In this document: positions 1 through 64,000 of the stretch, piece by piece
How positions within the stretch are numbered: the first letter of the stretch is position 1
How the letters are laid out: each line of letters begins with the position of its first letter
Assembly (NCBI RefSeq): GCF_001548235.1
Contig: NZ_AP014938.1
Location: 1,612,001 to 1,676,000, forward strand
DNA length: 64,000 bases
Source of the DNA: Rothia mucilaginosa
GTDB taxonomy: Bacteria > Actinomycetota > Actinomycetes > Actinomycetales > Micrococcaceae
Direction: 5' to 3'
Position numbers and translations under genes: made by a program
The notes under the pieces: generated by a model
The model's input: the letters and a program-made list of their open reading frames with translations, nothing else
Database searches by the model: none
What the model was told of the DNA's origin: nothing

Positions 1-843
1 ATGTACTTTGTGGCGTTCTGGATTTTTGGCACGATCGCCCCGTACCGCCTGCGCTTGGGTGTAGCGGCGACGATTGCCCTGGTCTGCTGGCTAATTTTTA
101 TGGCGAGTATCGGCTTTGACGTCACCGCGCGCGGCGGTATCGCCCTCTTTATCGGTGCGCCGATGGTGGGTCTTCTGGGCTTCTCTTACCTGATTGAGCT
201 GGGCGAACGTGCGGACGTAGCACGTGCCTCCCTGGCGCTCTCCGAGGAGCGTGAGGAGATTGCCCGCGACGTGCACGACGTGCTGGGCCACTCCCTGACC
301 GTCATCACCCTCAAGGCTGAGCTGGCGCAGCGTCTGCTGGAGATTGACCCCGCCCGCGCCGGCGCCGAAATGGAGGCAATCGCGCAACTGTCCCGCGCAT
401 CCCTGGCGGAGGTTCGCTCAACCGTGACGCGCCTGCGCGTGCCCGACTTCTCGGGTGAGATTGAGGGTGCGGGCCGTGCCCTGCAGACCGCCGGTATTCG
501 CGCCGAACTGCCGGAGGCTCAGAGCGCGCTCGCGGTGGCTGGCGTGAACGCGAAGCTGTTCTCCTGGGTTCTGCGTGAGGCGGTCACGAACATGGTGCGC
601 CACTCGGGTGCGAACGCGGCGCGGGTGCGCCTGAGCGCAACCGGTCTGGACATCCTTGACAACGGCGTGGGCGTGGGCGATGCCCGCGGTAACGGTTTGA
701 CGGGCATGGCTCAGCGTGTGGCGGCCTCCGGCGGTAGCGTGGTGATCGAGGTGGCGCCCGAGCAGTGGCTGGCGGAGAACCCTGGCGGTGGGGTGGGCAC
801 ACGCATCCGTGTGAGCATGGACGGCGACACCTCGGTGCTCTAA
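1..843 (+). CDS. Sensor histidine kinase, NarL/DesK type (5' end may lie outside the window)
   Basis: Membrane sensor kinase that should phosphorylate the response regulator encoded just downstream. The visible protein opens with three hydrophobic segments (about residues 1-65). A HisKA_3 dimerisation domain follows, with the phospho-acceptor His at residue 92 in ARDVHDVLGHSL. A C-terminal ATPase domain carries the N box (REAVTNMVRHS) and a DNGVGV G1 box. The reading frame is open from the first base, so the true start and further membrane helices may be upstream of the window. This family often controls a neighbouring ABC transporter, which would lie outside the window. The signal sensed is unknown. 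Confidence 0.85.
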   Translation: MYFVAFWIFGTIAPYRLRLGVAATIALVCWLIFMASIGFDVTARGGIALFIGAPMVGLLGFSYLIELGERADVARASLALSEEREEIARDVHDVLGHSLTVITLKAELAQRLLEIDPARAGAEMEAIAQLSRASLAEVRSTVTRLRVPDFSGEIEGAGRALQTAGIRAELPEAQSALAVAGVNAKLFSWVLREAVTNMVRHSGANAARVRLSATGLDILDNGVGVGDARGNGLTGMAQRVAASGGSVVIEVAPEQWLAENPGGGVGTRIRVSMDGDTSVL

Positions 844-986
844 AGACGCACGTTTAGCCGCGCTTTAAATGCTGAAAATTGGCGCCCAACCCTGGACGGG
901 TGAGCCGGTAACCCCTGTATCGTGGTGGTAGGTAGCGCCCAGTGCGCCCGCCGTGCCGGTATTCGCTCGTTCCCCGTGAGGTTCCC

Positions 987-1619
987 ATGATTCGTGTTCT
1001 GCTCGCTGACGATCAGCAGCTCATCCGTGAGGCTCTTGCCGCCCTGCTGGGTCTGGAGGTCGACCTGGAGATTGTGGGGCAGGTCGGTAGCGGTGACGAG
1101 GTGCTGGGCGCTGTCGCCCTATTGAAGCCGGACGTGGTTCTCCTGGACGTGCAGATGCCCGGTGCTTTGCTGGCTGATGGTATTGAGGCGGCCGCCGCGA
1201 TTCGCGACGCGGGCGCGCTGAGCGAGTCGGGTGAGCCGGTGCGTACGCTGATTGTGACGACTTTTGGCCGCCCCGGTTATGTGCGCCGCGCCCTGGAGGC
1301 TGGTGCGAGTGGTTTCGTGGTGAAGGATACGGGTGCTCGCCAGTTGGCGGAGGCGATTCGTCGTGTGCATGCGGGGTTGCGTGTGGTGGATCCGTCGTTG
1401 GCGGCGGATTCTTTGGTGACGGGTGCTTCTCCGTTGACGGAGCGTGAGGCGCAGGTGCTACGTGAGGCGGCGTCGGGTGGTACGGCTCAGCAGATTGCGG
1501 CGGCGTTGTTTTTGTCGGCGGGTACGGTGCGTAATTATTTGTCGGCGGCGATGGCGAAGACGGGCGCGTCGACGCGTCAGGATGCGGTGCGTATCGCCAC
1601 GGAGAACGGCTGGCTCTAG
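987..1619 (+). CDS. LuxR/NarL-family response regulator
   Basis: Cytoplasmic transcription regulator of 210 residues, partner of the kinase that ends 143 bp upstream. The N-terminal receiver domain has an acidic pair near residues 8-9 and the phospho-acceptor Asp54 in VVLLDVQMPG. The C-terminal LuxR-type helix-turn-helix starts at SPLTEREAQVL and ends with the recognition helix region AGTVRNYLSAAM. I chose the ATG at 987 over an upstream in-frame GTG at 942. MIRVLLADDQ is the usual family N-terminus and a GTGAGG ribosome site sits at about 975. Its targets cannot be read from the sequence. Confidence 0.9.
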   Translation: MIRVLLADDQQLIREALAALLGLEVDLEIVGQVGSGDEVLGAVALLKPDVVLLDVQMPGALLADGIEAAAAIRDAGALSESGEPVRTLIVTTFGRPGYVRRALEAGASGFVVKDTGARQLAEAIRRVHAGLRVVDPSLAADSLVTGASPLTEREAQVLREAASGGTAQQIAAALFLSAGTVRNYLSAAMAKTGASTRQDAVRIATENGWL

Positions 1620-1846
1620 CCCCTGCTCTCATCAACCAGGACGACAACCAGGGCGGCTCCTGCGCGAACACGGTAGAATGGTAGTGTCTATGCCCGCAGG
1701 CGCCCCGCACCCGTTTCTTCCTGAGACTGGCGGTGCCGCGCTTGGATGCGGGCACCATTTTCGCCCTATGCCCACCCGCACCCGCCGCATCACGTACGCG
1801 GCGCATCCTGAGTGTGTGGCGGGGTACATGATTCGAAGGAAAACTT

Positions 1847-2932
1847 GTGGCTCTAACTATCGGCATTGTTGGCCTGCCTAACGTGGGCAAGTCCACCCTG
1901 TTCAACGCTCTGACCGGCAACACTGTGCTGGCGGCTAACTACCCGTTCGCGACCATTGACCCGAACGTGGGCGTGGTGAACCTGCCGGATGCGCGTCTGA
2001 ACCGTCTGGCTGAGATTTTTGGTTCGGAGCGTATTCTGCCTGCGACTGTTTCGTTCGTTGATATTGCGGGTATTGTGAAGGGCGCTTCTGAGGGTGAGGG
2101 CCTGGGTAACAAGTTCCTCGCGAATATTCGTGAGGCGCACGCTATCGCCCAGGTGGTGCGTGCGTTTGATGACCCGGACGTCATTCACGTGGACGGCAAG
2201 GTTGACCCCGCCTCCGATATGGAGACCATCAACACTGAGCTGATTCTGGCTGACCTGCAGACTTTGGAGAACGCTATTCCGCGTCTGGAGAAGGCTGTGA
2301 AGATTAAGAAGGGTGATGCCGCTCAGCTGGAGACCTACAAGGCTGCGCAGAAGATCCTGGAGGATGGTGACACCATCATTTCTCGTGCGAAGGATGAGAA
2401 GCTGGAGCTGGCTCACTTGAAGGAGCTGAACTTGCTGACTGCTAAGCCGTTCATTTACGTGTTCAACGCGGATGAGGGCATTCTGGCGTCTGAGGAGAAG
2501 CAGCAGGAACTGCGTGACATGGTTGCGCCGGCTGAGGCTGTGTTCTTGGATGCGAAGCTGGAGGCTGATCTGGTGGAGCTGTCTGAGGAGGAGGCTCGCG
2601 AGATGCTGGAGATGAACGGTCAGGATGAGTCCGGTCTGGATCAGCTGGCTCGTGTTGGCTTCTCGACTCTGGGTTTGCAGACTTATCTGACTGCTGGCCC
2701 GAAGGAGGCTCGCGCTTGGACGATTTATAAGGGTGATACTGCGCCGCAGGCTGCTGGTGTGATTCACTCTGATTTTGAGCGTGGCTTCATTAAGGCTGAG
2801 GTTGTGTCTTTCAAGGATCTGGATGAGGCTGGCTCCATGGCGGAGGCGAAGGCTCGCGGTAAGGTCCGTATGGAGGGCAAGGACTACATCATGCAGGACG
2901 GCGACGTGGTCGAGTTCCGCTTCAACGTCTAA
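1847..2932 (+). CDS. ychF: Redox-regulated Obg-like ATPase YchF
   Basis: Universal ribosome-associated P-loop ATPase of the Obg family, 361 residues, full length. The Walker A motif is GLPNVGKST near residues 8-16. The G4 position reads NADE rather than NKxD, the family mark of ATP rather than GTP preference. A coiled-coil region follows, and a TGS domain ends the protein. Translation starts at GTG 1847 behind GAAGGA. The 3' end matters: its last ~30 bp recurs at 4552 and 5752, and the island between those copies appears inserted right after this stop codon. The protein itself is intact. Confidence 0.95.
   Translation: MALTIGIVGLPNVGKSTLFNALTGNTVLAANYPFATIDPNVGVVNLPDARLNRLAEIFGSERILPATVSFVDIAGIVKGASEGEGLGNKFLANIREAHAIAQVVRAFDDPDVIHVDGKVDPASDMETINTELILADLQTLENAIPRLEKAVKIKKGDAAQLETYKAAQKILEDGDTIISRAKDEKLELAHLKELNLLTAKPFIYVFNADEGILASEEKQQELRDMVAPAEAVFLDAKLEADLVELSEEEAREMLEMNGQDESGLDQLARVGFSTLGLQTYLTAGPKEARAWTIYKGDTAPQAAGVIHSDFERGFIKAEVVSFKDLDEAGSMAEAKARGKVRMEGKDYIMQDGDVVEFRFNV
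2903..2932 (+). repeat. Direct repeat copy 1 (3' end of ychF)
   Basis: Last 30 bases of ychF, encoding DVVEFRFNV and the stop. The core TCCGCTTCAACGTCTA is repeated at 4552-4581 and 5752-5781 in the same orientation. Relative to copy 3 there is one mismatch (C for G at the ninth base). It is the likely left boundary (att-like site) of the inserted cassettes. Confidence 0.85.
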
Positions 2933-2958
2933 ATCTGACGGGTCGATAGGACTTTGAG

Positions 2959-3012
2959 AATCCGGTGACGGGGAGGGATGACGAAAATCATCTCACTGTC
3001 ACCGGATTTTTT
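2959..3012 (+). terminator. Terminator after ychF
   Basis: Stem AATCCGGTGAC / GTCACCGGATT with a smaller internal GATGA/TCATC stem, followed by a run of T. It sits between ychF and the island gene and was probably brought in with the first cassette. Confidence 0.75.
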
Positions 3013-3122
3013 GTACCCTTAGATCGTAATGTAAACCGCTAATTGAATTTTATGTAGGGAGCGCAAAAATGTCACCTAGATGAAATTCTGTTTTAGCTTG
3101 ATTCTTTTATTTGGAGGATGAA

Positions 3123-4550
3123 ATGAATAACTCTCCATTTCCTTTTGCCGAAAAGGGCGAATGGGTTGGTCATTGGTGGCTTCCCGAAAATCCTGATAAC
3201 AAGGTTGCAGGAACCCTTATTTATGATGGTAAGGGGGGACTGAATCTCAAATTAGATAATTATTTTGATGGGTGTAATCCTGATGAAGTTGGGGAGATAG
3301 ATGAAGATGAGCATGGGAATCTAGGTCGACTCGTTAGGGATAAAGATTTAATTTCGTATGATGTGATTTATGGTGTCGCTAACGGAGTAGATATTACGAT
3401 TATGGATGCAAGAGATATGAGCCCCATAAGGCTTTGGAGGCCCAGCGGATTAAGTTATGCAAGTTATTGCAAGATCAAAGCGGAGAAGCTGATTCTAGGG
3501 AAACATCTAGAAAATAAGGATAATAAAGTATTTGGTGGTCTTAGGATTTCTGTTGATAATTTAGGTTTTTGGTGTTTATCGGCGGAAGAGAAGAAGGAAA
3601 TTGATTTTGGGGGTCGGTATATTGAGCTGTGTAATGTGAATGAAATTGAAGCCTCTGACGGGGACGACTTGTTCTGTCGAATTCTTGTAAATGACGGTGT
3701 CTCGCTGGAAGAGGGGCTCGAAGAAGCTCGTGTTATTCAGAATTTTGTTTCCTTTGTTACGGACCAAGCTTCAGGTATTGTTTGGCTTCAGTTTGAGGAC
3801 GCTGAGGATATTTCAAATTCTGATAATAAATGTGTGAGTATTATTTGTTCTCGGATGAAGATTGGAGAAGGACGTGGATGGTCCGGTAGTATTAGCGATG
3901 CTCGACTTGTCTCTGAAGCGTTTCCTTTTGTCGACTCTCTTGTGAAATGGTTTGATTTAGTGTCTCGCGCCAGGGCTGCGGTGAATATGGTGATGGCTAT
4001 ACAGCTTGAAGATATGCCTTTCATTGAGAATGATCTCTTAGCAGTGACTGGGGCGGCTGAAGTGTTGCATCGTAACCTTAAGATTAGACCTCATATGCAT
4101 GATGCCGCAGAGTTTAAAAAGATGAAAAAAGAGATAATAAATGTAGTTCCTGCTTGGTATAAAGAAACTGTAATATCAAATCTTCGTAATGACCCAAGTC
4201 TTCGAATCAGACTTATGGATCTTGCAGAACGAGCGAATGAGGATAATGTTTTATACCTTGTTCCTGACGTTGAATACTGGGCGAAGAAAACCGTAAAAGC
4301 TAGAAATGATCTTACCCATAAAGGGGTGGCTCCTAAACAAAGTGTTGATGAGCTGCTTGCCATCGTTGATGTCACGAAGGCAATTATTAGGTTGGTCATT
4401 CTGAAGCGTCTTGGTGTTTCGAAGGAATATCAAAACGAGATTGTAAAAAATTATAGCCAATACATTAATGCGGCTCGTCGCGCGGGAGAATGGCTCACGC
4501 CTCCGCCGGAAGAAATAACTGAGGAAAAGCAAGGCAATACTGAAGCATAA
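3123..4550 (+). CDS. ApeA-like HEPN-domain protein, probable phage-defence factor
   Basis: Cytoplasmic protein of 475 residues. The N-terminal ~300 residues are beta-rich and begin FAEKGEWVGHWWLPE, with GTLIYDGKGGL close behind. This resembles the ApeA N-terminal domain 1 family. The C-terminal ~150 residues are helical and contain a HEPN ribonuclease motif R-x4-H in KARNDLTHKG (R394, H399). ApeA proteins are known single-gene anti-phage HEPN RNases that act by abortive infection; assignment here rests on domain architecture and motif, not a search. Start at ATG 3123 follows GGAGG at 3113; an in-frame TTG at 3111 is less likely. The gene is AT-rich and sits between ychF 3'-end repeats, which suggests horizontal arrival. 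Confidence 0.7.
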   Translation: MNNSPFPFAEKGEWVGHWWLPENPDNKVAGTLIYDGKGGLNLKLDNYFDGCNPDEVGEIDEDEHGNLGRLVRDKDLISYDVIYGVANGVDITIMDARDMSPIRLWRPSGLSYASYCKIKAEKLILGKHLENKDNKVFGGLRISVDNLGFWCLSAEEKKEIDFGGRYIELCNVNEIEASDGDDLFCRILVNDGVSLEEGLEEARVIQNFVSFVTDQASGIVWLQFEDAEDISNSDNKCVSIICSRMKIGEGRGWSGSISDARLVSEAFPFVDSLVKWFDLVSRARAAVNMVMAIQLEDMPFIENDLLAVTGAAEVLHRNLKIRPHMHDAAEFKKMKKEIINVVPAWYKETVISNLRNDPSLRIRLMDLAERANEDNVLYLVPDVEYWAKKTVKARNDLTHKGVAPKQSVDELLAIVDVTKAIIRLVILKRLGVSKEYQNEIVKNYSQYINAARRAGEWLTPPPEEITEEKQGNTEA

Positions 4551-4551
4551 T

Positions 4552-4581
4552 GTCGTGGTGGAGCTCCGCTTCAACGTCTAG
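4552..4581 (+). repeat. Direct repeat copy 2 (ychF-like 3' end)
   Basis: Second copy, just after the HEPN gene stop. Read in the ychF frame it encodes VVVELRFNV and a TAG stop, so it is a diverged ychF end rather than an exact duplication. GGAGG, the ribosome site of the next gene, begins at its last base, overlapping the final G of TAG. Confidence 0.85.
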
Positions 4582-4591
4582 GAGGTAAGAA

Positions 4592-5716
4592 ATGATAATC
4601 GATTGGTGGAATTCTCTTTTAAACAGGTTGTCGTGGGATGACCCGATGTTTCTCTTGGGTTTAGCATCCTTTGTAGCTACTGCACTCATCCCCATTGTGC
4701 TATGGAAGGTAGGAGCGAAACAAGCAAAACGTGATAGCGAGTTGCAAGCCAAAATCCTCGCTAATCTAACGTCGGTTTCTCAGCTCCAGCGACGCGATGC
4801 GCTGCTGGGGATTGTTCCTCAAGCCTCAGACCCCACACATCTGGCGCTACTGTGGAAGGAGATTCGTGGGTATGAGGGAGCGGATTGGGATTTCCTCCTC
4901 AATCATCTCCGCGCCAACCCTGCTCTTGCGCTTCCGGGAACGTCCACTGGTGTGAAAGTGCAAGATAACCTGACTGATGCTGCTGTGAGTAATTATGTTG
5001 ACGGGTTCGAGCGTCGCTATGCAGAAAACGACAGGTACCCGCCCTATCCCGGATTGCTCAAATTCATTGCGGAAGTAAAAAGACAGGAAGCAAAGATTGA
5101 AGTCTCACGTATCGTTGAACTTGTTACGGGACCGACTGCAGAAAAGCAACGTCCGGGTCACTCCTTCTACCGGGATTTGGTTAATGCTCTTCCCCAGGCG
5201 GCGAGTCCTCTTCTTGACGCGGTTGAGAGGATTGATTCTCGGGCTCCCGGTGGTCTTAAGCTGAATGTTCTGACAGGTGCCCTTCTCGCGGTCAAAGACT
5301 TGGAAATGGGACGCGGAGGCCCGAGGCTGGATACGGATGAGGTGGCGGAGCTGAAGAGAGACATCGCGGATGCTCTCGCCTATCTGCTACATCGAGATGT
5401 CCTTCGCTCGTTTGACCGATGGGAAATTAAAGGCTCGACCGACAGTGTTACTGCTACAGCTGCCTGGCTCATCAGAGCGGTTGGCTGGGTTGCCGATGTC
5501 GATAGTCATCTAGCGATGCGGATGATTCAAAACCTAGCTCCCGCAATTGAATCAGTACCTGAATCGGAAGGAAACTGGGGAATTGATGATGTCGATGTCC
5601 GTCAGGGTTTCGAATGGATTAGTGAAAAGTGTCCTGATTTGTGGGAAATCTATGGGGAGAGGCTGGAAGCGGCTGTCGCGGAAGTCGGGCAGCGGAAGGG
5701 GTGGCTCTCCTCGTAG
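4592..5716 (+). CDS. Membrane-anchored protein of unknown function (island cargo)
   Basis: I do not recognise this 374-residue protein. A single hydrophobic segment lies at about residues 18-41 (FLLGLASFVATALIPIVLW). A basic, coiled-coil-prone stretch (KQAKRDSELQAKI) and a mainly helical cytoplasmic domain follow, rich in DALLG/LLDAV-type repeats. There is no catalytic motif I can name. The ATG at 4592 has GGAGG directly abutting repeat copy 2. Its position as sole cargo between two ychF-end repeats, next to an ApeA-like gene, makes a defence or addiction role plausible, but this is inference from context only. Base composition is nearer the host than that of the HEPN gene, so the two cassettes may have different donors. 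Confidence 0.55.
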   Translation: MIIDWWNSLLNRLSWDDPMFLLGLASFVATALIPIVLWKVGAKQAKRDSELQAKILANLTSVSQLQRRDALLGIVPQASDPTHLALLWKEIRGYEGADWDFLLNHLRANPALALPGTSTGVKVQDNLTDAAVSNYVDGFERRYAENDRYPPYPGLLKFIAEVKRQEAKIEVSRIVELVTGPTAEKQRPGHSFYRDLVNALPQAASPLLDAVERIDSRAPGGLKLNVLTGALLAVKDLEMGRGGPRLDTDEVAELKRDIADALAYLLHRDVLRSFDRWEIKGSTDSVTATAAWLIRAVGWVADVDSHLAMRMIQNLAPAIESVPESEGNWGIDDVDVRQGFEWISEKCPDLWEIYGERLEAAVAEVGQRKGWLSS

Positions 5717-5751
5717 GGTACTGCTTACCCTGAAACATTGATATACGCCGT

Positions 5752-5781
5752 GACGTGGTGGAGTTCCGCTTCAACGTCTAA
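5752..5781 (+). repeat. Direct repeat copy 3 (ychF 3' end), right island boundary
   Basis: Third copy, 29 of 30 bases identical to the genuine ychF end and encoding DVVEFRFNV plus TAA. Its closeness to copy 1, and the strong terminator 18 bp further on, suggest this is the original chromosomal end of ychF displaced by the insertions. Confidence 0.8.
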
Positions 5782-5798
5782 GCGATAAAAACATAACA

Positions 5799-5837
5799 GC
5801 GGAGCCCCGCACTACAGCTCGTAGTGCGGGGCTCCGC
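5799..5837 (+). terminator. Strong hairpin terminator
   Basis: Perfect 17-bp stem GCGGAGCCCCGCACTAC with a 5-nt loop. It lies between the island (plus strand) and the molbindin gene (minus strand) and could serve both directions. Confidence 0.8.
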
Positions 5838-5897
5838 CCTATTCACCCTCGCGCGCCACAAAAAGCAGCCCTCGGGTGTAAGTCTTATTGACCGGGA

Positions 5898-6110
5898 TTA
5901 GTGGTCAGCACCAACCATCACGTTGGATGCCTTGATGACTGCGTACGCGGTCTCGCCAACCTTCAGGCCCAGTTCCTTGATGGACTCGTTGGTGATGGAC
6001 GCAGAGATAACAACCTCGGGAGCGATCTCAATCTTAACGATGCCGTTGGTTGCACCCTCGGTGATCTCAACAACCTTACCTGCGAACTGGTTACGTGCAG
6101 AAAGCTTCAT
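5898..6110 (-). CDS. TOBE-domain molybdenum-pterin binding protein (molbindin)
   Basis: Small cytoplasmic protein of 70 residues, the length of a single Mop domain. It begins MKLSARNQFAGKVV and carries the typical molbindin pattern GATNGIVKIEI and ITNESIKELGLKVGETAYAVIKASNVMV. Family members bind molybdate or tungstate as oligomers and store or sense the oxyanion. No modABC genes are in the window, so its partner system is elsewhere. ATG at 6110 is preceded by AAAGG on the minus strand; longer upstream frames have no ribosome site. Confidence 0.85.
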   Translation of the reverse strand: MKLSARNQFAGKVVEITEGATNGIVKIEIAPEVVISASITNESIKELGLKVGETAYAVIKASNVMVGADH

Positions 6111-6472
6111 GAAGTCGTGCCTTTCACTCAATAAACGTACAAATGCCCTAAATACTTTACACGCCCTATCTTCTGCACGATGAGCAAAAACCCGAATTTT
6201 CGCAAATATTACGCAAATTTTATATTCTTGGCTTCCCGGTCCCCTCCTCGGCCTCCTCCGCAACCTCAGATGAGCCGCAGATGACATACAGAAAAGTAGG
6301 CTTGAGACCCACCAAATGGTATAGTCAGCACGAACGCGAGAATCCTCGCACCCTCCACCGTCGCACCCCGCCCTCGCTGACGCGCGCCCACACGCCGCAG
6401 CACCACCGCAGTAATACTGCAGCATCACCGTGGCAGGGGAGCGACACATCCGCACAGATCGAAGAAGGAACC
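6111..6472. promoter_or_regulatory. Divergent intergenic region, molbindin / PhnA-like gene
   Basis: 362 bp without a convincing gene. Transcription of the two flanking genes must start here in opposite directions. A TATAGT at about 6319 is a reasonable -10 for the plus-strand gene, leaving a ~150-nt leader rich in CACC and CGC with no clear fold. The minus-strand side is AT-rich (6120-6230). I see no recognisable operator or riboswitch. Confidence 0.4.
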
Positions 6473-6841
6473 ATGAGCGAAAACCTCAACGAAATCGAAG
6501 CACCCGCCTGCCCCGAATGCAACGAAAACTACACCTACGAAATGGGCGAACTCTGGGCATGCCCCATGTGCGGCCACGAATGGGAACGCACCGCAGCAGG
6601 CGAAACCGAAGAAGCAGCAGGCTCCAAGGTTCTGGACTCCGTCGGTAACGAGCTCGTCGACGGCGACTCCGTCACCATCGTCAAGGGCCTGAAGGTCAAG
6701 GGCGGCGCAGACATCAAGGCAGGCACCAAGGTGCGCGGCATCCGCCTGCTCGAATCCCCCGTCAACGGCCACGACATTGAGGCGAAGGTCCCCGGCGCAG
6801 GCCAGATGTACCTGAAGTCCTCCGTGGTCAAGAAGGCATAA
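6473..6841 (+). CDS. PhnA/YjdM-family zinc-ribbon protein
   Basis: 122 residues. The N-terminal zinc ribbon has four cysteines in two pairs, CPECNENY and CPMCGHEW, followed by an acidic linker. The PhnA domain reads DSVGNELVDGDSVTIVKGLKVKG, then KAGTKVRGIRL and a C-terminal SSVVKKA. Family members were named from alkylphosphonate clusters, but phosphonate enzymes are absent here and the true role is unclear. ATG at 6473 is behind GAAGAAGGAA. The stop region is partly duplicated (see repeat at 6830). Confidence 0.85.
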   Translation: MSENLNEIEAPACPECNENYTYEMGELWACPMCGHEWERTAAGETEEAAGSKVLDSVGNELVDGDSVTIVKGLKVKGGADIKAGTKVRGIRLLESPVNGHDIEAKVPGAGQMYLKSSVVKKA

Positions 6842-6874
6842 GCGAAGGCGATATAGCCAAGAAGACGTAAAGCG
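6830..6874 (+). repeat. Degenerate duplication of the PhnA-like gene end
   Basis: CAAGAAGGCATAAGCG, which spans the stop codon, recurs 28 bp later as CAAGAAGACGTAAAGCG. One of several such stop-proximal duplications in the window. Confidence 0.55.
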
Positions 6875-6893
6875 CTTCGCACAAGACGCAGAA

Positions 6894-6942
6894 AAGGCGG
6901 CACCTCCCGCACTAGCTCACGCTAGGGGAGGTGCCGCCTTTT
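6894..6942 (+). terminator. Terminator, PhnA-like gene
   Basis: 15-bp stem AAGGCGGCACCTCCC with a 17-nt loop, followed by TT. It lies between convergent genes and may act both ways. Confidence 0.8.
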
Positions 6943-6988
6943 GCTTTATAAAAATTGCTTAGGTTTTAAAAGAAATTGACGAATATTT

Positions 6989-7246
6989 CTACTTTTTACC
7001 GGTCAGTCCCATGTACAGGGAAATGGTCAGCATTGCGGCAATAATTGAGATAATCCAGCGAATCCAATCAATGCCGCGAGTGTCTGCAACACCCAGCTGA
7101 GTCGCTGCCCAGGTACCGATAGCGGCGCCGACAGCACCGCAGATAATGGTCCAAAGAATCGAAATGTTCTGGCGACCTCGCATGAAGAAGCGTGCAAGTG
7201 CACCAATAATTGCGCCGGTAATAATGGTGCCAATAAAAGTACCCAT
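6989..7246 (-). CDS. GlsB/YeaQ/YmgE-family small membrane protein
   Basis: 85-residue integral membrane protein with three hydrophobic segments: TFIGTIITGAIIGALARFF, ILWTIICGAVGAAIGTWAA and WIRWIISIIAAMLTISLYM. This is the transglycosylase-associated (GlsB/YeaQ) layout, where G-rich motifs such as GAIIGALARFFMRG are typical. Such proteins are general-stress associated; the biochemical role is not established. ATG at 7246 follows AAGGAGATTACA on the minus strand, a strong ribosome site, so a longer upstream frame is rejected. Confidence 0.85.
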   Translation of the reverse strand: MGTFIGTIITGAIIGALARFFMRGRQNISILWTIICGAVGAAIGTWAATQLGVADTRGIDWIRWIISIIAAMLTISLYMGLTGKK

Positions 7247-7353
7247 TGTAATCTCCTTGGGTTTATATATCTGCCACGTTAGCAGATAGTATGTTGTTTT
7301 CAATTATACGTAAATATGATGTAAGAAGAGCTTATATGAGCTTTTATTAAGCT

Positions 7354-7397
7354 AAAAGCACCTTAACGTTTTATCTCTAAAACACTAAGGTGCTTTT
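7354..7397. terminator. Hairpin terminator upstream of the GlsB-like gene, downstream of nothing on +
   Basis: AAAAGCACCTTA pairs with TAAGGTGCTTTT. The inner AT-rich loop contains a second pairing (CGTTTT/AAAAC). T tracts on both sides fit a bidirectional terminator, most usefully for the minus-strand DoxX-like gene that ends at 7446. Confidence 0.75.
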
Positions 7398-7445
7398 CTC
7401 ATTAATGAGATGCGTGCCGGACGCATCGAATGATGAATATATTGG

Positions 7446-7838
7446 CTACTTCGACTTACGCCAAATCTTCAGAGCGCTACAAATCATCGGCAGCTGCAGG
7501 GGCAGACGACCGTACGCAATAGCCTTACGCTGAGTGGACTGGTTACGCGCATCCAACGCCATCTGAATATTCGCGGGGAACACCGCAACAAACAGCAGAG
7601 CCGCAAGCAGACCACCGGCACGGCGAGTCTTGTCATTAGCCAGCAGGGCGGCGGTGCCCAGCTCAGCTACACCCGACGCGTGAGTGTACGCGTGCGCAGG
7701 GCCCGGCAGGTACTTCGGCACAATCGAGTCGAAGGGATCCGGGATGATGAAGTGCAGCGCACCCATCACAGCGAGGGCGCGAGCCATGCGAGTAGCCGAG
7801 CGCTGCGCGCTGTACTCTTTCTTCTTAAAAATACTCAT
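7446..7838 (-). CDS. DoxX-like membrane protein
   Basis: 130 residues. Four hydrophobic stretches are visible (about residues 17-32, 53-67, 74-90 and a short C-terminal one). The signature MGALHFIIPDPFDSIVPKYLPG and the ASGVAELGTAALL region are typical of DoxX-like proteins. The family is linked to quinone or thiol redox complexes in some organisms, but no specific reaction can be assigned. It begins MSIFKKKEYSAQ and runs alone. The terminator at 7354-7397 lies beyond its stop. Confidence 0.75.
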   Translation of the reverse strand: MSIFKKKEYSAQRSATRMARALAVMGALHFIIPDPFDSIVPKYLPGPAHAYTHASGVAELGTAALLANDKTRRAGGLLAALLFVAVFPANIQMALDARNQSTQRKAIAYGRLPLQLPMICSALKIWRKSK

Positions 7839-7959
7839 GCTCCCATTATGCGCCCGTCAGAGGCGTATTCCTCGGCTCAATGGTGCGCTAACCGTCGCGT
7901 GTTTGACTGTCTAGAATGCGGACTCAGCACGCCAAACGGAAATACGTTGTTCAAAAGCA

Positions 7960-8080
7960 GGTAAGATAGGGAACAACGGCACCACGCGCGGATGACGCCC
8001 CGCCTGCCCCTCACCTTTCGGTGAGTTGCCAGATGGGGTGAAACACCGGGTGCCTATCGGAACAATCAAAGGAGTACACC
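7960..8080 (+). promoter_or_regulatory. Structured 5' leader of a 23-codon gene
   Basis: TAAGAT at about 7963 could be a -10 element. The following ~110 nt contain a perfect CTCACC-TTTC-GGTGAG hairpin (8010-8025), flanked by CCCC/GGGG pairing (8007-8010 and 8035-8038). A GGTG-AAA-CACC hairpin (8037-8047) partly competes with it. The arrangement resembles alternative folds before a ribosome site (AAAGGAG, 8069). I do not recognise a known riboswitch class. Confidence 0.4.
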
Positions 8081-8152
8081 ATGAAGAAGATTCTGTTCAT
8101 CGCTATCCTGGCAGGCGCTGCATACTTCGGCTACAAGAAGTTCGCTGCCTAA
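8081..8152 (+). CDS. 23-residue small membrane protein
   Basis: Encodes MKKILFIAILAGAAYFGYKK then FAA. This is a two-lysine start, one hydrophobic helix and a basic end. A near-consensus AAAGGAG lies 6-7 nt before the ATG, which argues that it is translated. It resembles the N-terminal half of the small actinobacterial DLW-39 proteins, but lacks the acidic DLW tail, so that link is a guess. It is monocistronic, with a leader at 7960-8080 and a terminator at 8194-8241. Confidence 0.6.
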   Translation: MKKILFIAILAGAAYFGYKKFAA

Positions 8153-8193
8153 ACAGTTAGCCCTCGGGCATTCTACATATCCTTAAGCAACGA

Positions 8194-8241
8194 AAACCCG
8201 CCCTCTCACATATGCACCATATGCGAGACGGCGGGTTTCTC
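8194..8241 (+). terminator. Terminator after the 23-residue gene
   Basis: AAACCCGCC pairs with GGCGGGTTT. The loop contains an additional palindromic CATATG-CAC-CATATG. Ends in TTTCTCGT. Confidence 0.75.
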
Positions 8242-8351
8242 GTATGCCCAACGTCTGGGCCCCAAACCCCCTGGTCCCAAACTCTCTGGGTTTCAAACGC
8301 TCTGGCTTCAAACGCATAGATTCGGGGCCGCGAGCCTATGAGGCGGGCTGC

Positions 8352-9119
8352 CTAGTAGCTCGGCGGAACCTCACCGGTCATCACAACCTTGTTCTGCGAA
8401 GAGCTCCAGGTAAACTCAGCGGTCGCGCGGCCGCTCGCGTTGTGTACCTTCTCGTCTTCCTTCATGTAACGGTAGGTCACACGAATCGAGCTGTCCGAGG
8501 TGCGGGTAATCACCGGGGAGAACGAGTACGGCTCATAGGTTGCGGTACCAATGAACTTGCCGCGGTGGAACAGCAGAATGTGGTGCACCATCGCCGCGGT
8601 GCAGCACGAAGACGGGGAAGAACCCGGAACCGCGTCAATCCACGACAGCTCAGCACAGGGGTCGTAACCTTCGTAGCTTTCCGAAACGTTCGTCCACTGA
8701 TCCCAATTTTTCTTATTCTTCAAATCGCGCAGAGCCTTAGACACCACGGCCGACGCAGAATCAGAAGCGCAGGTGGAGTCCTTCTTCGACTCAGACTTGG
8801 AATCCGACTTCGACTCAGAGGTCTTCGACTCGGAGGCGGTCGGCTCAGCATGAACCGTAATCGTCACCACCGACGGCACCGGAGCAGGCGACGAAGCGCT
8901 CGCGGATGCGCTCGGGCTCGCCGACGGGGTGGGGAACAGCTCCTGCGTAGAAGTAGCGCTCGCGGAGGCAGAAGCACTACCAGAAGAAGACACCACGGTA
9001 CCCGAAACAGCAGAATCAGTGCTTGCCGAGCAGGACGTGACAACAAGAGCTAGAGCGGCACCCAGCGCGGGTAGAGCCAAAGCGGTGCGGCCGGTAAAGC
9101 GGCGGCGAATAGAAGACAT
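8352..9119 (-). CDS. Secreted lipoprotein, LppP/LprE-like
   Basis: 255 residues. A basic N-terminus (MSSIRRRFTGR) and hydrophobic stretch end in the lipobox VTSC with the lipidated Cys at residue 30. About 90 residues of Ser/Ala/Pro/Lys low-complexity linker follow (SASASASA, SESKSDSK). The C-terminal domain has HHILLFHRGKFIGTATYEPYS, resembling the LppP/LprE lipoprotein family of mycobacteria. The function of that family is unknown. It should sit on the outer face of the membrane with the domain held away by the linker. ATG at 9119 follows AGGAGTATTC; an upstream in-frame start (9164) lacks a ribosome site. Confidence 0.7.
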   Translation of the reverse strand: MSSIRRRFTGRTALALPALGAALALVVTSCSASTDSAVSGTVVSSSGSASASASATSTQELFPTPSASPSASASASSPAPVPSVVTITVHAEPTASESKTSESKSDSKSESKKDSTCASDSASAVVSKALRDLKNKKNWDQWTNVSESYEGYDPCAELSWIDAVPGSSPSSCCTAAMVHHILLFHRGKFIGTATYEPYSFSPVITRTSDSSIRVTYRYMKEDEKVHNASGRATAEFTWSSSQNKVVMTGEVPPSY

Positions 9120-9312
9120 GAATACTCCTGAAGATGCGCGGCAGCGCGCATCGGTGCTGGTCAAGAAGTGAATAGTGAACTCGTCCAGTATAGGGAAAAA
9201 GAGGCGGGCACGCAGGGCGCGCGGTCAGCGCCGCTTGTTACCGTGGCATGTCGTTACCGTGGCATGCGCGCTACGTCTGCCCGGCAACAGAACCCTCGGC
9301 AATAAAAACCGG

Positions 9313-10194
9313 CTAGCAGACCTTATCGTCCGTCAGATAATGCACCAGCCAGGCACGCCGCGCGGTCGCAATACGCGCCGTAATTCGCGGAAAAACCCAT
9401 AGACTAATAGCGCCCTGAGTCCACAAAATCAGCGAAAACAGCAGCGGCCGGAACGCAATATCGCGCGGATCCACGCCGGGGCTGAGAAGGCGCGCGAGCG
9501 CATCCGATAGGAACAACGAAGGGAACATCAGCGACATCAGCACCGTACCCAGCACCCAGCCCGGACCGAAACAGAGAAGAACCCAGCGGGCGCTCATCCG
9601 CAGGTTCTTACGGTGCGCCCAACGGAACTGCCAGCCGCGCAGACGGTACGGATAAATCACGCCCAGAATCGAGCCCAGGGACACCACAATAGCCGGCACC
9701 ACAAAGAACGACAGGGACATCATGAGGGTGGGGGTCAGGTGCTTGTCCTGACTGTGCAGAATCAGCGCCAGCAGGGTACCGGAAACACCCGTGATCAGGC
9801 CGATTGCAATAGCCTTCGTGCGCACGAACAGGCGCAGGGCGTGCGGGTCGCTACTGCGCAACGCACGCAGCGCATGCTCCTCATCGTGACCCATCAGGTT
9901 CGTTGAGGTGACGTCCGCGACCATCCAGCCGACCATCACCAGCGCAAAACCAGCCGGGCCCTTAAACTCGCTAAACAGCCACGAACGCCAGGCTTCCGGG
10001 AGTAGGTACCAGCAGATTGCCGCCAGCAGGGCGTTACATATGAGCGTCTGTGTTTCCACGGGGAGGGGGCGTGTGAACATACGGCGCAGCTCGGCACGCA
10101 CACTCGGCCGGTACGTATTGTGCGGATCAATGAGGGCACGACCCTCCACCCGCTGACGGCGCAGGTCCTGACGGAGTGCCCTGAAATTCGTCAC
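9313..10194 (-). CDS. Polytopic membrane protein of unknown function (start uncertain)
   Basis: About 293 residues from GTG 10194. Hydrophobic segments include ICNALLAAICWYLLP, GFALVMVGWMVADV, AIGLITGVSGTLLALIL, MMSLSFFVVPAIVVSLGSILGVIYP, WVLLCFGPGWVLGTVLMSLMF and LLFSLILWTQGAISLWVF, so six spans are likely. The layout recalls ABC-2 type permeases but I see no partner ATPase, so I leave it unassigned. The frame stays open to 10554, overlapping tpx on the other strand. That extension is Arg-rich shadow sequence without membrane or domain character, so I cut it. No good ribosome site marks the true start. Confidence 0.6.
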   Translation of the reverse strand: MTNFRALRQDLRRQRVEGRALIDPHNTYRPSVRAELRRMFTRPLPVETQTLICNALLAAICWYLLPEAWRSWLFSEFKGPAGFALVMVGWMVADVTSTNLMGHDEEHALRALRSSDPHALRLFVRTKAIAIGLITGVSGTLLALILHSQDKHLTPTLMMSLSFFVVPAIVVSLGSILGVIYPYRLRGWQFRWAHRKNLRMSARWVLLCFGPGWVLGTVLMSLMFPSLFLSDALARLLSPGVDPRDIAFRPLLFSLILWTQGAISLWVFPRITARIATARRAWLVHYLTDDKVC

Positions 10195-10258
10195 GGGGTG
10201 CGCCAGCGGCGCAAGGCGGAAGATACGTGCCTCAATATGCTCACCTGCCCATTGTAGA

Positions 10259-10283
10259 GGTGCCGCTGAGGCGAAGCGGCACC
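10259..10283. repeat. Inverted repeat between the membrane-protein gene and tpx
   Basis: GGTGCCGCT-gaggcga-AGCGGCACC, a perfect 9-bp stem. It lies upstream of both divergent genes, about 85 bp before the tpx start, so it may be an operator or a leader hairpin. Confidence 0.5.
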
Positions 10284-10367
10284 GCAGAAAATCAGCTATG
10301 CGGAAACTCCGCCCGCTAGTGCCTGTGTCCCCTTGCACACCCGCCCTATCCAGGGGACAATGAAGGC

Positions 10368-10868
10368 ATGGCTGAAGTAACTCTACATAACGAACTCGTA
10401 ATCCACACCAACGGCGACCTGCCCGCAGTCGGCGCAAAGCTGCCCGAATTCTCGGTTCTCGCGGCTGATCTCTCCGAGATCTCCTCCGCAGATTTCGCAG
10501 GTAAGAACCTGGTGCTGAACATCTTCCCCTCCGTCGACACCAGTGTGTGCGCAACCAGCGTCCGCACCTTCAACAAGCAGGCTGCAGGCCTGGAGAACAC
10601 CGTCGTGCTGTGCGTCTCCAACGACCTGCCCTTCGCAATCGGCCGCTTCTGCGCAGCCGAGGGCATTGAGAACGTCGTCACCTCCTCCGCTTTCCGCTCC
10701 TCCTTCGGTGAGGACTTCGGCGTGAAGCTGATTGACGGCCCCCTGGCTGGTCTGCTGGCACGCTCCGTGGTCGTCGTGAACCCCGCCGGTGAGGTCATTT
10801 ACACCGAGCTGGTTCCCGAAACCACCAACGAGCCCAACTACGAAGCAGCCTTGGCAGCTATCAAGTAA
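10368..10868 (+). CDS. tpx: Thiol peroxidase (Tpx, atypical 2-Cys peroxiredoxin)
   Basis: Cytoplasmic peroxide scavenger of 166 residues, full length for the family. The peroxidatic Cys61 sits in the Tpx signature [17 protein letters not shown], and the resolving Cys95 is in [11 protein letters not shown], giving the intramolecular disulfide of Tpx. The N-terminal [23 protein letters not shown] is also characteristic. It probably draws electrons from thioredoxin. The gene is single, with a terminator at 11026. Its last 15 bases including the stop are exactly duplicated in tandem. Confidence 0.95.
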
Positions 10869-10883
10869 GCAGCTATCAAGTAA
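10854..10883 (+). repeat. Perfect tandem duplication of the tpx 3' end
   Basis: GCAGCTATCAAGTAA occurs twice back to back. The first copy ends the gene and the second repeats the last four codons and the stop, in frame. Confidence 0.9.
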
Positions 10884-11025
10884 GCTTAGTACGGGAGCCG
10901 GACGCAATCCCGGCACCCGCACATACTTCCGTCAGGGACACCTGGCGGTACCAGCACAGCAGATACTGAACGTCTACAGCGCATGATCTAGGGTTCACCC
11001 ACACATGCGGCTGGCGACAGCATAA

Positions 11026-11063
11026 CGCCCCGCCCACCCGGTATTTCGGGTGGGCGGGGCGCT
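11026..11063. terminator. Bidirectional terminator between tpx and azlC
   Basis: 15-bp stem CGCCCCGCCCACCCG with a 6-nt loop between convergent genes, followed by CTTTA on the plus side. Confidence 0.8.
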
Positions 11064-11079
11064 TTACTATACCCAGGCG

Positions 11080-11124
11080 CTAGTGCGCGATTCAGACTTA
11101 GTGCGCGAGCTAGGCTTAGTGCGC
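11080..11124 (-). repeat. 18-bp tandem repeat over the azlC stop codon
   Basis: GCGCACTAA, the azlC stop region on the minus strand, recurs at 18-bp spacing with related filler. There are three copies, at 11116-11124, 11098-11106 and 11080-11088 (last one ending TAG). Each extra stop is in the azlC frame. Confidence 0.75.
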
Positions 11125-12105
11125 AGAGGCGCCGGGATTGCCGGGAGCGCCTGAGGTTTCGGAGGTTTCGGCGGCTCCGGCGGGCTCCTCATCCGCGACC
11201 AGCATATGCTCCGGCAGAGTGCCGCGGCGCTTAGCCACCACAAAACGCGACACCAACAGCAGAATGTACACCACCATCGAAATCAGCAGCATCGACTGCG
11301 GCGCCAACACCAAGCCAACCACCGCAGACACACCCGCAATAGCGGCAGTCGTGCGGTCCTTAGAACTGCGATACGCATCGATAGCGAGCACCGCAAAGAG
11401 CGCCGTCATCACAAAATCCACGCCCTTGAGCTCACTCAAGAAACTTGCACCCAGCACATAGCCGAGCGTAGCGCTCGACAAAACGCTCAAATGCAGGCCC
11501 GCGTGAATCCACAGGATGCGGGAGGCACGAAGTTTATGACGGTCCGGTCCGGTGTTCAGCGCGTACGCCTCATCGATGAGCGTGTACACGGTGTAGAACT
11601 TCGCCAAACCACCACGCACACGCTCAATCGGGTACGACAGACCGTACATGAGGTGGCGCGAATTAATGAGCAGAGTCATCACCGCAATAGAAAACAGCGA
11701 CGCATGATTCGAGACCATGTCAATCAGCACGAACTCCACCGAACCGGCAAACACCAGCACCGGCAGCAGGGGAGCCACCCAGAACGGCAGACCGTAACTG
11801 TGCACCATCACGCCCAGACCAATGCCGACAAAGAACAGACCCAGCATGATGACACCGGCAACGCGGATCGCCTCCGCAAAACCGCTCTCGTGCGGTTGCT
11901 GAGAGCCCTGTGCATCGGGGGAGGCGGTCGCCTCCACTACCGGAATCATGCCGGTCAGCGGAAGAGCAGAGGCAATAACCTGCTCAACCTGCTCCTGGCT
12001 TGCCTGGTGAGGTGCAGAACCTGAACCCTGAGGCGAAGAAGGCTGAGAGGAAGAAGCCAGAGAAGGCGAAACAGCGTTGTTTTCCTGATCCTTAGAGATG
12101 CTCAT
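11116..12105 (-). CDS. azlC: AzlC-family branched-chain amino acid exporter, large subunit
   Basis: 329-residue inner-membrane protein. A ~75-residue polar N-terminal tail precedes the core: VIMLGLFFVGIGLGVMVHSYGLPFWVAPLLP, then FAGSVEFVLIDMVS and LINSRHLMYGLSYP, the AzlC hallmark. AzlC and AzlD together export branched-chain amino acids or analogues in other bacteria. The azlD gene lies 9 bp upstream on the same strand, consistent with one operon. The long Ser/Gln/Pro N-terminal tail and the C-terminal Glu/Thr/Ser/Gly tail are unusual additions. A close paralogue is encoded at 12987. Confidence 0.85.
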   Translation of the reverse strand: MSISKDQENNAVSPSLASSSQPSSPQGSGSAPHQASQEQVEQVIASALPLTGMIPVVEATASPDAQGSQQPHESGFAEAIRVAGVIMLGLFFVGIGLGVMVHSYGLPFWVAPLLPVLVFAGSVEFVLIDMVSNHASLFSIAVMTLLINSRHLMYGLSYPIERVRGGLAKFYTVYTLIDEAYALNTGPDRHKLRASRILWIHAGLHLSVLSSATLGYVLGASFLSELKGVDFVMTALFAVLAIDAYRSSKDRTTAAIAGVSAVVGLVLAPQSMLLISMVVYILLLVSRFVVAKRRGTLPEHMLVADEEPAGAAETSETSGAPGNPGASAH

Positions 12106-12114
12106 CGTAACCCC

Positions 12115-12450
12115 CTAGAAAACCCAGTTAGCCAGTACAACGCAGGTGACGGTACCCGCCACCATACTCAACACCATATTCTTACGCCACAGGTGCACCG
12201 CCACGGTCACCACCAGACCCGCCAAGTACGGTGCCGCCGTAGCGAACGAAGAATAATCAATCTTCGCCACCGCATAGATGGCAAGCAGCGCGACTGCGCC
12301 GAGCGGAATCCAGTGGCTGAGCGCATCCAAAAGTTCGGAGCCAGCCAGCGCCTTCTTCAAACCGAAAGGTAGCAAACGAAGCAGGAACGTGATACCTGCA
12401 GCCACAAGTATTGCGGCAAGAATATAACCGGTGGTCACTTCACTATTCAT
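12115..12450 (-). CDS. azlD: AzlD-family small subunit of amino acid exporter
   Basis: 111 residues with four hydrophobic segments, beginning MNSEVTTGYILAAILVAAG. The AzlD pattern ITFLLRLLPFGLKKALAG and WIPLGAVALLAIYAV is clear. It forms the permease with AzlC, encoded 9 bp downstream. I placed the start at ATG 12450 because the longer upstream frame lacks membrane or domain character. An AG-rich AGAAAGAGA serves as ribosome site. Confidence 0.85.
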   Translation of the reverse strand: MNSEVTTGYILAAILVAAGITFLLRLLPFGLKKALAGSELLDALSHWIPLGAVALLAIYAVAKIDYSSFATAAPYLAGLVVTVAVHLWRKNMVLSMVAGTVTCVVLANWVF

Positions 12451-12986
12451 GAAGATTTTCTCTTTCTGCACATACTCAGCGAAAGAACCCGAAAAGAGCG
12501 GAAGAACCCTGAACAAGGCGTGCGGGTGAAGCCCTGAAAAGCGTCCGCGAAACCTGAAAGCATCCGCGAAAAAGGGTGGGGAGAGTCCAGCCGAAGAGAG
12601 GCAGGGTGCTAAGTAGTGCGGTAGGTACGTGAGTTGATGAAAGCCGCGAAACGTGGAGGCGGAGGGCCGTTCCTCCTGCACGAGTTTTTCTGCGTAAATT
12701 TTCAGCGCAAGTTTTTCTGCGCGGGTAGTTGTGCGCGTCAGTAGTTCTCGTGCGTGACCTCGGGTGATGCCGCTCCCGGTGCGGTGTTACTCCGGGGCGG
12801 CACAGCGTTCTGCGTCGCTAGTTTCCTTAGCGGTGTCTTTCATCTGAGTCATGGGGTACCTCAACCTCTGGGAGCCTCCGTGCAGGTTCGCGCGGGAGGC
12901 ATTATGCGAATCCTAGAAATAGAAAGAGGGGAGAGCGAAGCTCCACTCATCTATCCTAACTGGTTTTGAACACGTATGTAACGTTC
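12451..12986 (-). promoter_or_regulatory. 536-bp region between azlC paralogue and azlD, with a possible 21-residue ORF
   Basis: No ordinary gene. On the minus strand, 12852-12787 encodes MTQMKDTAKETSDAERCAAP then E and stop, with GAGG seven bases before the ATG. It is not rich in branched-chain residues, so it is not an obvious attenuation peptide. The long distance to azlD suggests azlDC has its own promoter and leader here. I found no T-box or other known riboswitch pattern by eye. Confidence 0.35.
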
Positions 12987-13844
12987 TTATCGCTGTGTGG
13001 AAGCGGGCGCGTCAGGAGTAGCGGCGGTGGCTGGGCTCTCTGCAGCGCTTTCAGCCTCAGCCGCTACCTCATGCCCAGCACGATGCGGTAGCGTACCGCG
13101 GCGCTTCGCCACCGGGAAACGCGCCAGCAGCAGCACCACATACGAACCCAACGCCACCACCAGGAACGAGGACGGCGCAAAAATCAGCGCAACCGCCGCC
13201 GAAACCGCCACAAAGAGCGCCGTCACGCGATCCGGGTTGGCGCGGTAGCCGTCCATCGCAAGAACCGTGAAGATGGCCACCATCACGAAGTCCACGCCCT
13301 TCAGGCTGCTGAGGAAGCTCGCGCCCAGCACATACCCGAGGACTACGCTCAGAACCCACGACACGTAAATCAGCACGTTCACCCACAGAATGCGCGCCCC
13401 CGAACGCTCATTACGATCGGGACCGGAGTTGAGAGCAAACGCCTCATCGCAAAGAGTGTGAATCGCCAGAGCCTTAGCCCAGAAACCCTTCACATTGTGC
13501 AACGGGTAGGAAAGACCGTACACCAGATGGCGCGCATTCACCAGGAACACCGTCAACGCAATCGACGCCAGGGGCGTGCCAGCGCTGACCATACCCACCA
13601 TGAGGAACTCCACCGAACCGGCAAAAACTAGGGCAGAGAGCAGTGGCGCAGTCCAGAGGGGCAGGCCGTGCGCGTTGAGAATAATGCCCAAACCCAAACC
13701 CAGCACGGCGATACCGAGCATCACCACGGAAGAATCCGCAACAGCCAAGCGGAAATCATTCTGCACGCCGGTTCCCTTAAGCCGAGTGCCCTGATGCTTA
13801 GCGCCCTGATGTTTAGCGCCCTGAAGCTTGGGAGTCTGTGCCAT
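12987..13844 (-). CDS. Second AzlC-family permease (paralogue without adjacent AzlD)
   Basis: 285-residue membrane protein closely related to the azlC product downstream. Shared stretches include NAHGLPLWTAPLLSALVFAG, LVNARHLVYGLSYP, DEAFALNSGPDRNE, LGYVLGASFLSSLKGVDFVM and FPVAKRRGTLPHR. It probably arose by tandem duplication. No second azlD lies next to it, so it may share the single AzlD. The extreme N-terminus holds a short tandem repeat (KLQGAKHQGAKHQG), encoded by a 15-bp repeat at about 13785-13830. Confidence 0.8.
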   Translation of the reverse strand: MAQTPKLQGAKHQGAKHQGTRLKGTGVQNDFRLAVADSSVVMLGIAVLGLGLGIILNAHGLPLWTAPLLSALVFAGSVEFLMVGMVSAGTPLASIALTVFLVNARHLVYGLSYPLHNVKGFWAKALAIHTLCDEAFALNSGPDRNERSGARILWVNVLIYVSWVLSVVLGYVLGASFLSSLKGVDFVMVAIFTVLAMDGYRANPDRVTALFVAVSAAVALIFAPSSFLVVALGSYVVLLLARFPVAKRRGTLPHRAGHEVAAEAESAAESPATAATPDAPASTQR

Positions 13845-14069
13845 AAGTGGGTTCCTCGTATGCGTTACGTTCTGTGAAATGCCTCATCTGCCTGTGCGCG
13901 GGTCAAGATAACGCCCGTCGCGGCTTTCCAGTGTATAGGAGCAAGCGGTTGACCAAGGAGAAAAAGAGTCCGGGAATAAAATATGAGAAACACGCTTATA
14001 GTGAATGACACTAAACAACGCGGCGCTGAATAACCTAGCGACCGCGCAGACAACCCGAAAGGAACTTCA

Positions 14070-14567
14070 ATGGCTGAGCAGAATGCCTCCCGGAACACCG
14101 CAGAAGAGCAGAAGAAGGTGTACTCGCGCCAGCAGGAACGCCGCGAGCTCGAAAACTACCGCCAGACCAAGATCGAGCGCATCGACCGCCTGCGCTACCG
14201 TGCCTACGGTGCCAACGGCGCAACCCTCGACTTCGGTGTGGGTGAGGGCCTGCTGACCCCCGTCGAGCTGCTGCTCGCCGCGATTGCCGGCTGCTCCTCC
14301 GTGGACGTGGACGCGGGCACCTCCCGCCGCTCCACCCCCGAGGTGTTCGAGGTGCTCGCCTCGGCGCTGAAGCAGACCGAAGACGGCGCGGTGCGCCTCG
14401 ACGACGTTGAGGTGGACTTTGATGTGCGATTCCCCGAGGACGAGCAGGGCGCCACTGCGCAGAAGATGGTGGACCGCCTGATTCAGCTCAGCGAGCAGAA
14501 GGACTGCACCGTTTCCCGTACCGTGGAGCACCCCACGAAGGTTTCGTTCCACAACCTGGCGAACTAG
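14070..14567 (+). CDS. OsmC-family peroxiredoxin-like protein
   Basis: 165-residue cytoplasmic protein. The OsmC fold is recognised by LTPVELLLAAIAGCSSVDVD with Cys75, and the second conserved cysteine C146 in EQKDCTVSRTVEH. Family members reduce organic hydroperoxides using a Cys pair. A charged, coiled-coil-prone ~40-residue N-terminal extension precedes the domain. The ATG at 14070 lies behind AAAGGAACTTCA. Single gene with a strong terminator at 14614. Confidence 0.85.
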   Translation: MAEQNASRNTAEEQKKVYSRQQERRELENYRQTKIERIDRLRYRAYGANGATLDFGVGEGLLTPVELLLAAIAGCSSVDVDAGTSRRSTPEVFEVLASALKQTEDGAVRLDDVEVDFDVRFPEDEQGATAQKMVDRLIQLSEQKDCTVSRTVEHPTKVSFHNLAN

Positions 14568-14613
14568 AAAGGCTAGACGGACTAAACGCCCGGAGAGATA
14601 GCCTGACTTGAGG

Positions 14614-14656
14614 CCCTCCCGTGCCGCTCGTGATGGAGCGGCTCGGGAGGGTTTTT
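14614..14656 (+). terminator. Terminator after the OsmC gene
   Basis: CCCTCCCGTGCCGCTC pairs with GAGCGGCTCGGGAGGG across a 6-nt loop, followed by TTTTT. Confidence 0.85.
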
Positions 14657-14699
14657 CTGTGTTTTTGTGGGTTTGGGGTGGAAAAGAGCCCGGAAAGCG

Positions 14700-14877
14700 G
14701 GTAGGATTGACCCTCAGATTAGGAAAACTTACGGTACGTAAGAAATCCTTAAGATTGAAGAATTTCTTGACCCAGGCACAAACCTTCGGCGGCACCACCC
14801 GCAGCAGGACTAGACTGGACACCAGACTAGACCGCTAGCAAACGCACGAAGCAATAGCCTCAGAAAGAAGACCTGAC
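14700..14877 (+). promoter_or_regulatory. Upstream region of the lysine permease gene
   Basis: AT-richer patch holding a palindrome CTTACG-GTA-CGTAAG (14728-14742). Directly after it an inverted pair AAGAAAT...ATTTCTT straddles CTTAAG. TTGACC at about 14708 and TTGACC at about 14767 are candidate -35 boxes. The palindromes are plausible operator sites; the regulator is unknown. Confidence 0.4.
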
Positions 14878-16371
14878 ATGGCACAGCCTACAGAGACTTC
14901 CGGCGCTGCATCGGAAGCCACCCCCGCAGAGGGCGAACTGAAGCGAGGCCTCTCCGCCCGCCACATGCAGATGATCGCAATCGGCGGCGCAATCGGCACC
15001 GGCCTCTTCGTCGCCTCCGGTAAGACCATCTCCACCGCAGGCCCCGGCGGCGCAATCCTCGCCTACGCCCTCATCGGCATCATGGTGCTCTTCCTCATGC
15101 AGTCCCTCGGCGAGATGGCTGCGCACCTGCCCGTCCCCGGCGCATTCCAGACCTACGCGGCACGCTACGTGTCCCCGTCCTTCGGCTTCGCCATGGGCTG
15201 GAACTACTGGTTCAACTGGGCGATTACCGTCGCCGCCGAGCTCGTCGCCGTCGGCGAGGTGATGAGGTACTGGTTCCCGGACATCCCATCCTGGGTGTGG
15301 GCGGCAGGATTCCTTGTGCTGCTGACCGGCATCAACGCCCTCTCGGCACGCTCCTACGGTGAAAGCGAGTTCTGGCTCGCAACCATCAAGGTCGTTACCG
15401 TGGTCGTCTTCCTCATCGCTGGTATCGCCATGATTTTCGGCATCCTGGGCGGTAGCTCCCCGGGCGTCTCCAACTGGACCGTCGGTGAGGCACCCTTCGT
15501 CGGCGGCGCACCCGCCGTACTCACCATCTTCATGGTGGCAGGCTTCTCCTTCCAGGGCACCGAAATGATCGGTGTGGCTGCCGGCGAATCTGAGAACCCC
15601 CGCCGCGACGTGCCCCGCGCACTGACCAGCGTGTTCTGGCGCATCATGCTCTTCTACATCGGCGCGATGGTCGTCATCGGCTTCCTGATTCCTTACTCCG
15701 ACCCGAACCTGCTCACCGCAGCGGACGGCAACATCAACATCTCCCCGTTCACCCTCATCTTCGAGCGTGCGGGCATCGCCTTCGCGGCAGCCATCATGAA
15801 CGCCGTGATCCTCTCCGCAGTGCTCTCTGCAGGTAACTCGGGCCTGTACGTTTCGGCTCGTATGCTCTTCGCACTCGCCCAGGAGGGTAAGGCACCGAAG
15901 ATGTTCACCCGCATCAACTCCGGCGGCGTGCCCATGAACGCGCTGCTGGCAACCGCAGCTATCGGCGCGGTCGGCTTCATCGCCGCACTGCTCTCGCCGG
16001 ATGGTGCGTACCTGTGGCTGGTGAACGTGTCCGGTCTGGCTGGCTTCATCACCTGGGTGGGTATCGCCGTGGCTCACTACCGTTTCCGCCGCGCATACCT
16101 GAAGCAGGGCAACAGCCTGAAGGACCTGCCCTACGTGGCGCCGTTCTTCCCCGCGGGCCCGATTATCGCCTTCCTCATGTGCCTGGTCGTTATTGGTGGC
16201 CAGAACTACGAGGCGTTCCTGAGCGGTGACTGGGCTGGCGTGCTCAGCTCCTACATTGGTCTGCCCGTGATTATCGCGGTCTGGCTGGTGCACCGCGTGG
16301 TCACTCGTGACCGCCTGATTCCGTTGGAGCAGATTGACGTGAGCGGCATTGAGGTGAAGGCTTCGAAGTAA
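14878..16371 (+). CDS. lysP: Lysine-specific amino acid permease (LysP-like, APC family)
   Basis: 497-residue inner-membrane symporter with about 12 spans. From memory it matches E. coli LysP along its length. Landmarks are SARHMQMIAIGGAIGTGLFV, MGWNYWFNWAITVAAELVA, SNWTVGEAPFVGG, GFSFQGTEMIGVAAGESENP, SAVLSAGNSGLYVSARMLF, AVAHYRFRRAYLKQG and GQNYEAFLSGDW. It should import L-lysine with protons. The substrate is inferred from similarity; close relatives carry other basic or aromatic amino acids. Single gene with its own upstream region and terminator. Confidence 0.85.
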   Translation: MAQPTETSGAASEATPAEGELKRGLSARHMQMIAIGGAIGTGLFVASGKTISTAGPGGAILAYALIGIMVLFLMQSLGEMAAHLPVPGAFQTYAARYVSPSFGFAMGWNYWFNWAITVAAELVAVGEVMRYWFPDIPSWVWAAGFLVLLTGINALSARSYGESEFWLATIKVVTVVVFLIAGIAMIFGILGGSSPGVSNWTVGEAPFVGGAPAVLTIFMVAGFSFQGTEMIGVAAGESENPRRDVPRALTSVFWRIMLFYIGAMVVIGFLIPYSDPNLLTAADGNINISPFTLIFERAGIAFAAAIMNAVILSAVLSAGNSGLYVSARMLFALAQEGKAPKMFTRINSGGVPMNALLATAAIGAVGFIAALLSPDGAYLWLVNVSGLAGFITWVGIAVAHYRFRRAYLKQGNSLKDLPYVAPFFPAGPIIAFLMCLVVIGGQNYEAFLSGDWAGVLSSYIGLPVIIAVWLVHRVVTRDRLIPLEQIDVSGIEVKASK

Positions 16372-16413
16372 CGCAAACGATTGCGCCAGCTGATTGAATG
16401 AGCTGATACGTGA

Positions 16414-16456
16414 AGAGCCGCCGGTTCCCCTGATTGAGGGGAGCCGGCGGCTCTTT
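16414..16456. terminator. Terminator between lysP and the wall-anchored protein gene
   Basis: AGAGCCGCCGGTTCCCCT pairs with a complementary arm around the loop gattg, then TTT. It lies between convergent genes and probably works both ways. Confidence 0.85.
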
Positions 16457-16509
16457 GCTATCCGCAGTTTATTCCGTACGGGTGAGCTAGGCTGTATGCC
16501 CTGCAGCTC

Positions 16510-18195
16510 TTAGGAGTGGCGGCGCGAGCGCAGAACGCTCAAACCCAGACCCGCACAAATCGCGGCAACGCCAATGCCAACAATCACACCAACGCTGGAT
16601 GCACCGGTGCTCGCCAGGGTAGCCTTCTTGGGGCTGCTCTCCTTAGCGAGGCTGTCCTGTGCCAGATTGTCCTTTGCGGAGCGGGCAGCGGTCACCGGAG
16701 CCTCCTGAGAGGGCTTGCTCTGAGCTGGCTTGCTCTGAGCTGGTTTGCTCTTAGGATGCGCTACGGTTGCGTCCTCCAGCTTGTCAGCGTTGGGGGTCTT
16801 ATCGGCAACCGGTGCTTCCGGCAGAGCGGGAACCGTCGGTGCGTCAGTGGGGTTCACGCCGACTGTTGCTTCCGGCAGAGCGGGAACCGTCGGCGCGTCG
16901 GTCGGGTTTACCCCCACGGTTGCCTCAGGCAAGGGCGCTACGGTGGGTGCATCGGTGGGGTTCACGCCGATGGTTGCCTCGGGCAGGGGTGCCACGGTGG
17001 GAGCGTCGGTGGGGTTCACGCCGATGGTTGCCTCGGGCAGGGGTGCCACGGTCGGCGCATCAGTGGGGTTTACACCCACGGTTGCCTCGGGCAGGGGTGC
17101 CACGGTGGGAGCATCGGTCGGGTTTACACCCACGGTTGCCTCGGGCAGGGGTGCCACGGTGGGCGCATCGGTGGGGTTCACGCCGATGGTTGCTTCCGGC
17201 AGGGGCGCTACGGTCGGCGCGTCGGTCGGGTTTACACCCACGGTTGCCTCGGGCAGGGGTGCCACGGTGGGCGCATCGGTGGGGTTCACGCCGATGGTTG
17301 CCTCAGGCAGAGGTGCCACGGTCGGGGCATAGGTCGGAACCGCAGACACCACGGGCTCCTGCGCGAAAAGCTCAAGAGGCTTCTGAGCATCAAACGAGCC
17401 GTACTCAGCACCCTGAACGCCAGCCGCCATAGTGCCCGCAATGTACTTGTGAGAGGTATTCAGCGTCGCCGCAACATCCGCCGGGACCTTCACCTCCGTC
17501 TCAAAAGCGCCGTTGTGAATCTGCGAAGCAGGTACGGTCACCTCAGCCACGAAACGCATACCCGTCTGAGGAAAACGACCGGGAACCCACACATTCGTAT
17601 CAGACACCACCACGCGCACACCGTGCGGGGTCGCCTCACCGGTGTAGCCGGTACCGCGCACCTTCAACACGGTCTCACCCTTGGTGTTCAGACGCGGCGA
17701 ATCCACGTGCAGAACCGGTGCGGCGCTATCCTTCACAACGTCCATGCGCAGAACCTGACCGCCCCCGTAACCATCAACGATGATATTAGCGACGAAGCTG
17801 TAGTTCTTCGCCGGGTCAATCAGGCTACCGGGAACGTAATGGGTCGCAGTCGCCGTGCCGTCCTTGAACGGGCCCTCAACGCGCACCGTCTGAATCGGGT
17901 TCAGAAACGGGAAACCCCTATGGTTTGCCTCGTGCAATGCCGGGGCGAAAGCGGTAGTTTTCGCGGGCAGTTTCGACGCCTTGAACGTAATCTTGTTCAG
18001 ACGCAGGGCGGTCTTCAGCTGACGGGTATTGGTCTCAACCTTGTAGTTGTAGACCGTAATAACCGGCGGGTTATCCGGATTCGGGGTATTAGCCGCTGCA
18101 ACAGAAGGCAGAGCGCCCAGGCTCAAGGATGCGGCAAGAAGAACAGAAGCGCCGGCGCTACCGTAGCGGCGGGCACGAGAAGAGTTAGCCATCAT
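16510..18195 (-). CDS. Secreted, sortase-anchored repeat protein
   Basis: 561 residues. A signal peptide (basic start, LLAASLSLGALPSVAAA, cleavage near residue 35) leads into a ~270-residue globular region of unknown fold. Ten near-identical 18-residue repeats follow (TDAPTVAPLPEATxGVNP). A Lys/Gln/Pro linker and a sorting signal finish the protein: LASTG, a hydrophobic span, then RSRRHS. LAxTG motifs are used by class E sortases of high-GC actinobacteria. The repeat stalk should project the N-terminal domain through the wall. ATG ATG at 18195/18192 follows AGAAGGAAC; the longer frame to 18279 has no signal peptide at its start. Confidence 0.85.
   Translation of the reverse strand: MMANSSRARRYGSAGASVLLAASLSLGALPSVAAANTPNPDNPPVITVYNYKVETNTRQLKTALRLNKITFKASKLPAKTTAFAPALHEANHRGFPFLNPIQTVRVEGPFKDGTATATHYVPGSLIDPAKNYSFVANIIVDGYGGGQVLRMDVVKDSAAPVLHVDSPRLNTKGETVLKVRGTGYTGEATPHGVRVVVSDTNVWVPGRFPQTGMRFVAEVTVPASQIHNGAFETEVKVPADVAATLNTSHKYIAGTMAAGVQGAEYGSFDAQKPLELFAQEPVVSAVPTYAPTVAPLPEATIGVNPTDAPTVAPLPEATVGVNPTDAPTVAPLPEATIGVNPTDAPTVAPLPEATVGVNPTDAPTVAPLPEATVGVNPTDAPTVAPLPEATIGVNPTDAPTVAPLPEATIGVNPTDAPTVAPLPEATVGVNPTDAPTVPALPEATVGVNPTDAPTVPALPEAPVADKTPNADKLEDATVAHPKSKPAQSKPAQSKPSQEAPVTAARSAKDNLAQDSLAKESSPKKATLASTGASSVGVIVGIGVAAICAGLGLSVLRSRRHS
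16805..17335 (-). repeat. 54-bp tandem repeats encoding an 18-residue stalk unit (~10 copies)
   Basis: Unit TDAPTVAPLPEATxGVNP, with x alternating Ile and Val; the two C-terminal units read VPAL instead of VAPL. DNA copies differ mostly at synonymous sites, yet several adjacent copies are nearly identical. Copy number is likely to vary between strains. Confidence 0.9.
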
Positions 18196-18446
18196 GAAGT
18201 TCCTTCTACATGGGTGATTGAGCGATTCGCACTCTTCCTGTATCGCGCCAAGTCGAGTGCGTATACGGTACCGCGACATCGCGGTTAATTACACCGTAAC
18301 ACGCGCCTAAACGCATGAACCGGACATAAGATAACTCGCCGAAATATTACGTAAAACCAACGCCTGCAGGGCGCATAATAGGGCGGATGAATAAGACAAA
18401 CACGCACAGCGCCGGGTGGAGGATACAGAAATGCTAGGGTAGAAAG

Positions 18447-18995
18447 ATGCCCACGCAGAAGAACCCGCAGAACCGAGTAGAAGCAACCCCGCCCGCCCCG
18501 CCCGCTGAACCCAGCGCTACTGAGCACAGCGCTACTGAGCACAGCGCCATCGACAGCACGCACCGCGTCGTGAACGTGTGTGCTGTAGCAATCCGCAACC
18601 GGGACGGGCTCGTACTCACCGTGCGCAAACGGGGCAGTGACGGGTTCATGATGCCCGGCGGCAAACCCGAACCGGGGGAGACCCCGCTACAGACCGCCTG
18701 CCGCGAAGTGAACGAAGAAATCGGGCTCACCCCCAACCCCGCCCGGATGCACCACCGCGGACTCCTGGAAGCGGCGGCACTGAACGAGGCAGGCTTTACG
18801 GTACGCGCCGAAACCTACGAATACGCACCCACTGACGAACAACACGAGCTATTGGCTTCTCTGGTGCCGCAGGCAGAAATCGCTGAGCTGCGCTGGGTCA
18901 ACCCCGCCATGAGCAGCTCTTTCGATTCTGCATCGCAGGCACCACTGAATACCGAACAGATCTTCCCGCTACTGGCACGCACCCCGCTACCGTAA
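18447..18995 (+). CDS. Nudix hydrolase (MutT-like)
   Basis: 182 residues. A Pro/Ala/Thr-rich N-terminal ~38 residues, probably disordered, contain a duplicated SATEHSATEH. The Nudix domain follows. The box GGKPEPGETPLQTACREVNEEIGL fits Gx5Ex7REUxEExGU and provides the Mg2+ ligands. NVCAVAIRNRDGLVLTVRKRG before it fits enzymes that clean up oxidised nucleotides, but the substrate cannot be fixed by sequence alone. The stop codon lies in a 15-bp duplication (18991-19020). Confidence 0.85.
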   Translation: MPTQKNPQNRVEATPPAPPAEPSATEHSATEHSAIDSTHRVVNVCAVAIRNRDGLVLTVRKRGSDGFMMPGGKPEPGETPLQTACREVNEEIGLTPNPARMHHRGLLEAAALNEAGFTVRAETYEYAPTDEQHELLASLVPQAEIAELRWVNPAMSSSFDSASQAPLNTEQIFPLLARTPLP

Positions 18996-19020
18996 CCACC
19001 GCGCTCGTAACCACAGCGCC
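18991..19020 (+). repeat. 15-bp tandem duplication over the Nudix gene stop
   Basis: CGTAACCACCGCGCT is followed directly by CGTAACCACAGCGCC. The period is 15, so the second TAA is in frame with the gene. Confidence 0.75.
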
Positions 19021-19161
19021 CAGTACACGCCCCTGAACTGGCGGGTGACACACATGAGGTACACAGGTGCATCCGGTACCCTCAACACAACAACATCTAT
19101 CGGGGGTAGAACGCATAGAGGCGCTCCACCCCGCCCCCCCCCATACACCCCAAGGAGAACC

Positions 19162-19749
19162 ATGAAGAAGACTGACTACAACCTTGCCGTCTACTGCGGT
19201 GCACGCTCCGGCAACGACCCGCTCTTCACCACCCGCGCCCAGGAGCTCGGCACCCTCTGCGCCCAGAACAATATTGGCGTGGTGTACGGTGGCGGCCGCA
19301 CCGGCCTCATGGGCACCGTCGCGGGCGCAACCCTGGACGCCGGCGGCGTGGTCTACGGCGTGGTCACCCACAAGCTGGTCGGCCTGGAGGGCGTGTACCC
19401 CGGCCAGACCACCCTCGAAATTGTGGACACCATGCACCAGCGCAAAATCGCCATGATCGACAAGGCTGACGCGTTCGTCGCCATGCCCGGCGGCCCCGGC
19501 ACCCTCGAAGAGTTCTTTGAAGTTTTCAGCTGGCAGTTCCTTGATATTCACTCCAAGCCGGTCGCCCTGCTGAACGTCAACGGCTACTGGGACAAGCTCA
19601 TCGATGCTATGCACTACATGGCGTCCACCGGCCTGCTCAACGAACGCTACCTGGACGAGCTCATCATCGTTACCACCCCCGAAGAGCTGCTGGAGGCGCT
19701 CGCCAAGGATCTGGAACGCCGAGCCGCCGAAAAGAACACTGCTGAATAA
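19162..19749 (+). CDS. LOG-family (TIGR00730) nucleoside 5'-monophosphate phosphoribohydrolase
   Basis: 195-residue Rossmann-fold enzyme. The nucleotide-binding region VVYGGGRTGLMGTVAGATLDAGG and the catalytic signature MPGGPGTLEEFFEV (PGGxGTxxE) are intact, as is MHQRKIAM. Family members hydrolyse the N-glycosidic bond of nucleoside monophosphates. In plants and some bacteria they activate cytokinins. In this host a nucleotide-salvage role is more likely than hormone production. ATG at 19162 follows AAGGAGAACC. The upstream in-frame extension to 19045 is non-coding in character. Confidence 0.9.
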   Translation: MKKTDYNLAVYCGARSGNDPLFTTRAQELGTLCAQNNIGVVYGGGRTGLMGTVAGATLDAGGVVYGVVTHKLVGLEGVYPGQTTLEIVDTMHQRKIAMIDKADAFVAMPGGPGTLEEFFEVFSWQFLDIHSKPVALLNVNGYWDKLIDAMHYMASTGLLNERYLDELIIVTTPEELLEALAKDLERRAAEKNTAE

Positions 19750-19769
19750 AACCAACACTGCATAAAACC
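19735..19769 (+). repeat. Tandem duplication over the LOG gene stop
   Basis: AACACTGCTGAATAAAACC is followed directly by AACACTGCATAAAACC, the second copy having lost TGA. The first copy contains the gene's TAA. Confidence 0.75.
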
Positions 19770-19791
19770 ACCGCAGAAAACGAGATTGACC

Positions 19792-20496
19792 ATGGCAACC
19801 ACCCCCAATCAAGCACGCACCCTGCTGCTGACCTTCTTCGGACCTTTCCCCGGCGTGCCCGTAAACCCCACCGTGGCGCTCACCAAAGGTGCTCAGCGTC
19901 TGCTGGCCCGGATGCGCCCGGATTTGAACGTCATCACCCGCGAGCTGCCCGTCAGCTATGACGGTTCCAGCACCGCCCTGCGCACCGCCCTCCAGGAGGT
20001 ACAGCCCGACGCGCTCATTAGCCTGGGCGTGGCGGTCGGCCGCGACGTGGTCAGCCTCGAGCAGGTTGCTATCAACCTGGATTCCGCCGGTATTGAAGAT
20101 AACGACGGCGACCAGCGCTGCGATGAGCCAATCGCCCCCGGAGGTCAGGAGGCGTACTTCTCCTCCCTGCCGGTGCGCGCCAGCTTTGAGCGCCTGCGTG
20201 CGGCGGGGGAGCCGGTCGAGATTTCGTACACCGCCGGAACCTACGTCTGCAACCACGTGTTCTACGAGGGCCAGCGCATCAGCCGTGAACTGGGGTTGAG
20301 CATCCCCGCCGGATTTGTGCACGTGCCCGCAACCTGCGCCGACGGCGAAGAGCCCACCGAAGGCGCCGGCATGACCGCTCACCGCGACGCCGGTGGCGTA
20401 GTACGTGACGAGCAGGGCATCCCGCAGCTACCCGAATCCACCGTGGTCCGCATTATTGCCGAGATCGCCTCCGACACCCTGCCCGCAGTGAACTAA
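19792..20496 (+). CDS. pcp: Pyroglutamyl-peptidase I
   Basis: 234-residue cytoplasmic cysteine peptidase (family C15) that removes N-terminal pyroglutamate. The catalytic triad is visible: Glu90 in VVSLEQVAINLD, Cys153 in YTAGTYVCNHVFY, and His177 in AGFVHVPATC. The usual N-terminal pattern TGFGPFxxxxxNP appears as LTFFGPFPGVPVNP, so the T-G-F glycine is replaced by Phe. ATG at 19792 is 42 bp after the LOG stop, so the two may be co-transcribed. A TTG at 19786 is a less likely start. Confidence 0.9.
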   Translation: MATTPNQARTLLLTFFGPFPGVPVNPTVALTKGAQRLLARMRPDLNVITRELPVSYDGSSTALRTALQEVQPDALISLGVAVGRDVVSLEQVAINLDSAGIEDNDGDQRCDEPIAPGGQEAYFSSLPVRASFERLRAAGEPVEISYTAGTYVCNHVFYEGQRISRELGLSIPAGFVHVPATCADGEEPTEGAGMTAHRDAGGVVRDEQGIPQLPESTVVRIIAEIASDTLPAVN

Positions 20497-20528
20497 CAGC
20501 ACAGCATTGAGCTAAAACCCATATAACA

Positions 20529-20573
20529 AAACCGCCGGATAGCCTCCCGACTGGGAGCCTATCCGGCGGTTTG
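20529..20573. terminator. Strong terminator between pcp and pgi
   Basis: AAACCGCCGGATAG begins a ~20-bp stem closed by a 4-nt loop (gact) and ending in CGGCGGTTT. It lies between convergent genes, so probably bidirectional. Confidence 0.9.
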
Positions 20574-20633
20574 CGTATTTATGTTGACCCCACACAGCCG
20601 GGCTATAACACCGGCACATGCAGGCTCACGCTA

Positions 20634-22310
20634 CTACTTGGTGCGGTTCTTCAGGTAGTAGTCAATCAGCGAAGCAGTCGAAGAATCCTGACGAGCCAGA
20701 ACCTCACGGTCACCCTCAATAGCGGGAACCAGATCCAGCGCCAGCTTCTTACCGAGCTCAACACCCCACTGATCGAAGGAATCAATACCCCAAACAACAC
20801 CCTGAACGAAGGTGATGTGCTCGTACAGGGCAATCAGGGAGCCCAGAACGCGCGGGGTCAGGCGCGGCGCCATGATAGAGGTGGAGGGGCGGTTACCGCT
20901 GAAGATACGTGCGTTGACCACGTGCTCTGCGGTGCCCTCTGCACGAACCTCTTCCTCGGTCTTACCGAAAGCGAGAGCCTGAGACTGTGCGAAGAAGTTA
21001 GCCAGGAACAGCTCGTGAACGTCCTGCTCGCCGTCCTTGGTCGGGTGGACCGGGTTAGCGAAGGCAAGGAAGTCCGCGGGAATCAGGCGGGTACCCTGGT
21101 GGATTAGCTGGTAGAAAGCGTGCTGGCCGTTGGTGCCGGGCTCACCCCAGAACACTTCACCGGTTGCGTAGTTGACGAAGGAGCCGTCCGCGCGAACAGA
21201 CTTGCCGTTGGACTCCATGGTCAGCTGCTGCAGGTACGCAGGGAAGCGGTGCAGGTACTGGTCGTAGGGCAGAACCGCGTGGGTCTCTGCGCCCAGGAAG
21301 TTCACGTTCCAGATGTTCAGCAGACCCATCAGAACGGGCACGTTCTGAGCCAGGGGAGCGGTGCGGAAGTGCTCATCCATTGCGTGGAAGCCGGCGAGGA
21401 ATTCAGCGAAAACCTTCGGGCCGAAAACGATAGCCAGGGAGGTGCCGATAGCGGAGTCTACGGAGTAGCGGCCGCCAACCCAGTCCCAGAAGCCGAAAGC
21501 GTTCTCGGGGTCAATGCCGAATGCTGCCACCTTATCCAGTGCGGTGGAGACAGCCACGAAGTGCTTAGCCACAGCCTCGGACGCTTCCTTACCTTCCAGA
21601 GCGCCAGCCTCAGCCAGTGCGGAAAGCAGCCACTCGCGTGCCACGCGCGCGTTGGTCAGGGTCTCCAGGGTGCCGAAGGTCTTGGATGCGACGATGAACA
21701 GGGTGGTCTCGGGGTCCAGGTCGGAAACCTTCTCAGCCACATCGGTCGGGTCAATGTTGGAGATGAAGCGTGCGGAGATACCTGCATCTGCGTAGGGCTT
21801 GAGAGCCTCGTACACCATGACCGGGCCCAGATCGGAGCCACCAATACCGATGTTCACAACGGTCTCGATGCGCTTGCCGGTGATGCCGGTCCACTCGCCG
21901 TTGCGCACGCGCTCAGCGAATGCGTAAATCTTCTTCAGCACGGCGTGAACGTCTGCGTCTACGTCCTGGCCGTCAACGGTCAGCGCGGGAGTGTAGCCCT
22001 CGGGGCGGCGCAGTGCGGTGTGCAGTACGGCGCGGTCCTCGGTGACGTTAATGTGCTCGCCGGAGAACATCGCCTCGCGAGCCTGCTCCAGCTTGACCTC
22101 TTCAGCGAGCTTGACCAGCAGCTCAAGGGTTTCGGAGGTAATCAGGTTCTTGGAAAGGTCGACGTGCAGTTCGTCGGCGGTGAAGCTGAGCTTCTGCGCG
22201 CGTTCCGGGTCAGCGGCAAACCATTCGCGCAGGTTCGGGGTGAGAGATTTGTGATGAGCGGACAGAGCAGACCACGCGGAGGTGGTCGTAGGGTCAATAG
22301 AAGTAGTCAT
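20634..22310 (-). CDS. pgi: Glucose-6-phosphate isomerase
   Basis: 558-residue cytoplasmic enzyme interconverting glucose 6-phosphate and fructose 6-phosphate. Family landmarks are [17 protein letters not shown], the PGI signature region [16 protein letters not shown], and [23 protein letters not shown]. The length and motif order are those of the long bacterial form. It is monocistronic, divergent from nudC, with 129 bp between the starts. Confidence 0.97.
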
Positions 22311-22439
22311 AGTTCCATTCTCTTATTTTCGGGTGCCTCTGTCACCTCTTTCGAGGGTGATATGGGACGATACGGCGAAAAAATCGAAACCCGGCACGCT
22401 ATTGTGGGCCTTGCAGTGGCAAGATGTAGAGTAAAATCC

Positions 22440-23372
22440 ATGACTTCTTCACCTGAACACACACCCGCTGACACTCACGCACCGCGTTACCTGCTCATTT
22501 CCCGTGAAGGGGAAACCCTCCTCAACGATGACGGAACCCTGTACTACCTGACCGGTCACGATGCTGCCGAGCCGCTGACCGAAGAGGCTATCCTTGCGCG
22601 CAGCGTGATTCGCCCCGCCGCCTACGGTGCCGACGCCCAGAAGAATAGTGAGGCAGAGGTGCACGTGCTCTACTGCGAGGACGAAACCCTCGCGCAGGTC
22701 GCCGCCGACCTGAACAACCCTCGGGTGCGCGCCTCCGCCAGTGGTTTCCGCTACTACCCGGTCCACGATGACCCGGAAGGCCGCGCCCACTACGCCACCG
22801 CCCTGGCACGCCGCGACTACCTCATCGACATGCGCTACTCCGCATACAGCGGTGAGGAGGCGCCCCTCGGCTCCAAGAGAATCCGCCGCACCGCCTCCGG
22901 CGAGATGGTGTTCCCCCGCATCGAACCCGCCGTCATGGCGCTGGTGACCAGCCGCGACGGCGAGCGCGTGCTGCTGGCGAATAACCGCCAGTGGCACCCC
23001 AACCGCTTCGCCCTCATCGCCGGTTTCGTTGACCCCGGCGAAAACCTTGAAGAGGCGATTGCTCGCGAAGTTTACGAAGAGACCGGTCTGCACACCCTGA
23101 GCACCGAGTACCGCATGAGTGATGTGTGGCCTTTCCCGCGTTCGCTCATGATTTGCTACCGGGTGCGCGTGGATGAGAACGAAACCATCATCCATCACGA
23201 TGGTGAGATTCGTGCCGCACGCTGGTTTAGCGCCGCTGAGCTGCGTGAGGCGATAGCGATTTCGGAGGAGCGCGGCAATAGCGACGAGGATGACCCCGCC
23301 AAGCTGGAGCTGCCCGGCACGAATGCGGTCGCCCGCCGCATGCTTGATGAGTGGCTCGCAGAAAAGCCCTAG
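22440..23372 (+). CDS. nudC: NADH pyrophosphatase NudC-like, zinc ribbon lost
   Basis: 310 residues. The C-terminal Nudix box GFVDPGENLEEAIAREVYEETGL (195-217) and the NudC tag SDVWPFPRS (SxxWPFPxS, ~227) identify it. It should hydrolyse NAD(H) to NMN(H) and AMP, or remove NAD caps from RNA. The four cysteines of the usual zinc ribbon between the two domains are missing. That region reads DMRYSAYSGEEAPLGSKRIR, and the protein's only cysteines are C79 and C239. MVFPRIEPAVMAL, which normally follows the ribbon, is kept. I chose ATG 22440; upstream sequence in the same frame is antisense to pgi. Confidence 0.85.
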   Translation: MTSSPEHTPADTHAPRYLLISREGETLLNDDGTLYYLTGHDAAEPLTEEAILARSVIRPAAYGADAQKNSEAEVHVLYCEDETLAQVAADLNNPRVRASASGFRYYPVHDDPEGRAHYATALARRDYLIDMRYSAYSGEEAPLGSKRIRRTASGEMVFPRIEPAVMALVTSRDGERVLLANNRQWHPNRFALIAGFVDPGENLEEAIAREVYEETGLHTLSTEYRMSDVWPFPRSLMICYRVRVDENETIIHHDGEIRAARWFSAAELREAIAISEERGNSDEDDPAKLELPGTNAVARRMLDEWLAEKP

Positions 23373-23581
23373 TGATACACTGGTAGCTAAGCCCAACGGA
23401 GGGGGGTCCGTTTTGGCGTGCCCGGAAACGCTCTCATTGCAGAGCGGCTCCAGTAGCAAACGTTCGAACCGGCAAACACCCCCAGATACCTATCTGAAGG
23501 TACTGCCCCGTGACCCCCGCGCCTTCTAGAGCGCACCCGCTGGCAAGACTATCCCCTAGATTTAAGCGAGAAACTTAACGC

Positions 23582-25492
23582 ATGTCTGAAAACACCGCTT
23601 CGCGCCCCGACCTTCGCAATGTGGCCATCGTGGCACACGTTGACCACGGCAAGACCACCATCGTCGACGCGATGCTGCAGCAGACCCACGCCTTCTCTGC
23701 CCACGCAGATGTTGAAGACCGAGTCATGGACTCCGGCGACCTCGAAAAGGAAAAGGGCATCACCATTCTGGCGAAGAACACCACCGTGTTCTACAACGGC
23801 CCTTCCGCCAACGGCGAGACCATCACCATTAACGTTATTGACACCCCCGGCCACGCCGACTTCGGTGGCGAGGTGGAGCGCGGCCTGTCCATGGTTGACG
23901 GCGTTGTGCTGCTCGTGGACGCATCCGAAGGCCCGCTGCCCCAGACCCGCTTCGTGCTGCGTAAGGCACTGGCTGCTAAGCTGCCCGTGATCCTCGTGGT
24001 GAACAAGGTTGACCGCCCCGACTCCCGTATCGACGAGGTCGTTGGCGAGTCCATGGACCTGCTGCTTGGCCTGGCATCTGACCTGGCGGACGAGGTTCCC
24101 GACCTGGACCTGGACGCTGTGCTGAACGTTCCGGTAGTGTACGCATCCGGTAAGGCTGGCGCTGCATCCCTGAACCAGCCCGCAGACGGCCAGCTGCCCG
24201 ACAACGACGACCTTGAGCCGCTGTTCAAGACCATCATCGAGCACGTGCCCGCCCCCACCTACGACCCCAACGAGGTTCTGCAGGCACACGTGACCAACCT
24301 GGACTCCTCCCCGTTCCTGGGTCGTCTGGCACTGGTCCGTATCTTCAACGGCACCCTGAAGAAGGGCCAGACCGTTGCGTGGGCACGTCACGACGGTGAA
24401 ATCAAGAACGTCCGCATCTCCGAGCTGCTGGCTACCAAGGCTCTCGAGCGTGTACCCGCAGAGTCCGCTGGCCCCGGCGAAATCGTCGCAGTGGCAGGTA
24501 TCGAGGACATCACCATTGGTGAAACCCTCACCGACGCTGAGAACCCCAAGCCCCTGCCGCTGATCAAGGTAGACGATCCCGCGATCTCCATGACCATCGG
24601 TATTAACACCTCCCCGCTGGCTGGCCGCGTCAAGGGCGCAAAGGTCACCGCACGTCAGGTGAAGGACCGCCTGGACCGCGAGCTGATCGGTAACGTGTCC
24701 ATCAAGGTTCTGCCCACCCAGCGTCCGGACGCATGGGAAGTTCAGGGCCGTGGCGAGCTCGCCCTGGCTATCCTCGTGGAGCAGATGCGCCGTGAGGGCT
24801 TCGAGCTGACCGTGGGTAAGCCCCAGGTGGTTACCAAGACCATCGACGGCAAGGTCTACGAGCCCATGGAGCACATGATCATTGACGTGCCCGAGGAACA
24901 CCTGGGTGCTGTCACCCAGCTGATGGCTGCACGTAAGGGCCGCATGGAGAACATGTCGAACCACGGTACCGGTTGGGTCCGTATGGAGTTCGCTGTTCCC
25001 GCACGTGGTCTGATTGGTTTCCGTACTCAGTTCCTGACTGAGACCCGCGGTGCCGGTATTTCTTCCTCCTACTCGATTGAGCACGAGCCGTGGGCTGGCG
25101 ACATTGAGTACCGCACCAACGGTTCGCTGATCGCTGACCGTGCCGGCGTGGTGACCCCCTACGCGATGATCAACCTGCAGGAGCGTGGCACCTTCTTCGT
25201 GGAGCCCACCTCTGAGGTGTACGAGGGCATGATCGTTGGTATGAACTCCCGTGCAGACGACATGGAAGTTAACATCACCAAGGAAAAGAAGCTGACCAAC
25301 ATGCGTTCTTCGACCGCGGACAACTTCGAAAACCTGACCCCGCCGAAGAAGCTGACCCTGGAAGAGTGCCTGGAATTCGCTCGCGAAGACGAGTGTGTTG
25401 AGGTGACCCCCGAGGCGATTCGTATCCGTAAGGTCATCCTGGATTCCAACGAGCGTGTCCGCGAGTTCCGCCGCCGCGCCCGCGCGAACTAG
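23582..25492 (+). CDS. typA: Ribosome-binding translational GTPase TypA/BipA
   Basis: 636-residue GTPase that assists ribosome assembly and translation under stress. The G1 motif is AHVDHGKTTIVDAML, G3 is DTPGHADFGGEVER and G4 is NKVDRPDSR. EF-G-like domains II, III and V follow, with the BipA-specific C-terminal domain (RGTFFVEPTSEVYEGMIVG, then SRADDMEVNITKEKKLTNMR). Full length. ATG at 23582 has only a weak ribosome site (AGCGAGAAAC). The 3' end GCGCGAACTAG is repeated downstream. Confidence 0.97.
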   Translation: MSENTASRPDLRNVAIVAHVDHGKTTIVDAMLQQTHAFSAHADVEDRVMDSGDLEKEKGITILAKNTTVFYNGPSANGETITINVIDTPGHADFGGEVERGLSMVDGVVLLVDASEGPLPQTRFVLRKALAAKLPVILVVNKVDRPDSRIDEVVGESMDLLLGLASDLADEVPDLDLDAVLNVPVVYASGKAGAASLNQPADGQLPDNDDLEPLFKTIIEHVPAPTYDPNEVLQAHVTNLDSSPFLGRLALVRIFNGTLKKGQTVAWARHDGEIKNVRISELLATKALERVPAESAGPGEIVAVAGIEDITIGETLTDAENPKPLPLIKVDDPAISMTIGINTSPLAGRVKGAKVTARQVKDRLDRELIGNVSIKVLPTQRPDAWEVQGRGELALAILVEQMRREGFELTVGKPQVVTKTIDGKVYEPMEHMIIDVPEEHLGAVTQLMAARKGRMENMSNHGTGWVRMEFAVPARGLIGFRTQFLTETRGAGISSSYSIEHEPWAGDIEYRTNGSLIADRAGVVTPYAMINLQERGTFFVEPTSEVYEGMIVGMNSRADDMEVNITKEKKLTNMRSSTADNFENLTPPKKLTLEECLEFAREDECVEVTPEAIRIRKVILDSNERVREFRRRARAN

Positions 25493-25520
25493 TACAGCGC
25501 GAACTGATAGCGCGTTAGCG
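25482..25520 (+). repeat. Repeats over the typA stop codon
   Basis: GCGCGAACTAG (gene end) recurs as GCGCGAACTGATA at 25497 and, decayed, as GCGCGTTAG at 25510. Confidence 0.7.
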
Positions 25521-25558
25521 ACTCACCTGCTGTAGCGGGTGCTGTCGTTGCGTAAGAA

Positions 25559-25600
25559 CCGCCGCTGCCTTCTGAAGAGGAGGTAGCGGCGGCTCTGTTT
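25559..25600 (+). terminator. typA terminator
   Basis: CCGCCGCTgCCT pairs with AGGtAGCGGCGG across a 10-nt loop; CTCTGTTT follows. Confidence 0.8.
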
Positions 25601-25716
25601 AAATCTCAGGCGCGTTCGGGAAGTACCGGCGGGGTAGGGCGGAGAGAAGAACAAGGAGAGCGGAGCGCTTCTGCTTTCTGCCTAAAACCGCTTCTGAAAA
25701 GCCTGAACACCCCGCG

Positions 25717-25744
25717 TTGTACATGCGAGTGTGTAAGATAAAAT
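25717..25744 (+). promoter_or_regulatory. Likely promoter of mshB
   Basis: TTGTAC and TAAAAT separated by 16 bp, the best sigma-70-like pair in the 372-bp gap between typA and mshB. It implies a leader of about 110 nt. I see no other feature in that gap beyond the typA terminator. Confidence 0.5.
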
Positions 25745-25864
25745 AATGCGCCTGCACGGTGGCGGCACCCGTCCGCTACTCAACGTCTGCTGATCAACGA
25801 TGTAAATTGCCGGCGCGCTTTGACCGTCCAAGAAACCCAACCCTGCGTATGAGAGGGAAAGCCT

Positions 25865-27214
25865 GTGTCTGAAACCGAGAACACTCAGCCTGATTCTGCG
25901 ACCCCCAGCTACCCCACGCAGGGTGAGCGCATCGCCCCCGGCTCGCGCCGTGACCTGCTGCCGAATAACTACGATGCGAAGAAGGCGCGCATCCTGTTCG
26001 TGCATGCACACCCGGACGACGAAACCTCCTCGACCGGCGCGACCATGGCGTACTATGCGCAGAAGGGCGCGGAGGTGTACCTGCTGACCGCTACCCGCGG
26101 TGAGCTGGGTGAGGTCATCCCCGAGGAGCTGCATCACCTGGAGGTCGGTAAGCCCGGCTGCCGTGATAACGGTGAGGCGCTGGGCGAGTACCGTACCGGT
26201 GAGCTTGCCGGCGCTATCAAGGCACTGGGCGTGAAGAAGCAGTTCTTCCTGGGCCAGGAACCCGCCGTCGCGGAGGGCACGCTGCCGCTATACCGTGACT
26301 CCGGTATGGCGTGGGGTCCGGAGGGTAAGCCCGTCGCCAACCCGGTGGCGGCGGAGGATTCGTTGACCGCGCAGCCGCTGGAACCGCAGGCTCAGGCGCT
26401 GGTTGCCGCTATCCGCGCCCTCACCCCGGATGTTCTGGTCACCTACGATTCGGACGGCGGCTACGGCCACCCCGACCACGTGCGCGTGTACGAGATCGTG
26501 CACCGTGCCCTGCAGATCCTCGAAAATGACGAGGACCGCCCGATTCTCACCTGGGGTATTGAGGGTGAGTTCGACGCAGCTGATCAGCGCCTGCAGGCCG
26601 CCATTTACGGTGACGGCACCGCCAAGCGTAAGGCAATGGAGGCGCACCGCACCCAGATTACGGTGGTGGATGAGAAGACTTTTGAGTACTCGAATAAGGT
26701 GCCGCAGAAAATTTCTGCCGTGGAGACTTTCCGTGTGCTCGACGGTGACCCGACCGCGACCGTGCACCCGAAGCCGCAGGAGGCGGGCCTGGTAGCGAGC
26801 CTGCTGACCGGCTCGATTCTGGGTATTTTTGCCGGTATCGCCGGGTCGATTTACCACGCCTGGGTCGTGTACGCGGGGGATACCGCCCTGCCCCTCGGCT
26901 TGCTGGTGGCGTACCTGACGGTGTTCTTCACTGCCCTGTGGTGTGCCCTGTCGTTGCGTCGCGGCTACGCTGCGGCTGTCGTGGCTGTTGCGGTGTTCGT
27001 AACCGTGTACGTGCTCGGTTACGGCCGCCCCGATTCGCCCTTTGTTCTGGTGAATCCGGGCCATTCGGCGATTGGCCTGTACGGTGCCCTGTGGTGGTTC
27101 GGCGCCCCGGTCGCGGCGATGCTGGGCATGCTCGTGTACACGCGTGCTCGCGTGAAGGATGCGCAGTATTTCTCGCCGCGTGCGGCGCATCAGCGTGCTC
27201 GCACCAAGAAGTAG
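25865..27214 (+). CDS. mshB: Mycothiol-type PIG-L deacetylase (MshB) fused to a membrane domain
   Basis: 449 residues. Residues ~40-300 are a PIG-L zinc deacetylase. AHPDDE (48-53) and the downstream YGHPDHVRVYE give the metal ligands, and ATRGELGEV is typical of MshB, which deacetylates GlcNAc-Ins in mycothiol synthesis. Mca amidase is the main alternative. Residues ~305-435 add at least four hydrophobic spans (LVASLLTGSILGIFAGIAG, LPLGLLVAYLTVFFTALW, AAAVVAVAVFVTVYVLG, LWWFGAPVAAMLGMLVY). Related organisms often carry such a small membrane protein as a separate neighbour, so this looks like a gene fusion. GTG start at 25865 follows GAGAGGGAAAGCCT. Confidence 0.8.
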   Translation: MSETENTQPDSATPSYPTQGERIAPGSRRDLLPNNYDAKKARILFVHAHPDDETSSTGATMAYYAQKGAEVYLLTATRGELGEVIPEELHHLEVGKPGCRDNGEALGEYRTGELAGAIKALGVKKQFFLGQEPAVAEGTLPLYRDSGMAWGPEGKPVANPVAAEDSLTAQPLEPQAQALVAAIRALTPDVLVTYDSDGGYGHPDHVRVYEIVHRALQILENDEDRPILTWGIEGEFDAADQRLQAAIYGDGTAKRKAMEAHRTQITVVDEKTFEYSNKVPQKISAVETFRVLDGDPTATVHPKPQEAGLVASLLTGSILGIFAGIAGSIYHAWVVYAGDTALPLGLLVAYLTVFFTALWCALSLRRGYAAAVVAVAVFVTVYVLGYGRPDSPFVLVNPGHSAIGLYGALWWFGAPVAAMLGMLVYTRARVKDAQYFSPRAAHQRARTKK

Positions 27215-27242
27215 GCGCCGAGAAGTAGGCGCCAAGAAGTAG
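27206..27242 (+). repeat. 14-bp tandem repeats over the mshB stop codon
   Basis: AAGAAGTAGGCGCC (gene end), then GAGAAGTAGGCGCC, then AAGAAGTAG, back to back. Confidence 0.85.
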
Positions 27243-27271
27243 TCTGAAGCCTATCACTACGTCATAACATC

Positions 27272-27316
27272 AGGGAGGGGTGCTCCGATTAGCCGGGGCG
27301 CCCCTCCTGCTGTTTT
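27272..27316 (+). terminator. mshB terminator
   Basis: AGGGAGGGGTGCTCCG pairs with CGGGGCGCCCCTCCT around attagc; TGTTTTT follows. Confidence 0.85.
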
Positions 27317-27744
27317 TGGGAATGCTGTTGTGGGTGCTTGCGCCGCTACGGTCTTCTCAGCCCGCAGGATAGAGGGCAATAGGAAAGAAAAAGTATGCGT
27401 TATTCGGTAAATTGTGCGGGGTAGAAATAGCGGCGACTTCATCAAAAAATTCATGTGATGAAGATTTCATTTTTGGCTTAATCTATTTTTAAAAGCCCGC
27501 CGACTAGCAATAACGCAAAGAAATACCAGGTCAGCCTAGCCTAAAAAATACCCCCACAAACCCGTGAGCGTACTGTCTGATACACCACGAAAATACGGTT
27601 AAACAGCCGGTGCGCGATAGACTATACACAGACTTCCCCGCCGGGTACCAACTACTCGGCGGTTTACTCTGTAGATTCTGCCCTGCAGCAGACGACCCGC
27701 AGAACGGCGGGCACGGGGCGAACAGCTTGTAGAAAGGCACACCA
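27317..27744 (+). promoter_or_regulatory. Upstream region of fdxA with a DtxR/IdeR-like box
   Basis: 428 bp without a gene, AT-rich between 27400 and 27550. At 27526-27544 CCAGGTCAGCCTAGCCTAA matches the iron-box consensus TWAGGTWAGSCTWACCTWA at most positions. It is ~200 bp from the fdxA start, far for simple repression unless the promoter lies beside it. The rest of the leader shows only a weak CCGCCGGG/CTCGGCGG pairing. Confidence 0.35.
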
Positions 27745-28065
27745 ATGACCTACGTAATCGCGCTTCCCTGCGTGGATGTCAAAGACCGCGCATGCGTTGA
27801 AGAATGCCCCGTCGACTGCATCTACGAAGGTGATCGTACCCTCTACATCCACCCGGATGAGTGCGTGGACTGCGGCGCCTGCGAGCCCGTCTGCCCCGTA
27901 GAAGCAATCTACTACGAAGACGACGTCCCCGAAGAGTGGAGCGAATACGTCAGCGCCAACGCAGACTTCTTCGACGACCTGGGTTCCCCCGGTGGCGCAG
28001 CAAAGCTCGGCCCCACCGGCAAGGACGTGCCCTTCATCGCGGCACTGCCCCCTCGTGGTGAGTAG
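27745..28065 (+). CDS. fdxA: 7Fe ferredoxin
   Basis: 106-residue cytoplasmic electron carrier with one [3Fe-4S] and one [4Fe-4S] cluster. Cysteine spacing follows the Azotobacter FdI pattern: C9, C17 and C50 for the 3Fe cluster; C21, C40, C43 and C46 for the 4Fe cluster, with C25 free. MTYVIALPCVDVKDRACVEE is the usual actinobacterial N-terminus. AGAAAGG precedes the ATG. It stands between mshB and dapC, an order I recall from related Micrococcaceae. Confidence 0.95.
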   Translation: MTYVIALPCVDVKDRACVEECPVDCIYEGDRTLYIHPDECVDCGACEPVCPVEAIYYEDDVPEEWSEYVSANADFFDDLGSPGGAAKLGPTGKDVPFIAALPPRGE

Positions 28066-28141
28066 TAGCCTGCGGCGAGTAACCCAAAGCGGCGAATAGT
28101 AGCTACAACCGCATAGACTGATTGCACCCGCTCACGGGTGC

Positions 28142-28204
28142 CAAGAGCCTCCATCTAGCACCAGGTGCCCACGCACCGTCTAGGCGCTGGAATGGAGGCT
28201 CTTG
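28142..28204. terminator. Large inverted repeat between fdxA and dapC
   Basis: CAAGAGCCTCCAT pairs perfectly with ATGGAGGCTCTTG over a 37-nt spacer that contains a smaller GCACC/GGTGC pairing. It lacks a clear T tract, so termination is likely but not certain. Confidence 0.5.
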
Positions 28205-28275
28205 CCATAGGCACGGAAGCGCGCGGACGCTAGACTAAAATGACGAAAACTATTCCCAAGCAACCAGGTGACACA

Positions 28276-29415
28276 ATGACTTACGGCCTGAACCTGCCCG
28301 AATACCCCTGGGAGGCGCTCGCCCCCTACCGCGCAACCGCAGCCGCCCACCCGGACGGTCCGGTGGACCTGTCCATCGGCACCCCGGTCGACCCTACCCC
28401 GCAGAACATTCGCGAGGCGCTGGCGGCAGCCTCCGACGCACCCGGCTACCCGACCACCCACGGCACCCCCGCCCTGCGTGAGGCTATTGCCGAGTGGTTT
28501 GCCCGCCGCCGCGGCGTGACCGGTCTGAACCCTGACGCGATTATGCCCACGGTTGGTTCGAAGGAGCTCGTGGCGTGGCTGCCGTTCCTGCTGGGTCTGG
28601 GCCCGGGCGATGTGGTCGTGTACCCGCGCGTTGCGTACCCCACCTACGATATGGGTGCCCGTTTTGCCCGCGCCGAGTCTGTGCCCGCCGACAGCCTGGA
28701 CGAGCTGGATGCCGACACCCGCAGCCGTGTGAAGCTGATTTGGGTGAACTCCCCGGCGAACCCGAACGGTGTGGTGCGTACCGTGGAGCAGTTGCGTGAG
28801 GTTGTGGCGCAGGCGCGTGAAATTGATGCCGTGGTGGCATCCGATGAGTGCTACGCTGAGCTCGGTTGGGGTGCCTGGGATGAGGCGCGCGGCGGTCAGC
28901 CGGTGCCGTCCATCCTGGATCCTCGCGTGTGCGATGGCGACTTCACGGGCCTGTTTGCCGTGTATTCGCTGTCGAAGCAGTCGAACCTTGCCGGTTACCG
29001 TGCCGCGTTCATTGCTGGTGCCCCCGAGCTGATGCCGAACCTGATTAATAGCCGCAAGCACGCCGGCATGATTGTGCCCGCCCCCGTGCAGGCTGCCATG
29101 ATGGTGGCGCTGGCTGATGAGGCACACGTGGCGGCGCAGAAGAATCTGTACCGTGCCCGCCGCGAGGTACTGGAAGAGGCGATTACCGCCGCCGGTGGCC
29201 GCATTGAGAATTCTGAGGCTGGCCTGTACCTGTGGACCACTTTCGGTGAGTCCACCTGGGAATCGATTGGCCGCCTGGCGGAGCTGGGTATTATTGCTGG
29301 CCCCGGCGTGTTCTACGGCGAGGACGGCGAAGGCTACGTGCGTATCGCCCTGACCGCCTCCGATGAGGCGGTGGCGAAGGCTGCTGAGCGTCTGAAGGCA
29401 TCTGCCGCTAAGTAG
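28276..29415 (+). CDS. dapC: Succinyldiaminopimelate aminotransferase
   Basis: 379-residue class I/II PLP aminotransferase. The PLP-lysine motif is YSLSKQSNLAGYRAAF; substrate-pocket landmarks are SIGTPVDPTP, YPTTHGTPALREAI and VNSPANPNGVV. This is the actinobacterial DapC form that makes N-succinyl-L,L-diaminopimelate precursors with glutamate as amino donor. dapD and dapE are 6-8 kb away. ATG at 28276 is behind AGGTGACACA; an in-frame ATG at 28240 lacks a ribosome site. Confidence 0.9.
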   Translation: MTYGLNLPEYPWEALAPYRATAAAHPDGPVDLSIGTPVDPTPQNIREALAAASDAPGYPTTHGTPALREAIAEWFARRRGVTGLNPDAIMPTVGSKELVAWLPFLLGLGPGDVVVYPRVAYPTYDMGARFARAESVPADSLDELDADTRSRVKLIWVNSPANPNGVVRTVEQLREVVAQAREIDAVVASDECYAELGWGAWDEARGGQPVPSILDPRVCDGDFTGLFAVYSLSKQSNLAGYRAAFIAGAPELMPNLINSRKHAGMIVPAPVQAAMMVALADEAHVAAQKNLYRARREVLEEAITAAGGRIENSEAGLYLWTTFGESTWESIGRLAELGIIAGPGVFYGEDGEGYVRIALTASDEAVAKAAERLKASAAK

Positions 29416-29446
29416 TCCCGACGGGTCTAACTAGCCCGCATAGCAG

Positions 29447-29488
29447 AAAGCCCCCGCATCCTCCCAAAAGGGGAATGCGGGGGCTTTG
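29447..29488. terminator. Terminator between dapC and gluD
   Basis: AAAGCCCCCGCAT pairs with ATGCGGGGGCTTT between convergent genes. Confidence 0.85.
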
Positions 29489-29534
29489 CCGTATCCGCTG
29501 ATCATCGTTGGCTGAGGGGCCCGAACGAGAAGGG

Positions 29535-30473
29535 CTACTTGCGGTCGCCGGGCAGAACGAACATCTGAACGGTCGGCGGGTTCGGGTTATCCAGAGCGTC
29601 CGGAATCAGGTTTCGGGTCACCTTCGCGGAGGTGCGCGATGCCAGCCTGTCCGTAATGCCGGTTGCTACAGCCGTGAGAACAAAGTTCACCGTCACGAAG
29701 AGTGCCGCCGCCAGAATCAGGGTCTGCAGCACGTTACCGTCACCGGAACCGATACGGCGCGCCGAGGCGAGCAGCTCCGGGTAGGAGATGATGTAACCGA
29801 GTGCGGTGTCCTTCAGAATCACCACGAACTGGCTGAGCATCGAGGGCATCATCGCGGTGAACGCCTGCGGAAGCAGGATCCGAATCAGCGTCTGGGTCGG
29901 GGTCAGACCAATCGCAAGACCCGCCTCGCCCTGGCCGCGAGGAAGCTGCTTCACACCCGAACGCAGCAGCTCAGCAATCACCGAACCGTTGTACAGGGTC
30001 AGACCAATGACCACGGCGATGAAGGGTAGCTGAGCAGGCGGAAGACCGCTGTACTTGCCCAAAAAGAGCCAGAAGAAAATCATCATGATCAGCACCGGCA
30101 CGGCGCGGAAGAACTCCACCACCACGGTGCCGAACCAGCGGATAACGCGGTACTGCGAGAGTCGAGCAATACCGAAGACCACACCGAACGCAACCGAGGT
30201 AACCACCGAAACCGCTGCCGCCGACAGGGTCGAGGCGAGGCCCGGCAGGTAGTAGGAACTCCAGGCGCGGGCGGTGAACAGGTCAGTCCACTTTTCTGCC
30301 TCCAGCTGCCCCTTCTGACCCATCACGGTCAGCACATACACCGCAAATAGTACAAAAAGGACTACCGCAGCAATGTTGAAGATGCGGATACGACGCAGCG
30401 CAATAGGGCCCGGCTCGTCGAAAAGCACCGAAGAAGCGGCGCGGGTGTCATTACTGATAAAAGGGTTTTTCAT
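29535..30473 (-). CDS. gluD: Glutamate ABC transporter permease GluD
   Basis: 312-residue inner-membrane permease, HisM/GlnP type. One N-terminal helix (IAAVVLFVLFAVYVL) precedes the permease core. The EAA-loop region reads LPRGQGEAGLAIGLTPTQTLIRILLPQAF. It pairs with GluC to form the channel. The start overlaps gluC's stop by 4 bp (ATGA arrangement), so the two are translationally coupled. It is last in the order gluA-B-C-D read on the minus strand. Confidence 0.9.
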   Translation of the reverse strand: MKNPFISNDTRAASSVLFDEPGPIALRRIRIFNIAAVVLFVLFAVYVLTVMGQKGQLEAEKWTDLFTARAWSSYYLPGLASTLSAAAVSVVTSVAFGVVFGIARLSQYRVIRWFGTVVVEFFRAVPVLIMMIFFWLFLGKYSGLPPAQLPFIAVVIGLTLYNGSVIAELLRSGVKQLPRGQGEAGLAIGLTPTQTLIRILLPQAFTAMMPSMLSQFVVILKDTALGYIISYPELLASARRIGSGDGNVLQTLILAAALFVTVNFVLTAVATGITDRLASRTSAKVTRNLIPDALDNPNPPTVQMFVLPGDRK

Positions 30474-31153
30474 CGCTTCACCGCCAGCTTACGGGATGAC
30501 CAGGTGGTCAACGCACCAATGGGAACAACAATGATGACGAAGCCCATCGCAAACATGATGAAGATAGCGAGCACCATGTTCGCGTCGAACTCAATCATGG
30601 ATTTCATCAGCCCGGAGGCCTCAGCCACCGACGCTACCGAGGCGACAGTGCTGTTCTTCGTCAACGCAATCAGAGTATTGCCGAGCGGGGTAATGGCACC
30701 GCGTAGAGCCTGAGGGAAAATCACCAGACGGGCGGTGTCGAAGAAACCCAGACCGATAGCGCGTGCCGCCTCAGCCTGACCCTTCGGCACGGTGTTCACA
30801 CCCGAACGGATCGCCTCGCAAATAAACGCCGAATGGTAAATCGACAGGGCAATGACCGCGTACACGAAGAAGTTCGTGTCGAAATCGTGCGAGAAGGAGA
30901 GCTGGAACTGCGTCCACACACCCAAAATGGCGAAAGTCATCATGATGGTGAGCGGAGTATTACGGACAGTATGCACATAGGCGGTGCCCACCCAGCGCAG
31001 GGACGGGACGGGGCTGATGCGCATGAGCGCCAGCACGGTACCGAGGACGAACGAGCCAATAGCCGCCCAGAGGGTCAGCTCAATATTGGTCATGAAGGCG
31101 CCAACCACATCGTACTTGGACAGGAGGGCGCCGAGTTGGTCAAAGAATGACAT
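30470..31153 (-). CDS. gluC: Glutamate ABC transporter permease GluC
   Basis: 227-residue inner-membrane permease. The core contains VLALMRISPVPSLRWVGTAYV and the EAA motif VPKGQAEAARAIGLGFFDTARLVIFPQALR, which contacts the ATPase. It partners GluD. Twenty bases separate it from gluB upstream. Confidence 0.92.
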   Translation of the reverse strand: MSFFDQLGALLSKYDVVGAFMTNIELTLWAAIGSFVLGTVLALMRISPVPSLRWVGTAYVHTVRNTPLTIMMTFAILGVWTQFQLSFSHDFDTNFFVYAVIALSIYHSAFICEAIRSGVNTVPKGQAEAARAIGLGFFDTARLVIFPQALRGAITPLGNTLIALTKNSTVASVASVAEASGLMKSMIEFDANMVLAIFIMFAMGFVIIVVPIGALTTWSSRKLAVKR

Positions 31154-31173
31154 TCGTGAACCTCTCTAGAGGC

Positions 31174-32004
31174 CTAGGCGCAGGAGGTGCCCAGGTGCGG
31201 CGGGTTGGTTTCGGTGTTGTAGTGGTAGCCGGTGCCTTCGGTGTACTTGGTGATGAGTTTCTCCCAGGTGCCATCGGCAACCATCTCGTTGATGGCGTTG
31301 TTCACGGCTTCGCACTTGTCGGTGCCCTTGGGCAGGCCCACGCCGTAGCGTTCGGTCGTGAAGGGGGAGCCGACCACTTTCAGCTTGCCCTTGTTCGCTT
31401 TGGTGGCTGCCAGACCGGCGAGGGTTATGTCGTCGGTGGTGACGGCGTCCACCACGCCGCCGTTGAGGGCGACCACGCAGTCGGAGTAGCTGTTCTGCTT
31501 GACTAGGTTCACGTTCTTGGCGAACTTGTCCTGCACCTTCTGGGCGCTGGTGGAGCCGGTCACGGAGCAGAGGTTCTTGCCGTTGAGGTCGTCGGGGCCG
31601 TGAATATCGGTGTTATCGGCACGCACGAGCAGGTCCTGACCAGCCGTGTAGTAGGGGCCGGCGAAGTCCACGGTCTTCTTGCGGCTTTCAGAGATGGAGT
31701 AGGTCGCAAAAATCATGTCTACCTGACCAGTGTTGAGCATGTTTTCGCGGTTAGCGGCGGGGGATTCTACGAACTCAATCTGCTCTTCGGAGTAGCCGAG
31801 CTTGCCGGCGACGTAGCGTGCCACCTCCACGTCGAAACCGGTGTAGGTGTTGCCGTCCTGGTAACCGAGGCCGGGCTGGTCTACTTTGATGCCGATGCGG
31901 ATCTTGTGGTCGCTGTCTGCGCTGGAGCATCCGGCGAGGACGCCGGTCAGAGCGAGGGAAGCTGCTGCGGCGAGTGCCGCGAGCCTACGTGAATATTTTT
32001 GCAT
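31174..32004 (-). CDS. gluB: Glutamate-binding lipoprotein GluB
   Basis: 276 residues. The signal peptide ends in the lipobox LAGC with lipidated Cys26, anchoring the receptor on the outer face of the membrane. The family 3 solute-binding fold follows (GFDVEVARYVAGKLGY, FATYSISESRKKTVDFAGPYY). It captures glutamate, possibly aspartate, for GluCD. ATG at 32004 lies behind a GGAGGGACCGAC site. Confidence 0.92.
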   Translation of the reverse strand: MQKYSRRLAALAAAASLALTGVLAGCSSADSDHKIRIGIKVDQPGLGYQDGNTYTGFDVEVARYVAGKLGYSEEQIEFVESPAANRENMLNTGQVDMIFATYSISESRKKTVDFAGPYYTAGQDLLVRADNTDIHGPDDLNGKNLCSVTGSTSAQKVQDKFAKNVNLVKQNSYSDCVVALNGGVVDAVTTDDITLAGLAATKANKGKLKVVGSPFTTERYGVGLPKGTDKCEAVNNAINEMVADGTWEKLITKYTEGTGYHYNTETNPPHLGTSCA

Positions 32005-32019
32005 GTCGGTCCCTCCGCT

Positions 32020-32784
32020 TTAGTGGTTGATGATCTTGGAGAGGAAGTCCTTGGCGCGCTCGCTCTTCGGGTTGGTGAAGAACTCGTCCGGGTGCGCCTC
32101 TTCGATGATTTCGCCGTCGGCAAGGAAGACGATGCGGTCTGCCGCCTTGCGGGCAAAACCCATCTCGTGGGTCACCACGATCATGGTCATGCCTTCCCTC
32201 GCGAGGGAGACCATAGTGTCGAGCACCTCGTTGACCATTTCGGGGTCGAGCGCGCTGGTGGGTTCGTCGAAGAGCATGACCTTGGGCTTCATGGCGAGTG
32301 CACGGGCGATGGCGACGCGCTGCTGCTGACCGCCGGAAAGCTCTGCGGGCATTTTGTGCACCTGGGAATCCACACCAACCTTCGCGAGCAGGTTCATGGC
32401 TTCTGCTTCTGCCTCTGACTTGGACATTTTGCGGATTCGGCGGGGTCCAAGGGTTACGTTATCGAGGATGTTCTTGTGCGCGAAGAGGTTGTATGACTGG
32501 AAGACCATGCCGACTTCGGCGCGGAGCTTGGCGAGTGCGCGGCCTTCTTCGGGTAGTTCTTGTCCGTCAATGGTGATGGATCCGCTGGTGATAGTTTCGA
32601 GGCGGTTGATGGTTCGGCAGAGGGTGGATTTGCCGGAACCGGAGGGGCCGAGGAGGACGACGACCTCACCTTTTCCCACGGAAAGGTTGATGTTCTTCAG
32701 AACGTGGTTGGTGCCGTAGTACTTGTTGACGTTGGCGATTTCGATGAGGTTTTTCTGCGCTTCGGGAGCTGCCTGTGCGGACAT
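32020..32784 (-). CDS. gluA: Glutamate ABC transporter ATPase GluA
   Basis: 254-residue cytoplasmic ATPase that powers GluBCD. Walker A is GPSGSGKST, the ABC signature is LSGGQQQR, Walker B is [12 protein letters not shown] and the H loop is [12 protein letters not shown] at 32784 follows AAAGGG with proper spacing; the frame's GTG at 32799 overlaps that site and is rejected. First gene of the gluABCD operon. Confidence 0.93.
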
Positions 32785-33087
32785 TTTGAACCCTTTCACG
32801 TGAGGTGCGTCTATGATGCGGGTTGTCTGTATGCTGAGCTTTCAGCTTACGCCTCAGGCGGTTTCCTGTCTGCAAAATATTCACTTTACTGGGTAAGCAA
32901 TGTGAATTTTTAAGCACGAATGCATAGTTATAGTATTTTTGACGTAAAAATATGGGTAAAAAACACCCCATCTTCACAAAAGGCTTTGACTAGGGAATAT
33001 ATCCTTCTCCTTCTCAACGCACTCACGAGGTGTCAAACGCCTTTGGGGAGGTAGTCACGAATTGGTAAAAATTTCGAAAAAAGCGCA
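32785..33087 (-). promoter_or_regulatory. Promoter region of gluABCD
   Basis: AT-rich spacer between galE and gluA. On the minus strand TATAAC with upstream AT-rich tracts is a candidate -10. AATTCAC and GTGAATATT form an imperfect inverted pair around 32875-32910 that could bind a regulator. No coding potential seen. Confidence 0.4.
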
Positions 33088-33131
33088 GAAGAGTGCCCGA
33101 TAGGTGAGATAACACCTATCGGGCACTCTTC
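33088..33131 (-). terminator. galE terminator
   Basis: Perfect 19-bp stem starting GAAGAGTGCCCGATAGGTG, 6-nt loop, followed on the minus strand by TCTGCGCTTTTTT. Confidence 0.9.
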
Positions 33132-33159
33132 AACACCCCTCACAAGGGGCTAAAACAGC

Positions 33160-34173
33160 TTAGGCTTCGTAACCGTTGGGGTTGTTCTTCTGCCAGTTCC
33201 AGTGGTCGCGAACCATGGTCTTAATGTCGCGGCTAGCGCTCCAACCCAGATCCGCCAGAGCAGAGGAAGGATCAGCGTAAGAGACCGCAACGTCACCGGG
33301 GCGACGATCCACAATCTTGTACGGCAGCTCCTTACCGCACGCCTCCTCGAACGCGTGCAGAACCTGCAGAACCGAGTAGCCGTTACCGGTACCCAAGTTC
33401 CAAGTGTGCAGGCCGCCGTGCTCAGTAATGTAGTTCAGCGCCTTCAGGTGACCGTCAGCCAGGTCAACCACGTGGATGTAGTCGCGCACGCCGGTACCGT
33501 CGACGGTCGGGTAGTCGTTACCGAAGACGTTCAGGTGCTCGCGGCGACCCACAGCAACCTGCGCGATGAAGGGCACTAGGTTGTTCGGGATACCCGCCGG
33601 GTCCTCACCGATACGGCCGGACTCGTGCGCACCAACGGGGTTGAAGTAACGCAGCAGAGCGATGTTCCACTTGGAGTCGGACGCAGCCAGGTCGACCAGC
33701 ATGTCCTCGATGTGCTCCTTGGTGCGGCCGTAGCAGGACTGCGCATCCATGTTCATCTTCTCAATCAGAGGCATGGACTCGGGCTCACCGTACACGGTAG
33801 CGGAGGAGGAGAACACGATGGAGTGGCAGTCAGCCTCGTCCATTGCGTACAGCAGGTTCAGGGTGCCAGCCACGTTGGTCTGGTAGTACCACAGCGGCTT
33901 CTCTGCGGACTCGCCCACAGCCTTCAGGCCCGCAAAGTGAATCACAGCGTCGGGGCGAACCTGCTTGAAGAGAGCCTTCATACCTTCGAGGTCGAGCAGG
34001 TCAACCTTGTGGAACTCGGGGGCGCGGCCAGCGAGTTCAGCGACGCGCTTGAGGGACTCCTCGGAAGAGTTCGCGAGGTTATCCATGACGACGACGTCGT
34101 GGCCTGCCTTGAGCAGTTCAAGTACAGTGTGGGAGCCGATGTAGCCGGCGCCGCCGGTAACGAGTACCTTCAT
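33160..34173 (-). CDS. galE: UDP-glucose 4-epimerase
   Basis: 337-residue NAD-dependent short-chain dehydrogenase that interconverts UDP-glucose and UDP-galactose. The N-terminal GGAGYIGSHTVLELLKAGH binds NAD. The catalytic S-x24-YxxxK arrangement is visible (FSSSATVYG ... CYGRTK). RYFNPVGAHESG and WNLGTGNGYSV are family marks. ATG at 34173 follows GAAAGGACATC; the longer frame to 34263 is rejected. Single gene; no other Leloir genes nearby. Confidence 0.95.
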   Translation of the reverse strand: MKVLVTGGAGYIGSHTVLELLKAGHDVVVMDNLANSSEESLKRVAELAGRAPEFHKVDLLDLEGMKALFKQVRPDAVIHFAGLKAVGESAEKPLWYYQTNVAGTLNLLYAMDEADCHSIVFSSSATVYGEPESMPLIEKMNMDAQSCYGRTKEHIEDMLVDLAASDSKWNIALLRYFNPVGAHESGRIGEDPAGIPNNLVPFIAQVAVGRREHLNVFGNDYPTVDGTGVRDYIHVVDLADGHLKALNYITEHGGLHTWNLGTGNGYSVLQVLHAFEEACGKELPYKIVDRRPGDVAVSYADPSSALADLGWSASRDIKTMVRDHWNWQKNNPNGYEA

Positions 34174-34398
34174 GATGTCCTTTCGGGCTTTATATATCCG
34201 GAAAAAGTGCTCCGGATGGGGGACAAAAGCTGTTGAGCTGTATCTAATGGTACAGCCGCGCACGGGGTGTAAGTACTGCGGGACACTGTGCGCTTGTGCA
34301 CTCTGGTGTGAGCATGTGGGAGGCGTTATTTAGGTGTGTCGACACTCGCCTTTGCCCAGCGCCTGAATCCGCGTATTAGCTGATTTCTGAGTCGACCT

Positions 34399-35283
34399 CT
34401 AATCCCACCAGAAATACCACTGGCGGCTCTGGTGAATAAACTCCGTCAGCTGCTCAAAATCCTCAAAAACCTGGAACGGAAGATCGGAACAGAATGCGAA
34501 TTGCTCGACCGCCAGATTCTTCGCCTCGACCGGGTCGGTGACGGGGCGTTCCACCAGAAACTCTAGGCAGTCAGCACCGTCAAGAGCCGCCGGGATGGCA
34601 CCGTACTTTTCACGCCAATAGTGGGTGAACGCCAGCTGCGTTTCAGCGTCCGGGCAGTCATTCCAGCCGCCGAAGGGCAGGTACGCGGGAATATCGGCGG
34701 GGTCATCGGTCGGAATCTGCAGCAGGAGCATCTCGCCTTTCTCCTCTTCATCCAGGAGCTCGTAGCAGAGTAGGGCAGAAAGAGTCGGGGCCTCATCTTC
34801 GGGCTCCTCATCGGGCAGAAAATCGGAGCTCATAAACTCGTCGACAAGCTCGTTGAGGTTGAAGTCGTCCGGGTCGTCCTCGCTAGTATCTTCGCCATCG
34901 TCGGCAACCCGGCGCAGCTGCTGGGCAATGACTGCGCTGCCGTATTCTTCGGCGGAGGCGCCACCCCGGGCGGTACGGTAACGCTGCAGGACGGCACGAG
35001 TGTAGGCGCTCACCTGCTCGGGGGTCAGAGTCTCAACATCGTCAATGATGTCGTGCTCAAGGGACACCGCGATAACCATGCTTTCAAGCACCGTATCGTT
35101 CAGGTTTAGGAAGAAGGGGACGAACCCCTCCGCGCGCCCCAGCTTAGCCAACTCATCGTAACGAGCCATGGCATCAGCGGCAGGAGCGCCCATTGGAATA
35201 CGCTCGTGCGGGTAGGGGAAAAGGCGCGTAAAGTGCCGGTAGGTTTCGCTCATCGTCGACTCTGACTTAGTTGATTCAGGCAT
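34399..35283 (-). CDS. DUF4253-domain protein
   Basis: 294 residues, cytoplasmic. The C-terminal ~110 residues carry the DUF4253 pattern: YLPFGGWNDCPDAETQL, HYWREKYGAIP, LEFLVERPVTDPVEA and the terminal SRQWYFWWD. The N-terminal half is acidic with a run DDGEDTSEDDPDDF and has no named domain. Such proteins are common in actinobacteria and have no established function; some relatives occur near toxin-immunity loci, but no such gene is adjacent here. ATG at 35283 is behind GAGAGGAATTCAG. Confidence 0.8.
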   Translation of the reverse strand: MPESTKSESTMSETYRHFTRLFPYPHERIPMGAPAADAMARYDELAKLGRAEGFVPFFLNLNDTVLESMVIAVSLEHDIIDDVETLTPEQVSAYTRAVLQRYRTARGGASAEEYGSAVIAQQLRRVADDGEDTSEDDPDDFNLNELVDEFMSSDFLPDEEPEDEAPTLSALLCYELLDEEEKGEMLLLQIPTDDPADIPAYLPFGGWNDCPDAETQLAFTHYWREKYGAIPAALDGADCLEFLVERPVTDPVEAKNLAVEQFAFCSDLPFQVFEDFEQLTEFIHQSRQWYFWWD

Positions 35284-35456
35284 CTGAATTCCTCTCTGAA
35301 CTGTACAAGTGGTCAGTCATGGCGGGTACGCTGTACCCGGTACTACCAGCCTAGCGAAAGCCCGAGCGTCCCGCCCTGAAAACGGTCATCGTAGCCGCCG
35401 CGGATTCGCGCCCAGCCTGTAAGAGCGGCGGACGAGGGAACACCGGGCACAGAAAA

Positions 35457-35487
35457 GGGGCCGGGATGCTTCACACATCCCGACCCC
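35457..35487 (-). terminator. dapD terminator
   Basis: GGGGtCGGGATG / CATCCCgGCCCC-type stem (plus-strand 35457-35468 with 35476-35487) about 80 bp after the dapD stop. Confidence 0.75.
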
Positions 35488-35532
35488 TAAAGTTCACGGG
35501 CCGACCCCCAACGTTTGCAAGGGCAACCAGCG

Positions 35533-35580
35533 CTAGTCCAGGTACAGGCTAGTTCAGGTGCAGACTAGTTCAGGTGTAGC
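35533..35580 (-). repeat. 16-bp tandem repeats over the dapD stop codon
   Basis: On the minus strand, CACCTGAACTAG closes dapD. It recurs at 16-bp period, then again as TACCTGGACTAG. Plus-strand units begin at 35533, 35549 and 35565. Confidence 0.85.
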
Positions 35581-36521
35581 GCCTCGTTCAGCTCCACGGT
35601 GTTCTTCGCACGCGGCAGAACCTCAATCGCGCCGCTAATCGAATTGCGGCGGAACAGCAGGTTCGACACACCGGACAGCTCCGCAGCCTTCACCACGCGC
35701 GCCTCCTGACCGGGCAGCAGAACACTCACGCGCGAACCGGCGGTCACATACAGGCCAGCCTCAACCACGCAGTCATCGCCCAGGGCAATACCGATACCGG
35801 ACTCCGCACCCAGCAGGGAACGCTCACCAATAGAGACGCGCTGAGTGCCACCACCGGAAAGAGTACCCATCGTGGAGGCGCCGCCACCCACATCCGAGCC
35901 GTCGCCCACCACAACGCCCTGAGAAATACGGCCCTCAACCATGGAAGTGCCCAGGGTACCGGCGTTGAAGTTCACGAAGCCCTCGTGCATCACGGTCGTG
36001 CCGGACGCCAGGTGCGCACCCAGGCGCAGACGGTCACCGTCACCAATGCGCACGCCGGCGGGAATCACATAATCCACCAGGCGCGGGAACTTATCAATGT
36101 GGCTCACGCTCAGGTGGCCCAGCTTGCGCAGACCAATCGCTAGCTTCTGGAACTCGGCGGCAAGCACCGGGCCGTGGTTGGTCCACGCAACATTCGCCAG
36201 GGTGCCGAACAGGCCGTCCAGGTTCAGCTCGTTGGGGCGAACCAGAGTGTGGGAGAGCAGGTGCAGACGCAGGTACGCGTCGACCGCGTCTTCGGGTGCC
36301 TCATCCAGGTTGATGGATGCGGTACGCACCTCGGTGCGGGCATTGCGCGCCGGGTGCTCGGCGGCCAGTTCCTCCAGCTCGTCCGCGATGGACAGGTCGG
36401 GGGTCTGGGTGAGGGAGGGAGCGGGGAACCAGGCATCCAGGACGGTGCCGGCGTGCTCGCCAGAGACAACAACATTGACCAGTGCAACGCCGGAGGCGTA
36501 ACGGGGAGTGTTTTCAGACAT
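35565..36521 (-). CDS. dapD: Tetrahydrodipicolinate N-succinyltransferase
   Basis: 318-residue enzyme transferring succinyl from succinyl-CoA in lysine and diaminopimelate synthesis. It is the longer actinobacterial form, with an N-terminal domain and a left-handed beta-helix of hexapeptide repeats ([56 protein letters not shown]). ATG at 36521 follows GGGAGGC, which itself overlaps an in-frame ATG at 36530 that I reject. It is divergent from dapE, 110 bp between starts. Confidence 0.95.
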
Positions 36522-36631
36522 GCCTCCCATTATAGTTTTGGGGGTGAGAGCCCCTTCAAGACCGTCTCATATGCTCGATATGGGCGTTGTGGGCGCGGGT
36601 GTGTGTACCGGGGAACCTGTAAGGTGGAAGG

Positions 36632-37810
36632 ATGAGCGTTTCCCCGAATATTTCTGAGCGTCACCCTGTACCGCAGCCGCCCCTGAACCTGGACGTGTCC
36701 ATGCCCGAGCTGACGCGTGCCCTGCTGGATTACGAGTCGGTTTCCGGCAATGAGCAGCCAATTGCTGACGCCGTGCACATGGCGCTGTCGTTCTGCCCGC
36801 ACCTGCAGTTGACCCGTGACGGGGATGCCATTATCGCCCGCACCGAGTTCCCGCCGTTGCCCGGCGTTGAGGGGGAACGCACCCGCATTATTCTTGCCGG
36901 TCACCTGGATACCGTGCCCCTGCCCACCGTTGAGGGTTCGCTGGGTACCGTGCCGTCCACGGTGCGTGAAGAGGACGGCCACAGCGTGCTCTACGGTCGC
37001 GGCGCCACCGACATGAAGGGCGGCGTTGCGGTTCAGCTGAAGCTTGCCGCCGAACTGACCGCGCAGGACACCGACTACAACCTGACCTACATCTTCTACG
37101 ACAACGAAGAGGTCGCCAGCGAACTCTCCGGCCTGGCGCGTCTGATCTGCAACCACGGCGAGCTCATCACTGACGCAGACTTCGGTGTGCTGCTTGAACC
37201 GACCAACGGCACCATTGAGGGCGGTTGCAACGGCACCATGCGTTTCTTCGTGCGCACCCGCGGCCTTGCCGCCCACTCGGGTCGTGCATGGCGCGGCGAG
37301 AACGCAATTCACGCACTGGCACCGGCGTTGGCGGCGCTCGCCTCCTACGAACCGAAGACTATTGCGGTGGAGGGCCTGGACTATCGTGAGGGTCTGAACG
37401 CGGTGCAGATTTCTGGTGGTGTTGCCGGTAACGTGATTCCTGATGCGGCGGCAATGCACGTGAACTACCGGTTTGCCCCTGATAAGACCCTGGATGAGGC
37501 GGTCGCCCACGTGCGTGAGGTCTTCGCCGGATACGAGCTGGATTTTGTGGATCTTTCCCCGGCGGCTCGCCCCGGCCTGGACACCCCGCTGGCGGCTTCC
37601 CTGATTGAGGCGGTGGGACAGGAGCCTCAACCGAAGTACGGTTGGACGGATGTGGCGCGTCTGAGCGAGATCGGTATTCCCGCGGTGAACTTCGGCCCCG
37701 GTGACGCTCTGCTGGCTCACACCGATAACGAGCACGTGAGCTTTAGCCAGCTGACCCGCTGCCACGCCGATTTGCGTGCCTGGCTGCTCAGCGACCGCGA
37801 CGAGGACTAG
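36632..37810 (+). CDS. dapE: Succinyl-diaminopimelate desuccinylase
   Basis: 392-residue M20 metallohydrolase that releases L,L-diaminopimelate. Metal-binding signatures are ILAGHLDTVP, GATDMKGGVAV and YDNEEVASELSG, and the dimerisation domain holds the conserved AHSGRAWRGENAIH. It matches the actinobacterial DapE form rather than E. coli's. GGTGGAAGG precedes the ATG. Divergent pairing with dapD implies shared control from the 110-bp gap. Confidence 0.93.
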   Translation: MSVSPNISERHPVPQPPLNLDVSMPELTRALLDYESVSGNEQPIADAVHMALSFCPHLQLTRDGDAIIARTEFPPLPGVEGERTRIILAGHLDTVPLPTVEGSLGTVPSTVREEDGHSVLYGRGATDMKGGVAVQLKLAAELTAQDTDYNLTYIFYDNEEVASELSGLARLICNHGELITDADFGVLLEPTNGTIEGGCNGTMRFFVRTRGLAAHSGRAWRGENAIHALAPALAALASYEPKTIAVEGLDYREGLNAVQISGGVAGNVIPDAAAMHVNYRFAPDKTLDEAVAHVREVFAGYELDFVDLSPAARPGLDTPLAASLIEAVGQEPQPKYGWTDVARLSEIGIPAVNFGPGDALLAHTDNEHVSFSQLTRCHADLRAWLLSDRDED

Positions 37811-37899
37811 CCGCGACGCTGATTCTGCCGGTGCTGGCGCTACTATTTGAATTTAGGTGACCGTCAGGGGTTGACGGTCCTGCATGATATGAGATTGAC

Positions 37900-38301
37900 A
37901 TGAACTTTCTTCTGATTCTGCTTGCCCTGCTGATTTCGGGCATTGCGGTGCTCTCCGTTGTGGCGCTCTCCGGTGAGCGTGCCGTGCCCGGTGCCGCGTT
38001 CTTCAGCGGTGTGGGCCGTGATGGTTTGGGCACCTTTGACCGTGTGGAGGATTTCGGCTTTATTGCTCCTCTCGTCGGTGCTCCCGAAGATGACAAGGCA
38101 CTCGAGAACGCACCCGCTGCGGAGGCTGCCGCTTCGGCTACAGAATCTGCTGATGCTAACGTGGCTGCCGCTGAGCCGGTTCGCCGCGGTGCGGTTCCCC
38201 TGTCTGATGATGCGGAGAGCACCTTGAGCGCGCATGACTTTGTGGAGAAGCGAAAGAACCCGCAGGCTGAGGGCGTGCCTTCGGCGGCTGAGGGGAGCTA
38301 G
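37900..38301 (+). CDS. Small membrane-anchored protein of unknown function
   Basis: 133 residues. One N-terminal hydrophobic helix (MNFLLILLALLISGIAVLSVVAL), then a short conserved-looking segment (GRDGLGTFDRVEDFGFIAPLVG) and an Ala/Glu-rich tail. I do not recognise a family. The next gene starts 5 bp after its stop, so the two are probably one operon and may act together. Confidence 0.6.
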   Translation: MNFLLILLALLISGIAVLSVVALSGERAVPGAAFFSGVGRDGLGTFDRVEDFGFIAPLVGAPEDDKALENAPAAEAAASATESADANVAAAEPVRRGAVPLSDDAESTLSAHDFVEKRKNPQAEGVPSAAEGS

Positions 38302-38306
38302 CGCCG

Positions 38307-39686
38307 GTGAGTGTTCCTTCGCAGCACACTAGTCCTGTTCCGCCTGCCCACGCTGACTCTGCCACTGACCCCGCCACTGAATCTGCCGCTGGCACCGCCT
38401 CCCCAAAGGAGCAGAGCGAGTCCTTTGACGAGCTGCTGACCTGGGCGTATACCGCCGCCGGTGAGCGTCTGCACCGGGTGGGGGAGCGTCTGCGTGCCCT
38501 GCCCGCGTGGCTGTCGGTGCTACTGATTTATGGTCTGTCTCGCGTGTGGGGCTTCATTGTGTTTGCCGTGGTCGGCCAGCAGCAGCTACGCAGCCCGTGG
38601 GGTCAGCACCTGGATTATTTGTCGTTCATTAGCATCTGGGATGCCGGCTGGTATGAGCAGATTGCGGTACAGGGCTACCCGAGCCAGCTGCCGGTGGATG
38701 CAACGGGTGCGGTTCAGCAGAATCAGTGGGCTTTTTATCCGATTTTTCCGCAGCTTTCCGGTGCTATTAGTCGTGCGACGGGCATCGGGTACTACCCGGT
38801 GGCGGCGACGGTCGCTCTGCTTGCCGGTTTCGCGGCGGCGTGGGTGATTTACCTGCTGTTTGAGGCGTCGTTGAAGGCGACCGGTTTTAGGAGTGAGGAG
38901 TCGCCTTCTGCGCTGTCCATGTGGGCTGTGGCGTTGGTGTCCTTCTTGCCGGTTGCCCCTGTGCTTCAGGTGCCGTATGCGGAGTCGCTGAACCTGGTGT
39001 TCCTCGCCGGTGCCCTGCTGTGCCTGGTTCAGGGACGCTACGGTCTGCTGGTTCCTGTGGCGGCTTTGGCGTGCCTGTCCCGCCCGGTGGGTGTGCCCCT
39101 GGGTGCGGCTGCCGGTCTGTGGTGGTTTGCGTGCTGGGTTCGTTCGAGCCGCCAGTCGGGTATGGGTACGGCGTTTGTGCGTCATCTGGGGCAACTGGTG
39201 AGCGCCCTGGTGGTGTGTGCGTGTGCGCTGGTGTGGCCTGCGATTGCGTGGTGGGCTACGGGCCGTGTGGATGCGTACACCGCCACGGAGACGGCGTGGC
39301 GCGGCACCCATTTGGCGCCGATTGAGCCGTGGCTTTCGCAGGGTTACCTGTACTTTGGGTATGCGGCTCCGGTGCTGCTGACCCTGCTGATTTTGGGCTT
39401 TATTGCTCTGTGTTTGAGCCCGTTGGCGCGTAGGGTTTTGGCGGCTCCGCTGAACCTGTGGTGCCTGAGCTATTTTGCGTATTTGATTCTGTTTTTGAAT
39501 CCGCAGTCGTCGACGTTCCGCCTGCTGTTGCCGTTGTTCCCGCTGGTGATTGTGGTGGCGGCGGCGAGCCGTTCGCGGGCGTATCGTTGGGCGCTACTGG
39601 TGGCGGGTGCGTGCACGCAGTGGGGCTGGGTGGGCTGGCTGTGGCATTGGAAGCAGCTGCCCGGCGGCGGAGATTACCCGCCGTAA
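38307..39686 (+). CDS. PIG-V-like mannosyltransferase family membrane protein
   Basis: 459 residues. After a ~60-residue polar tail it has about 10 hydrophobic spans. The luminal-type motif WDAGWYEQIAVQGYP (Asp-rich first loop of GT-C enzymes), then QWAFYPIFPQLSG and later FLNPQSSTFRLLLPLFP, matches PIG-V/GPI-mannosyltransferase-2-like bacterial proteins. A polyprenyl-phosphate-mannose dependent glycosyltransfer is likely, with acceptor unknown. GTG start at 38307 is behind GAGGGGAG, which overlaps the previous gene. The last codons recur 131 bp downstream. Confidence 0.75.
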   Translation: MSVPSQHTSPVPPAHADSATDPATESAAGTASPKEQSESFDELLTWAYTAAGERLHRVGERLRALPAWLSVLLIYGLSRVWGFIVFAVVGQQQLRSPWGQHLDYLSFISIWDAGWYEQIAVQGYPSQLPVDATGAVQQNQWAFYPIFPQLSGAISRATGIGYYPVAATVALLAGFAAAWVIYLLFEASLKATGFRSEESPSALSMWAVALVSFLPVAPVLQVPYAESLNLVFLAGALLCLVQGRYGLLVPVAALACLSRPVGVPLGAAAGLWWFACWVRSSRQSGMGTAFVRHLGQLVSALVVCACALVWPAIAWWATGRVDAYTATETAWRGTHLAPIEPWLSQGYLYFGYAAPVLLTLLILGFIALCLSPLARRVLAAPLNLWCLSYFAYLILFLNPQSSTFRLLLPLFPLVIVVAAASRSRAYRWALLVAGACTQWGWVGWLWHWKQLPGGGDYPP

Positions 39687-39693
39687 ACCGCTG
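39672..39693 (+). repeat. 22-bp repeat copy 1 at the end of the PIG-V-like gene
   Basis: Begins GATTACCCGCCGTAAACCGC and includes the stop codon TAA. An identical 22-bp copy, also preceded by CCCGGCGG, is at 39803. Confidence 0.85.
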
Positions 39694-39715
39694 AAACTAT
39701 CCAAGGGCTGTTTGA

Positions 39716-39745
39716 GACCGCCGGTGTGCTGCCGGCGGTCTTTTG
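39716..39745 (+). terminator. Terminator after the PIG-V-like gene
   Basis: GACCGCCGG pairs with CCGGCGGTC across a 7-nt loop, then TTTT. Confidence 0.85.
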
Positions 39746-39802
39746 CGTTCGGGAGGCGGGCGTGCCTGCGGTTGGAGCCGCAGCGTTTAACCCGGCGGTG
39801 GG

Positions 39803-39824
39803 GATTACCCGCCGTAAACCGCTG
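39803..39824 (+). repeat. 22-bp repeat copy 2
   Basis: Exact second copy of the PIG-V-like gene's last ~12 coding bases, stop codon and the following 7 bases. It lies beyond the terminator in otherwise non-coding DNA. Confidence 0.85.
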
Positions 39825-39964
39825 CTGTGGTGCTCTTAGCCGTGGGCGCAATGCCCCTCCTCGGTGCTGTAGCATACGCCTTCTGCTTGTCCAGAGCTTA
39901 AAGACACGTCCAGAAAGCGCCGCGGGTTCGGCGGTGCTGGCTCGGAACTGATAATCTATATTCT

Positions 39965-40342
39965 GTGTTTGGTATTAGTGGCACCGAGTTGATTATTTTG
40001 GCCATCATCACGTTCGTGGTGATTGGTCCCGAACGCATGCCCGAATACGCCCGACAGATCCGTGAATTCGTCAAGACCGTGCGCCGCATGGCGTTCGACG
40101 CGAAGGACGACTTCAAGGAAGCCCTGGGCGAGACGGGTCTGGAAGATATTAACTGGCGCCAGTACGACCCCCGCCAGTACGATCCGCGCGTGATTGTGAA
40201 GCAGGCATTCGCTGAGGATGACGCCGAACGTGAGCGTGAGGCAAGGGAACGTGAAGCGGCGCTGCTGAAGGAGAAGGAAAAGTCGGAGAGCCGTGCTCTT
40301 CCGCGAGGCGCATACGCCCCCTTCGACGTGGACGCCACCTAA
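39965..40342 (+). CDS. tatB: Sec-independent protein translocase TatB
   Basis: 125 residues. One N-terminal membrane helix (GTELIILAIITFVVIGP), the conserved ExxP-type turn after the helix (PERMPEYARQIREFV), and an amphipathic helix. A charged tail includes the small duplication RQYDPRQYDPR. TatB recognises twin-arginine substrates together with TatC; TatA and TatC are not in this window. The Tat-exported protein at 49006 would be a client. GTG start at 39965; the ribosome site is weak. Confidence 0.85.
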   Translation: MFGISGTELIILAIITFVVIGPERMPEYARQIREFVKTVRRMAFDAKDDFKEALGETGLEDINWRQYDPRQYDPRVIVKQAFAEDDAEREREAREREAALLKEKEKSESRALPRGAYAPFDVDAT

Positions 40343-40353
40343 GATTTTGAAAC

Positions 40354-40390
40354 GAAAGAACCCCACACCGTGATGGTGCGGGGTTCTTTC
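40354..40390. terminator. Terminator between tatB and mrp
   Basis: GAAAGAACCCC pairs with GGGGTTCTTTC, with an inner CACC/GGTG stem; A and T tracts flank it on both strands, so bidirectional. Confidence 0.85.
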
Positions 40391-40464
40391 TGTTCTCGGC
40401 TGCTTGGCCGTGCTGTTTAGCCGGCAGCTTCTAGATGCTTGGTCCTAGACAGCTACCTACACCT

Positions 40465-41667
40465 TTAGACGAAGAGCGGCAGGCTCTGACCCGCCCTCGA
40501 CTCGCCCGAGTGTAGTAGCTGCGAGGCGATGGACTGAATCTCTTCGGCGGTGGGCGAATCCGGGTGGCCCCAGACCACGGGGGTGCCCTCGTCGCCGCCG
40601 GTACGCAGGTTCACGTCCAGCGGGACAGAACCGAGCAGCGGTACCGGGTAGGAGAGCGCCTCCGAAAGACGCTCAGCGAGCACCTGACCGCCGCCAGAAC
40701 CGAACATATCGAGCACGGTACCGTCCGGCAGGGTCATGGCAGCCATGTTCTCGACCACGCCCACGACCTTCTGACCGGTCTGCAGGCTCAGGGTGCCGGC
40801 ACGTTCCGCCACATCCACCGCGGCGTGTTGCGGGGTGGAAATGAGCACCAGCTCCGCATTCGGCAGCAGCTGGGCCATGGAGATGGCAATATCGCCGGTA
40901 CCGGGCGGCAAATCGAGCAGTAGCACATCCAGGGCACCGAAGTGCACGTCCATGATGAATTGCTCCAGGGCGCGGTGCAGCATGGGGCCGCGCCACGCCA
41001 CCGGCTCGTTGCCCTTGAGGAACATGCCGATAGAAATCACGCGAATAAAGCCGCCGCTGACCTTCTGCTCACCCCAACGCTGGGCGGGGGCGGGAACGTC
41101 CACGGTCGGCGGAAGAATCAGGTCATCCAGGCGGGTCGGGGCGTCGGTAATACCCAGCAGACCCGGGATGGAGAAGCCGTGCACATCCGCGTCAATAATG
41201 CCCACCGCAAGCCCGCGCGAAGCGAACGCGGCGGCAAGATTCGCGGTCATGGAGGACTTACCCACGCCACCCTTACCGGACACCACGCCGAACACGCGGG
41301 TCAGCGAACCGGGGGCGGTGAACGGGTTGGAACGCTCCGGCTTGAGCATCGAACGCAGGGCAGAACGCTGCTGCGGGTTCATCGCACCCACCTGCAGCTG
41401 CACACGCTCAATGCCCTCAACGGTGGTGGCGGCGTCACGAACCTGCTGTTCGATGGTGTTCTTCAGCGGGCAACCCTCAATGGTGAGCAGAACCTTTACC
41501 TCTGCCCAGTGGCGACCGGGAATCGGCTCACCGCGCTCATCCAGTTCAGGATGCACGAGTGCAGTCTCAACCATGCCCAGCTCCGTAATGGGGCGGCGCA
41601 GTTCGGGATCCTCGACGCGGGCGAGCGCCGCGTAGAGCGCATCCTGCAGGGGCGAATTAGCGGTCAC
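40465..41667 (-). CDS. mrp: Mrp/ApbC-type iron-sulfur carrier ATPase
   Basis: 400 residues. The N-terminal MIP18/DUF59 domain has VEDPELRRPITELGMV and TIEGCPLKN. The P-loop domain follows with the deviant Walker A GKGGVGKSS and DADVHGFSIPGLLG, then LLDLPPGTGD. It probably carries Fe-S clusters to apo-proteins. The C-terminal CxxC pair of many Mrp proteins is not visible here, as in several actinobacterial members. GTG at 41667 is behind GGGAGG; the start overlaps the DUF1003 gene by 11 bp. Third gene of a three-gene operon. Confidence 0.88.
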   Translation of the reverse strand: MTANSPLQDALYAALARVEDPELRRPITELGMVETALVHPELDERGEPIPGRHWAEVKVLLTIEGCPLKNTIEQQVRDAATTVEGIERVQLQVGAMNPQQRSALRSMLKPERSNPFTAPGSLTRVFGVVSGKGGVGKSSMTANLAAAFASRGLAVGIIDADVHGFSIPGLLGITDAPTRLDDLILPPTVDVPAPAQRWGEQKVSGGFIRVISIGMFLKGNEPVAWRGPMLHRALEQFIMDVHFGALDVLLLDLPPGTGDIAISMAQLLPNAELVLISTPQHAAVDVAERAGTLSLQTGQKVVGVVENMAAMTLPDGTVLDMFGSGGGQVLAERLSEALSYPVPLLGSVPLDVNLRTGGDEGTPVVWGHPDSPTAEEIQSIASQLLHSGESRAGQSLPLFV

Positions 41668-42607
41668 GGGCGCCTCCCTCACGGGCGCGCTCTGCCTGCT
41701 GCTGTGCCTGCTGAGATTCGCGGCTCTGAGGCTGGCTCAGATCACCGCGGTGGGGATCCTCGCTGCGGTGGGAATCCTGTTCGGAGTCTTTCGCGGAGCG
41801 TTCAGCCTTGTCAGAGGCCTGCTCGGTACCGTTCTCAGTACCCTCAGAGTTCTGGCCCTCAGAGTTCTGGGCATCAGAGCCCTGCTCCTCAGCGTCCTTC
41901 TCCTCACCCTCGGAAGTGTCGATATCGTCGATAGCCTCCTCCAGGTCCTCAATGTCCTCACTGATGTCCTGCAGCTGCTCGGCGTGACGCTCCTGCTCCT
42001 GCGCAATGTTCTGCAGTTCCTCAAGAATGTCTCGCAGCTCGCTACGGACGAAGTCACGGGTCGCAACCTCACGCAGAGCAATACGCAGCGAAGCAATCTC
42101 GCGGGTCAGGTACTGGGTCTCCTCCAGGTTCTGCTGGTCGCGCTTACGGTCCTCAGACGCCACCACGCGGTCGCGGTCATCCTGACGGTTCTGCGCCAAC
42201 AGCAGCAGGGGAGCAGCGTAAGAAGCCTGCAGGGACAGCATCAGGGTCAGCAGGGTGAAGTTCAGGCTACGCGGGTCGAACTGCATCTCCTCCGGCGCCA
42301 GGGAGTTCCAGGCAAGCCATACGCCACAGAAAATGGTCATCCACATCAAAAACTGCGGGGTACCCATGTAGCGTGCGAACGCCTCAGTCATGCGGCCGAA
42401 AGCGTCCGGGTTGGGACTCGTGAACAGCTTCGGCTTGCGGGTGCCGGGGGTGCTCAGCTGCGAGTCGCTACGCTGCGGGCGGGAGTCGCCGCGCTCGCGG
42501 TTGCGTTCAGCGTACTTCTTCTCCAGGCGGTCTTTGAGAATGCGCGCCTTATCGATGCGGGGGTTCTCTTCGGTACGGTTTGCGTCGCGGCGGTTCGAAT
42601 CAGCCAA
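41657..42607 (-). CDS. DUF1003 membrane protein
   Basis: 316 residues. A basic N-terminal ~75 residues are followed by two membrane helices (FLMWMTIFCGVWLAWNSL and FTLLTLMLSLQASYAAPLLLL). The DUF1003 tail reads AQNRQDDRDRVVASEDRKRD...LTREIASLRIALREVATRDF, with a long acidic coiled coil after it. The family's function is unknown, but the gene regularly follows an MgtE-N/CBS gene in actinobacteria, as here (8-bp overlap). A low-complexity Ser/Glu/Gln C-terminus ends the protein. Confidence 0.85.
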   Translation of the reverse strand: MADSNRRDANRTEENPRIDKARILKDRLEKKYAERNRERGDSRPQRSDSQLSTPGTRKPKLFTSPNPDAFGRMTEAFARYMGTPQFLMWMTIFCGVWLAWNSLAPEEMQFDPRSLNFTLLTLMLSLQASYAAPLLLLAQNRQDDRDRVVASEDRKRDQQNLEETQYLTREIASLRIALREVATRDFVRSELRDILEELQNIAQEQERHAEQLQDISEDIEDLEEAIDDIDTSEGEEKDAEEQGSDAQNSEGQNSEGTENGTEQASDKAERSAKDSEQDSHRSEDPHRGDLSQPQSRESQQAQQQAERAREGGARDR

Positions 42608-43928
42608 AGCGTCGTCCTACCTTTCGTACGGGAGTTCCATCATCGTAAGTTCGCCAGTCTTCGGGCAGGAGCGCATCGAGCACGTCGTCGATGGTCACTG
42701 CGCCTACCAGGCGGTGCGATTCGTTCACAATGGGAACGATGGTCAGGTCGTAGGTTGCCAGCACGCGTGCCAGCTCTTCCAAACTTGCCTGGTCAGAGAC
42801 AGGCTCAGTGTCGGTATCGAGGATGTGACCGATCGGCTCGCTCGGCGGCACACGCAGTAGCTTCTGCATGTGCACCAGACCCAAGTACTTGCCGGTCGGC
42901 GTTTCCAGGGGCGGGCGGGTCACCATGACGGCAGCCGCCATCGCCGGAGGAATCTCCTCGGCGCGGATGTGCGCGAGCGCCTCCGCGACGGTCGCCTCGG
43001 GGGAGAGGATAATCGGCACCGGGTTCATGAGCGAACCGGCGGTACCTTCGTCGTATTCGAGCAGTCGACGCACATCGTCTGCTTCGTCGGGTTCCATGAG
43101 TTGGAGCAGCTTTTCACGCTGGGCGTCGTCCAGTTCGATGAGAAGGTCGGCGGCGTCGTCCGGTTCCATTTCTTCGAGGACCTGCGCGGCACGCTCGTCG
43201 TCCAGGTGCGACAGAATCTGCACCTGGTCCTCGGCGGGCAGCTCCTGCAGAACGTCTGCAAGGCGCTCATCTTGCAGTTCGGCGGCGATTTCGACCATGC
43301 GCTTATCGCTCATCTCGTGGATAGCGTCTGCAAGGTCGGCGGGCTTGGAGTTCTCGTGGTTAGCGACGAACGCGGTTGCCGCCTGCGGTTCCACGTCGGT
43401 GGAGAGCAGAGCCTCGTCCCAGTCGACGATGAGGGTCTCCTTGGAGCGGCGGCGCCACGTGCTGGAGGAGGAGCTGACGCGGGAAACGAACAGCTCGGTT
43501 ACGCCCCAGTCGCCGTTGCGGCGCTGCTCAATGGCGACGTCCTCAATGACGGCGTCACCGCTGCCGTCGAGCAGGCGCACGCGGCGGTCAAAGAGCTCAC
43601 CGACGATGAGAGTCTCAGAGTTGCGCTGCTCAAAACGGCGCAGGTTCACCAGGCCGGTTGAAATGATCTGTGAAGCGTCGATACTTCGCACACGGGTCAT
43701 GGGCATGAACACGCGTTTCTTGCCGAGCACCTCAACGATGATGCCGACAACAATGGGTTCGCTGCCCTTGGCGGGGCGGGCGCCCGCAATGGATGCGCCC
43801 AGCCCGCGTTTGAGCACGACGACGTCTCGGAGACGGCCGAGGCGGTCACCGAAGGGGTCAAAAACGTCGAGGCCCAAAAGGCGGGCAATGTAAATCTTGC
43901 TGGGGGTGCTGAACTTCGAATTGCTCAC
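42600..43928 (-). CDS. MgtE N-terminal and CBS domain protein without a channel
   Basis: 442 residues, predicted soluble. Order: a PRC-barrel-like N-terminus (IYIARLLGLDVFDPFGDRLG, ~residues 12-160), the MgtE superhelical N domain (LPAEDQVQILSHLDDERAAQVLEEMEPDDAADLL), and two CBS domains (TAGSLMNPVPI...; IGHILDTDTEPVSDQ...). The Mg2+ sensor half of MgtE is present but the membrane channel is absent. It may sense Mg2+ or nucleotides for the DUF1003 partner encoded next. First gene of the operon with DUF1003 and mrp. Confidence 0.85.
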   Translation of the reverse strand: MSNSKFSTPSKIYIARLLGLDVFDPFGDRLGRLRDVVVLKRGLGASIAGARPAKGSEPIVVGIIVEVLGKKRVFMPMTRVRSIDASQIISTGLVNLRRFEQRNSETLIVGELFDRRVRLLDGSGDAVIEDVAIEQRRNGDWGVTELFVSRVSSSSSTWRRRSKETLIVDWDEALLSTDVEPQAATAFVANHENSKPADLADAIHEMSDKRMVEIAAELQDERLADVLQELPAEDQVQILSHLDDERAAQVLEEMEPDDAADLLIELDDAQREKLLQLMEPDEADDVRRLLEYDEGTAGSLMNPVPIILSPEATVAEALAHIRAEEIPPAMAAAVMVTRPPLETPTGKYLGLVHMQKLLRVPPSEPIGHILDTDTEPVSDQASLEELARVLATYDLTIVPIVNESHRLVGAVTIDDVLDALLPEDWRTYDDGTPVRKVGRRFG

Positions 43929-44058
43929 CTCTCTAGGGTACGCTCCGCCGCAGGGATTCGCACTTTGAGAAGCCTAATTGAACAGGTGTTTGCTACGCCT
44001 GTAGAGGAGCTGACTGCCCACCGGGTCCAGGGTTGGGGTGGGCGGTAGAATAGGAGCC

Positions 44059-45051
44059 ATGACTTCTAACCTGCCGAATATTCCCTCGACCCCGCCTTCT
44101 TCATATCTGGCGTCGCGCCTGGCGCAGGCTCAGGGCAAGCCCCTGCCCGCCGGTGAGGCAATCGCTTCCTTCGTCCGTCACGATGATGCGCTCGCCGCTT
44201 TTGATGTGCTCAGCGAGCAGGATTATCCGGTTACGGCGCTGTACCTGGTCAATGACGGTATCCGCCAGGTGGAGTACCCGGTACAGCCCGGTTATGGTCG
44301 TGCCCTGATTTCTTCGGCGATTCAGGGTGCGTCGATGGGCCTGGTGTTTTCGGTGCTGTTGACGCTGACCGGTGACTCTTTTACGTCGGTGGCACTAAAG
44401 TACGTGCCGCTGTCGGTGGTGGTGTTTGTGCTGTGGCAGATGTTCATTCTGCGCCGCGGCAGGGGTGTTCGTTACCCGATGCGTACCGAGGCGATTCCCT
44501 CGCGCACCGTGATGTACGCCCTGCCGGAGTACGCTCAGGATGCGCGCCGCGTGCTGGGTGCCCACCCTCGCTTCTCGGCGGCGGTTGCGGCTGCGCGTGC
44601 GGCGGCTGCCCCGGAAGCTTCGCAGGCTCGTGCAGCTCAGAGCACCGTCTCGATGAATGGCGCACCGGTTCCGACTGGCGCACCTAAGGCTCCCTCGTAC
44701 CGTGCGCAGGCGGGTAGCCAGCCGGCGCCGAACCAGAACCTACCCGAGCGTGATACGACCGCGCAGAACGCGGTGGCTCAGAGCGCGGCGCAGAACATGC
44801 CGGCACCGGTTGCCCCCGCTCAGCCCGCTCAGCCCGCTCAGCCTGCTGAACAGGAACCGACCAGCACTGAACAGGCAAGTACCGGCCAGGCGACCGCTCA
44901 GAAGTCAGATACGCAGAAGCGCCCGGCTCAGCGGTACGGTCTGCGCGTGGATGACCCGGAAGAATACGCGAAGCTGATTCAGCCCAAGCCGCAGCGTCCG
45001 ACTCCGCGCCCGCAGGGCCTGCACGATAAGTCCTCGCAGGACTCCGAATAA
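44059..45051 (+). CDS. General stress protein-like membrane protein with disordered tail
   Basis: 330 residues. The N-terminal ~60 residues carry the general-stress (YflT/17M) pattern IASFVRHDDALAAFDVLSEQDYPVTALYLV. Two helices follow (ISSAIQGASMGLVFSVLLTL and YVPLSVVVFVLWQMFIL), separated by a short loop. The C-terminal half is Ala/Gln/Pro low complexity with AQPAQPAQPAEQ. I start at ATG 44059 behind TAGGAGCC. Function unknown; annotation reflects domain resemblance. Confidence 0.7.
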   Translation: MTSNLPNIPSTPPSSYLASRLAQAQGKPLPAGEAIASFVRHDDALAAFDVLSEQDYPVTALYLVNDGIRQVEYPVQPGYGRALISSAIQGASMGLVFSVLLTLTGDSFTSVALKYVPLSVVVFVLWQMFILRRGRGVRYPMRTEAIPSRTVMYALPEYAQDARRVLGAHPRFSAAVAAARAAAAPEASQARAAQSTVSMNGAPVPTGAPKAPSYRAQAGSQPAPNQNLPERDTTAQNAVAQSAAQNMPAPVAPAQPAQPAQPAEQEPTSTEQASTGQATAQKSDTQKRPAQRYGLRVDDPEEYAKLIQPKPQRPTPRPQGLHDKSSQDSE

Positions 45052-45126
45052 CCGAACCCACAACGGCGGTAGCCACCCACAACAGCGGGAAACAGGCATA
45101 GAAGATACGCAGCGTAGAAGATACGC

Positions 45127-45163
45127 GAAGGCCCCTCACCGAACGAATCGGTGAGGGGCCTTC
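45127..45163. terminator. Terminator between the stress-protein gene and pepP
   Basis: GAAGGCCCCTCACCG pairs with CGGTGAGGGGCCTTC around a 7-nt loop, between convergent genes. Just upstream TAGAAGATACGC occurs twice at 16-bp spacing. Confidence 0.85.
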
Positions 45164-45216
45164 GCTATGCACATACAACCGGCACTAACCGGTGTTAGTG
45201 GCGTGAAGAGTCAGGC

Positions 45217-46746
45217 TTACTTCGCCAGCTTCGCCATCCACTCCTCGATGCCCTCAACGGTGCGCGGCAGCGCAGCGGAGAGGTTCACGTTGCCGTCCTC
45301 GGTGCAGAGCACGTCGTCCTCAAGGCGGATACCGATACCGCGGTATTCCTCGGGGATAGACATGTCCTCTTCCTTGAAGTACAGTGCCGGCTCAATGGTG
45401 AAGACCATGCCCGGCTCCAGTTCAGCCCACATGTACAGTTCAGCCTTCGCCTGCGCGCAGTCGTGCACGTCCAGGCCCAGGTGGTGGCTGGTGCCGTGCG
45501 GCATCCAGCGGCGGTGCTGACCGCCCTCAATGGTGAGGGAAACCTCGGCAGAAACCGGCAGCAAGCCCCACTCTTCCAGACGGTGAGCCAGAACCTCCAT
45601 CGCGGCGTCGTGCAGTTCGTGGAACTTACGGCCCGGCTTAGCCACAGCGAATGCGGCGTCAGCAGCCTCCAGCACAGCGTTGTAGACCTTCGCCTGAACC
45701 TCGGTGAACTTACCGTTCACGGGGAAGGTGCGGGTCACGTCTGCGGTGTACAGGGTGTCGTCCTCAACGCCTGCGTCCAGCAGCAGCAGCTTGCCGTCAT
45801 CGACGGTGCCGTTGTTGCGGATCCAGTGCAGGATGGTTGCGTTGTTACCGCACGCTGCGATGGTGTCGTAGCCCAGGTCGTTACCGTCGGTACGTGCCAC
45901 GGAGAAGAACGCAGTCTCAACGACGCGCTCACCGCGGTGGTGTGCAACAGCCTTCGGCAGGGAGCGAATGACCTCTTCGAAGCCCTTGACGGTCAGGTCA
46001 ACGGAACGCTGCAGGTTCTCAATCTCGATAGCGTCCTTAATCAGGCGAGCCTCGGAGAGAGCCACAGCCAGTTCGGAGTCCAGCTTGTCAGCCTGCTCCA
46101 GCTCCACGCCGGTGTTGTAGCGGGAAGTGTCAACCAGAGCGTCAACAGCCGGGTCAACGTTGCGGACCAGGCGGATATTCACGCCGCCCAGGCCCTGGTT
46201 GCCGGCGTTCTTGGTGATAGCAACCTCAAGCTCGGACAGGTCGCGGGTACGCAGACCGTAACGCTCGGAGAACTCCTTCAGGGTGGGGCGGGGGCCAACC
46301 CAGAACTCGCCGTAGCGTGCATCCGCGTAGAACTCTGCGGTGTCGCGGCCAGCCAGCGGACGGAAGTACAGGGTGACCTCGTGGTTGGAGCCGTTGTCGC
46401 CGGTACCCTCTTCGACGGGCTCGAAGATCAGCACAGCGTCAGGCTCGTGGTCGATGCCCAGGCCGGTCTGGTGCGCAAACGCCGAGTGGGGGCGGAAGCG
46501 GTAGTCGCAGTCGTTGGAGCGGACCTTCAGCGGGCCTGCGGGCAGGACGAGGCGCTCGCCGGGGAATGCCTTGGAGATCTTGGCGCGGCGCTCAGCGGCG
46601 TAGTCTGCTACGGGCTCGCGGGTGTAGCCGTCATCTTCGGCAGGTGCCCAGTTTGCGGCAATGAATTCGGTGAACGCAGACGCCTTAGGGGTGCTGCGGT
46701 GGTCAGTCTTCTGAGCTTCGGTGCTCTTCTCATTGTTCTCAGTCAT
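45217..46746 (-). CDS. pepP: Xaa-Pro aminopeptidase (aminopeptidase P)
   Basis: 509-residue cytoplasmic metallopeptidase (M24B) that cleaves the residue before proline. The C-terminal pita-bread domain has the metal ligands: LLDAGVEDDTLYTADVTRTFP (two Asp), HGTSHHLGLDVHD (His), EPGMVFTIEPALYF (Glu) and GIRLEDDVL (Glu). The N-terminal creatinase-like domain is present. Length and motif order are normal. Single gene. Confidence 0.93.
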   Translation of the reverse strand: MTENNEKSTEAQKTDHRSTPKASAFTEFIAANWAPAEDDGYTREPVADYAAERRAKISKAFPGERLVLPAGPLKVRSNDCDYRFRPHSAFAHQTGLGIDHEPDAVLIFEPVEEGTGDNGSNHEVTLYFRPLAGRDTAEFYADARYGEFWVGPRPTLKEFSERYGLRTRDLSELEVAITKNAGNQGLGGVNIRLVRNVDPAVDALVDTSRYNTGVELEQADKLDSELAVALSEARLIKDAIEIENLQRSVDLTVKGFEEVIRSLPKAVAHHRGERVVETAFFSVARTDGNDLGYDTIAACGNNATILHWIRNNGTVDDGKLLLLDAGVEDDTLYTADVTRTFPVNGKFTEVQAKVYNAVLEAADAAFAVAKPGRKFHELHDAAMEVLAHRLEEWGLLPVSAEVSLTIEGGQHRRWMPHGTSHHLGLDVHDCAQAKAELYMWAELEPGMVFTIEPALYFKEEDMSIPEEYRGIGIRLEDDVLCTEDGNVNLSAALPRTVEGIEEWMAKLAK

Positions 46747-46962
46747 GGGTTAATCATAGCCTCTTCATTACAGGTGGGCAGGTGTTTTAGCGCTTTTGAC
46801 CATAAGAGCGGGCGCGGTGGGGCAGAATATATCTTTGACCTGCGACCGGGTACCCGATATTGCGCCGCCGATATTGGTAGGGTTGAATCAGAAGAGTAGA
46901 TGATATGCCTTAAAACCCCGCTGAGGTGGCGACGAACTAGCAGGGGCGGGGAAGGAGAGAAG

Positions 46963-47937
46963 ATGACGCAGACAGAACACCGAAATAGTGCACCGCAAAA
47001 TACTGCGCAGCAGGTACCGCAGCCCGCTGAATCGGGCGCGCCTGAAAACCTGAACCCTGCCGGGCGCTACGATCTGCATATTCACTCCGCTATTTCTGAC
47101 GGCACGCAGAGCCTGACCGAGCTGGTGCCGCTGATTGCTCGCGCCGGGTTGGCGGGTTTCGCGCTCACTGATCACGATACGACGGCCGGGTGGGCGCAGG
47201 CGGCTCAGCTGGCGGATGAGCACGGTCTGGATTTTCTGCCGGGTGCCGAGTTCTCCTGCCGTTACCGGTACACCGACGGTGAGGGCCGTGCGCGCACGAA
47301 GACTATTCATCTGCTCGCTTATGGTTTTGACCCGGTGGGTTCGGAGTTGGCGCGCCGTGTGGAGGCGATTCGTGCCAGCCGTGAGGGCCGTGCGCAGGCT
47401 ATTGTGGGCCGTCTTGCCGCTGACTACCCGCTGACCTGGGATGACGTGTTGGCTCAGGTGGGGGAGGGGAACACGGCGGTGGGCCGCCCCCATATTGCTG
47501 ATGCGCTGGTTGCTGCCGGCGTGGTTGCTGACCGTTCTGAGGCTTTTGCGAAGCTGCTGTACACGGGCAGCCCCTACTATGTGCCGCAGCAGGCACTGGA
47601 TCCGTTGGAGGCGGTGCGTCTGGTGCGTGAGGCTGGGGGTGTGCCGGTGATTGCGCATCCGATGAGTACGATGCGTGGGCCCGCGTTGAGCCTGGAGTAC
47701 CTGGGCTTGATGGTGGACGCTGGCCTGGCGGGCGTGGAGGTGTATCACCGTGAGAACTCCCCGGAGGACCGGGCGCGTCTGCTGGAGTTCATTGAGCGTC
47801 AGCGCGCGGCGGGCCGTGAGATGCTGGTGACGGGTTCGAGTGATTATCACGGTGCGGGTAAGCCGAACCTGCTGGGTGAGAATACGACGGATGCGGCGAC
47901 GGTGGCGCGTATCCGCGAGCTACTGGCAACTCAGTAG
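46963..47937 (+). CDS. PHP-domain phosphoesterase
   Basis: 324 residues. The polymerase-and-histidinol-phosphatase fold is shown by YDLHIHSAISDGTQS, ALTDHDTTAGW, GAEFSCRY, VIAHPMS and GSSDYHG, which together supply the metal-binding His and Asp residues. The closest described relatives are 3',5'-nucleoside bisphosphate phosphatases (YciV/RNase AM type). A ~35-residue disordered N-terminus precedes the domain. ATG at 46963 follows AAGGAGAGAAG; earlier in-frame codons are non-coding. Confidence 0.88.
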   Translation: MTQTEHRNSAPQNTAQQVPQPAESGAPENLNPAGRYDLHIHSAISDGTQSLTELVPLIARAGLAGFALTDHDTTAGWAQAAQLADEHGLDFLPGAEFSCRYRYTDGEGRARTKTIHLLAYGFDPVGSELARRVEAIRASREGRAQAIVGRLAADYPLTWDDVLAQVGEGNTAVGRPHIADALVAAGVVADRSEAFAKLLYTGSPYYVPQQALDPLEAVRLVREAGGVPVIAHPMSTMRGPALSLEYLGLMVDAGLAGVEVYHRENSPEDRARLLEFIERQRAAGREMLVTGSSDYHGAGKPNLLGENTTDAATVARIRELLATQ

Positions 47938-47957
47938 TAAGACCCAGTAGTAAGACG
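47932..47957 (+). repeat. 13-bp tandem duplication over the PHP gene stop
   Basis: CAGTAGTAAGACC is followed directly by CAGTAGTAAGACG; the first copy contains the TAG stop. Confidence 0.85.
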
Positions 47958-47966
47958 AAAGAGTGC

Positions 47967-47997
47967 GGGGCGGGTTCCTAACTAAGGAACCCGCCCC
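47967..47997 (+). terminator. Terminator of the PHP gene, part of the inverted-repeat arm
   Basis: 13-bp stem GGGGCGGGTTCCT with a 5-nt loop, then ATTCTTTTGTTTT. Mirrored at 52493-52522. Confidence 0.85.
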
Positions 47998-48086
47998 ATT
48001 CTTTTGTTTTCACCTCATTGCATATTCTTTAAATCTCTACCTGAAGGTTAGGATTTTTGATACGCTGAGAACGTTCCACTCATGAG

Positions 48087-48107
48087 GGTGCACAAAGATT
48101 GTGCCCC
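48087..48107 (+). promoter_or_regulatory. Leader hairpin before the SLH-like gene
   Basis: GGTGCACAA-AGA-TTGTGCCCC, one mismatch short of perfect. The mirrored copy at the other arm is perfect. It lies ~10 nt upstream of the AAGGAG ribosome site, so it could affect mRNA stability or translation of both SLH-like genes. Confidence 0.5.
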
Positions 48108-48127
48108 CCTATTTTGAAGGAGCTATG

Positions 48128-48952
48128 ATGCTTCGACAATTATTCGCCCGTCCTACGAAGCGGGCTATCCAGGCTGGCGGCGCTGTACTCTTGGCTGGTG
48201 CCATGGTGTGCGGCAGTGTTCCGGCGTATGCCACCGGGCATTTGAAGCCTCACGAGGTGACCCCTATTGTGCAACCGGATGAACCGGCAGTGACCTGTAA
48301 CGACCGCGCAGAGTATGAGTATTATCGGCAAGATGGCGAGTTGGGGCGTCGCGTTATCTTTAGTTGGGCACAGTGTGTTGGTCTGATTTCTGAGCGTCAG
48401 AAGTACCAAATGGTCAAGAAAGATAGTGTTATTTCTCGCGGCCAGTTTGTGGAGTATCTATACCGTCTGTCAGGTTCTCCCGAGGTGAAGAATCTTCCGA
48501 CTCAGTCTCCGTATGGTGATATCAAGACTGATGATCCGCGTTTTCCTGTGGTGATGTGGGCTCGTCAGCGGGGCATTACCTGGGGTTGGAGTGATGGGAA
48601 TTTCCATTACGATACCCCTGCTAGTGAGGCTGCTACTGCCTTGATGGTGTATCGATTGGCGGGTAGTCCAAACGTAACGGTAGAAGTAGACGATCCTAAT
48701 GCCTATTTCCTATATACTCCTTGGAAGGAAAAATGGCCGAATATGCCCTATAATTCGGAGCTTCATAAGGCATACACCTGGTTATACTATGGTCTTCAGA
48801 ATCCAAATAATAAAGATTCTGTCGAGAACGTATCGTATCGACAGCATGGTATCGTATCACCTAATGATGAATTTGAGTGGTTGACTTACGCTACGTATGA
48901 GCAGGCCTTTGAAGTGATTCGTCTGGCAGATAAATCTTTCAAATTTAAATAA
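48128..48952 (+). CDS. Secreted SLH-like surface protein A
   Basis: 274 residues. A signal peptide (MLRQLFARPTKRAIQAGGAV, then LLAGAMVCGSVPAYA) ends near residue 38. The mature part holds an S-layer-homology-like stretch: SRGQFVEYLYRLSGSP, YGDIKTDDPRFPVVMWARQ and GITWGWSDGNFHYDTPAS, then ALMVYRLAGSP. SLH domains usually tether proteins to wall polymers. The C-terminal ~95 residues diverge sharply from the paralogue at 51539, although WPNMPYxSELHKAY is shared. ATG 48128 is the second of two adjacent ATGs behind AAGGAG. It ends 53 bp from the beta-helix gene, tail to tail. Confidence 0.7.
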   Translation: MLRQLFARPTKRAIQAGGAVLLAGAMVCGSVPAYATGHLKPHEVTPIVQPDEPAVTCNDRAEYEYYRQDGELGRRVIFSWAQCVGLISERQKYQMVKKDSVISRGQFVEYLYRLSGSPEVKNLPTQSPYGDIKTDDPRFPVVMWARQRGITWGWSDGNFHYDTPASEAATALMVYRLAGSPNVTVEVDDPNAYFLYTPWKEKWPNMPYNSELHKAYTWLYYGLQNPNNKDSVENVSYRQHGIVSPNDEFEWLTYATYEQAFEVIRLADKSFKFK

Positions 48953-48959
48953 GAAACGT

Positions 48960-48993
48960 ATCCCCGCTTATGTATCAATACATAAGCGGGGAT
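48960..48993. terminator. Bidirectional terminator, SLH-like A / beta-helix gene
   Basis: ATCCCCGCTTATGTAT pairs with ATACATAAGCGGGGAT across a short loop between the convergent genes. Confidence 0.85.
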
Positions 48994-49005
48994 ATGTTTA
49001 TGAAT

Positions 49006-50670
49006 TTATTCCACAACTATATATTCTTTTTTATTGGAAGTTCCCACTGGAGTCTCAGTAGATTTATAGACATACTGATTAATTTCAATCTTGTAGGGTG
49101 GGTTCAGGGAATTTTTAATAGAAAACTTCCATTTATCGTTCAGAACCTTGGGTTTAGGTTTGTTATTGTCTTCGTAGTCCATGTGGCATTCGTCGTATGC
49201 GTTTGCTCCAATAATATTCAAACGCCTAACACTACCTTCAAGATAGAAGCCCCACAGTGAAGCGAGGATTCTTTCTAGGGGTACTTCTTGGCTTGGCCCG
49301 TAGGGGTTGTCTGAGCGTACTCCTGTAAAGGTGCAGTCGCTAGCCCATGAGCTGATATACCAGTTTGCTGCCTCGTGGTTATGTGCTGGCTTTGAGACTG
49401 CGTCGTGCCAGCTGGAGGACTCACCGATACAGCCTACATAGTTATTCCGCGGCATGAGGGCGAACCATCCGTGGCCGCCATTCTCTTGAGCCGTGCATCC
49501 TTGAAAGAGGTTACGCGTTCCGGCGACATACCATCCAGCACCGGCCTTGGCAGTATATTGATCGTCGGACTGGTCCTTTTTCCGCGTTACGTAGATAGAA
49601 TTTTTTTGTATAGAGCGACGGTTGTACCAGCTGGTTGACCCAAAAAATTTGCATTGGGAGGCGTAGATTTCAATTCCGGCGTAGTTTTTCCCTGAAAGGT
49701 TGGCATCAGAGATATCTACTGTAAGGAATTTATTGTCTGCGCCACCAGGATTATTGTCATCTATCCTGCGCAACGGATGACCGACAGGTTTGCCAACCAG
49801 CAAGCCTTGACGCAAAGACTTGCGGACACGGATTTTATCAACTTTCATACCGCGGTCATGAAGCCCCAAAATCGCAACACCCATATCTACATCCCAAATT
49901 TCTAGGTTAGAGAGGGAAGGAACAGCCTCAGGGTCATTAGGCTTACCCCTAAACTCAGTATGCAGAATAACCCCTGCCACATGGGCTAGCGGTGCCCTAG
50001 TATGCGTATTATCCCTAAGTTGATCTACGTTGATATGCCCTTTTTGAGGGCTCGTGCGAATCCACATATCACGCACTCCGAAACGCATCGGACGGTTATC
50101 TGTCACCTTCATAGATGTCCGCTCCTGATAAGTTCCCGTATGGAAAACACCGAAACATTCATCTCGATTTTCACGAACTGCTTCATCAAGCTTATCTGTG
50201 GGCGTCGCAATAATTCGGGTGGACATTCCATGACCGAAAAACTCCACCTTATCGAGCAAGTGAATGAAGGGGTGCGACACCTTGTAAATACCGGCAGGTA
50301 GCTCAATTGACCCTCCACCGAGCCAATAGAGCCGCTCCGCCAGCATATTCAGCTGATCGGTGCAGTCTTCTACACCCGTGGGGTCTACGCAGTAATCCAG
50401 AACATTAACGTGAAGGCCGTTCTTCGCAAGATTATGGACTGTGCGTGCCCTCGCTTCGGTAGTGTACGTGAGGTATTGCAGACGCGTACGGAACTCGTCT
50501 AGCCGCTTCGTTGGATTCTCTACCCATTCCGGGGCAGGAGTCATAAACTCCTCGGGCTTATTTGCTTGCTCCGCATGGGCTGGGGAGAAAGCTGAGACTC
50601 CTGCAGTGGTTGCGGCAAGAGCTCCTCCTACCAAAAGGGCGCGCCGCGATGGCGCATGATATTCAGACAT
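49006..50670 (-). CDS. Tat-exported beta-helix (pectate-lyase-like) surface protein
   Basis: 554 residues. The N-terminus PSRRALLVGGALAATTAGVS is a twin-arginine signal, with cleavage near AHA. The mature protein has a GGGSIELPAGIYKVS motif of the pectate-lyase/tail-spike superfamily and repeated short beta-strand runs typical of a right-handed beta-helix. I see no complete catalytic set, so adhesion or glycan binding is as likely as an enzyme. The C-terminal ~160 residues split into a segment nearly identical in protein to the fragment at 50946 (QENGGHGWFALMPRN... to NPY) and a divergent tail. It sits inside an inverted-repeat locus and is unusually AT-rich toward its 3' end. Confidence 0.7.
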   Translation of the reverse strand: MSEYHAPSRRALLVGGALAATTAGVSAFSPAHAEQANKPEEFMTPAPEWVENPTKRLDEFRTRLQYLTYTTEARARTVHNLAKNGLHVNVLDYCVDPTGVEDCTDQLNMLAERLYWLGGGSIELPAGIYKVSHPFIHLLDKVEFFGHGMSTRIIATPTDKLDEAVRENRDECFGVFHTGTYQERTSMKVTDNRPMRFGVRDMWIRTSPQKGHINVDQLRDNTHTRAPLAHVAGVILHTEFRGKPNDPEAVPSLSNLEIWDVDMGVAILGLHDRGMKVDKIRVRKSLRQGLLVGKPVGHPLRRIDDNNPGGADNKFLTVDISDANLSGKNYAGIEIYASQCKFFGSTSWYNRRSIQKNSIYVTRKKDQSDDQYTAKAGAGWYVAGTRNLFQGCTAQENGGHGWFALMPRNNYVGCIGESSSWHDAVSKPAHNHEAANWYISSWASDCTFTGVRSDNPYGPSQEVPLERILASLWGFYLEGSVRRLNIIGANAYDECHMDYEDNNKPKPKVLNDKWKFSIKNSLNPPYKIEINQYVYKSTETPVGTSNKKEYIVVE

Positions 50671-50945
50671 CGATGTCTCCTAGAGGTGAGTGAATTATTT
50701 GCCCTTCATCACGACGAAGTGATGTTAGTGGACGGATACCTTCTGCACGTAGCACCGTGCTGCGCTGCAGAAGATGCCTCTAGTGTGTATCGCTTTTTCT
50801 TCCCTTTGCAAGAAATTTTATGATTTTTACATAAATTCGTTTCAAGTTTCATGTAAATATTTCAATTTTCTTCAATATATTGATAAAGCCTATGAAATCT
50901 ATTACTTTAAAGATTTTTAACATTGCACTGAAGCTGAAGGAGAGA
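50671..50945. promoter_or_regulatory. Promoter region of the beta-helix gene
   Basis: 275 bp, AT-rich at 50780-50945. It must contain the promoter of the minus-strand beta-helix gene. On the plus strand it leads into the cassette fragment without an obvious strong promoter. Because it lies between the two homologous 3' segments, an inversion would carry it along with the gene's 5' end. Confidence 0.45.
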
Positions 50946-51491
50946 ATGAAACTGTGTCGGTTTGCTCTGTATCTTGGCGACAGAAAGGGGCGTGCTACTC
51001 AAGAGAATGGTGGCCACGGATGGTTTGCCCTCATGCCGCGGAATAACTATGTGGGCTGTATCGGTGAGTCCTCCAGTTGGCATGACGCAGTCTCAAAGCC
51101 AGCACATAACCATGAGGCAGCAAACTGGTATATCAGCTCATGGGCTAGCGACTGCACTTTCACGGGAGTACGTTCTGATAATCCCTACGAAGATAGTGAC
51201 AATCCAGAGGATAAATTTTCGCTTGATACGGCTCTCGCAGCACGATGGGGGTTCTATATTGAAGGAGGAGCCGGACGCCTTAACATCATCGGGGCAAATG
51301 CTTTCGACACCTGTCATCAATCTAGTAAGCAACGTACTAGTGACCAGATAAAATTGCTGACAAATAACTGGATCCTACGCGTTGATAAACCGCTATATAA
51401 GTATGCCAGAATTGAAGTTAATCACTACTCATATAATCTTGGAATTAAAGAGGAAGAAACTCCTGAGAAGAAGCTCTCTATAACCGTATAA
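50946..51491 (+). pseudogene. Orphan C-terminal cassette of the beta-helix gene (silent copy)
   Basis: 181 codons from ATG 50946, with AAGGAG only a few bases upstream. There is no signal peptide and no N-terminal domain. From QENGGHGWFALM to RSDNPY, 63 codons are identical in protein to the beta-helix gene while differing at 13 third positions. After that the tail shares only patches (WGFYxEG, RLNIIGANAxDxCH). Homology stops abruptly just before QENGG. It may be a truncated relic or a stored alternative C-terminus; its opposite orientation to the full gene favours the latter. It could still be translated as a short cytoplasmic protein. Confidence 0.65.
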
Positions 51492-51506
51492 GAGCGAAAA
51501 GTAGCT

Positions 51507-51533
51507 GTGCCCCGCATTTATTCTGCGGGGCAC
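51507..51533. terminator. Bidirectional terminator, cassette / SLH-like B
   Basis: GTGCCCCGCA pairs with TGCGGGGCAC across TTTATTC. It mirrors the position of the terminator at 48960, although the sequence differs. Confidence 0.85.
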
Positions 51534-51538
51534 TATGA

Positions 51539-52360
51539 TTACTTGTCGAATGCTCCCAGAGAGTCAGCGACTCGCAAAGCTGAAAAAGCTAAATCGTATT
51601 CTGCGAAGGTGAACCAACTATTTTTCCCTGATTGTGCATTGAAATTCATTCCGAATCGAACATTATAATATTCGTTGATGTATCCTTCTTTCTCTAAAGA
51701 AATCTTTTGGGTAATCCACAAATAAGCCTTATGCAGCTCTGAACCGTAAGGCATATTGGGCCATTCTTTATCCCAGGGGTCGCTCCATGCTTCCCTGTGA
51801 TATTCAGGGACATTCACGTCCGGCTTACCAGCCAAACGGTACAGCATGAGTGCAATCGTGGAATCGCTGGCGGGGGTATCGTAATGGAAATTCCCATCAC
51901 TCCAACCCCACGTAATACCCCGCTCACGAGCCCACATCACCACAGGAAAACGCGGATCATCAGTCTTAATATCACCATACGGAGACTGCCCCGGAAGATT
52001 CTTCACCTCGGGAGAACCCGACAGACGATACAAATACTCCACAAACTGCCCGCGAGAGATAACTGGAGATTTAATAAATAGCTGGTGTTTTTGATATTCG
52101 GTAATTAGACCAGCACACTCAGCCCAGTCGAATACAAGTTCCTTTGCTAGAGCTGTATTTGCCATATAACGGAAAAGAGCCCTATCAGTGCAGGTTACTG
52201 CGGGTTCGTTTGGTTGTGCGATAGGTGTAGCCTGACGGGGCTTAACCGACCCAATGGCATACGCCGGCACGCTACCGCACACCATGGCGCCTGCCAGCAG
52301 CACGGCACCACCGGTCTGGATAGCCCGCTTCGTGGGGCGGGTGAATAATTGTCGAAGCAT
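51539..52360 (-). CDS. Secreted SLH-like surface protein B
   Basis: 273 residues, paralogue of the protein at 48128 in mirror orientation. The signal peptide and the SLH-like block are almost the same (SRGQFVEYLYRLSGSP, YGDIKTDDPRFPVVMWARE, GITWGWSDGNFHYDTPAS). The C-terminal third is different (DVNVPEYHREAWSDPWDKE, then WPNMPYGSELHKAY and a new end). This tail-to-tail arrangement with the orphan beta-helix cassette repeats the SLH-A/beta-helix arrangement. ATG 52360 is the second of two adjacent ATGs behind AAGGAG. Confidence 0.7.
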   Translation of the reverse strand: MLRQLFTRPTKRAIQTGGAVLLAGAMVCGSVPAYAIGSVKPRQATPIAQPNEPAVTCTDRALFRYMANTALAKELVFDWAECAGLITEYQKHQLFIKSPVISRGQFVEYLYRLSGSPEVKNLPGQSPYGDIKTDDPRFPVVMWARERGITWGWSDGNFHYDTPASDSTIALMLYRLAGKPDVNVPEYHREAWSDPWDKEWPNMPYGSELHKAYLWITQKISLEKEGYINEYYNVRFGMNFNAQSGKNSWFTFAEYDLAFSALRVADSLGAFDK

Positions 52361-52532
52361 CATAGCTCCTTCACAAACAGGGGGTGCACAATCTTTGTGC
52401 ACCCTCATGAGTAGGACGTTCTCAGCGTATCAAAAATCCTAACCTTCAGGTAGAGATTTAAGGAATATGCAATGGGGTGAAAACAAAAGAATGGGGCGGG
52501 TTCCTAATCGGGAACCCGCCCCACACTCTTAA
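51825..52532 (-). repeat. Right arm of the ~0.7-kb inverted repeat
   Basis: Inverted counterpart of 47958-48675: terminator hairpin, promoter region, leader hairpin (perfect here, GGTGCACAA-AGA-TTGTGCACC), ribosome site and conserved 5' part of the SLH-like gene. Coding divergence is mostly synonymous. Confidence 0.85.
52493..52522 (-). terminator. Terminator of the methyltransferase gene, mirrored copy
   Basis: GGGGCGGGTTCC-taatc-GGGAACCCGCCCC; same hairpin as at 47967 but ending the minus-strand methyltransferase unit. Confidence 0.8.
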
Positions 52533-52565
52533 CGCGTGCTCTCACGAATGCGCAGAAAAGACAGC

Positions 52566-53837
52566 CTAGACGCTCTCACGCGAGGCATGATGCTGCAACA
52601 CCGCACCCGCAGCAACCGCATCCCGCTGAGCAGCCGCCCGCGCCGCACGAGCCTTAGCCCGCGCCTGATGCTGACGCTGACGACGCAACTCATCACGACC
52701 ATCAATACGCATCTTCTTATCCACCGCATCCATCGAACGGTGACGCACAAACCGGCACGACGCACCCTCAACCGGCTGCGTAGTCTCCGTGAGCGTATCC
52801 AACACAGCCTTCAACGCATGACGGCTCGCCGCCGTCAACGCATCACGACTCGTACCGCCACGAACACCCACCGTACGCTTCGGCGTGAACAGCACACTCG
52901 CCCCACGCGGCACACCACGGTACGCCTCAAAAGACACCGAATCCACGCCCAGACGCTTAGCCATCACCTCAATAGCCGGCGGATTCTGATCCACACACAC
53001 GAACTTACGGCCCAACTGAGCCGCCGCCGCACCCGTAGAACCAGAACCAGCGAAGAAATCCAACACCCAATCACCCGGGCGGGAACTCGCCGCAATCATA
53101 CGACGCAACAGGCCCGTAGGCTTCTGCGTGGGATACCCCGTCTTCTCCTTACCCGTCGGCGACACAATAGTATGCCACCACACATCCGTAGGGAGCTTAC
53201 CGCGAGAAGCCTTCTCCTCAGTCACCAAACCGGGAGCCATATACGGTTCACGATCAACCTCCGCAGTGTTGAAATAGTAGCTGCGGTGATCCTTCGCGTA
53301 CACCAAAATATTATCGTGCTTCGTCGGCCAGCGGCGCGTAGACTTCGCACCGTAGTCATAAGCCCAAATCAGCTCATTAATGAAGTTCTCACGACCAAAA
53401 ATCATGTCGCACATAATCTTCACATAATGAACCTCACGCCAATCCAGGTGCAGGTACAGGGTGCCGTCCTGCGCGAGCAGACGATGCGCCTGCTCAATAC
53501 GCGGCGCTAGGAACGCCCAATAATCCTCGAACGAGTCGTTATAGCTCGCCAGAGTCTGCAGGGTGCTTGAATAGCTCTTGCCCTTAAAACCGGTGCGGTC
53601 ACCCTTCTCAGAAGCCTCCGCGCTCAAAGTGCGGCGCGTCTGCTTCTTACCCGTATTGAACGGTGGGTCAATGTAAATCACGGTGAACGCACCATCGGGC
53701 AGCTCACGCAGATACTCCAGGTTATCTGCCTGCACCAGCAGCGACGGGCCCTGCGGATCGAAAACAGCCGAATCCGCGGGGTGCGCCTCAGCGGCAGGGG
53801 AGGGCGCGGCAGGCGTCGGGGATGCTGAAATACCCAA
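52566..53837 (-). CDS. Site-specific DNA methyltransferase, beta class, no cognate nuclease seen
   Basis: 423 residues. Motif IV DPPF (57-60, in IYIDPPFNTGK) precedes motif I FFAGSGSTG (261-269). That order defines the beta group of amino-methyltransferases, which includes N6-adenine and N4-cytosine enzymes. The region between holds LYLHLDWREVHYVK and WAYDYGAKSTRRW. The C-terminal ~100 residues are basic. No restriction gene is adjacent, so it looks like an orphan with a possible regulatory role. Start is taken as TTG 53837, 8 bp after the helicase stop, since no ATG or GTG precedes LVQADNLEYLREL. Probably co-transcribed with the helicase. Confidence 0.8.
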   Translation of the reverse strand: MGISASPTPAAPSPAAEAHPADSAVFDPQGPSLLVQADNLEYLRELPDGAFTVIYIDPPFNTGKKQTRRTLSAEASEKGDRTGFKGKSYSSTLQTLASYNDSFEDYWAFLAPRIEQAHRLLAQDGTLYLHLDWREVHYVKIMCDMIFGRENFINELIWAYDYGAKSTRRWPTKHDNILVYAKDHRSYYFNTAEVDREPYMAPGLVTEEKASRGKLPTDVWWHTIVSPTGKEKTGYPTQKPTGLLRRMIAASSRPGDWVLDFFAGSGSTGAAAAQLGRKFVCVDQNPPAIEVMAKRLGVDSVSFEAYRGVPRGASVLFTPKRTVGVRGGTSRDALTAASRHALKAVLDTLTETTQPVEGASCRFVRHRSMDAVDKKMRIDGRDELRRQRQHQARAKARAARAAAQRDAVAAGAVLQHHASRESV

Positions 53838-53845
53838 CCCCGACC

Positions 53846-55603
53846 CTAGCCTTCAGAACCAGCACGGTCAGCGCCACGGCCCTTACCGCGAGAACCCTCA
53901 GCGCGAGAACCCTCAGTGCGAGAGCCTTCAGAGCGGCGGCGGGTGCGGCGGCGACCCTCACCCTCCACCGGCTGACCCTCAACACGGCGGGTACGGCGAC
54001 GCTGACGAGGCGCACGCTCAGAACGCTCAGAAGAACGTTCGGTACGCTCGGATGCGCCCTGCTCGTTACGCTCTGCACGCTCAGCAGAACGCTCTGCACG
54101 CTCGGAACGGTCGGAACGCTCAGTGCGCTTGCGGCCCTCGGAGCGGCTACGGCGCTCGCCGCGGCCCTCACCGGAACGGCCCTCACGGCCACCGTCACGG
54201 GAACCGCGGGAACGGCGCGAACCCTTCTCACCGTCACGACCGCCAGAACGGCCACCGTCGCGGCCACCGCGAGAACGAGCCGGACGGCCATCACGAGAAT
54301 CGCGGGCGCTCTCAAAGAACTCATCGCCCATGCCCTCAGCCACACGCTCCTCGCGCGGCAGGCGGCCCTTGGTGCCAAGCGGAATGTTCAGGTCGTAGAA
54401 CAGGTGCTCAGAGGAAGAGTAGGTTTCAACCGGCTCGGGAACACCCAGCTCCAGGGCGTCGTTAATGACCTTCCATCGCGGCAGGTCATCCCAGTCAACC
54501 AGGGTCACGGCGGTACCCTCATTGCCCGCACGACCGGTACGGCCGGTACGGTGCAGGTAGGTCTTCTCATCCTCAGGCACGCGGTGGTTAATCACGTGGG
54601 TCACGTCTTCAACGTCAATACCGCGAGCCGCCACGTCGGTCGCAACCAGAATATCGACCTTGCCGGTGCGGAACGCCTTCAGCGCCTGCTCACGCGCGAC
54701 CTGGTTCAGGTCACCGTGCAGGGGAGCGGCAGCGAAGCCACGGTTCACCAGCTCCTCCGCCACGCGGGCAGCATCACGCTTGGTCTTGGTGAAGATGACG
54801 GTACGGCCGCGGCCGGTAGCACGCAGAATGCGGCCAATCATCTCGTCCTTGTCCAGGTGGTGCGCACGGTAGACGACCTGGCGGATCGACGCCTTAGTCT
54901 TCGAGGCGTCCTCGGGGTCAGCGGCGCTAATGCGCATGGGTTTGGTCATGTACTGGCGTGCCATCGCAATGACCGGGCCGGGCATGGTTGCGGAGAACAG
55001 CATGGTCTGGCGGTCCTCGGGCAGGTAGCTGAGGATCTTCTCAACCGACGGCTGGAAACCCAAATCCAGCATCTCGTCAGCCTCATCGAGGACCACGATC
55101 TTGACCTGCTTCAGGTTCAGGAAGCCCTGCTGGTACAGGTCGATAATGCGGCCGGGGGTACCCACCGCAACCTCCAGGCCGCGGCGCAGCAGCTCAGCTT
55201 GAGGCTCAATCGGCACACCGCCGTACAGGGTGGCGACGCGGGCGTTGCGCAGCTTCGCAGCAATCGCCAGGTCCTCACCCACCTGAATAGCAAGCTCACG
55301 GGTCGGAACCAGGATCAGCGCCTGAGGTGCACCGGGGTACTCCAAATCAGCCCAACCCTCATCGTCGCGGCCGACCACACGCTGAATGGTGGGCAGACCA
55401 AAGCCGAGGGTCTTACCGGTACCGGTCTTTGCCTGACCGATGATGTCCTGGCCAGACAGAGCCACGGGAAGAGTCAGCTCCTGGATGGGGAAGGGGGAGG
55501 TAATGCCAACCGCCGCGAGGGCGTCGCTAATATCCTGGCGAACGCCGAAGTCGGCGAAGGACTTTGCAGTCTGAGTGGTTTCCTGCGTGTTCGTTTCAGT
55601 CAC
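53846..55603 (-). CDS. DEAD-box RNA helicase
   Basis: 585 residues. Q motif around SPFPIQELTLP, Walker A AKTGTGKT (58-65), DEAD box VLDEADEMLDLGF, SAT motif FSATMPGP and the C-terminal HRTGRTGRAG. The catalytic core ends near residue 400. The last ~150 residues are a disordered Arg/Ser/Gly/Glu tail (SRGGRDGGRSGGRDG, SERTERSSERSERAP) of the kind that binds RNA. It fits the CsdA/DeaD group that acts in ribosome assembly and cold adaptation. The first gene of the helicase-methyltransferase unit. Confidence 0.93.
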   Translation of the reverse strand: MTETNTQETTQTAKSFADFGVRQDISDALAAVGITSPFPIQELTLPVALSGQDIIGQAKTGTGKTLGFGLPTIQRVVGRDDEGWADLEYPGAPQALILVPTRELAIQVGEDLAIAAKLRNARVATLYGGVPIEPQAELLRRGLEVAVGTPGRIIDLYQQGFLNLKQVKIVVLDEADEMLDLGFQPSVEKILSYLPEDRQTMLFSATMPGPVIAMARQYMTKPMRISAADPEDASKTKASIRQVVYRAHHLDKDEMIGRILRATGRGRTVIFTKTKRDAARVAEELVNRGFAAAPLHGDLNQVAREQALKAFRTGKVDILVATDVAARGIDVEDVTHVINHRVPEDEKTYLHRTGRTGRAGNEGTAVTLVDWDDLPRWKVINDALELGVPEPVETYSSSEHLFYDLNIPLGTKGRLPREERVAEGMGDEFFESARDSRDGRPARSRGGRDGGRSGGRDGEKGSRRSRGSRDGGREGRSGEGRGERRSRSEGRKRTERSDRSERAERSAERAERNEQGASERTERSSERSERAPRQRRRTRRVEGQPVEGEGRRRTRRRSEGSRTEGSRAEGSRGKGRGADRAGSEG

Positions 55604-56108
55604 TGGACCGTATCTTTCTACCCCTGCTCGGGGTGTGTTTCTCCCCAGAATTGGGGGTGCACCAGCCAGCGCCCCTGCGGTGGAGGCGGTGACGGGCGGG
55701 CGTCGAAAGCCGGCCGCGGGAAATTCTTACACGGGAAATTCTTACCGAGACGCCGCCTGCACACATGGTTATTACTCATGGTTCATTCATGATGAGAAGG
55801 CGGTGCAGCCTCGGGGTCTTGAAAGGGGTACGACCGGTCATTCACTTAACCCCTCAATATTAACCCGGATTTGCTTCCGGCGCACCCCCGATCGGTTGTG
55901 GTGTGCGCCCGTGATGGGCGATATACCGCCCCAAAACCGGGTGCCGCGAGGTTTTCGCACGGGCGGTTTAAAACGCAAACCCCCGCATCCGGCACGGCGT
56001 AACCGTACGGCGCATACAGCGCACGCACATAGCGCATATAGCGCGGTTACGCATCATTGCGGATGCGGGGGAGAGCTAAAGCTAAGGGGGGAGTAGCTAC
56101 CGAAGTAA
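55604..56108. promoter_or_regulatory. 505-bp spacer upstream of the helicase, with a long hairpin
   Basis: No supported gene. It holds the helicase promoter (minus strand) and the DUF3107 terminator. CCCCCGCATCC (55980-55990) pairs with GGATGCGGGGG (56061-56071), and inside it GCGTAACCG (55997-56005) pairs with CGGTTACGC (56044-56052). The loop is repetitive (CGCATA, GCGCAC, AGCGCATATAGCGC). The 20 bp of nested stem is more than a simple terminator needs. Confidence 0.55.
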
Positions 56109-56336
56109 TTAGGCGCCGATACCGAAGCCCACGTGACGCTTCGCGTCGGAACCCAGCTCAACGTAGCCAATCTGAGCACCGGGAATCAGAGTGGTGTTGC
56201 CCTTATCGTCCATAATCTGCAGCAGCGAGCCATCCTCAATAGCCTTCGAGACCTTCTCCATGAGGATTTCCTTAGCCTCACTGGTCTCAACAATAATTTC
56301 ACGAGCAATGTGGCGAACGCCAATCTTGATTTCCAT
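56109..56336 (-). CDS. DUF3107 protein
   Basis: 75-residue cytoplasmic protein beginning MEIKIGVRHIAREIIVET and ending RHVGFGIGA, the whole-length DUF3107 pattern of actinobacteria. Its function is not established. It commonly neighbours a DEAD-box helicase gene, as here. Single gene with the nested hairpin beyond its stop. Confidence 0.88.
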   Translation of the reverse strand: MEIKIGVRHIAREIIVETSEAKEILMEKVSKAIEDGSLLQIMDDKGNTTLIPGAQIGYVELGSDAKRHVGFGIGA

Positions 56337-56528
56337 GAGTCTCCTCGCAGAATAGTCCGGCGCCGCTATGCGTGCGCACGGAAAGAAACTTACCTTACTT
56401 AGCTTCTACTCTAGCGCGCATGAACTAGCCGACGCCATGAACAGGCACCGCTTCGCCGGGGGCTAATAAAATACTCCACCGACGAACACCAACAGCAAAC
56501 GCAAAACACAGAAAAACGTGGCGGGGAA

Positions 56529-56550
56529 GAGGAGGCTCTTAAGAGTCCTC
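56529..56550 (-). other. Palindrome over the hemA stop codon
   Basis: On the minus strand GGAGGACTCTTAAGAGCCTC contains ACTCTTAAGAG symmetry, with the TAA stop at its centre. It may be the stem of a weak terminator. Confidence 0.4.
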
Positions 56551-57801
56551 CACCTGAATACCGTAGAGGGTCTCCAGCGCCTGCACGTAATCCTCCGTGC
56601 GGCCCTCTGCCGCAAGCTTCTTGGCGCGCACCGTCGGGGTGTGCAGCAGGGACTTCACCATGCGGCGCATCGCCAGCTCAAACTGCTCCGTCGCCGCACC
56701 GCAACCAAACTGGCTACGCACCTTCTCCAGCTCGGAATCCAGCACAGCCATAGTGTGCGAGCGCAACGCAACAATCGCGGAGTCAATCGTGCGGGAACGC
56801 TGACGAGACAGGAACGCCGTAAGCTCAGACTCCACGATGCGGGTAGCCGTCGCCACGGACTCCTCGGTTTCCTCGGGGGCGGCAAGACGCACCGATTCGA
56901 GGGTAATCAGCTCAACGTTCGGCAGGTCAGCGACCGAGGGATCAAAGTCACGCGAAAGAGCCAGGTCGAGGATCGTGTGGTGACCGGCCGGAATCTGCTC
57001 GGGAAGCAACGGATCGGAACCGCCGGAGCAGCCAATAATGACGTCGGCAGAAGCCATCGCCTGCTCCATGCCGTCCACCGGCACCGCAGAAACCTCGCGC
57101 TTTGCCGCGAACTCGGCGGCACGACCCGAACGGGAATTGACCCAAATATCGGTGCAACCGCGCTCGCGCAGCGCCGCAATGGTTGCGCCCGCGTAAGCAC
57201 CCGTACCAAAAATCAGGGCGCGGCGGGTTGCCCAATCCTTTTCGGCAACCTCATCCGCAAGATCGAGGGCAACAGATACGATGGAGCGGCCCTGAGCGCC
57301 AAGTGCCGTATGCTGACCCACCTGACGAGCGGTATGCGCCGCATGTTCAAATAGCTGAACCAGCTCACCGGGAAGGGGCACGCCGTCCTCTTGAGCCTTC
57401 GCCTGCGCGGCAGCCAGGGCGCGGCGCACCTGACCGGCGATTTCACGTTCGCCGACCACGGCAGATTCCAGGCCGGAGGCGACCGTCAGCAGGTGGCGTG
57501 CGGCCTCGTCATCGGCGTACACATCGAAGCTGGAATTGACCAGTTCTTTGTCCAGCCCGGAGGTGCGCGCAATAGAGTCGACAATCAGCTCACGAACCAT
57601 GGGCACATGGGCGGATACGTGTAGCTGAACATACATTTCAAGACGGTTACAGGTGGCAAGAACGACTGCACCCTTCACGCCCAGCTGACGCGCCATATCG
57701 CTCGCCAGAACATCGGGTACGCCGGAGGCACCGGCGCTCAACGCAGCGACGGTGGTCAGATCAACGGTGTGGTGCGATGCCACAAATGCATAAGTACTCA
57801 C
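56539..57801 (-). CDS. hemA: Glutamyl-tRNA reductase
   Basis: 420-residue cytoplasmic enzyme that reduces Glu-tRNA to glutamate-1-semialdehyde with NADPH, the first committed step of haem synthesis. The catalytic Cys51 is in VVLATCNRLEMY. VVGEREIAGQVRRA and the Rossmann domain FGTGAYAGATIAALRERG follow, and the C-terminal dimerisation helices are present. The start is GTG 57801 with no ribosome site before it; TATGAT lies 9 nt upstream, so a leaderless or near-leaderless mRNA is possible. It is divergent from hemE. Confidence 0.93.
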   Translation of the reverse strand: MSTYAFVASHHTVDLTTVAALSAGASGVPDVLASDMARQLGVKGAVVLATCNRLEMYVQLHVSAHVPMVRELIVDSIARTSGLDKELVNSSFDVYADDEAARHLLTVASGLESAVVGEREIAGQVRRALAAAQAKAQEDGVPLPGELVQLFEHAAHTARQVGQHTALGAQGRSIVSVALDLADEVAEKDWATRRALIFGTGAYAGATIAALRERGCTDIWVNSRSGRAAEFAAKREVSAVPVDGMEQAMASADVIIGCSGGSDPLLPEQIPAGHHTILDLALSRDFDPSVADLPNVELITLESVRLAAPEETEESVATATRIVESELTAFLSRQRSRTIDSAIVALRSHTMAVLDSELEKVRSQFGCGAATEQFELAMRRMVKSLLHTPTVRAKKLAAEGRTEDYVQALETLYGIQVEDS

Positions 57802-58179
57802 TAGAGATTAATCATAACCACGCCGACTAAGCCCCTGTAAAGCTCACAGAACCTAAGTTCATGGCTCCACGTGGCTTAGTGGGCGCCACATAGTGGACAG
57901 GAGGCGGGGGTATCCGCCGGGGCGTTGGCGGGGTGCTGGCGGCAATTCAAAAGCGCCGGCAGGGGAGAACGTGCCGGAATGTGAAGGGGCGTATTCGGTG
58001 CTTTACCTGCGTATTCGCCGCGCAAATCTCCGCGCAAACGGGCGCAAACAGATGGCAAGCAGAAGCCTAACAGGTGTGAACTAAGGTGTCCCTCACCACT
58101 AAGGAAGCCACCTTTAGGTAAAAGTCGCCATGACATAGTGTCGCAAAAACGCCCTCATAAACCTGTCACACTAGACACT
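57802..58179. promoter_or_regulatory. Divergent hemA-hemE control region
   Basis: 378 bp without a gene. On the hemA side TATGAT sits close to the start. In the middle a GC-rich stretch (57895-57960) carries CCGCCGGGGCG. On the hemE side CTAAGGTG (58081) and CACCTTTAG (58110) form an imperfect inverted pair. A 9-bp perfect pair CATAGTGTC/GACACTATG (58134-58142, 58174-58182) follows. I see no full iron box. Confidence 0.5.
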
Positions 58180-58182
58180 ATG
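58134..58182 (+). promoter_or_regulatory. Inverted repeat that includes the hemE start codon
   Basis: CATAGTGTC (58134-58142) pairs with GACACTATG (58174-58182); the ATG of hemE is the last three bases. If both arms are in the transcript, the start codon would be held in a stem. Confidence 0.5.
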
Positions 58183-59370
58183 AGCGAAAACCAGCACACC
58201 ACCCTCGCATCGGATAAGGGCACCGCATCGGCTGCCGCACAGGCACCCGCCCTGCCCGCACACCCCACCGACGCCCAGCGACCCCTGCTCACCGACGAGC
58301 AGCTCGCACACCTCCCCGCCAACCACCCCCTGCGCGCAGGCACCGCCGCCGACTCGCCCATGCTCCGCGCCCTCACCGGCCGCCCCTCCAGCCACCGACC
58401 CGTCTGGTTCATGCGCCAGGCAGGCCGCTCCCTGCCCGAATACCGCCAAGCGCGCGAAGGCATCCCCATGCTGGACGCATGCCTTACCCCCGACCTTGCC
58501 GCAGAAATCACCGTGCAGCCCGTCCGCCGCCACAAGGTCGACGCCGGCATCTTCTTCTCCGACATCGTCATCCCCATGAAGCTTGCGGGCGTCAACGTCG
58601 ACATCGTGCCCGGTAGGGGCCCCGTACTCGACCAGCCCGTACGCACCCTCGACGAGGTGCGCGCCCTGCCCGAACTCAAAGACAGCGACCTCGACCCCAT
58701 CCGCGAAGCCGTCGCCGCCACCGTAGAAATGCTCGGCGACACCCCGCTCATCGGCTTTGCCGGAGCCCCCTTCACCGTCGCCGCCTACATGGTCGAAGGC
58801 GGCCCCTCCCGCGACCACCTGCGCCCGCGCACCATGATGCACGCCGACCCCGCCGCCTGGCACGAACTCGCCGCCTGGGCAGCCCGCACCGCAGGCCAGT
58901 TCCTGCGCGCACAAATCGAGGCGGGCGCATCCGCCGTGCAGCTCTTCGACTCCTGGGCAGGCTCCCTCGGCGAAGGCGACTACCGCCGCTACGTGCAGGC
59001 ACACTCCGCAACCGCCCTCGACATGGTGCGTGAATACGGTGTGCCGCGCATCCACTTCGGCACCGGCACCACCGCCCTGCTGCCCGCCATGCACGAAGCC
59101 GGCGCAGACGTCATCGGCGTGGACTATCGCCTGCCGCTGTCCGCAGCGAACACCCTGCTCAACGGCGCCGTACCCCTGCAGGGCAACATCGACCCGGCAC
59201 TGCTCGCCGCAGGTAGCGAAAACCTCTACGCACACGTAGACGAAGTGCTCGCCGAAGGTAGTGCCGCCCCCTCGCACGTGGTCAACCTCGGCCACGGCGT
59301 ACCCCCGACCACCGACCCGCAGGTGCTCACCGACCTCGTGGCGTATATCCACGAGAAAACGGCACGCTAA
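58180..59370 (+). CDS. hemE: Uroporphyrinogen decarboxylase
   Basis: 396 residues, about 40 longer than usual because of an Ala/Thr-rich N-terminus. Removes four carboxyl groups from uroporphyrinogen III to give coproporphyrinogen III. Signatures are RPVWFMRQAGRSLPEYR (substrate Arg residues), FFSDIVIPMKLAGV, GFAGAPFTVAAYMVEGG and LFDSWAGSLGEGDYR. No clear ribosome site precedes ATG 58180, and the start codon lies in an inverted repeat. First gene of the haem operon on the plus strand. Confidence 0.93.
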   Translation: MSENQHTTLASDKGTASAAAQAPALPAHPTDAQRPLLTDEQLAHLPANHPLRAGTAADSPMLRALTGRPSSHRPVWFMRQAGRSLPEYRQAREGIPMLDACLTPDLAAEITVQPVRRHKVDAGIFFSDIVIPMKLAGVNVDIVPGRGPVLDQPVRTLDEVRALPELKDSDLDPIREAVAATVEMLGDTPLIGFAGAPFTVAAYMVEGGPSRDHLRPRTMMHADPAAWHELAAWAARTAGQFLRAQIEAGASAVQLFDSWAGSLGEGDYRRYVQAHSATALDMVREYGVPRIHFGTGTTALLPAMHEAGADVIGVDYRLPLSAANTLLNGAVPLQGNIDPALLAAGSENLYAHVDEVLAEGSAAPSHVVNLGHGVPPTTDPQVLTDLVAYIHEKTAR

Positions 59371-59489
59371 GGCAACGGACCCGCGGGGCTAACACATATC
59401 AGCGCCGCGGGCCCCCCAACAACCACCGCGCCCGCTGATAAAGCCAACACCACAGGGCAGACCCGCAGACAGACCAAAGGAGAACCACC

Positions 59490-61073
59490 ATGGGCCAGCA
59501 CACCAACCAGGCACCGCACCGGACCACGCAGGCCAGCTCCTCCACCGCGCCCTCCTCCGCTGCACCCTCCTCCATCGCGCCCCAGACCGCACGAGCATTC
59601 ACCCGCAACGAGAAGGTGCCCACCGCCATCGTGATCGGTGGCGGCCCCTCCGGCCTCATCTCGGCACGCCGCCTCGCCGCGGCCGGCATGCGCGTTACCC
59701 TGCTCGAGCAGAAGCACCACCTCGGCGGTGCCGTCGGTGCCCACGAAGTTGGCGGCCTGCTCCTAGACTCCGGCGCCGAATCCTTCGCAACCCGCAGCCC
59801 CATCGTCAGCGATCTTGTCAAAGAACTCGGCCTGGGCGACCAGATCGTCACCCCCAACTCCTACGGCTCCTGGCTGTACCTGCCGCAAGGCGCCCGCCGC
59901 ACCCCCAGCACCGGCATCATGGGCATCCCCGGCAACGTCAACGACAAGTCCCTCATTCCCGTCATCGGCAAGAGCGGCCTGCGCCGCGCCCAGGTGGACA
60001 AGTTCCTGCCCGTATCCGCTAGCGAAAACGCGAAGACCCTCGGCGAGCTCGTGCGCATCCGCATGGGTCAGAAAGTGCTTGACAACCTCGTCGCCCCCGT
60101 CGTCTCCGGCGTGTACTCCACCCACCCCGACAAGCTCGACGTGGATGCCACCATCCCCGGCCTGCGCGCGGCACTGCGTAAGCACCGCTCCCTCTCCGCA
60201 GCAGCGGCAGCCTTCCGCTCCGCAGCACCGGCGGGCTCTCAGGTGGCAGGTATCATCGGCGGCATGAACCAGCTCTCCGAACGCCTCGTCGAGGAGCTCT
60301 ACGCCGCCGGTGTTCGCATCGTCACCGGATTCGACGTCATCGCCGTAGACCGCGATGAATCCACCGGCCAGTGGTTCATCATCCAGCGCCACACCACCGA
60401 TGGCGAAAACACCCCCCTCTACGCCGACTACCTGGTAGTCGCCACCGACGGCCCGACCGTAGCCCGACTCATTGGCCCGCACGTCTCCACCGCGCTACCC
60501 GCCCTGGAACCCGGCCCCGAAGTCGCCCTCGTCACCCTCGTCGTTGACGCACCCGATTTGAACAAGCACCCGCGCGGCACCGGTCTGCTCGTCTCCGAAG
60601 AAGCAACCGCCGTCCGCGCCAAGGCCCTCACCCACGCCACCGCCAAGTGGCAGTGGGTCGCCGACGCAGCAGGACCCGGCCGCCACGTCGTACGCCTCTC
60701 CTACGGCCGCGGCGGCGAAGACTCCCGCTTCTCCGAAGTCGCACTCGCCGACGAGCAGCTCATCACCCTCGCCCTGCGCGACGCCACCCGCATGATGGAT
60801 GTTGCCCTCACCCACCGCAATCTCGTCGACGCGGACGTCGTACGGTGGCGCGGCGTACTGCCCGCTTCCACCCCCGGCCACCGCAAGCGCGTGCAGGATT
60901 TCCGCGACCGCGCCAGCGAACTGGGCACCCTCAGCACCGTCGGCTCCTGGGCCGCCGGATCCGGCCTAGTCCTCACCGTCAAAGACACCTACGAGCAGAT
61001 GGACCAGCTGATCTACCACGCCGCGCAGAACTGGGAAGGCGTCACCTCCCCGAAGGTTGCAACCGCGAAGTAG
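59490..61073 (+). CDS. hemY: Coproporphyrinogen III oxidase (HemY/CgoX)
   Basis: 527 residues, FAD-dependent oxygen-using oxidase. IVIGGGPSGLISARRLAAAGMRVTLLEQ is the dinucleotide-binding motif and LDSGAESFATRSP follows. In the coproporphyrin-dependent route of Gram-positives it makes coproporphyrin III, and the presence of hemQ and hemH next door supports that assignment over classic protoporphyrinogen oxidase. A Ser/Ala/Pro-rich ~35-residue N-terminus precedes the fold. ATG 59490 is behind AAAGGAGAACCACC. Confidence 0.9.
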   Translation: MGQHTNQAPHRTTQASSSTAPSSAAPSSIAPQTARAFTRNEKVPTAIVIGGGPSGLISARRLAAAGMRVTLLEQKHHLGGAVGAHEVGGLLLDSGAESFATRSPIVSDLVKELGLGDQIVTPNSYGSWLYLPQGARRTPSTGIMGIPGNVNDKSLIPVIGKSGLRRAQVDKFLPVSASENAKTLGELVRIRMGQKVLDNLVAPVVSGVYSTHPDKLDVDATIPGLRAALRKHRSLSAAAAAFRSAAPAGSQVAGIIGGMNQLSERLVEELYAAGVRIVTGFDVIAVDRDESTGQWFIIQRHTTDGENTPLYADYLVVATDGPTVARLIGPHVSTALPALEPGPEVALVTLVVDAPDLNKHPRGTGLLVSEEATAVRAKALTHATAKWQWVADAAGPGRHVVRLSYGRGGEDSRFSEVALADEQLITLALRDATRMMDVALTHRNLVDADVVRWRGVLPASTPGHRKRVQDFRDRASELGTLSTVGSWAAGSGLVLTVKDTYEQMDQLIYHAAQNWEGVTSPKVATAK

Positions 61074-61087
61074 ACGGCACCGCAACG

Positions 61088-61130
61088 GCAGAAGCTCAGC
61101 CAACAACTCAGCTCAGCCAACAACAAAGCC
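61088..61130 (+). repeat. Short tandem repeat in the hemY-hemQ spacer
   Basis: AGCTCAGCCAACAAC occurs twice, 17 bp apart, followed by AAAGCCAAAA. It sits in the 134-bp spacer before the hemQ ribosome site. Confidence 0.6.
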
Positions 61131-61207
61131 AAAAAATTGAGAAAACGCGCAGCTACGGAAGCCGCGCCTCCAGCACAGCGAACCCTCGCTGAAGAAAGGA
61201 ACACACA

Positions 61208-62032
61208 ATGTCTCACGATCACGCAGCACACGGCCACGGCGGCGCACACGGTGCACACGGTCAGGGCGGCTACACCCACCCCGGCCACGGCTACGGCGGC
61301 GCACCCAAGGGCTACGCAGTCCAGCACTCCGCAGCTGACGAAAACCGCCGCGGCCGCGAAGAAGGCGAAACCCTGCACTACGCCCTCTACACCGTGTTCG
61401 CACGCTCCGGCGCACGCCCCGCAGAGTCCAACACCGACGAGGCACGCGCAGAATTCGAGAAGGTCGCCGAGCAGCTCGCAGCCGACGGCGTGACCCTGCG
61501 CGGCATCTACGACGTCTCCGCAATGCGCGACAACGCAGACATCATGATCTGGACCCACGGCGAGAGCCCCGAAAAGCTGCAGGCAGCAGTCCGCAAGATC
61601 CGCCGCACCGCACTCTTCGCAGGCACCACCATCGTCTGGTCCACCATGGGTGTACACCGCGAAGCAGAATTCACCCGCAACCACGCACCCGCCTACGCAC
61701 GCGGCAAGGCACCCGAAGCATGGGTCTGTGTCTACCCCTTCGTACGCTCCTACGACTGGTACTACATGAACCCCGAACGCCGCGCAGAAATGCTCAAGAA
61801 CCACGGCATGAAGGCAATCGACTTCCCGCAGATTCTGGCGAACACTGTCGCAACCTTCGGCATGAACGACTACGAGTGGGTCCTCGCCCTCGAAGCACCC
61901 CAGCTCGTTGACCTGGTCGACATGATGCGCCACTTCCGCAACACCGAAGCACGCCTGCACGTGCGCGAAGAAACCCCCTTCTACACCGGCCGCCGCATCG
62001 GCGCAGACGAAGTGGCAGAGGTCCTGGCGTGA
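61208..62032 (+). CDS. hemQ: Coproheme decarboxylase HemQ (ChdC)
   Basis: 274 residues. Converts coproheme III to haem b using peroxide, the last step of the coproporphyrin-dependent path. The chlorite-dismutase-like fold shows the catalytic Tyr176 in WVCVYPFVRSYDWYYM and the candidate haem His199 in MLKNHGMKAIDFPQ. The N-terminal ~35 residues are His/Gly-rich (HAAHGHGGAHGAHGQGG), unusual and perhaps metal-binding. ATG 61208 lies behind AAAGGAACACACA. Its TGA overlaps the hemH GTG (GTGA), so the two are coupled. Confidence 0.93.
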   Translation: MSHDHAAHGHGGAHGAHGQGGYTHPGHGYGGAPKGYAVQHSAADENRRGREEGETLHYALYTVFARSGARPAESNTDEARAEFEKVAEQLAADGVTLRGIYDVSAMRDNADIMIWTHGESPEKLQAAVRKIRRTALFAGTTIVWSTMGVHREAEFTRNHAPAYARGKAPEAWVCVYPFVRSYDWYYMNPERRAEMLKNHGMKAIDFPQILANTVATFGMNDYEWVLALEAPQLVDLVDMMRHFRNTEARLHVREETPFYTGRRIGADEVAEVLA

Positions 62033-63483
62033 GCCATCAGCCGAACAACGGCGTAACCCTCAACGGCACGCTCCTGCCGGACGATGTGGTACCCAACCGC
62101 ACCGACCCGGCGAACACCGCCTCCAACGGCCCCGCCGCGCTCAACGAGCAGACCCTCGGCGACTACCGAAGCGAACGCAGCATCACCCGTGAACGTGCCG
62201 AAGAGGCACGCCCCTACGACCTGGTGATTCTCTCCTCCTTCGGCGGCCCCGAGGGGCAGGAGGACGTCATCCCGTTCCTGCGCAACGTAACCGCTGGCCG
62301 CGGCATCCCGGACGAGCGCCTCGAAGAGGTCGCCACCCACTACCGCGCCAACGGCGGCGTCTCGCCCATTAACGAGCAGAACCGTGCCCTGCTCGCCGCA
62401 CTGCAGCAGGCGCTCGCCGAACGCGGCCCGCACGTCCCGATCACCTGGGCGAACCGCAACTGGAAGCCCTACGTGAAGGACGTGCTCGCCGAAGCCTACG
62501 AAAACGGCCACCGCAACGTGCTCGTGCTGGCGACCAGCGCCTACCCCGGCTACTCGAGCTGCCGCCAGTACCGTGAAGACTACGGTGTGGCGATTGAGCA
62601 GCTCGGCCTGGAAGGTCGCGTGCACGTGGGTAAGATCCGTCAGTTCTTTGATGTGCCTGGCTTCTCCCGCGCTTTCGCTGACGGGCTGAAGGACGGGCTC
62701 GCCACGGTGCGTGAGCAACTCGCCGCACGCGATAGCGGTTCGCCGAACCCGCGCCTGCGGATTATGTTCTGCACCCACTCGGTGCCGACCTCCGCGGCGA
62801 ACGAGGCAGGCCCGCGCGGCGTGAACTACGAGGGCGGCTCCGCCTACGTGGAGAAGCACCTGCAGGTTGCCCGCGCCGTGCTTTCGCTGGTTCGCGACGA
62901 GGCTCCGGAGCTTCTGCAGAACGTCGAGTGGGAGCTGGTGTACCAGTCCCGTTCCGGCCCGCCGTCCATGCCGTGGCTCGAACCGGACGTCAACGACGCC
63001 CTGGAGGCGCTACCCACCCCCGCCAACCCGTCGGAGGACGGCGAAGCCCCCGTGGAAGGCGTCGTGCTGGTGCCCCTCGGCTTCGTCTCCGACCACATGG
63101 AAGTCAAGTGGGACCTGGACACCGAGGCGCTGGACACCTGCGAGCGCCTGGGCGTGGTCGCTGTGCGCACCCCCACCCCCGGCACGCATCCGGCGTACGT
63201 GGAGTCGCTGCGCCGCCTGATTGAGGAGCGCGTGGAGAACAGTGTTTCAGCCGACCTGCGCCCCGCACGTGAGAGCGTCCTCGCCCCGAGTGCGAGCGGT
63301 CAGTACGGCTGGTTCGACGAGTGCGAACCCGACTGCTGCAAGCCCGGTCGCGGTGCGCCGAAGCCGGTGGTTGCAGAATATGCGCCCGCCGTTTCGGAGG
63401 ACGCCACCTCTGCCGCAACCGCTGCTGAAACCTCTGCCCGCCGCTCCGGTGGCTGCGGCTCCGGCGGATGCTACTCCCACTAA
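62029..63483 (+). CDS. hemH: Coproporphyrin ferrochelatase (HemH/CpfC)
   Basis: 484 residues, longer than the ~340 of most bacterial forms. Inserts Fe2+ into coproporphyrin III. The core begins near residue 62 (YDLVILSSFGGPEGQEDVI) after a polar N-terminal extension; the metal-site His is in MFCTHSVPT and VPLGFVSDHMEVKWDLD is present. GWFDECEPDCCKPGRG provides cysteines in the region where actinobacterial ferrochelatases hold a [2Fe-2S] cluster. A C-terminal Ala-rich linker leads to a terminal SGGCGSGGCYSH with two more cysteines. GTG start overlaps hemQ by 4 bp. Confidence 0.93.
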   Translation: MSHQPNNGVTLNGTLLPDDVVPNRTDPANTASNGPAALNEQTLGDYRSERSITRERAEEARPYDLVILSSFGGPEGQEDVIPFLRNVTAGRGIPDERLEEVATHYRANGGVSPINEQNRALLAALQQALAERGPHVPITWANRNWKPYVKDVLAEAYENGHRNVLVLATSAYPGYSSCRQYREDYGVAIEQLGLEGRVHVGKIRQFFDVPGFSRAFADGLKDGLATVREQLAARDSGSPNPRLRIMFCTHSVPTSAANEAGPRGVNYEGGSAYVEKHLQVARAVLSLVRDEAPELLQNVEWELVYQSRSGPPSMPWLEPDVNDALEALPTPANPSEDGEAPVEGVVLVPLGFVSDHMEVKWDLDTEALDTCERLGVVAVRTPTPGTHPAYVESLRRLIEERVENSVSADLRPARESVLAPSASGQYGWFDECEPDCCKPGRGAPKPVVAEYAPAVSEDATSAATAAETSARRSGGCGSGGCYSH

Positions 63484-63592
63484 CACCACCCCTGTAGCTC
63501 CGGCTCGCCCCAACACCCCAGACGAGGGTGCGCGGGCGGGTCGGAGCGCACGTGCCTACGGGCTATCACACACATCACTGATAAGGAGAGAT

Positions 63593-64000
63593 ATGAGCCA
63601 TCACGAGTACATCTTGGGCACCCGCGGGTCTGCTCTCGCCCTGACCCAAAGCCGTATCGCTGCTGAAACCGTCACCTCCCTCTACACCGAACACCAGGCA
63701 CACCACGGCGCTGCAGATGCTGACGGCGCCGCAGATGCCGAGGTCGTAGACTTCACCCTGCGCACCGTCAAAACCGAAGGCGACATGCTCACCGGACCCC
63801 TGGCGACCCTCGGCGGCACCGGCGTATTCGCGGCGGCACTGCGCCAGCGTCTGCTCGACGGTGAGAACGCCTCCGAAGAAAACCGCGTGGACATGGCAGT
63901 ACACTCCCTCAAGGACCTGCCCTCTGCACCCTGCCCCGGCCTGGTCATTGCCGCAACCCTCAAACGTGAAGACCCCCGCGACGCCCTCGTAGCACGCGAC
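63593..64000 (+). CDS. hemC: Hydroxymethylbilane synthase (3' end beyond the window)
   Basis: First 136 codons only. MSHHEYILGTRGSALALTQS is the HemC start signature. LRTVKTEGDML, LGGTGVFAAALRQRLLDG and VDMAVHSLKDLP match the enzyme that polymerises four porphobilinogens. The usual TxGD-x2-D region carries a small insertion of Ala/Asp repeats (DADGAADAE, ~residues 42-50). ATG 63593 is behind AAGGAGAGAT. It continues the haem operon 109 bp after hemH. Confidence 0.93.
   Translation, partial: MSHHEYILGTRGSALALTQSRIAAETVTSLYTEHQAHHGAADADGAADAEVVDFTLRTVKTEGDMLTGPLATLGGTGVFAAALRQRLLDGENASEENRVDMAVHSLKDLPSAPCPGLVIAATLKREDPRDALVARD

Follow-up and report, generated by a model that had tools for sequence, protein, structure and literature searches.

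A Rothia mucilaginosa locus with inverted SLH-like and beta-helix genes that probably diversifies surface proteins through exchangeable tail cassettes

In the G segment of phage Mu, a constant 5' part is joined to alternative tail-fibre C-termini by inversion, with a serine invertase flipping the tails. In the Campylobacter fetus sapA and Lactobacillus acidophilus slpA/slpB loci, an expressed and a silent surface-protein gene face opposite ways on either side of an invertible segment, and whole genes or promoters are exchanged. At the mba/UU172 locus of Ureaplasma, inversion at repeats in or beside surface-protein genes leads to alternating expression, and chimeric genes have been proposed (PMC3047005); these are membrane proteins, the inversion is called site-specific, and the abstract of that paper describes no layout of constant starts with tail-to-tail cassettes. 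In the account of PMC7394358, hsdS loci hold inverted copies in which conserved blocks lie before the variable 5' part and between the variable 5' and 3' parts, and inversion at these coding repeats yields new 5'-3' combinations. Switching of SpnIII in Streptococcus pneumoniae is described as partly controlled by its own recombinase, CreX, but it persists without CreX and does not need RecA (PMC6620402); the SpnIII repeats are given as 15, 85 and 333 bp in that paper and printed as 15, 85 and 33 in PMC7394358. A dedicated invertase is therefore not needed by every inversion-driven locus, and the RecA independence of SpnIII cautions against assuming a RecA route in Rothia.

The locus described here lies in a 64,000-nt stretch of R. 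mucilaginosa DNA (the window), in which two inverted SLH-like genes flank one beta-helix (BH) gene and an inverted second BH copy that lacks the 5' part. It resembles the inverting hsdS loci of Type I restriction-modification systems in having inverted coding blocks around variable parts. Unlike them, it carries genes whose products appear to be exported to the surface, it nests one inverted pair inside another, unrelated pair, with the tails of both in one cassette, and its switching is a prediction. It differs from sapA and slpA/slpB in that C-terminal tails of two gene families would be exchanged, and from Mu in that the 5' part would flip and the genome has no serine recombinase match. By analogy, it may work like inverting hsdS loci, and it would be new as a variant with surface-protein tails of two gene families. 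With a probability of about 0.72, we consider it a surface-protein diversification locus of the R. mucilaginosa group, in which exchangeable tail cassettes would recombine in conserved blocks.

By blastn, the two arms (47959-48665 and 51826-52530, inverted) were found to be 80% identical, and ungapped alignment of the repeats gave pieces of 94% (47985-48116/52374-52505), 78% (48104-48297/52191-52384) and 82% (48365-48675/51816-52126) identity. Both analyses confirm the mirror-image layout claimed in an earlier note on this DNA. Identity between the arms, taken in 40-bp steps, is uneven and follows the order conserved leader, variable head, conserved SLH block, variable tail. It is 78-95% in the leader and signal-peptide block of the left arm (47959..48238, + strand; right counterpart 52250..52532, - strand, left edge approximate), 45-68% in the variable head of the left gene (48239..48438, +), 88-97% in the SLH block (48439-48598) and 33-78% in the tail past the block. 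The SLH heads vary as well as the tails, and the variable head had been overlooked in the earlier note. The left gene, SLH1 (48128..48952, +), is an ORF of head type 1 and tail type 1 with an apparent signal peptide by eye; SLH2 (51539..52363, -) is an ORF of head type 2 and tail type 2. In Pfam, both scored below the PF00395 (SLH) gathering score of 20.8, at 19.2 and 18.5 bits, respectively, and the proteins are therefore termed SLH-like; a predicted SLH structure (pLDDT 41) was not used. Their conserved middle blocks (48428..48613, +, a putative recombination site, and 51878..52063, -) are 186 bp long, with 13 mismatches and a longest exact run of 42. Terminator-like hairpins mark the outer edge of the left arm, 3' of a PHP-domain gene (47967..47997, +), and the right outer edge, on the methyltransferase side (52491..52524, -). 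Each of the two tail-to-tail junctions holds one more, i.e., between the SLH1 and BH tails (48959..48994, -, also found as an inverted repeat) and between BH tail B and the SLH2 tail (51507..51533, -). Rfam matches to mir-3012 and mir-1277 at the 48941-49010 hairpin were far below the gathering scores and were rejected as chance matches to the terminator hairpin. The tails have a low G+C.

The BH gene (49006..50670, -; an ORF of 554 aa) is the copy that has the 5' part. The second copy (50998..51491, +) comprises the conserved block and tail B within an ORF at 50880-51491 in which homology begins at 50998; it lacks a signal peptide as well as the 5' part and is presumably silent, leaving only one BH copy expressed. 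The conserved blocks of the expressed copy (49299..49490, -, the putative inversion site) and of the silent copy (50998..51189, +) align gap-free over 192 bp at 93% identity, and had been placed correctly to within about 10 bases beforehand (~49308-49496 and ~51000-51190). All 13 differences fall at third codon positions (dN 0.0, dS 0.44). In our judgement, a 192-bp, 93% inverted repeat within two coding sequences is far beyond chance. From the geometry of the repeats, inversion at the BH blocks would flip 49491..50997, i.e., the BH 5' part, the upstream region and the flank of the silent copy. The A+T-rich region upstream of BH, together with the 5' flank of the silent copy, spans 50671..50997 (GC 0.388); a sigma-70 scan found no sigma-70-like site there, and the scan itself was uninformative (4 sites versus 6.6 in shuffled sequence).

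The BH protein matched PF12708 in Pfam at 16.6 bits, under the gathering score of 27, and many of its relatives at 34-50% identity, among the matches listed, carry this family. The best Foldseek matches of its predicted structure (pLDDT 77.4, pTM 0.80) were the AlgE4 A-module, the HK620 tailspike and the PfbA adhesin (TM by query length about 0.3-0.45; for AlgE4, E 4e-10 and TM 0.40), and the model points to a right-handed, pectate-lyase-like beta-helix. As to a possible phage origin of BH, a phage collection yielded one record, at 35% identity, though the relative P0063 is named from Caudoviricetes, and many relatives among the matches listed lie on 38-40-kb contigs that look phage-sized.

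A BH protein search scored 7999 candidates and gave 406 matches, of which 120 were listed; the closest 24 (P0001-P0024) were used. Together with the window's BH, 24 of these 25 proteins have a readable tail, P0022 being frame-shifted, and the tails belong to the A-family (7), B (13), C (3) and D (1). Tail B, which is that of the window's silent copy, is thus found on 13 BH proteins, full-length or long, among the closest 24 of 406 matches; the 24 counted in this class include the start-less fragments P0021, P0023 and P0024 and the late-starting P0007 and P0020. Greedy 70% clustering merged the A, A' and most D tails, which a C-terminal motif split; P0023, cut short, was assigned to the A-family by eye. 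Among 15 5'-truncated long-tail copies, the window's included, two carry A-family tails, three B, five C, four D and one E. Since A-family, B, C and D tails occur on both kinds of copy, cassettes have moved from one copy to another at a different place. The N-parts of P0003 (tail A) and P0012/P0014 (tail B) are 2% apart, and their tails 64%. N-part and tail are partly linked (Mantel r 0.498, n=21, 1 of 2000 permutations as high); the tail comparison covered 44 proteins, with the tail motif missing in P0022 and P0138 and short tails in P0122, P0131 and P0136, the last of which has a terminator-type flank and is also frame-shifted in its tail. The flank of the silent copy leads into tail B in the window, P0121 and P0122, into tail D in P0123 and, in another reading frame, probably into tail A in P0129 (13-residue match, E 0.004), a 5'-truncated copy that carries tail A, the window's expressed tail. 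Both alternative joints appear to exist in nature, in different strains: full-length BH with tail A (window, P0003) or tail B (13 proteins), and truncated copies with B (window, P0121) or A (P0129). Two sets of static BH paralogues elsewhere in the genome have tails 82-99% and N-parts 87-98.5% identical (6 comparisons), versus 39-100% and 88-98% for 36 pairs of nine locus alleles chosen from the 24. Scans of genome contigs with the BH protein and with alignment A1, and one viral-contig scan, gave no relative confirmed by tblastn. Alignment A1 comprised 15 of the 24 close BH matches, A2 27 of 63 SLH matches and A3 35 of the 120 listed.

Heads and tails were typed in 58 of 65 SLH sequences, three others having no block motif and four no head motif. 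All four head/tail combinations were found, i.e., H1T1 and H2T2 in the window, H1T2 in P0141 and H2T1 in P0144, the longest contigs of the latter two being only 1.5 and 9.0 kb. SLH1 and P0181 have exactly identical heads and tails 56% apart, and SLH1 and P0144 share a tail (0.9% apart) with heads 44% apart. Similarly, P0181 (longest contig 70 kb) differs from P0174 (433 kb) by 58% in the tail and not at all in the head, and from P0143 (387 kb) by 0.9% in the tail and 44% in the head. Across 52 of 55 proteins (the window's two and P0139-P0191), the head-tail Mantel r was 0.185, versus 0.733 for head halves and 0.963 for tail halves. SLH heads and tails are almost unlinked; the association that remains is weak, though significant (0 of 1000 permutations as high).

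The left tail-to-tail cassette (48614..49298) consists of the SLH1 tail, a terminator and BH tail A, and the right one (51190..51877) of BH tail B, a terminator and the SLH2 tail. The left cassette has 0 differences in 685 positions from the sister genome G014, whereas the four flanking genes compared are only 95-98% identical. It lies in a 776-bp identical tract (48548..49323) that ends within the SLH block on one side and within the BH block on the other; a 912-bp identical tract (49880..50791, -) covers the BH 5' half and part of the upstream region. In 55,073 aligned bases of G000 and G014, both single-contig genomes, these two are the sole identical tracts of more than 500 bases, both within the locus, and the next longest measures 329 bases. 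This comparison shows that one cassette has been transferred as a unit. G014 has neither the silent BH copy nor SLH2, its right half being missing apart from an interrupted SLH-tail remnant, and it is therefore unable to invert; in the two genomes found to carry a close expressed BH gene, G000 and G014, this gene has the same orientation (2/2). Besides the architecture, the sequence comparisons document tail exchange in both gene families. The earlier note had proposed such exchange, now supported for BH copies and SLH genes alike, and also the exchange of whole tail-to-tail blocks, for which the 776-bp tract provides one block moved as a single piece. It had named tails evolving as ordinary paralogues as evidence to the contrary; the tails at the locus do not behave so, although the two BH paralogue sets elsewhere do.

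In the mechanism that we propose, constant starts (SLH leader and head, BH 5' part) would combine with exchangeable cassettes, each made of an SLH-like 3' end, a terminator and the facing BH 3' end, and bordered by the SLH and BH blocks, inverted on the two sides. Cassettes would be replaced or exchanged by homologous recombination within the blocks. Inversion between the BH blocks would give the other tail to the BH protein that carries the export signal and make the old tail silent. Inversion between the SLH blocks would exchange the SLH tails of the two heads, and the same blocks would allow incoming DNA from other strains to replace a cassette. As in inversion-driven phase-variable loci, the inverted repeats lie where an inversion would connect alternative parts to a constant, expressed part. 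Inversion within one cell would be the natural route, and the recombination is presumably of a general kind. More tentatively, at a little less than even odds, the locus may be a nested double-inversion switch without a dedicated invertase, two unrelated coding-repeat pairs acting on a shared cassette; SLH-like and beta-helix C-termini would then always change as a matched pair, a linkage known from one shared cassette in two genomes. Each strain could then take four arrangements, and the population as a whole would have a pool of matched tail pairs. The role of the locus may be to vary a protein that binds glycans or acts on them, at the surface or after secretion, against the host, phages or neighbours.

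A possible but unlikely alternative is exchange between strains only, with cassettes replaced by DNA taken up, the inverted second copy an incidental duplicate and no switching within a clone. The identical 776-bp cassette common to G014, itself without an inversion partner, agrees with this, as does the presence of competence-type families in the genome; 10 and 11 of 14 control genomes have these families too, so they say little. Furthermore, some 5'-truncated copies are preceded by sequence that matches the 3' end of the PHP gene, the terminator or both, apparently a deleted form of the locus, and still bear different tails, i.e., A' (P0134), C (P0126-P0128) and D (P0130), so that exchange between strains also happens. 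The sharing of tail families between full-length or long and truncated BH copies, and the solely synonymous differences kept by the silent block, speak against such exchange as the only process, but both are compatible with uptake into either slot. Flipping of the segment by a dedicated site-specific invertase, acting on a short core site in the BH block, is improbable, even though comparable surface switches use site-specific recombination (Ureaplasma, PMC3047005). By eye, a four-residue marker in the BH block takes several forms (KPAH, DKAH, GTAS, KPAR and others) among P0010-P0019, in which the N-part and tail B stay the same, and breakpoints are therefore not at one site. A search of the genome for three recombinase families found no dedicated enzyme, i.e., two tyrosine recombinase matches far from the window, no serine recombinase and no IS110-type match; two tyrosine recombinases are, we assume, the number expected for XerC and XerD.

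Still less probable is that the chimeric proteins are metagenome assembly artefacts at the conserved blocks, which are 186-192 bp long and nearly identical. The strain evidence is mostly predicted proteins, probably metagenomic and clustered at 90%, in which assembly chimeras in conserved blocks are possible; however, the long-contig SLH clusters P0174, P0181 and P0143 show the same shuffling, the BH protein P0014 (95 kb; an R. mucilaginosa protein) bears tail B, and the G000-G014 tracts come from two single-contig genomes. The least probable reading, that the genes are ordinary paralogues from a duplication, with C-termini that diverge fast and a 3' remnant in decay, would suit the low G+C of the tails and the lost right half of G014 with its interrupted remnant, but is already contradicted by the head-tail and cassette data. 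SLH heads are identical with tails 55-63% apart, and the reverse, dN is 0 in the silent BH block, and static BH paralogues behave differently.

R. mucilaginosa is a common oral and airway commensal, and literature searches of open-licence PMC papers turned up no paper on phase or antigenic variation in it. For a diversification locus with exchangeable cassettes, matched-pair reshuffling of two surface proteins, if true, would explain strain differences missed by draft genomes, such as G027, which is broken at both arms. The locus offers a simple test of tail-cassette co-adaptation, and tail blocks traded between gene copies and between strains may let this mouth bacterium keep altering its coat.

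The window spans 1612001-1676000 of contig C1 in G000, a single-contig genome of 2.29 Mb that is probably from Rothia mucilaginosa, the name borne by some of the related proteins. The locus sits between converging PHP-domain and DNA-methyltransferase genes and comprises an SLH-like gene (SLH1, 48128-48952, + strand), a beta-helix gene (BH, 49006-50670, - strand), a second BH copy without the 5' part (50998-51491, + strand) and a further SLH-like gene (SLH2, 51539-52363, - strand). SLH1 and SLH2 are inverted copies of one another and the two BH copies, also inverted, share an ungapped block of 192 bp (93% identity), confirming the mirror-image architecture described in the earlier note. Each SLH arm runs from a conserved leader/signal-peptide region (78-95%) through a variable head (45-68%) and a conserved SLH block (88-97%) to a variable tail (33-78%). 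The BH block mismatches are all at third positions (13/13; dN 0.0, dS 0.44), and the SLH block gave a dN of 0.022 and a dS of 0.278. Because the changes in the BH block are solely synonymous, the second BH copy is unlikely to be a dead 3' remnant. The G+C of the four tail segments was 0.39-0.45, as compared with 0.597 for the window. Neither the SLH match nor the pectate-lyase match reached Pfam cut-offs. The predicted structure of BH is a beta-helix (pLDDT 77, pTM 0.80), with the AlgE4 epimerase module, HK620 tailspike and PfbA adhesin among its best PDB matches, at modest TM-scores. Its N-terminus, MSEYHAPSRRALLVGG, resembles a Tat signal.

Across 52 SLH proteins, head and tail differences gave a Mantel r of 0.185, with values of 0.733 for the two head halves and 0.963 for the two tail halves; a different set of 56 proteins yielded a head-tail r of 0.123. 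Average differences were 2.8% in the conserved middle, 26% in heads and 40% in tails. As judged from these comparisons, SLH heads assort almost independently of SLH tails, their association being weak rather than absent because the residual correlation was significant (0/1000 permutations). With the window's genes denoted H1T1 (SLH1) and H2T2 (SLH2) by head and tail type, both products predicted by SLH-block inversion, H1T2 (P0141) and H2T1 (P0144), exist (longest contigs of 1.5 and 9.0 kb, respectively). Assembly chimeras are a possible concern in these comparisons, but shuffling is also seen in long-contig clusters taken by themselves: the heads of proteins P0174 (433-kb contig) and P0181 (70 kb) are identical although their tails differ by 58%, and P0143 (387-kb contig) and P0181 have a tail in common (0.9%) and heads 44% apart.

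BH tails, typed A to E, were readable in the window's BH and 23 of its 24 close hits; seven of these carry an A-family tail, 13 tail B, three tail C and one tail D. Counting the one in the window, there are 15 5'-truncated copies whose tails are long: two have A-family tails (P0129, P0134), three B, five C, four D (P0123, P0130, P0133, P0137) and one E. Tail B, found in the putatively silent slot of the window, occurs on 13 full-length or long proteins, and tail A, that of the window's BH, is also present, identical throughout, on truncated copy P0129. P0003 (tail A) and P0012 (tail B) differ by 2% in the part preceding the tail (N-part) and by 64% in the tail; the Rothia mucilaginosa protein P0014 (82% identity to BH) bears tail B behind an exported-type N-part. 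The flank of the window's second BH copy is joined to tail B in P0121 and P0122, and to tail D in P0123 (17/17 residues). Its joint with tail A in P0129 is probable, and not more, because the match is of 13 residues in another reading frame (E 0.004). N-part and tail of BH stay partly linked, with a Mantel r of 0.498 (n=21, with tail B in 12/21, many near-identical); controls gave 0.871 and 0.943. Unlike the locus alleles, BH paralogues at two other sites (G000, the window's genome; G014, its sister; G013) are 82-99% identical in tails and 87-98.5% in N-parts.

The left cassette, i.e., the tail-to-tail segment 48614-49298, showed 0/685 differences from G014. Identity to G014 was 95.2% for the PHP gene, 96.3% for the methyltransferase, 98.0% for the peptidase gene, 95.6% for part of the helicase, 92.2% for the BH block beside the cassette and 93.9% for 49491-49900. 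The identical tract (48548-49323, 776 bases) starts within the SLH block and ends within the BH block, and a second (49880-50791, 912 bases) spans the BH 5' half. These are the two longest in 55,073 aligned window bases, the third being 329; when the differences in 45000-50924 were scattered uniformly, none of 5000 trials produced an identical tract longer than 341. The exchange of whole tail-to-tail blocks anticipated in the earlier note is borne out by this one case, in which a cassette has moved as a single unit. Elsewhere, window segments 2933-4426, 9245-10267, 29415-33080 and 34352-35320 lacked a collinear match in the compared G014 stretch and are possibly strain- or species-specific; several off-diagonal matches of 16793-17337 to one G014 stretch suggest tandem repeats.

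Some BH match was found in 11 of 35 genus genomes, a close one (98% or more) in G000 and G014 only. G014 has SLH1 and BH, with 50925-52483 replaced by about 300 bases that contain a stop-interrupted SLH tail piece; its similarity to the tails of P0164 and P0187 is 73%. In G013 (~210 bases between matches) and G006 (~155 bases) the PHP gene lies close to the methyltransferase gene, as it also does in, e.g., G026 and G010. They are 3.3 kb apart in G033, with unrelated genes in the gap; by eye, this gap (about 2013-4573 of stretch L057) encodes a protein that is rich in glycine and apparently exported, together with a small unit of two genes similar to a toxin-antitoxin pair. G027 contigs stop at terminators 77 and 119 bases past these genes, and a BH search of G027 gave no match.

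Related arrays and rearranged forms were also observed. SLH1 had 28 matches in the whole genome; among those listed, 13 lie beyond the window within 27 kb (G000:C1:54704-81350), all on the + strand, in what looks like a large putative SLH surface-protein array. Three more BH paralogues (L052 and L053, G000:C1 1140000-1176000) adjoin SLH-like genes or are at most about 3.3 kb away from them, all on one strand, and the two gene types seem to be recurrent partners. P0135 opens with tail A in antisense (98% over 102 residues) and continues directly with tail C in the forward sense, the back-to-back arrangement of tails that deletion of the BH 5' part would produce. A similar form may be present in P0124 (tail B), whose antisense part is a 10-residue match only (both on contigs of at most 1.6 kb). 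In P0137, tail D follows what appears to be the terminator plus the PHP 3' end in antisense (E 0.001), making this another rearranged form. Apparently frame-shifted BH/SLH alleles from other strains (P0022, P0136, P0192, P0193) may be inactive.

Upstream of P0126 and P0128 lie the PHP 3' end and terminator (E about 1e-7), and upstream of P0127, P0130 and P0134 the terminator portion of that sequence (E 8e-4). Because copies with such flanks carry different tails (C, D and A'), cassettes evidently also pass between strains. ComEC-type and DprA-type families are present in the genome, as in most control genomes. A search of the genome for three recombinase families gave two tyrosine recombinases and no serine recombinase or IS110-type match. 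The SpnIII system is reported to invert at coding repeats of 15-333 bp with no need for RecA, and its own recombinase accounts for switching only in part (PMC6620402); the inversion proposed here would likewise use repeats inside coding sequence. Both cassettes are bordered by one SLH block and one BH block, in orientations that are inverted between the two sides. Given such borders, BH-block inversion would place the alternative tail on the expressed gene, and SLH-block inversion would swap tails between the SLH genes. Taken together, BH and SLH tail assortment and the shared cassette uphold the tail exchange and cassette logic of the earlier interpretation; the data show tail exchange, which may also occur inside one clone, as phase variation.
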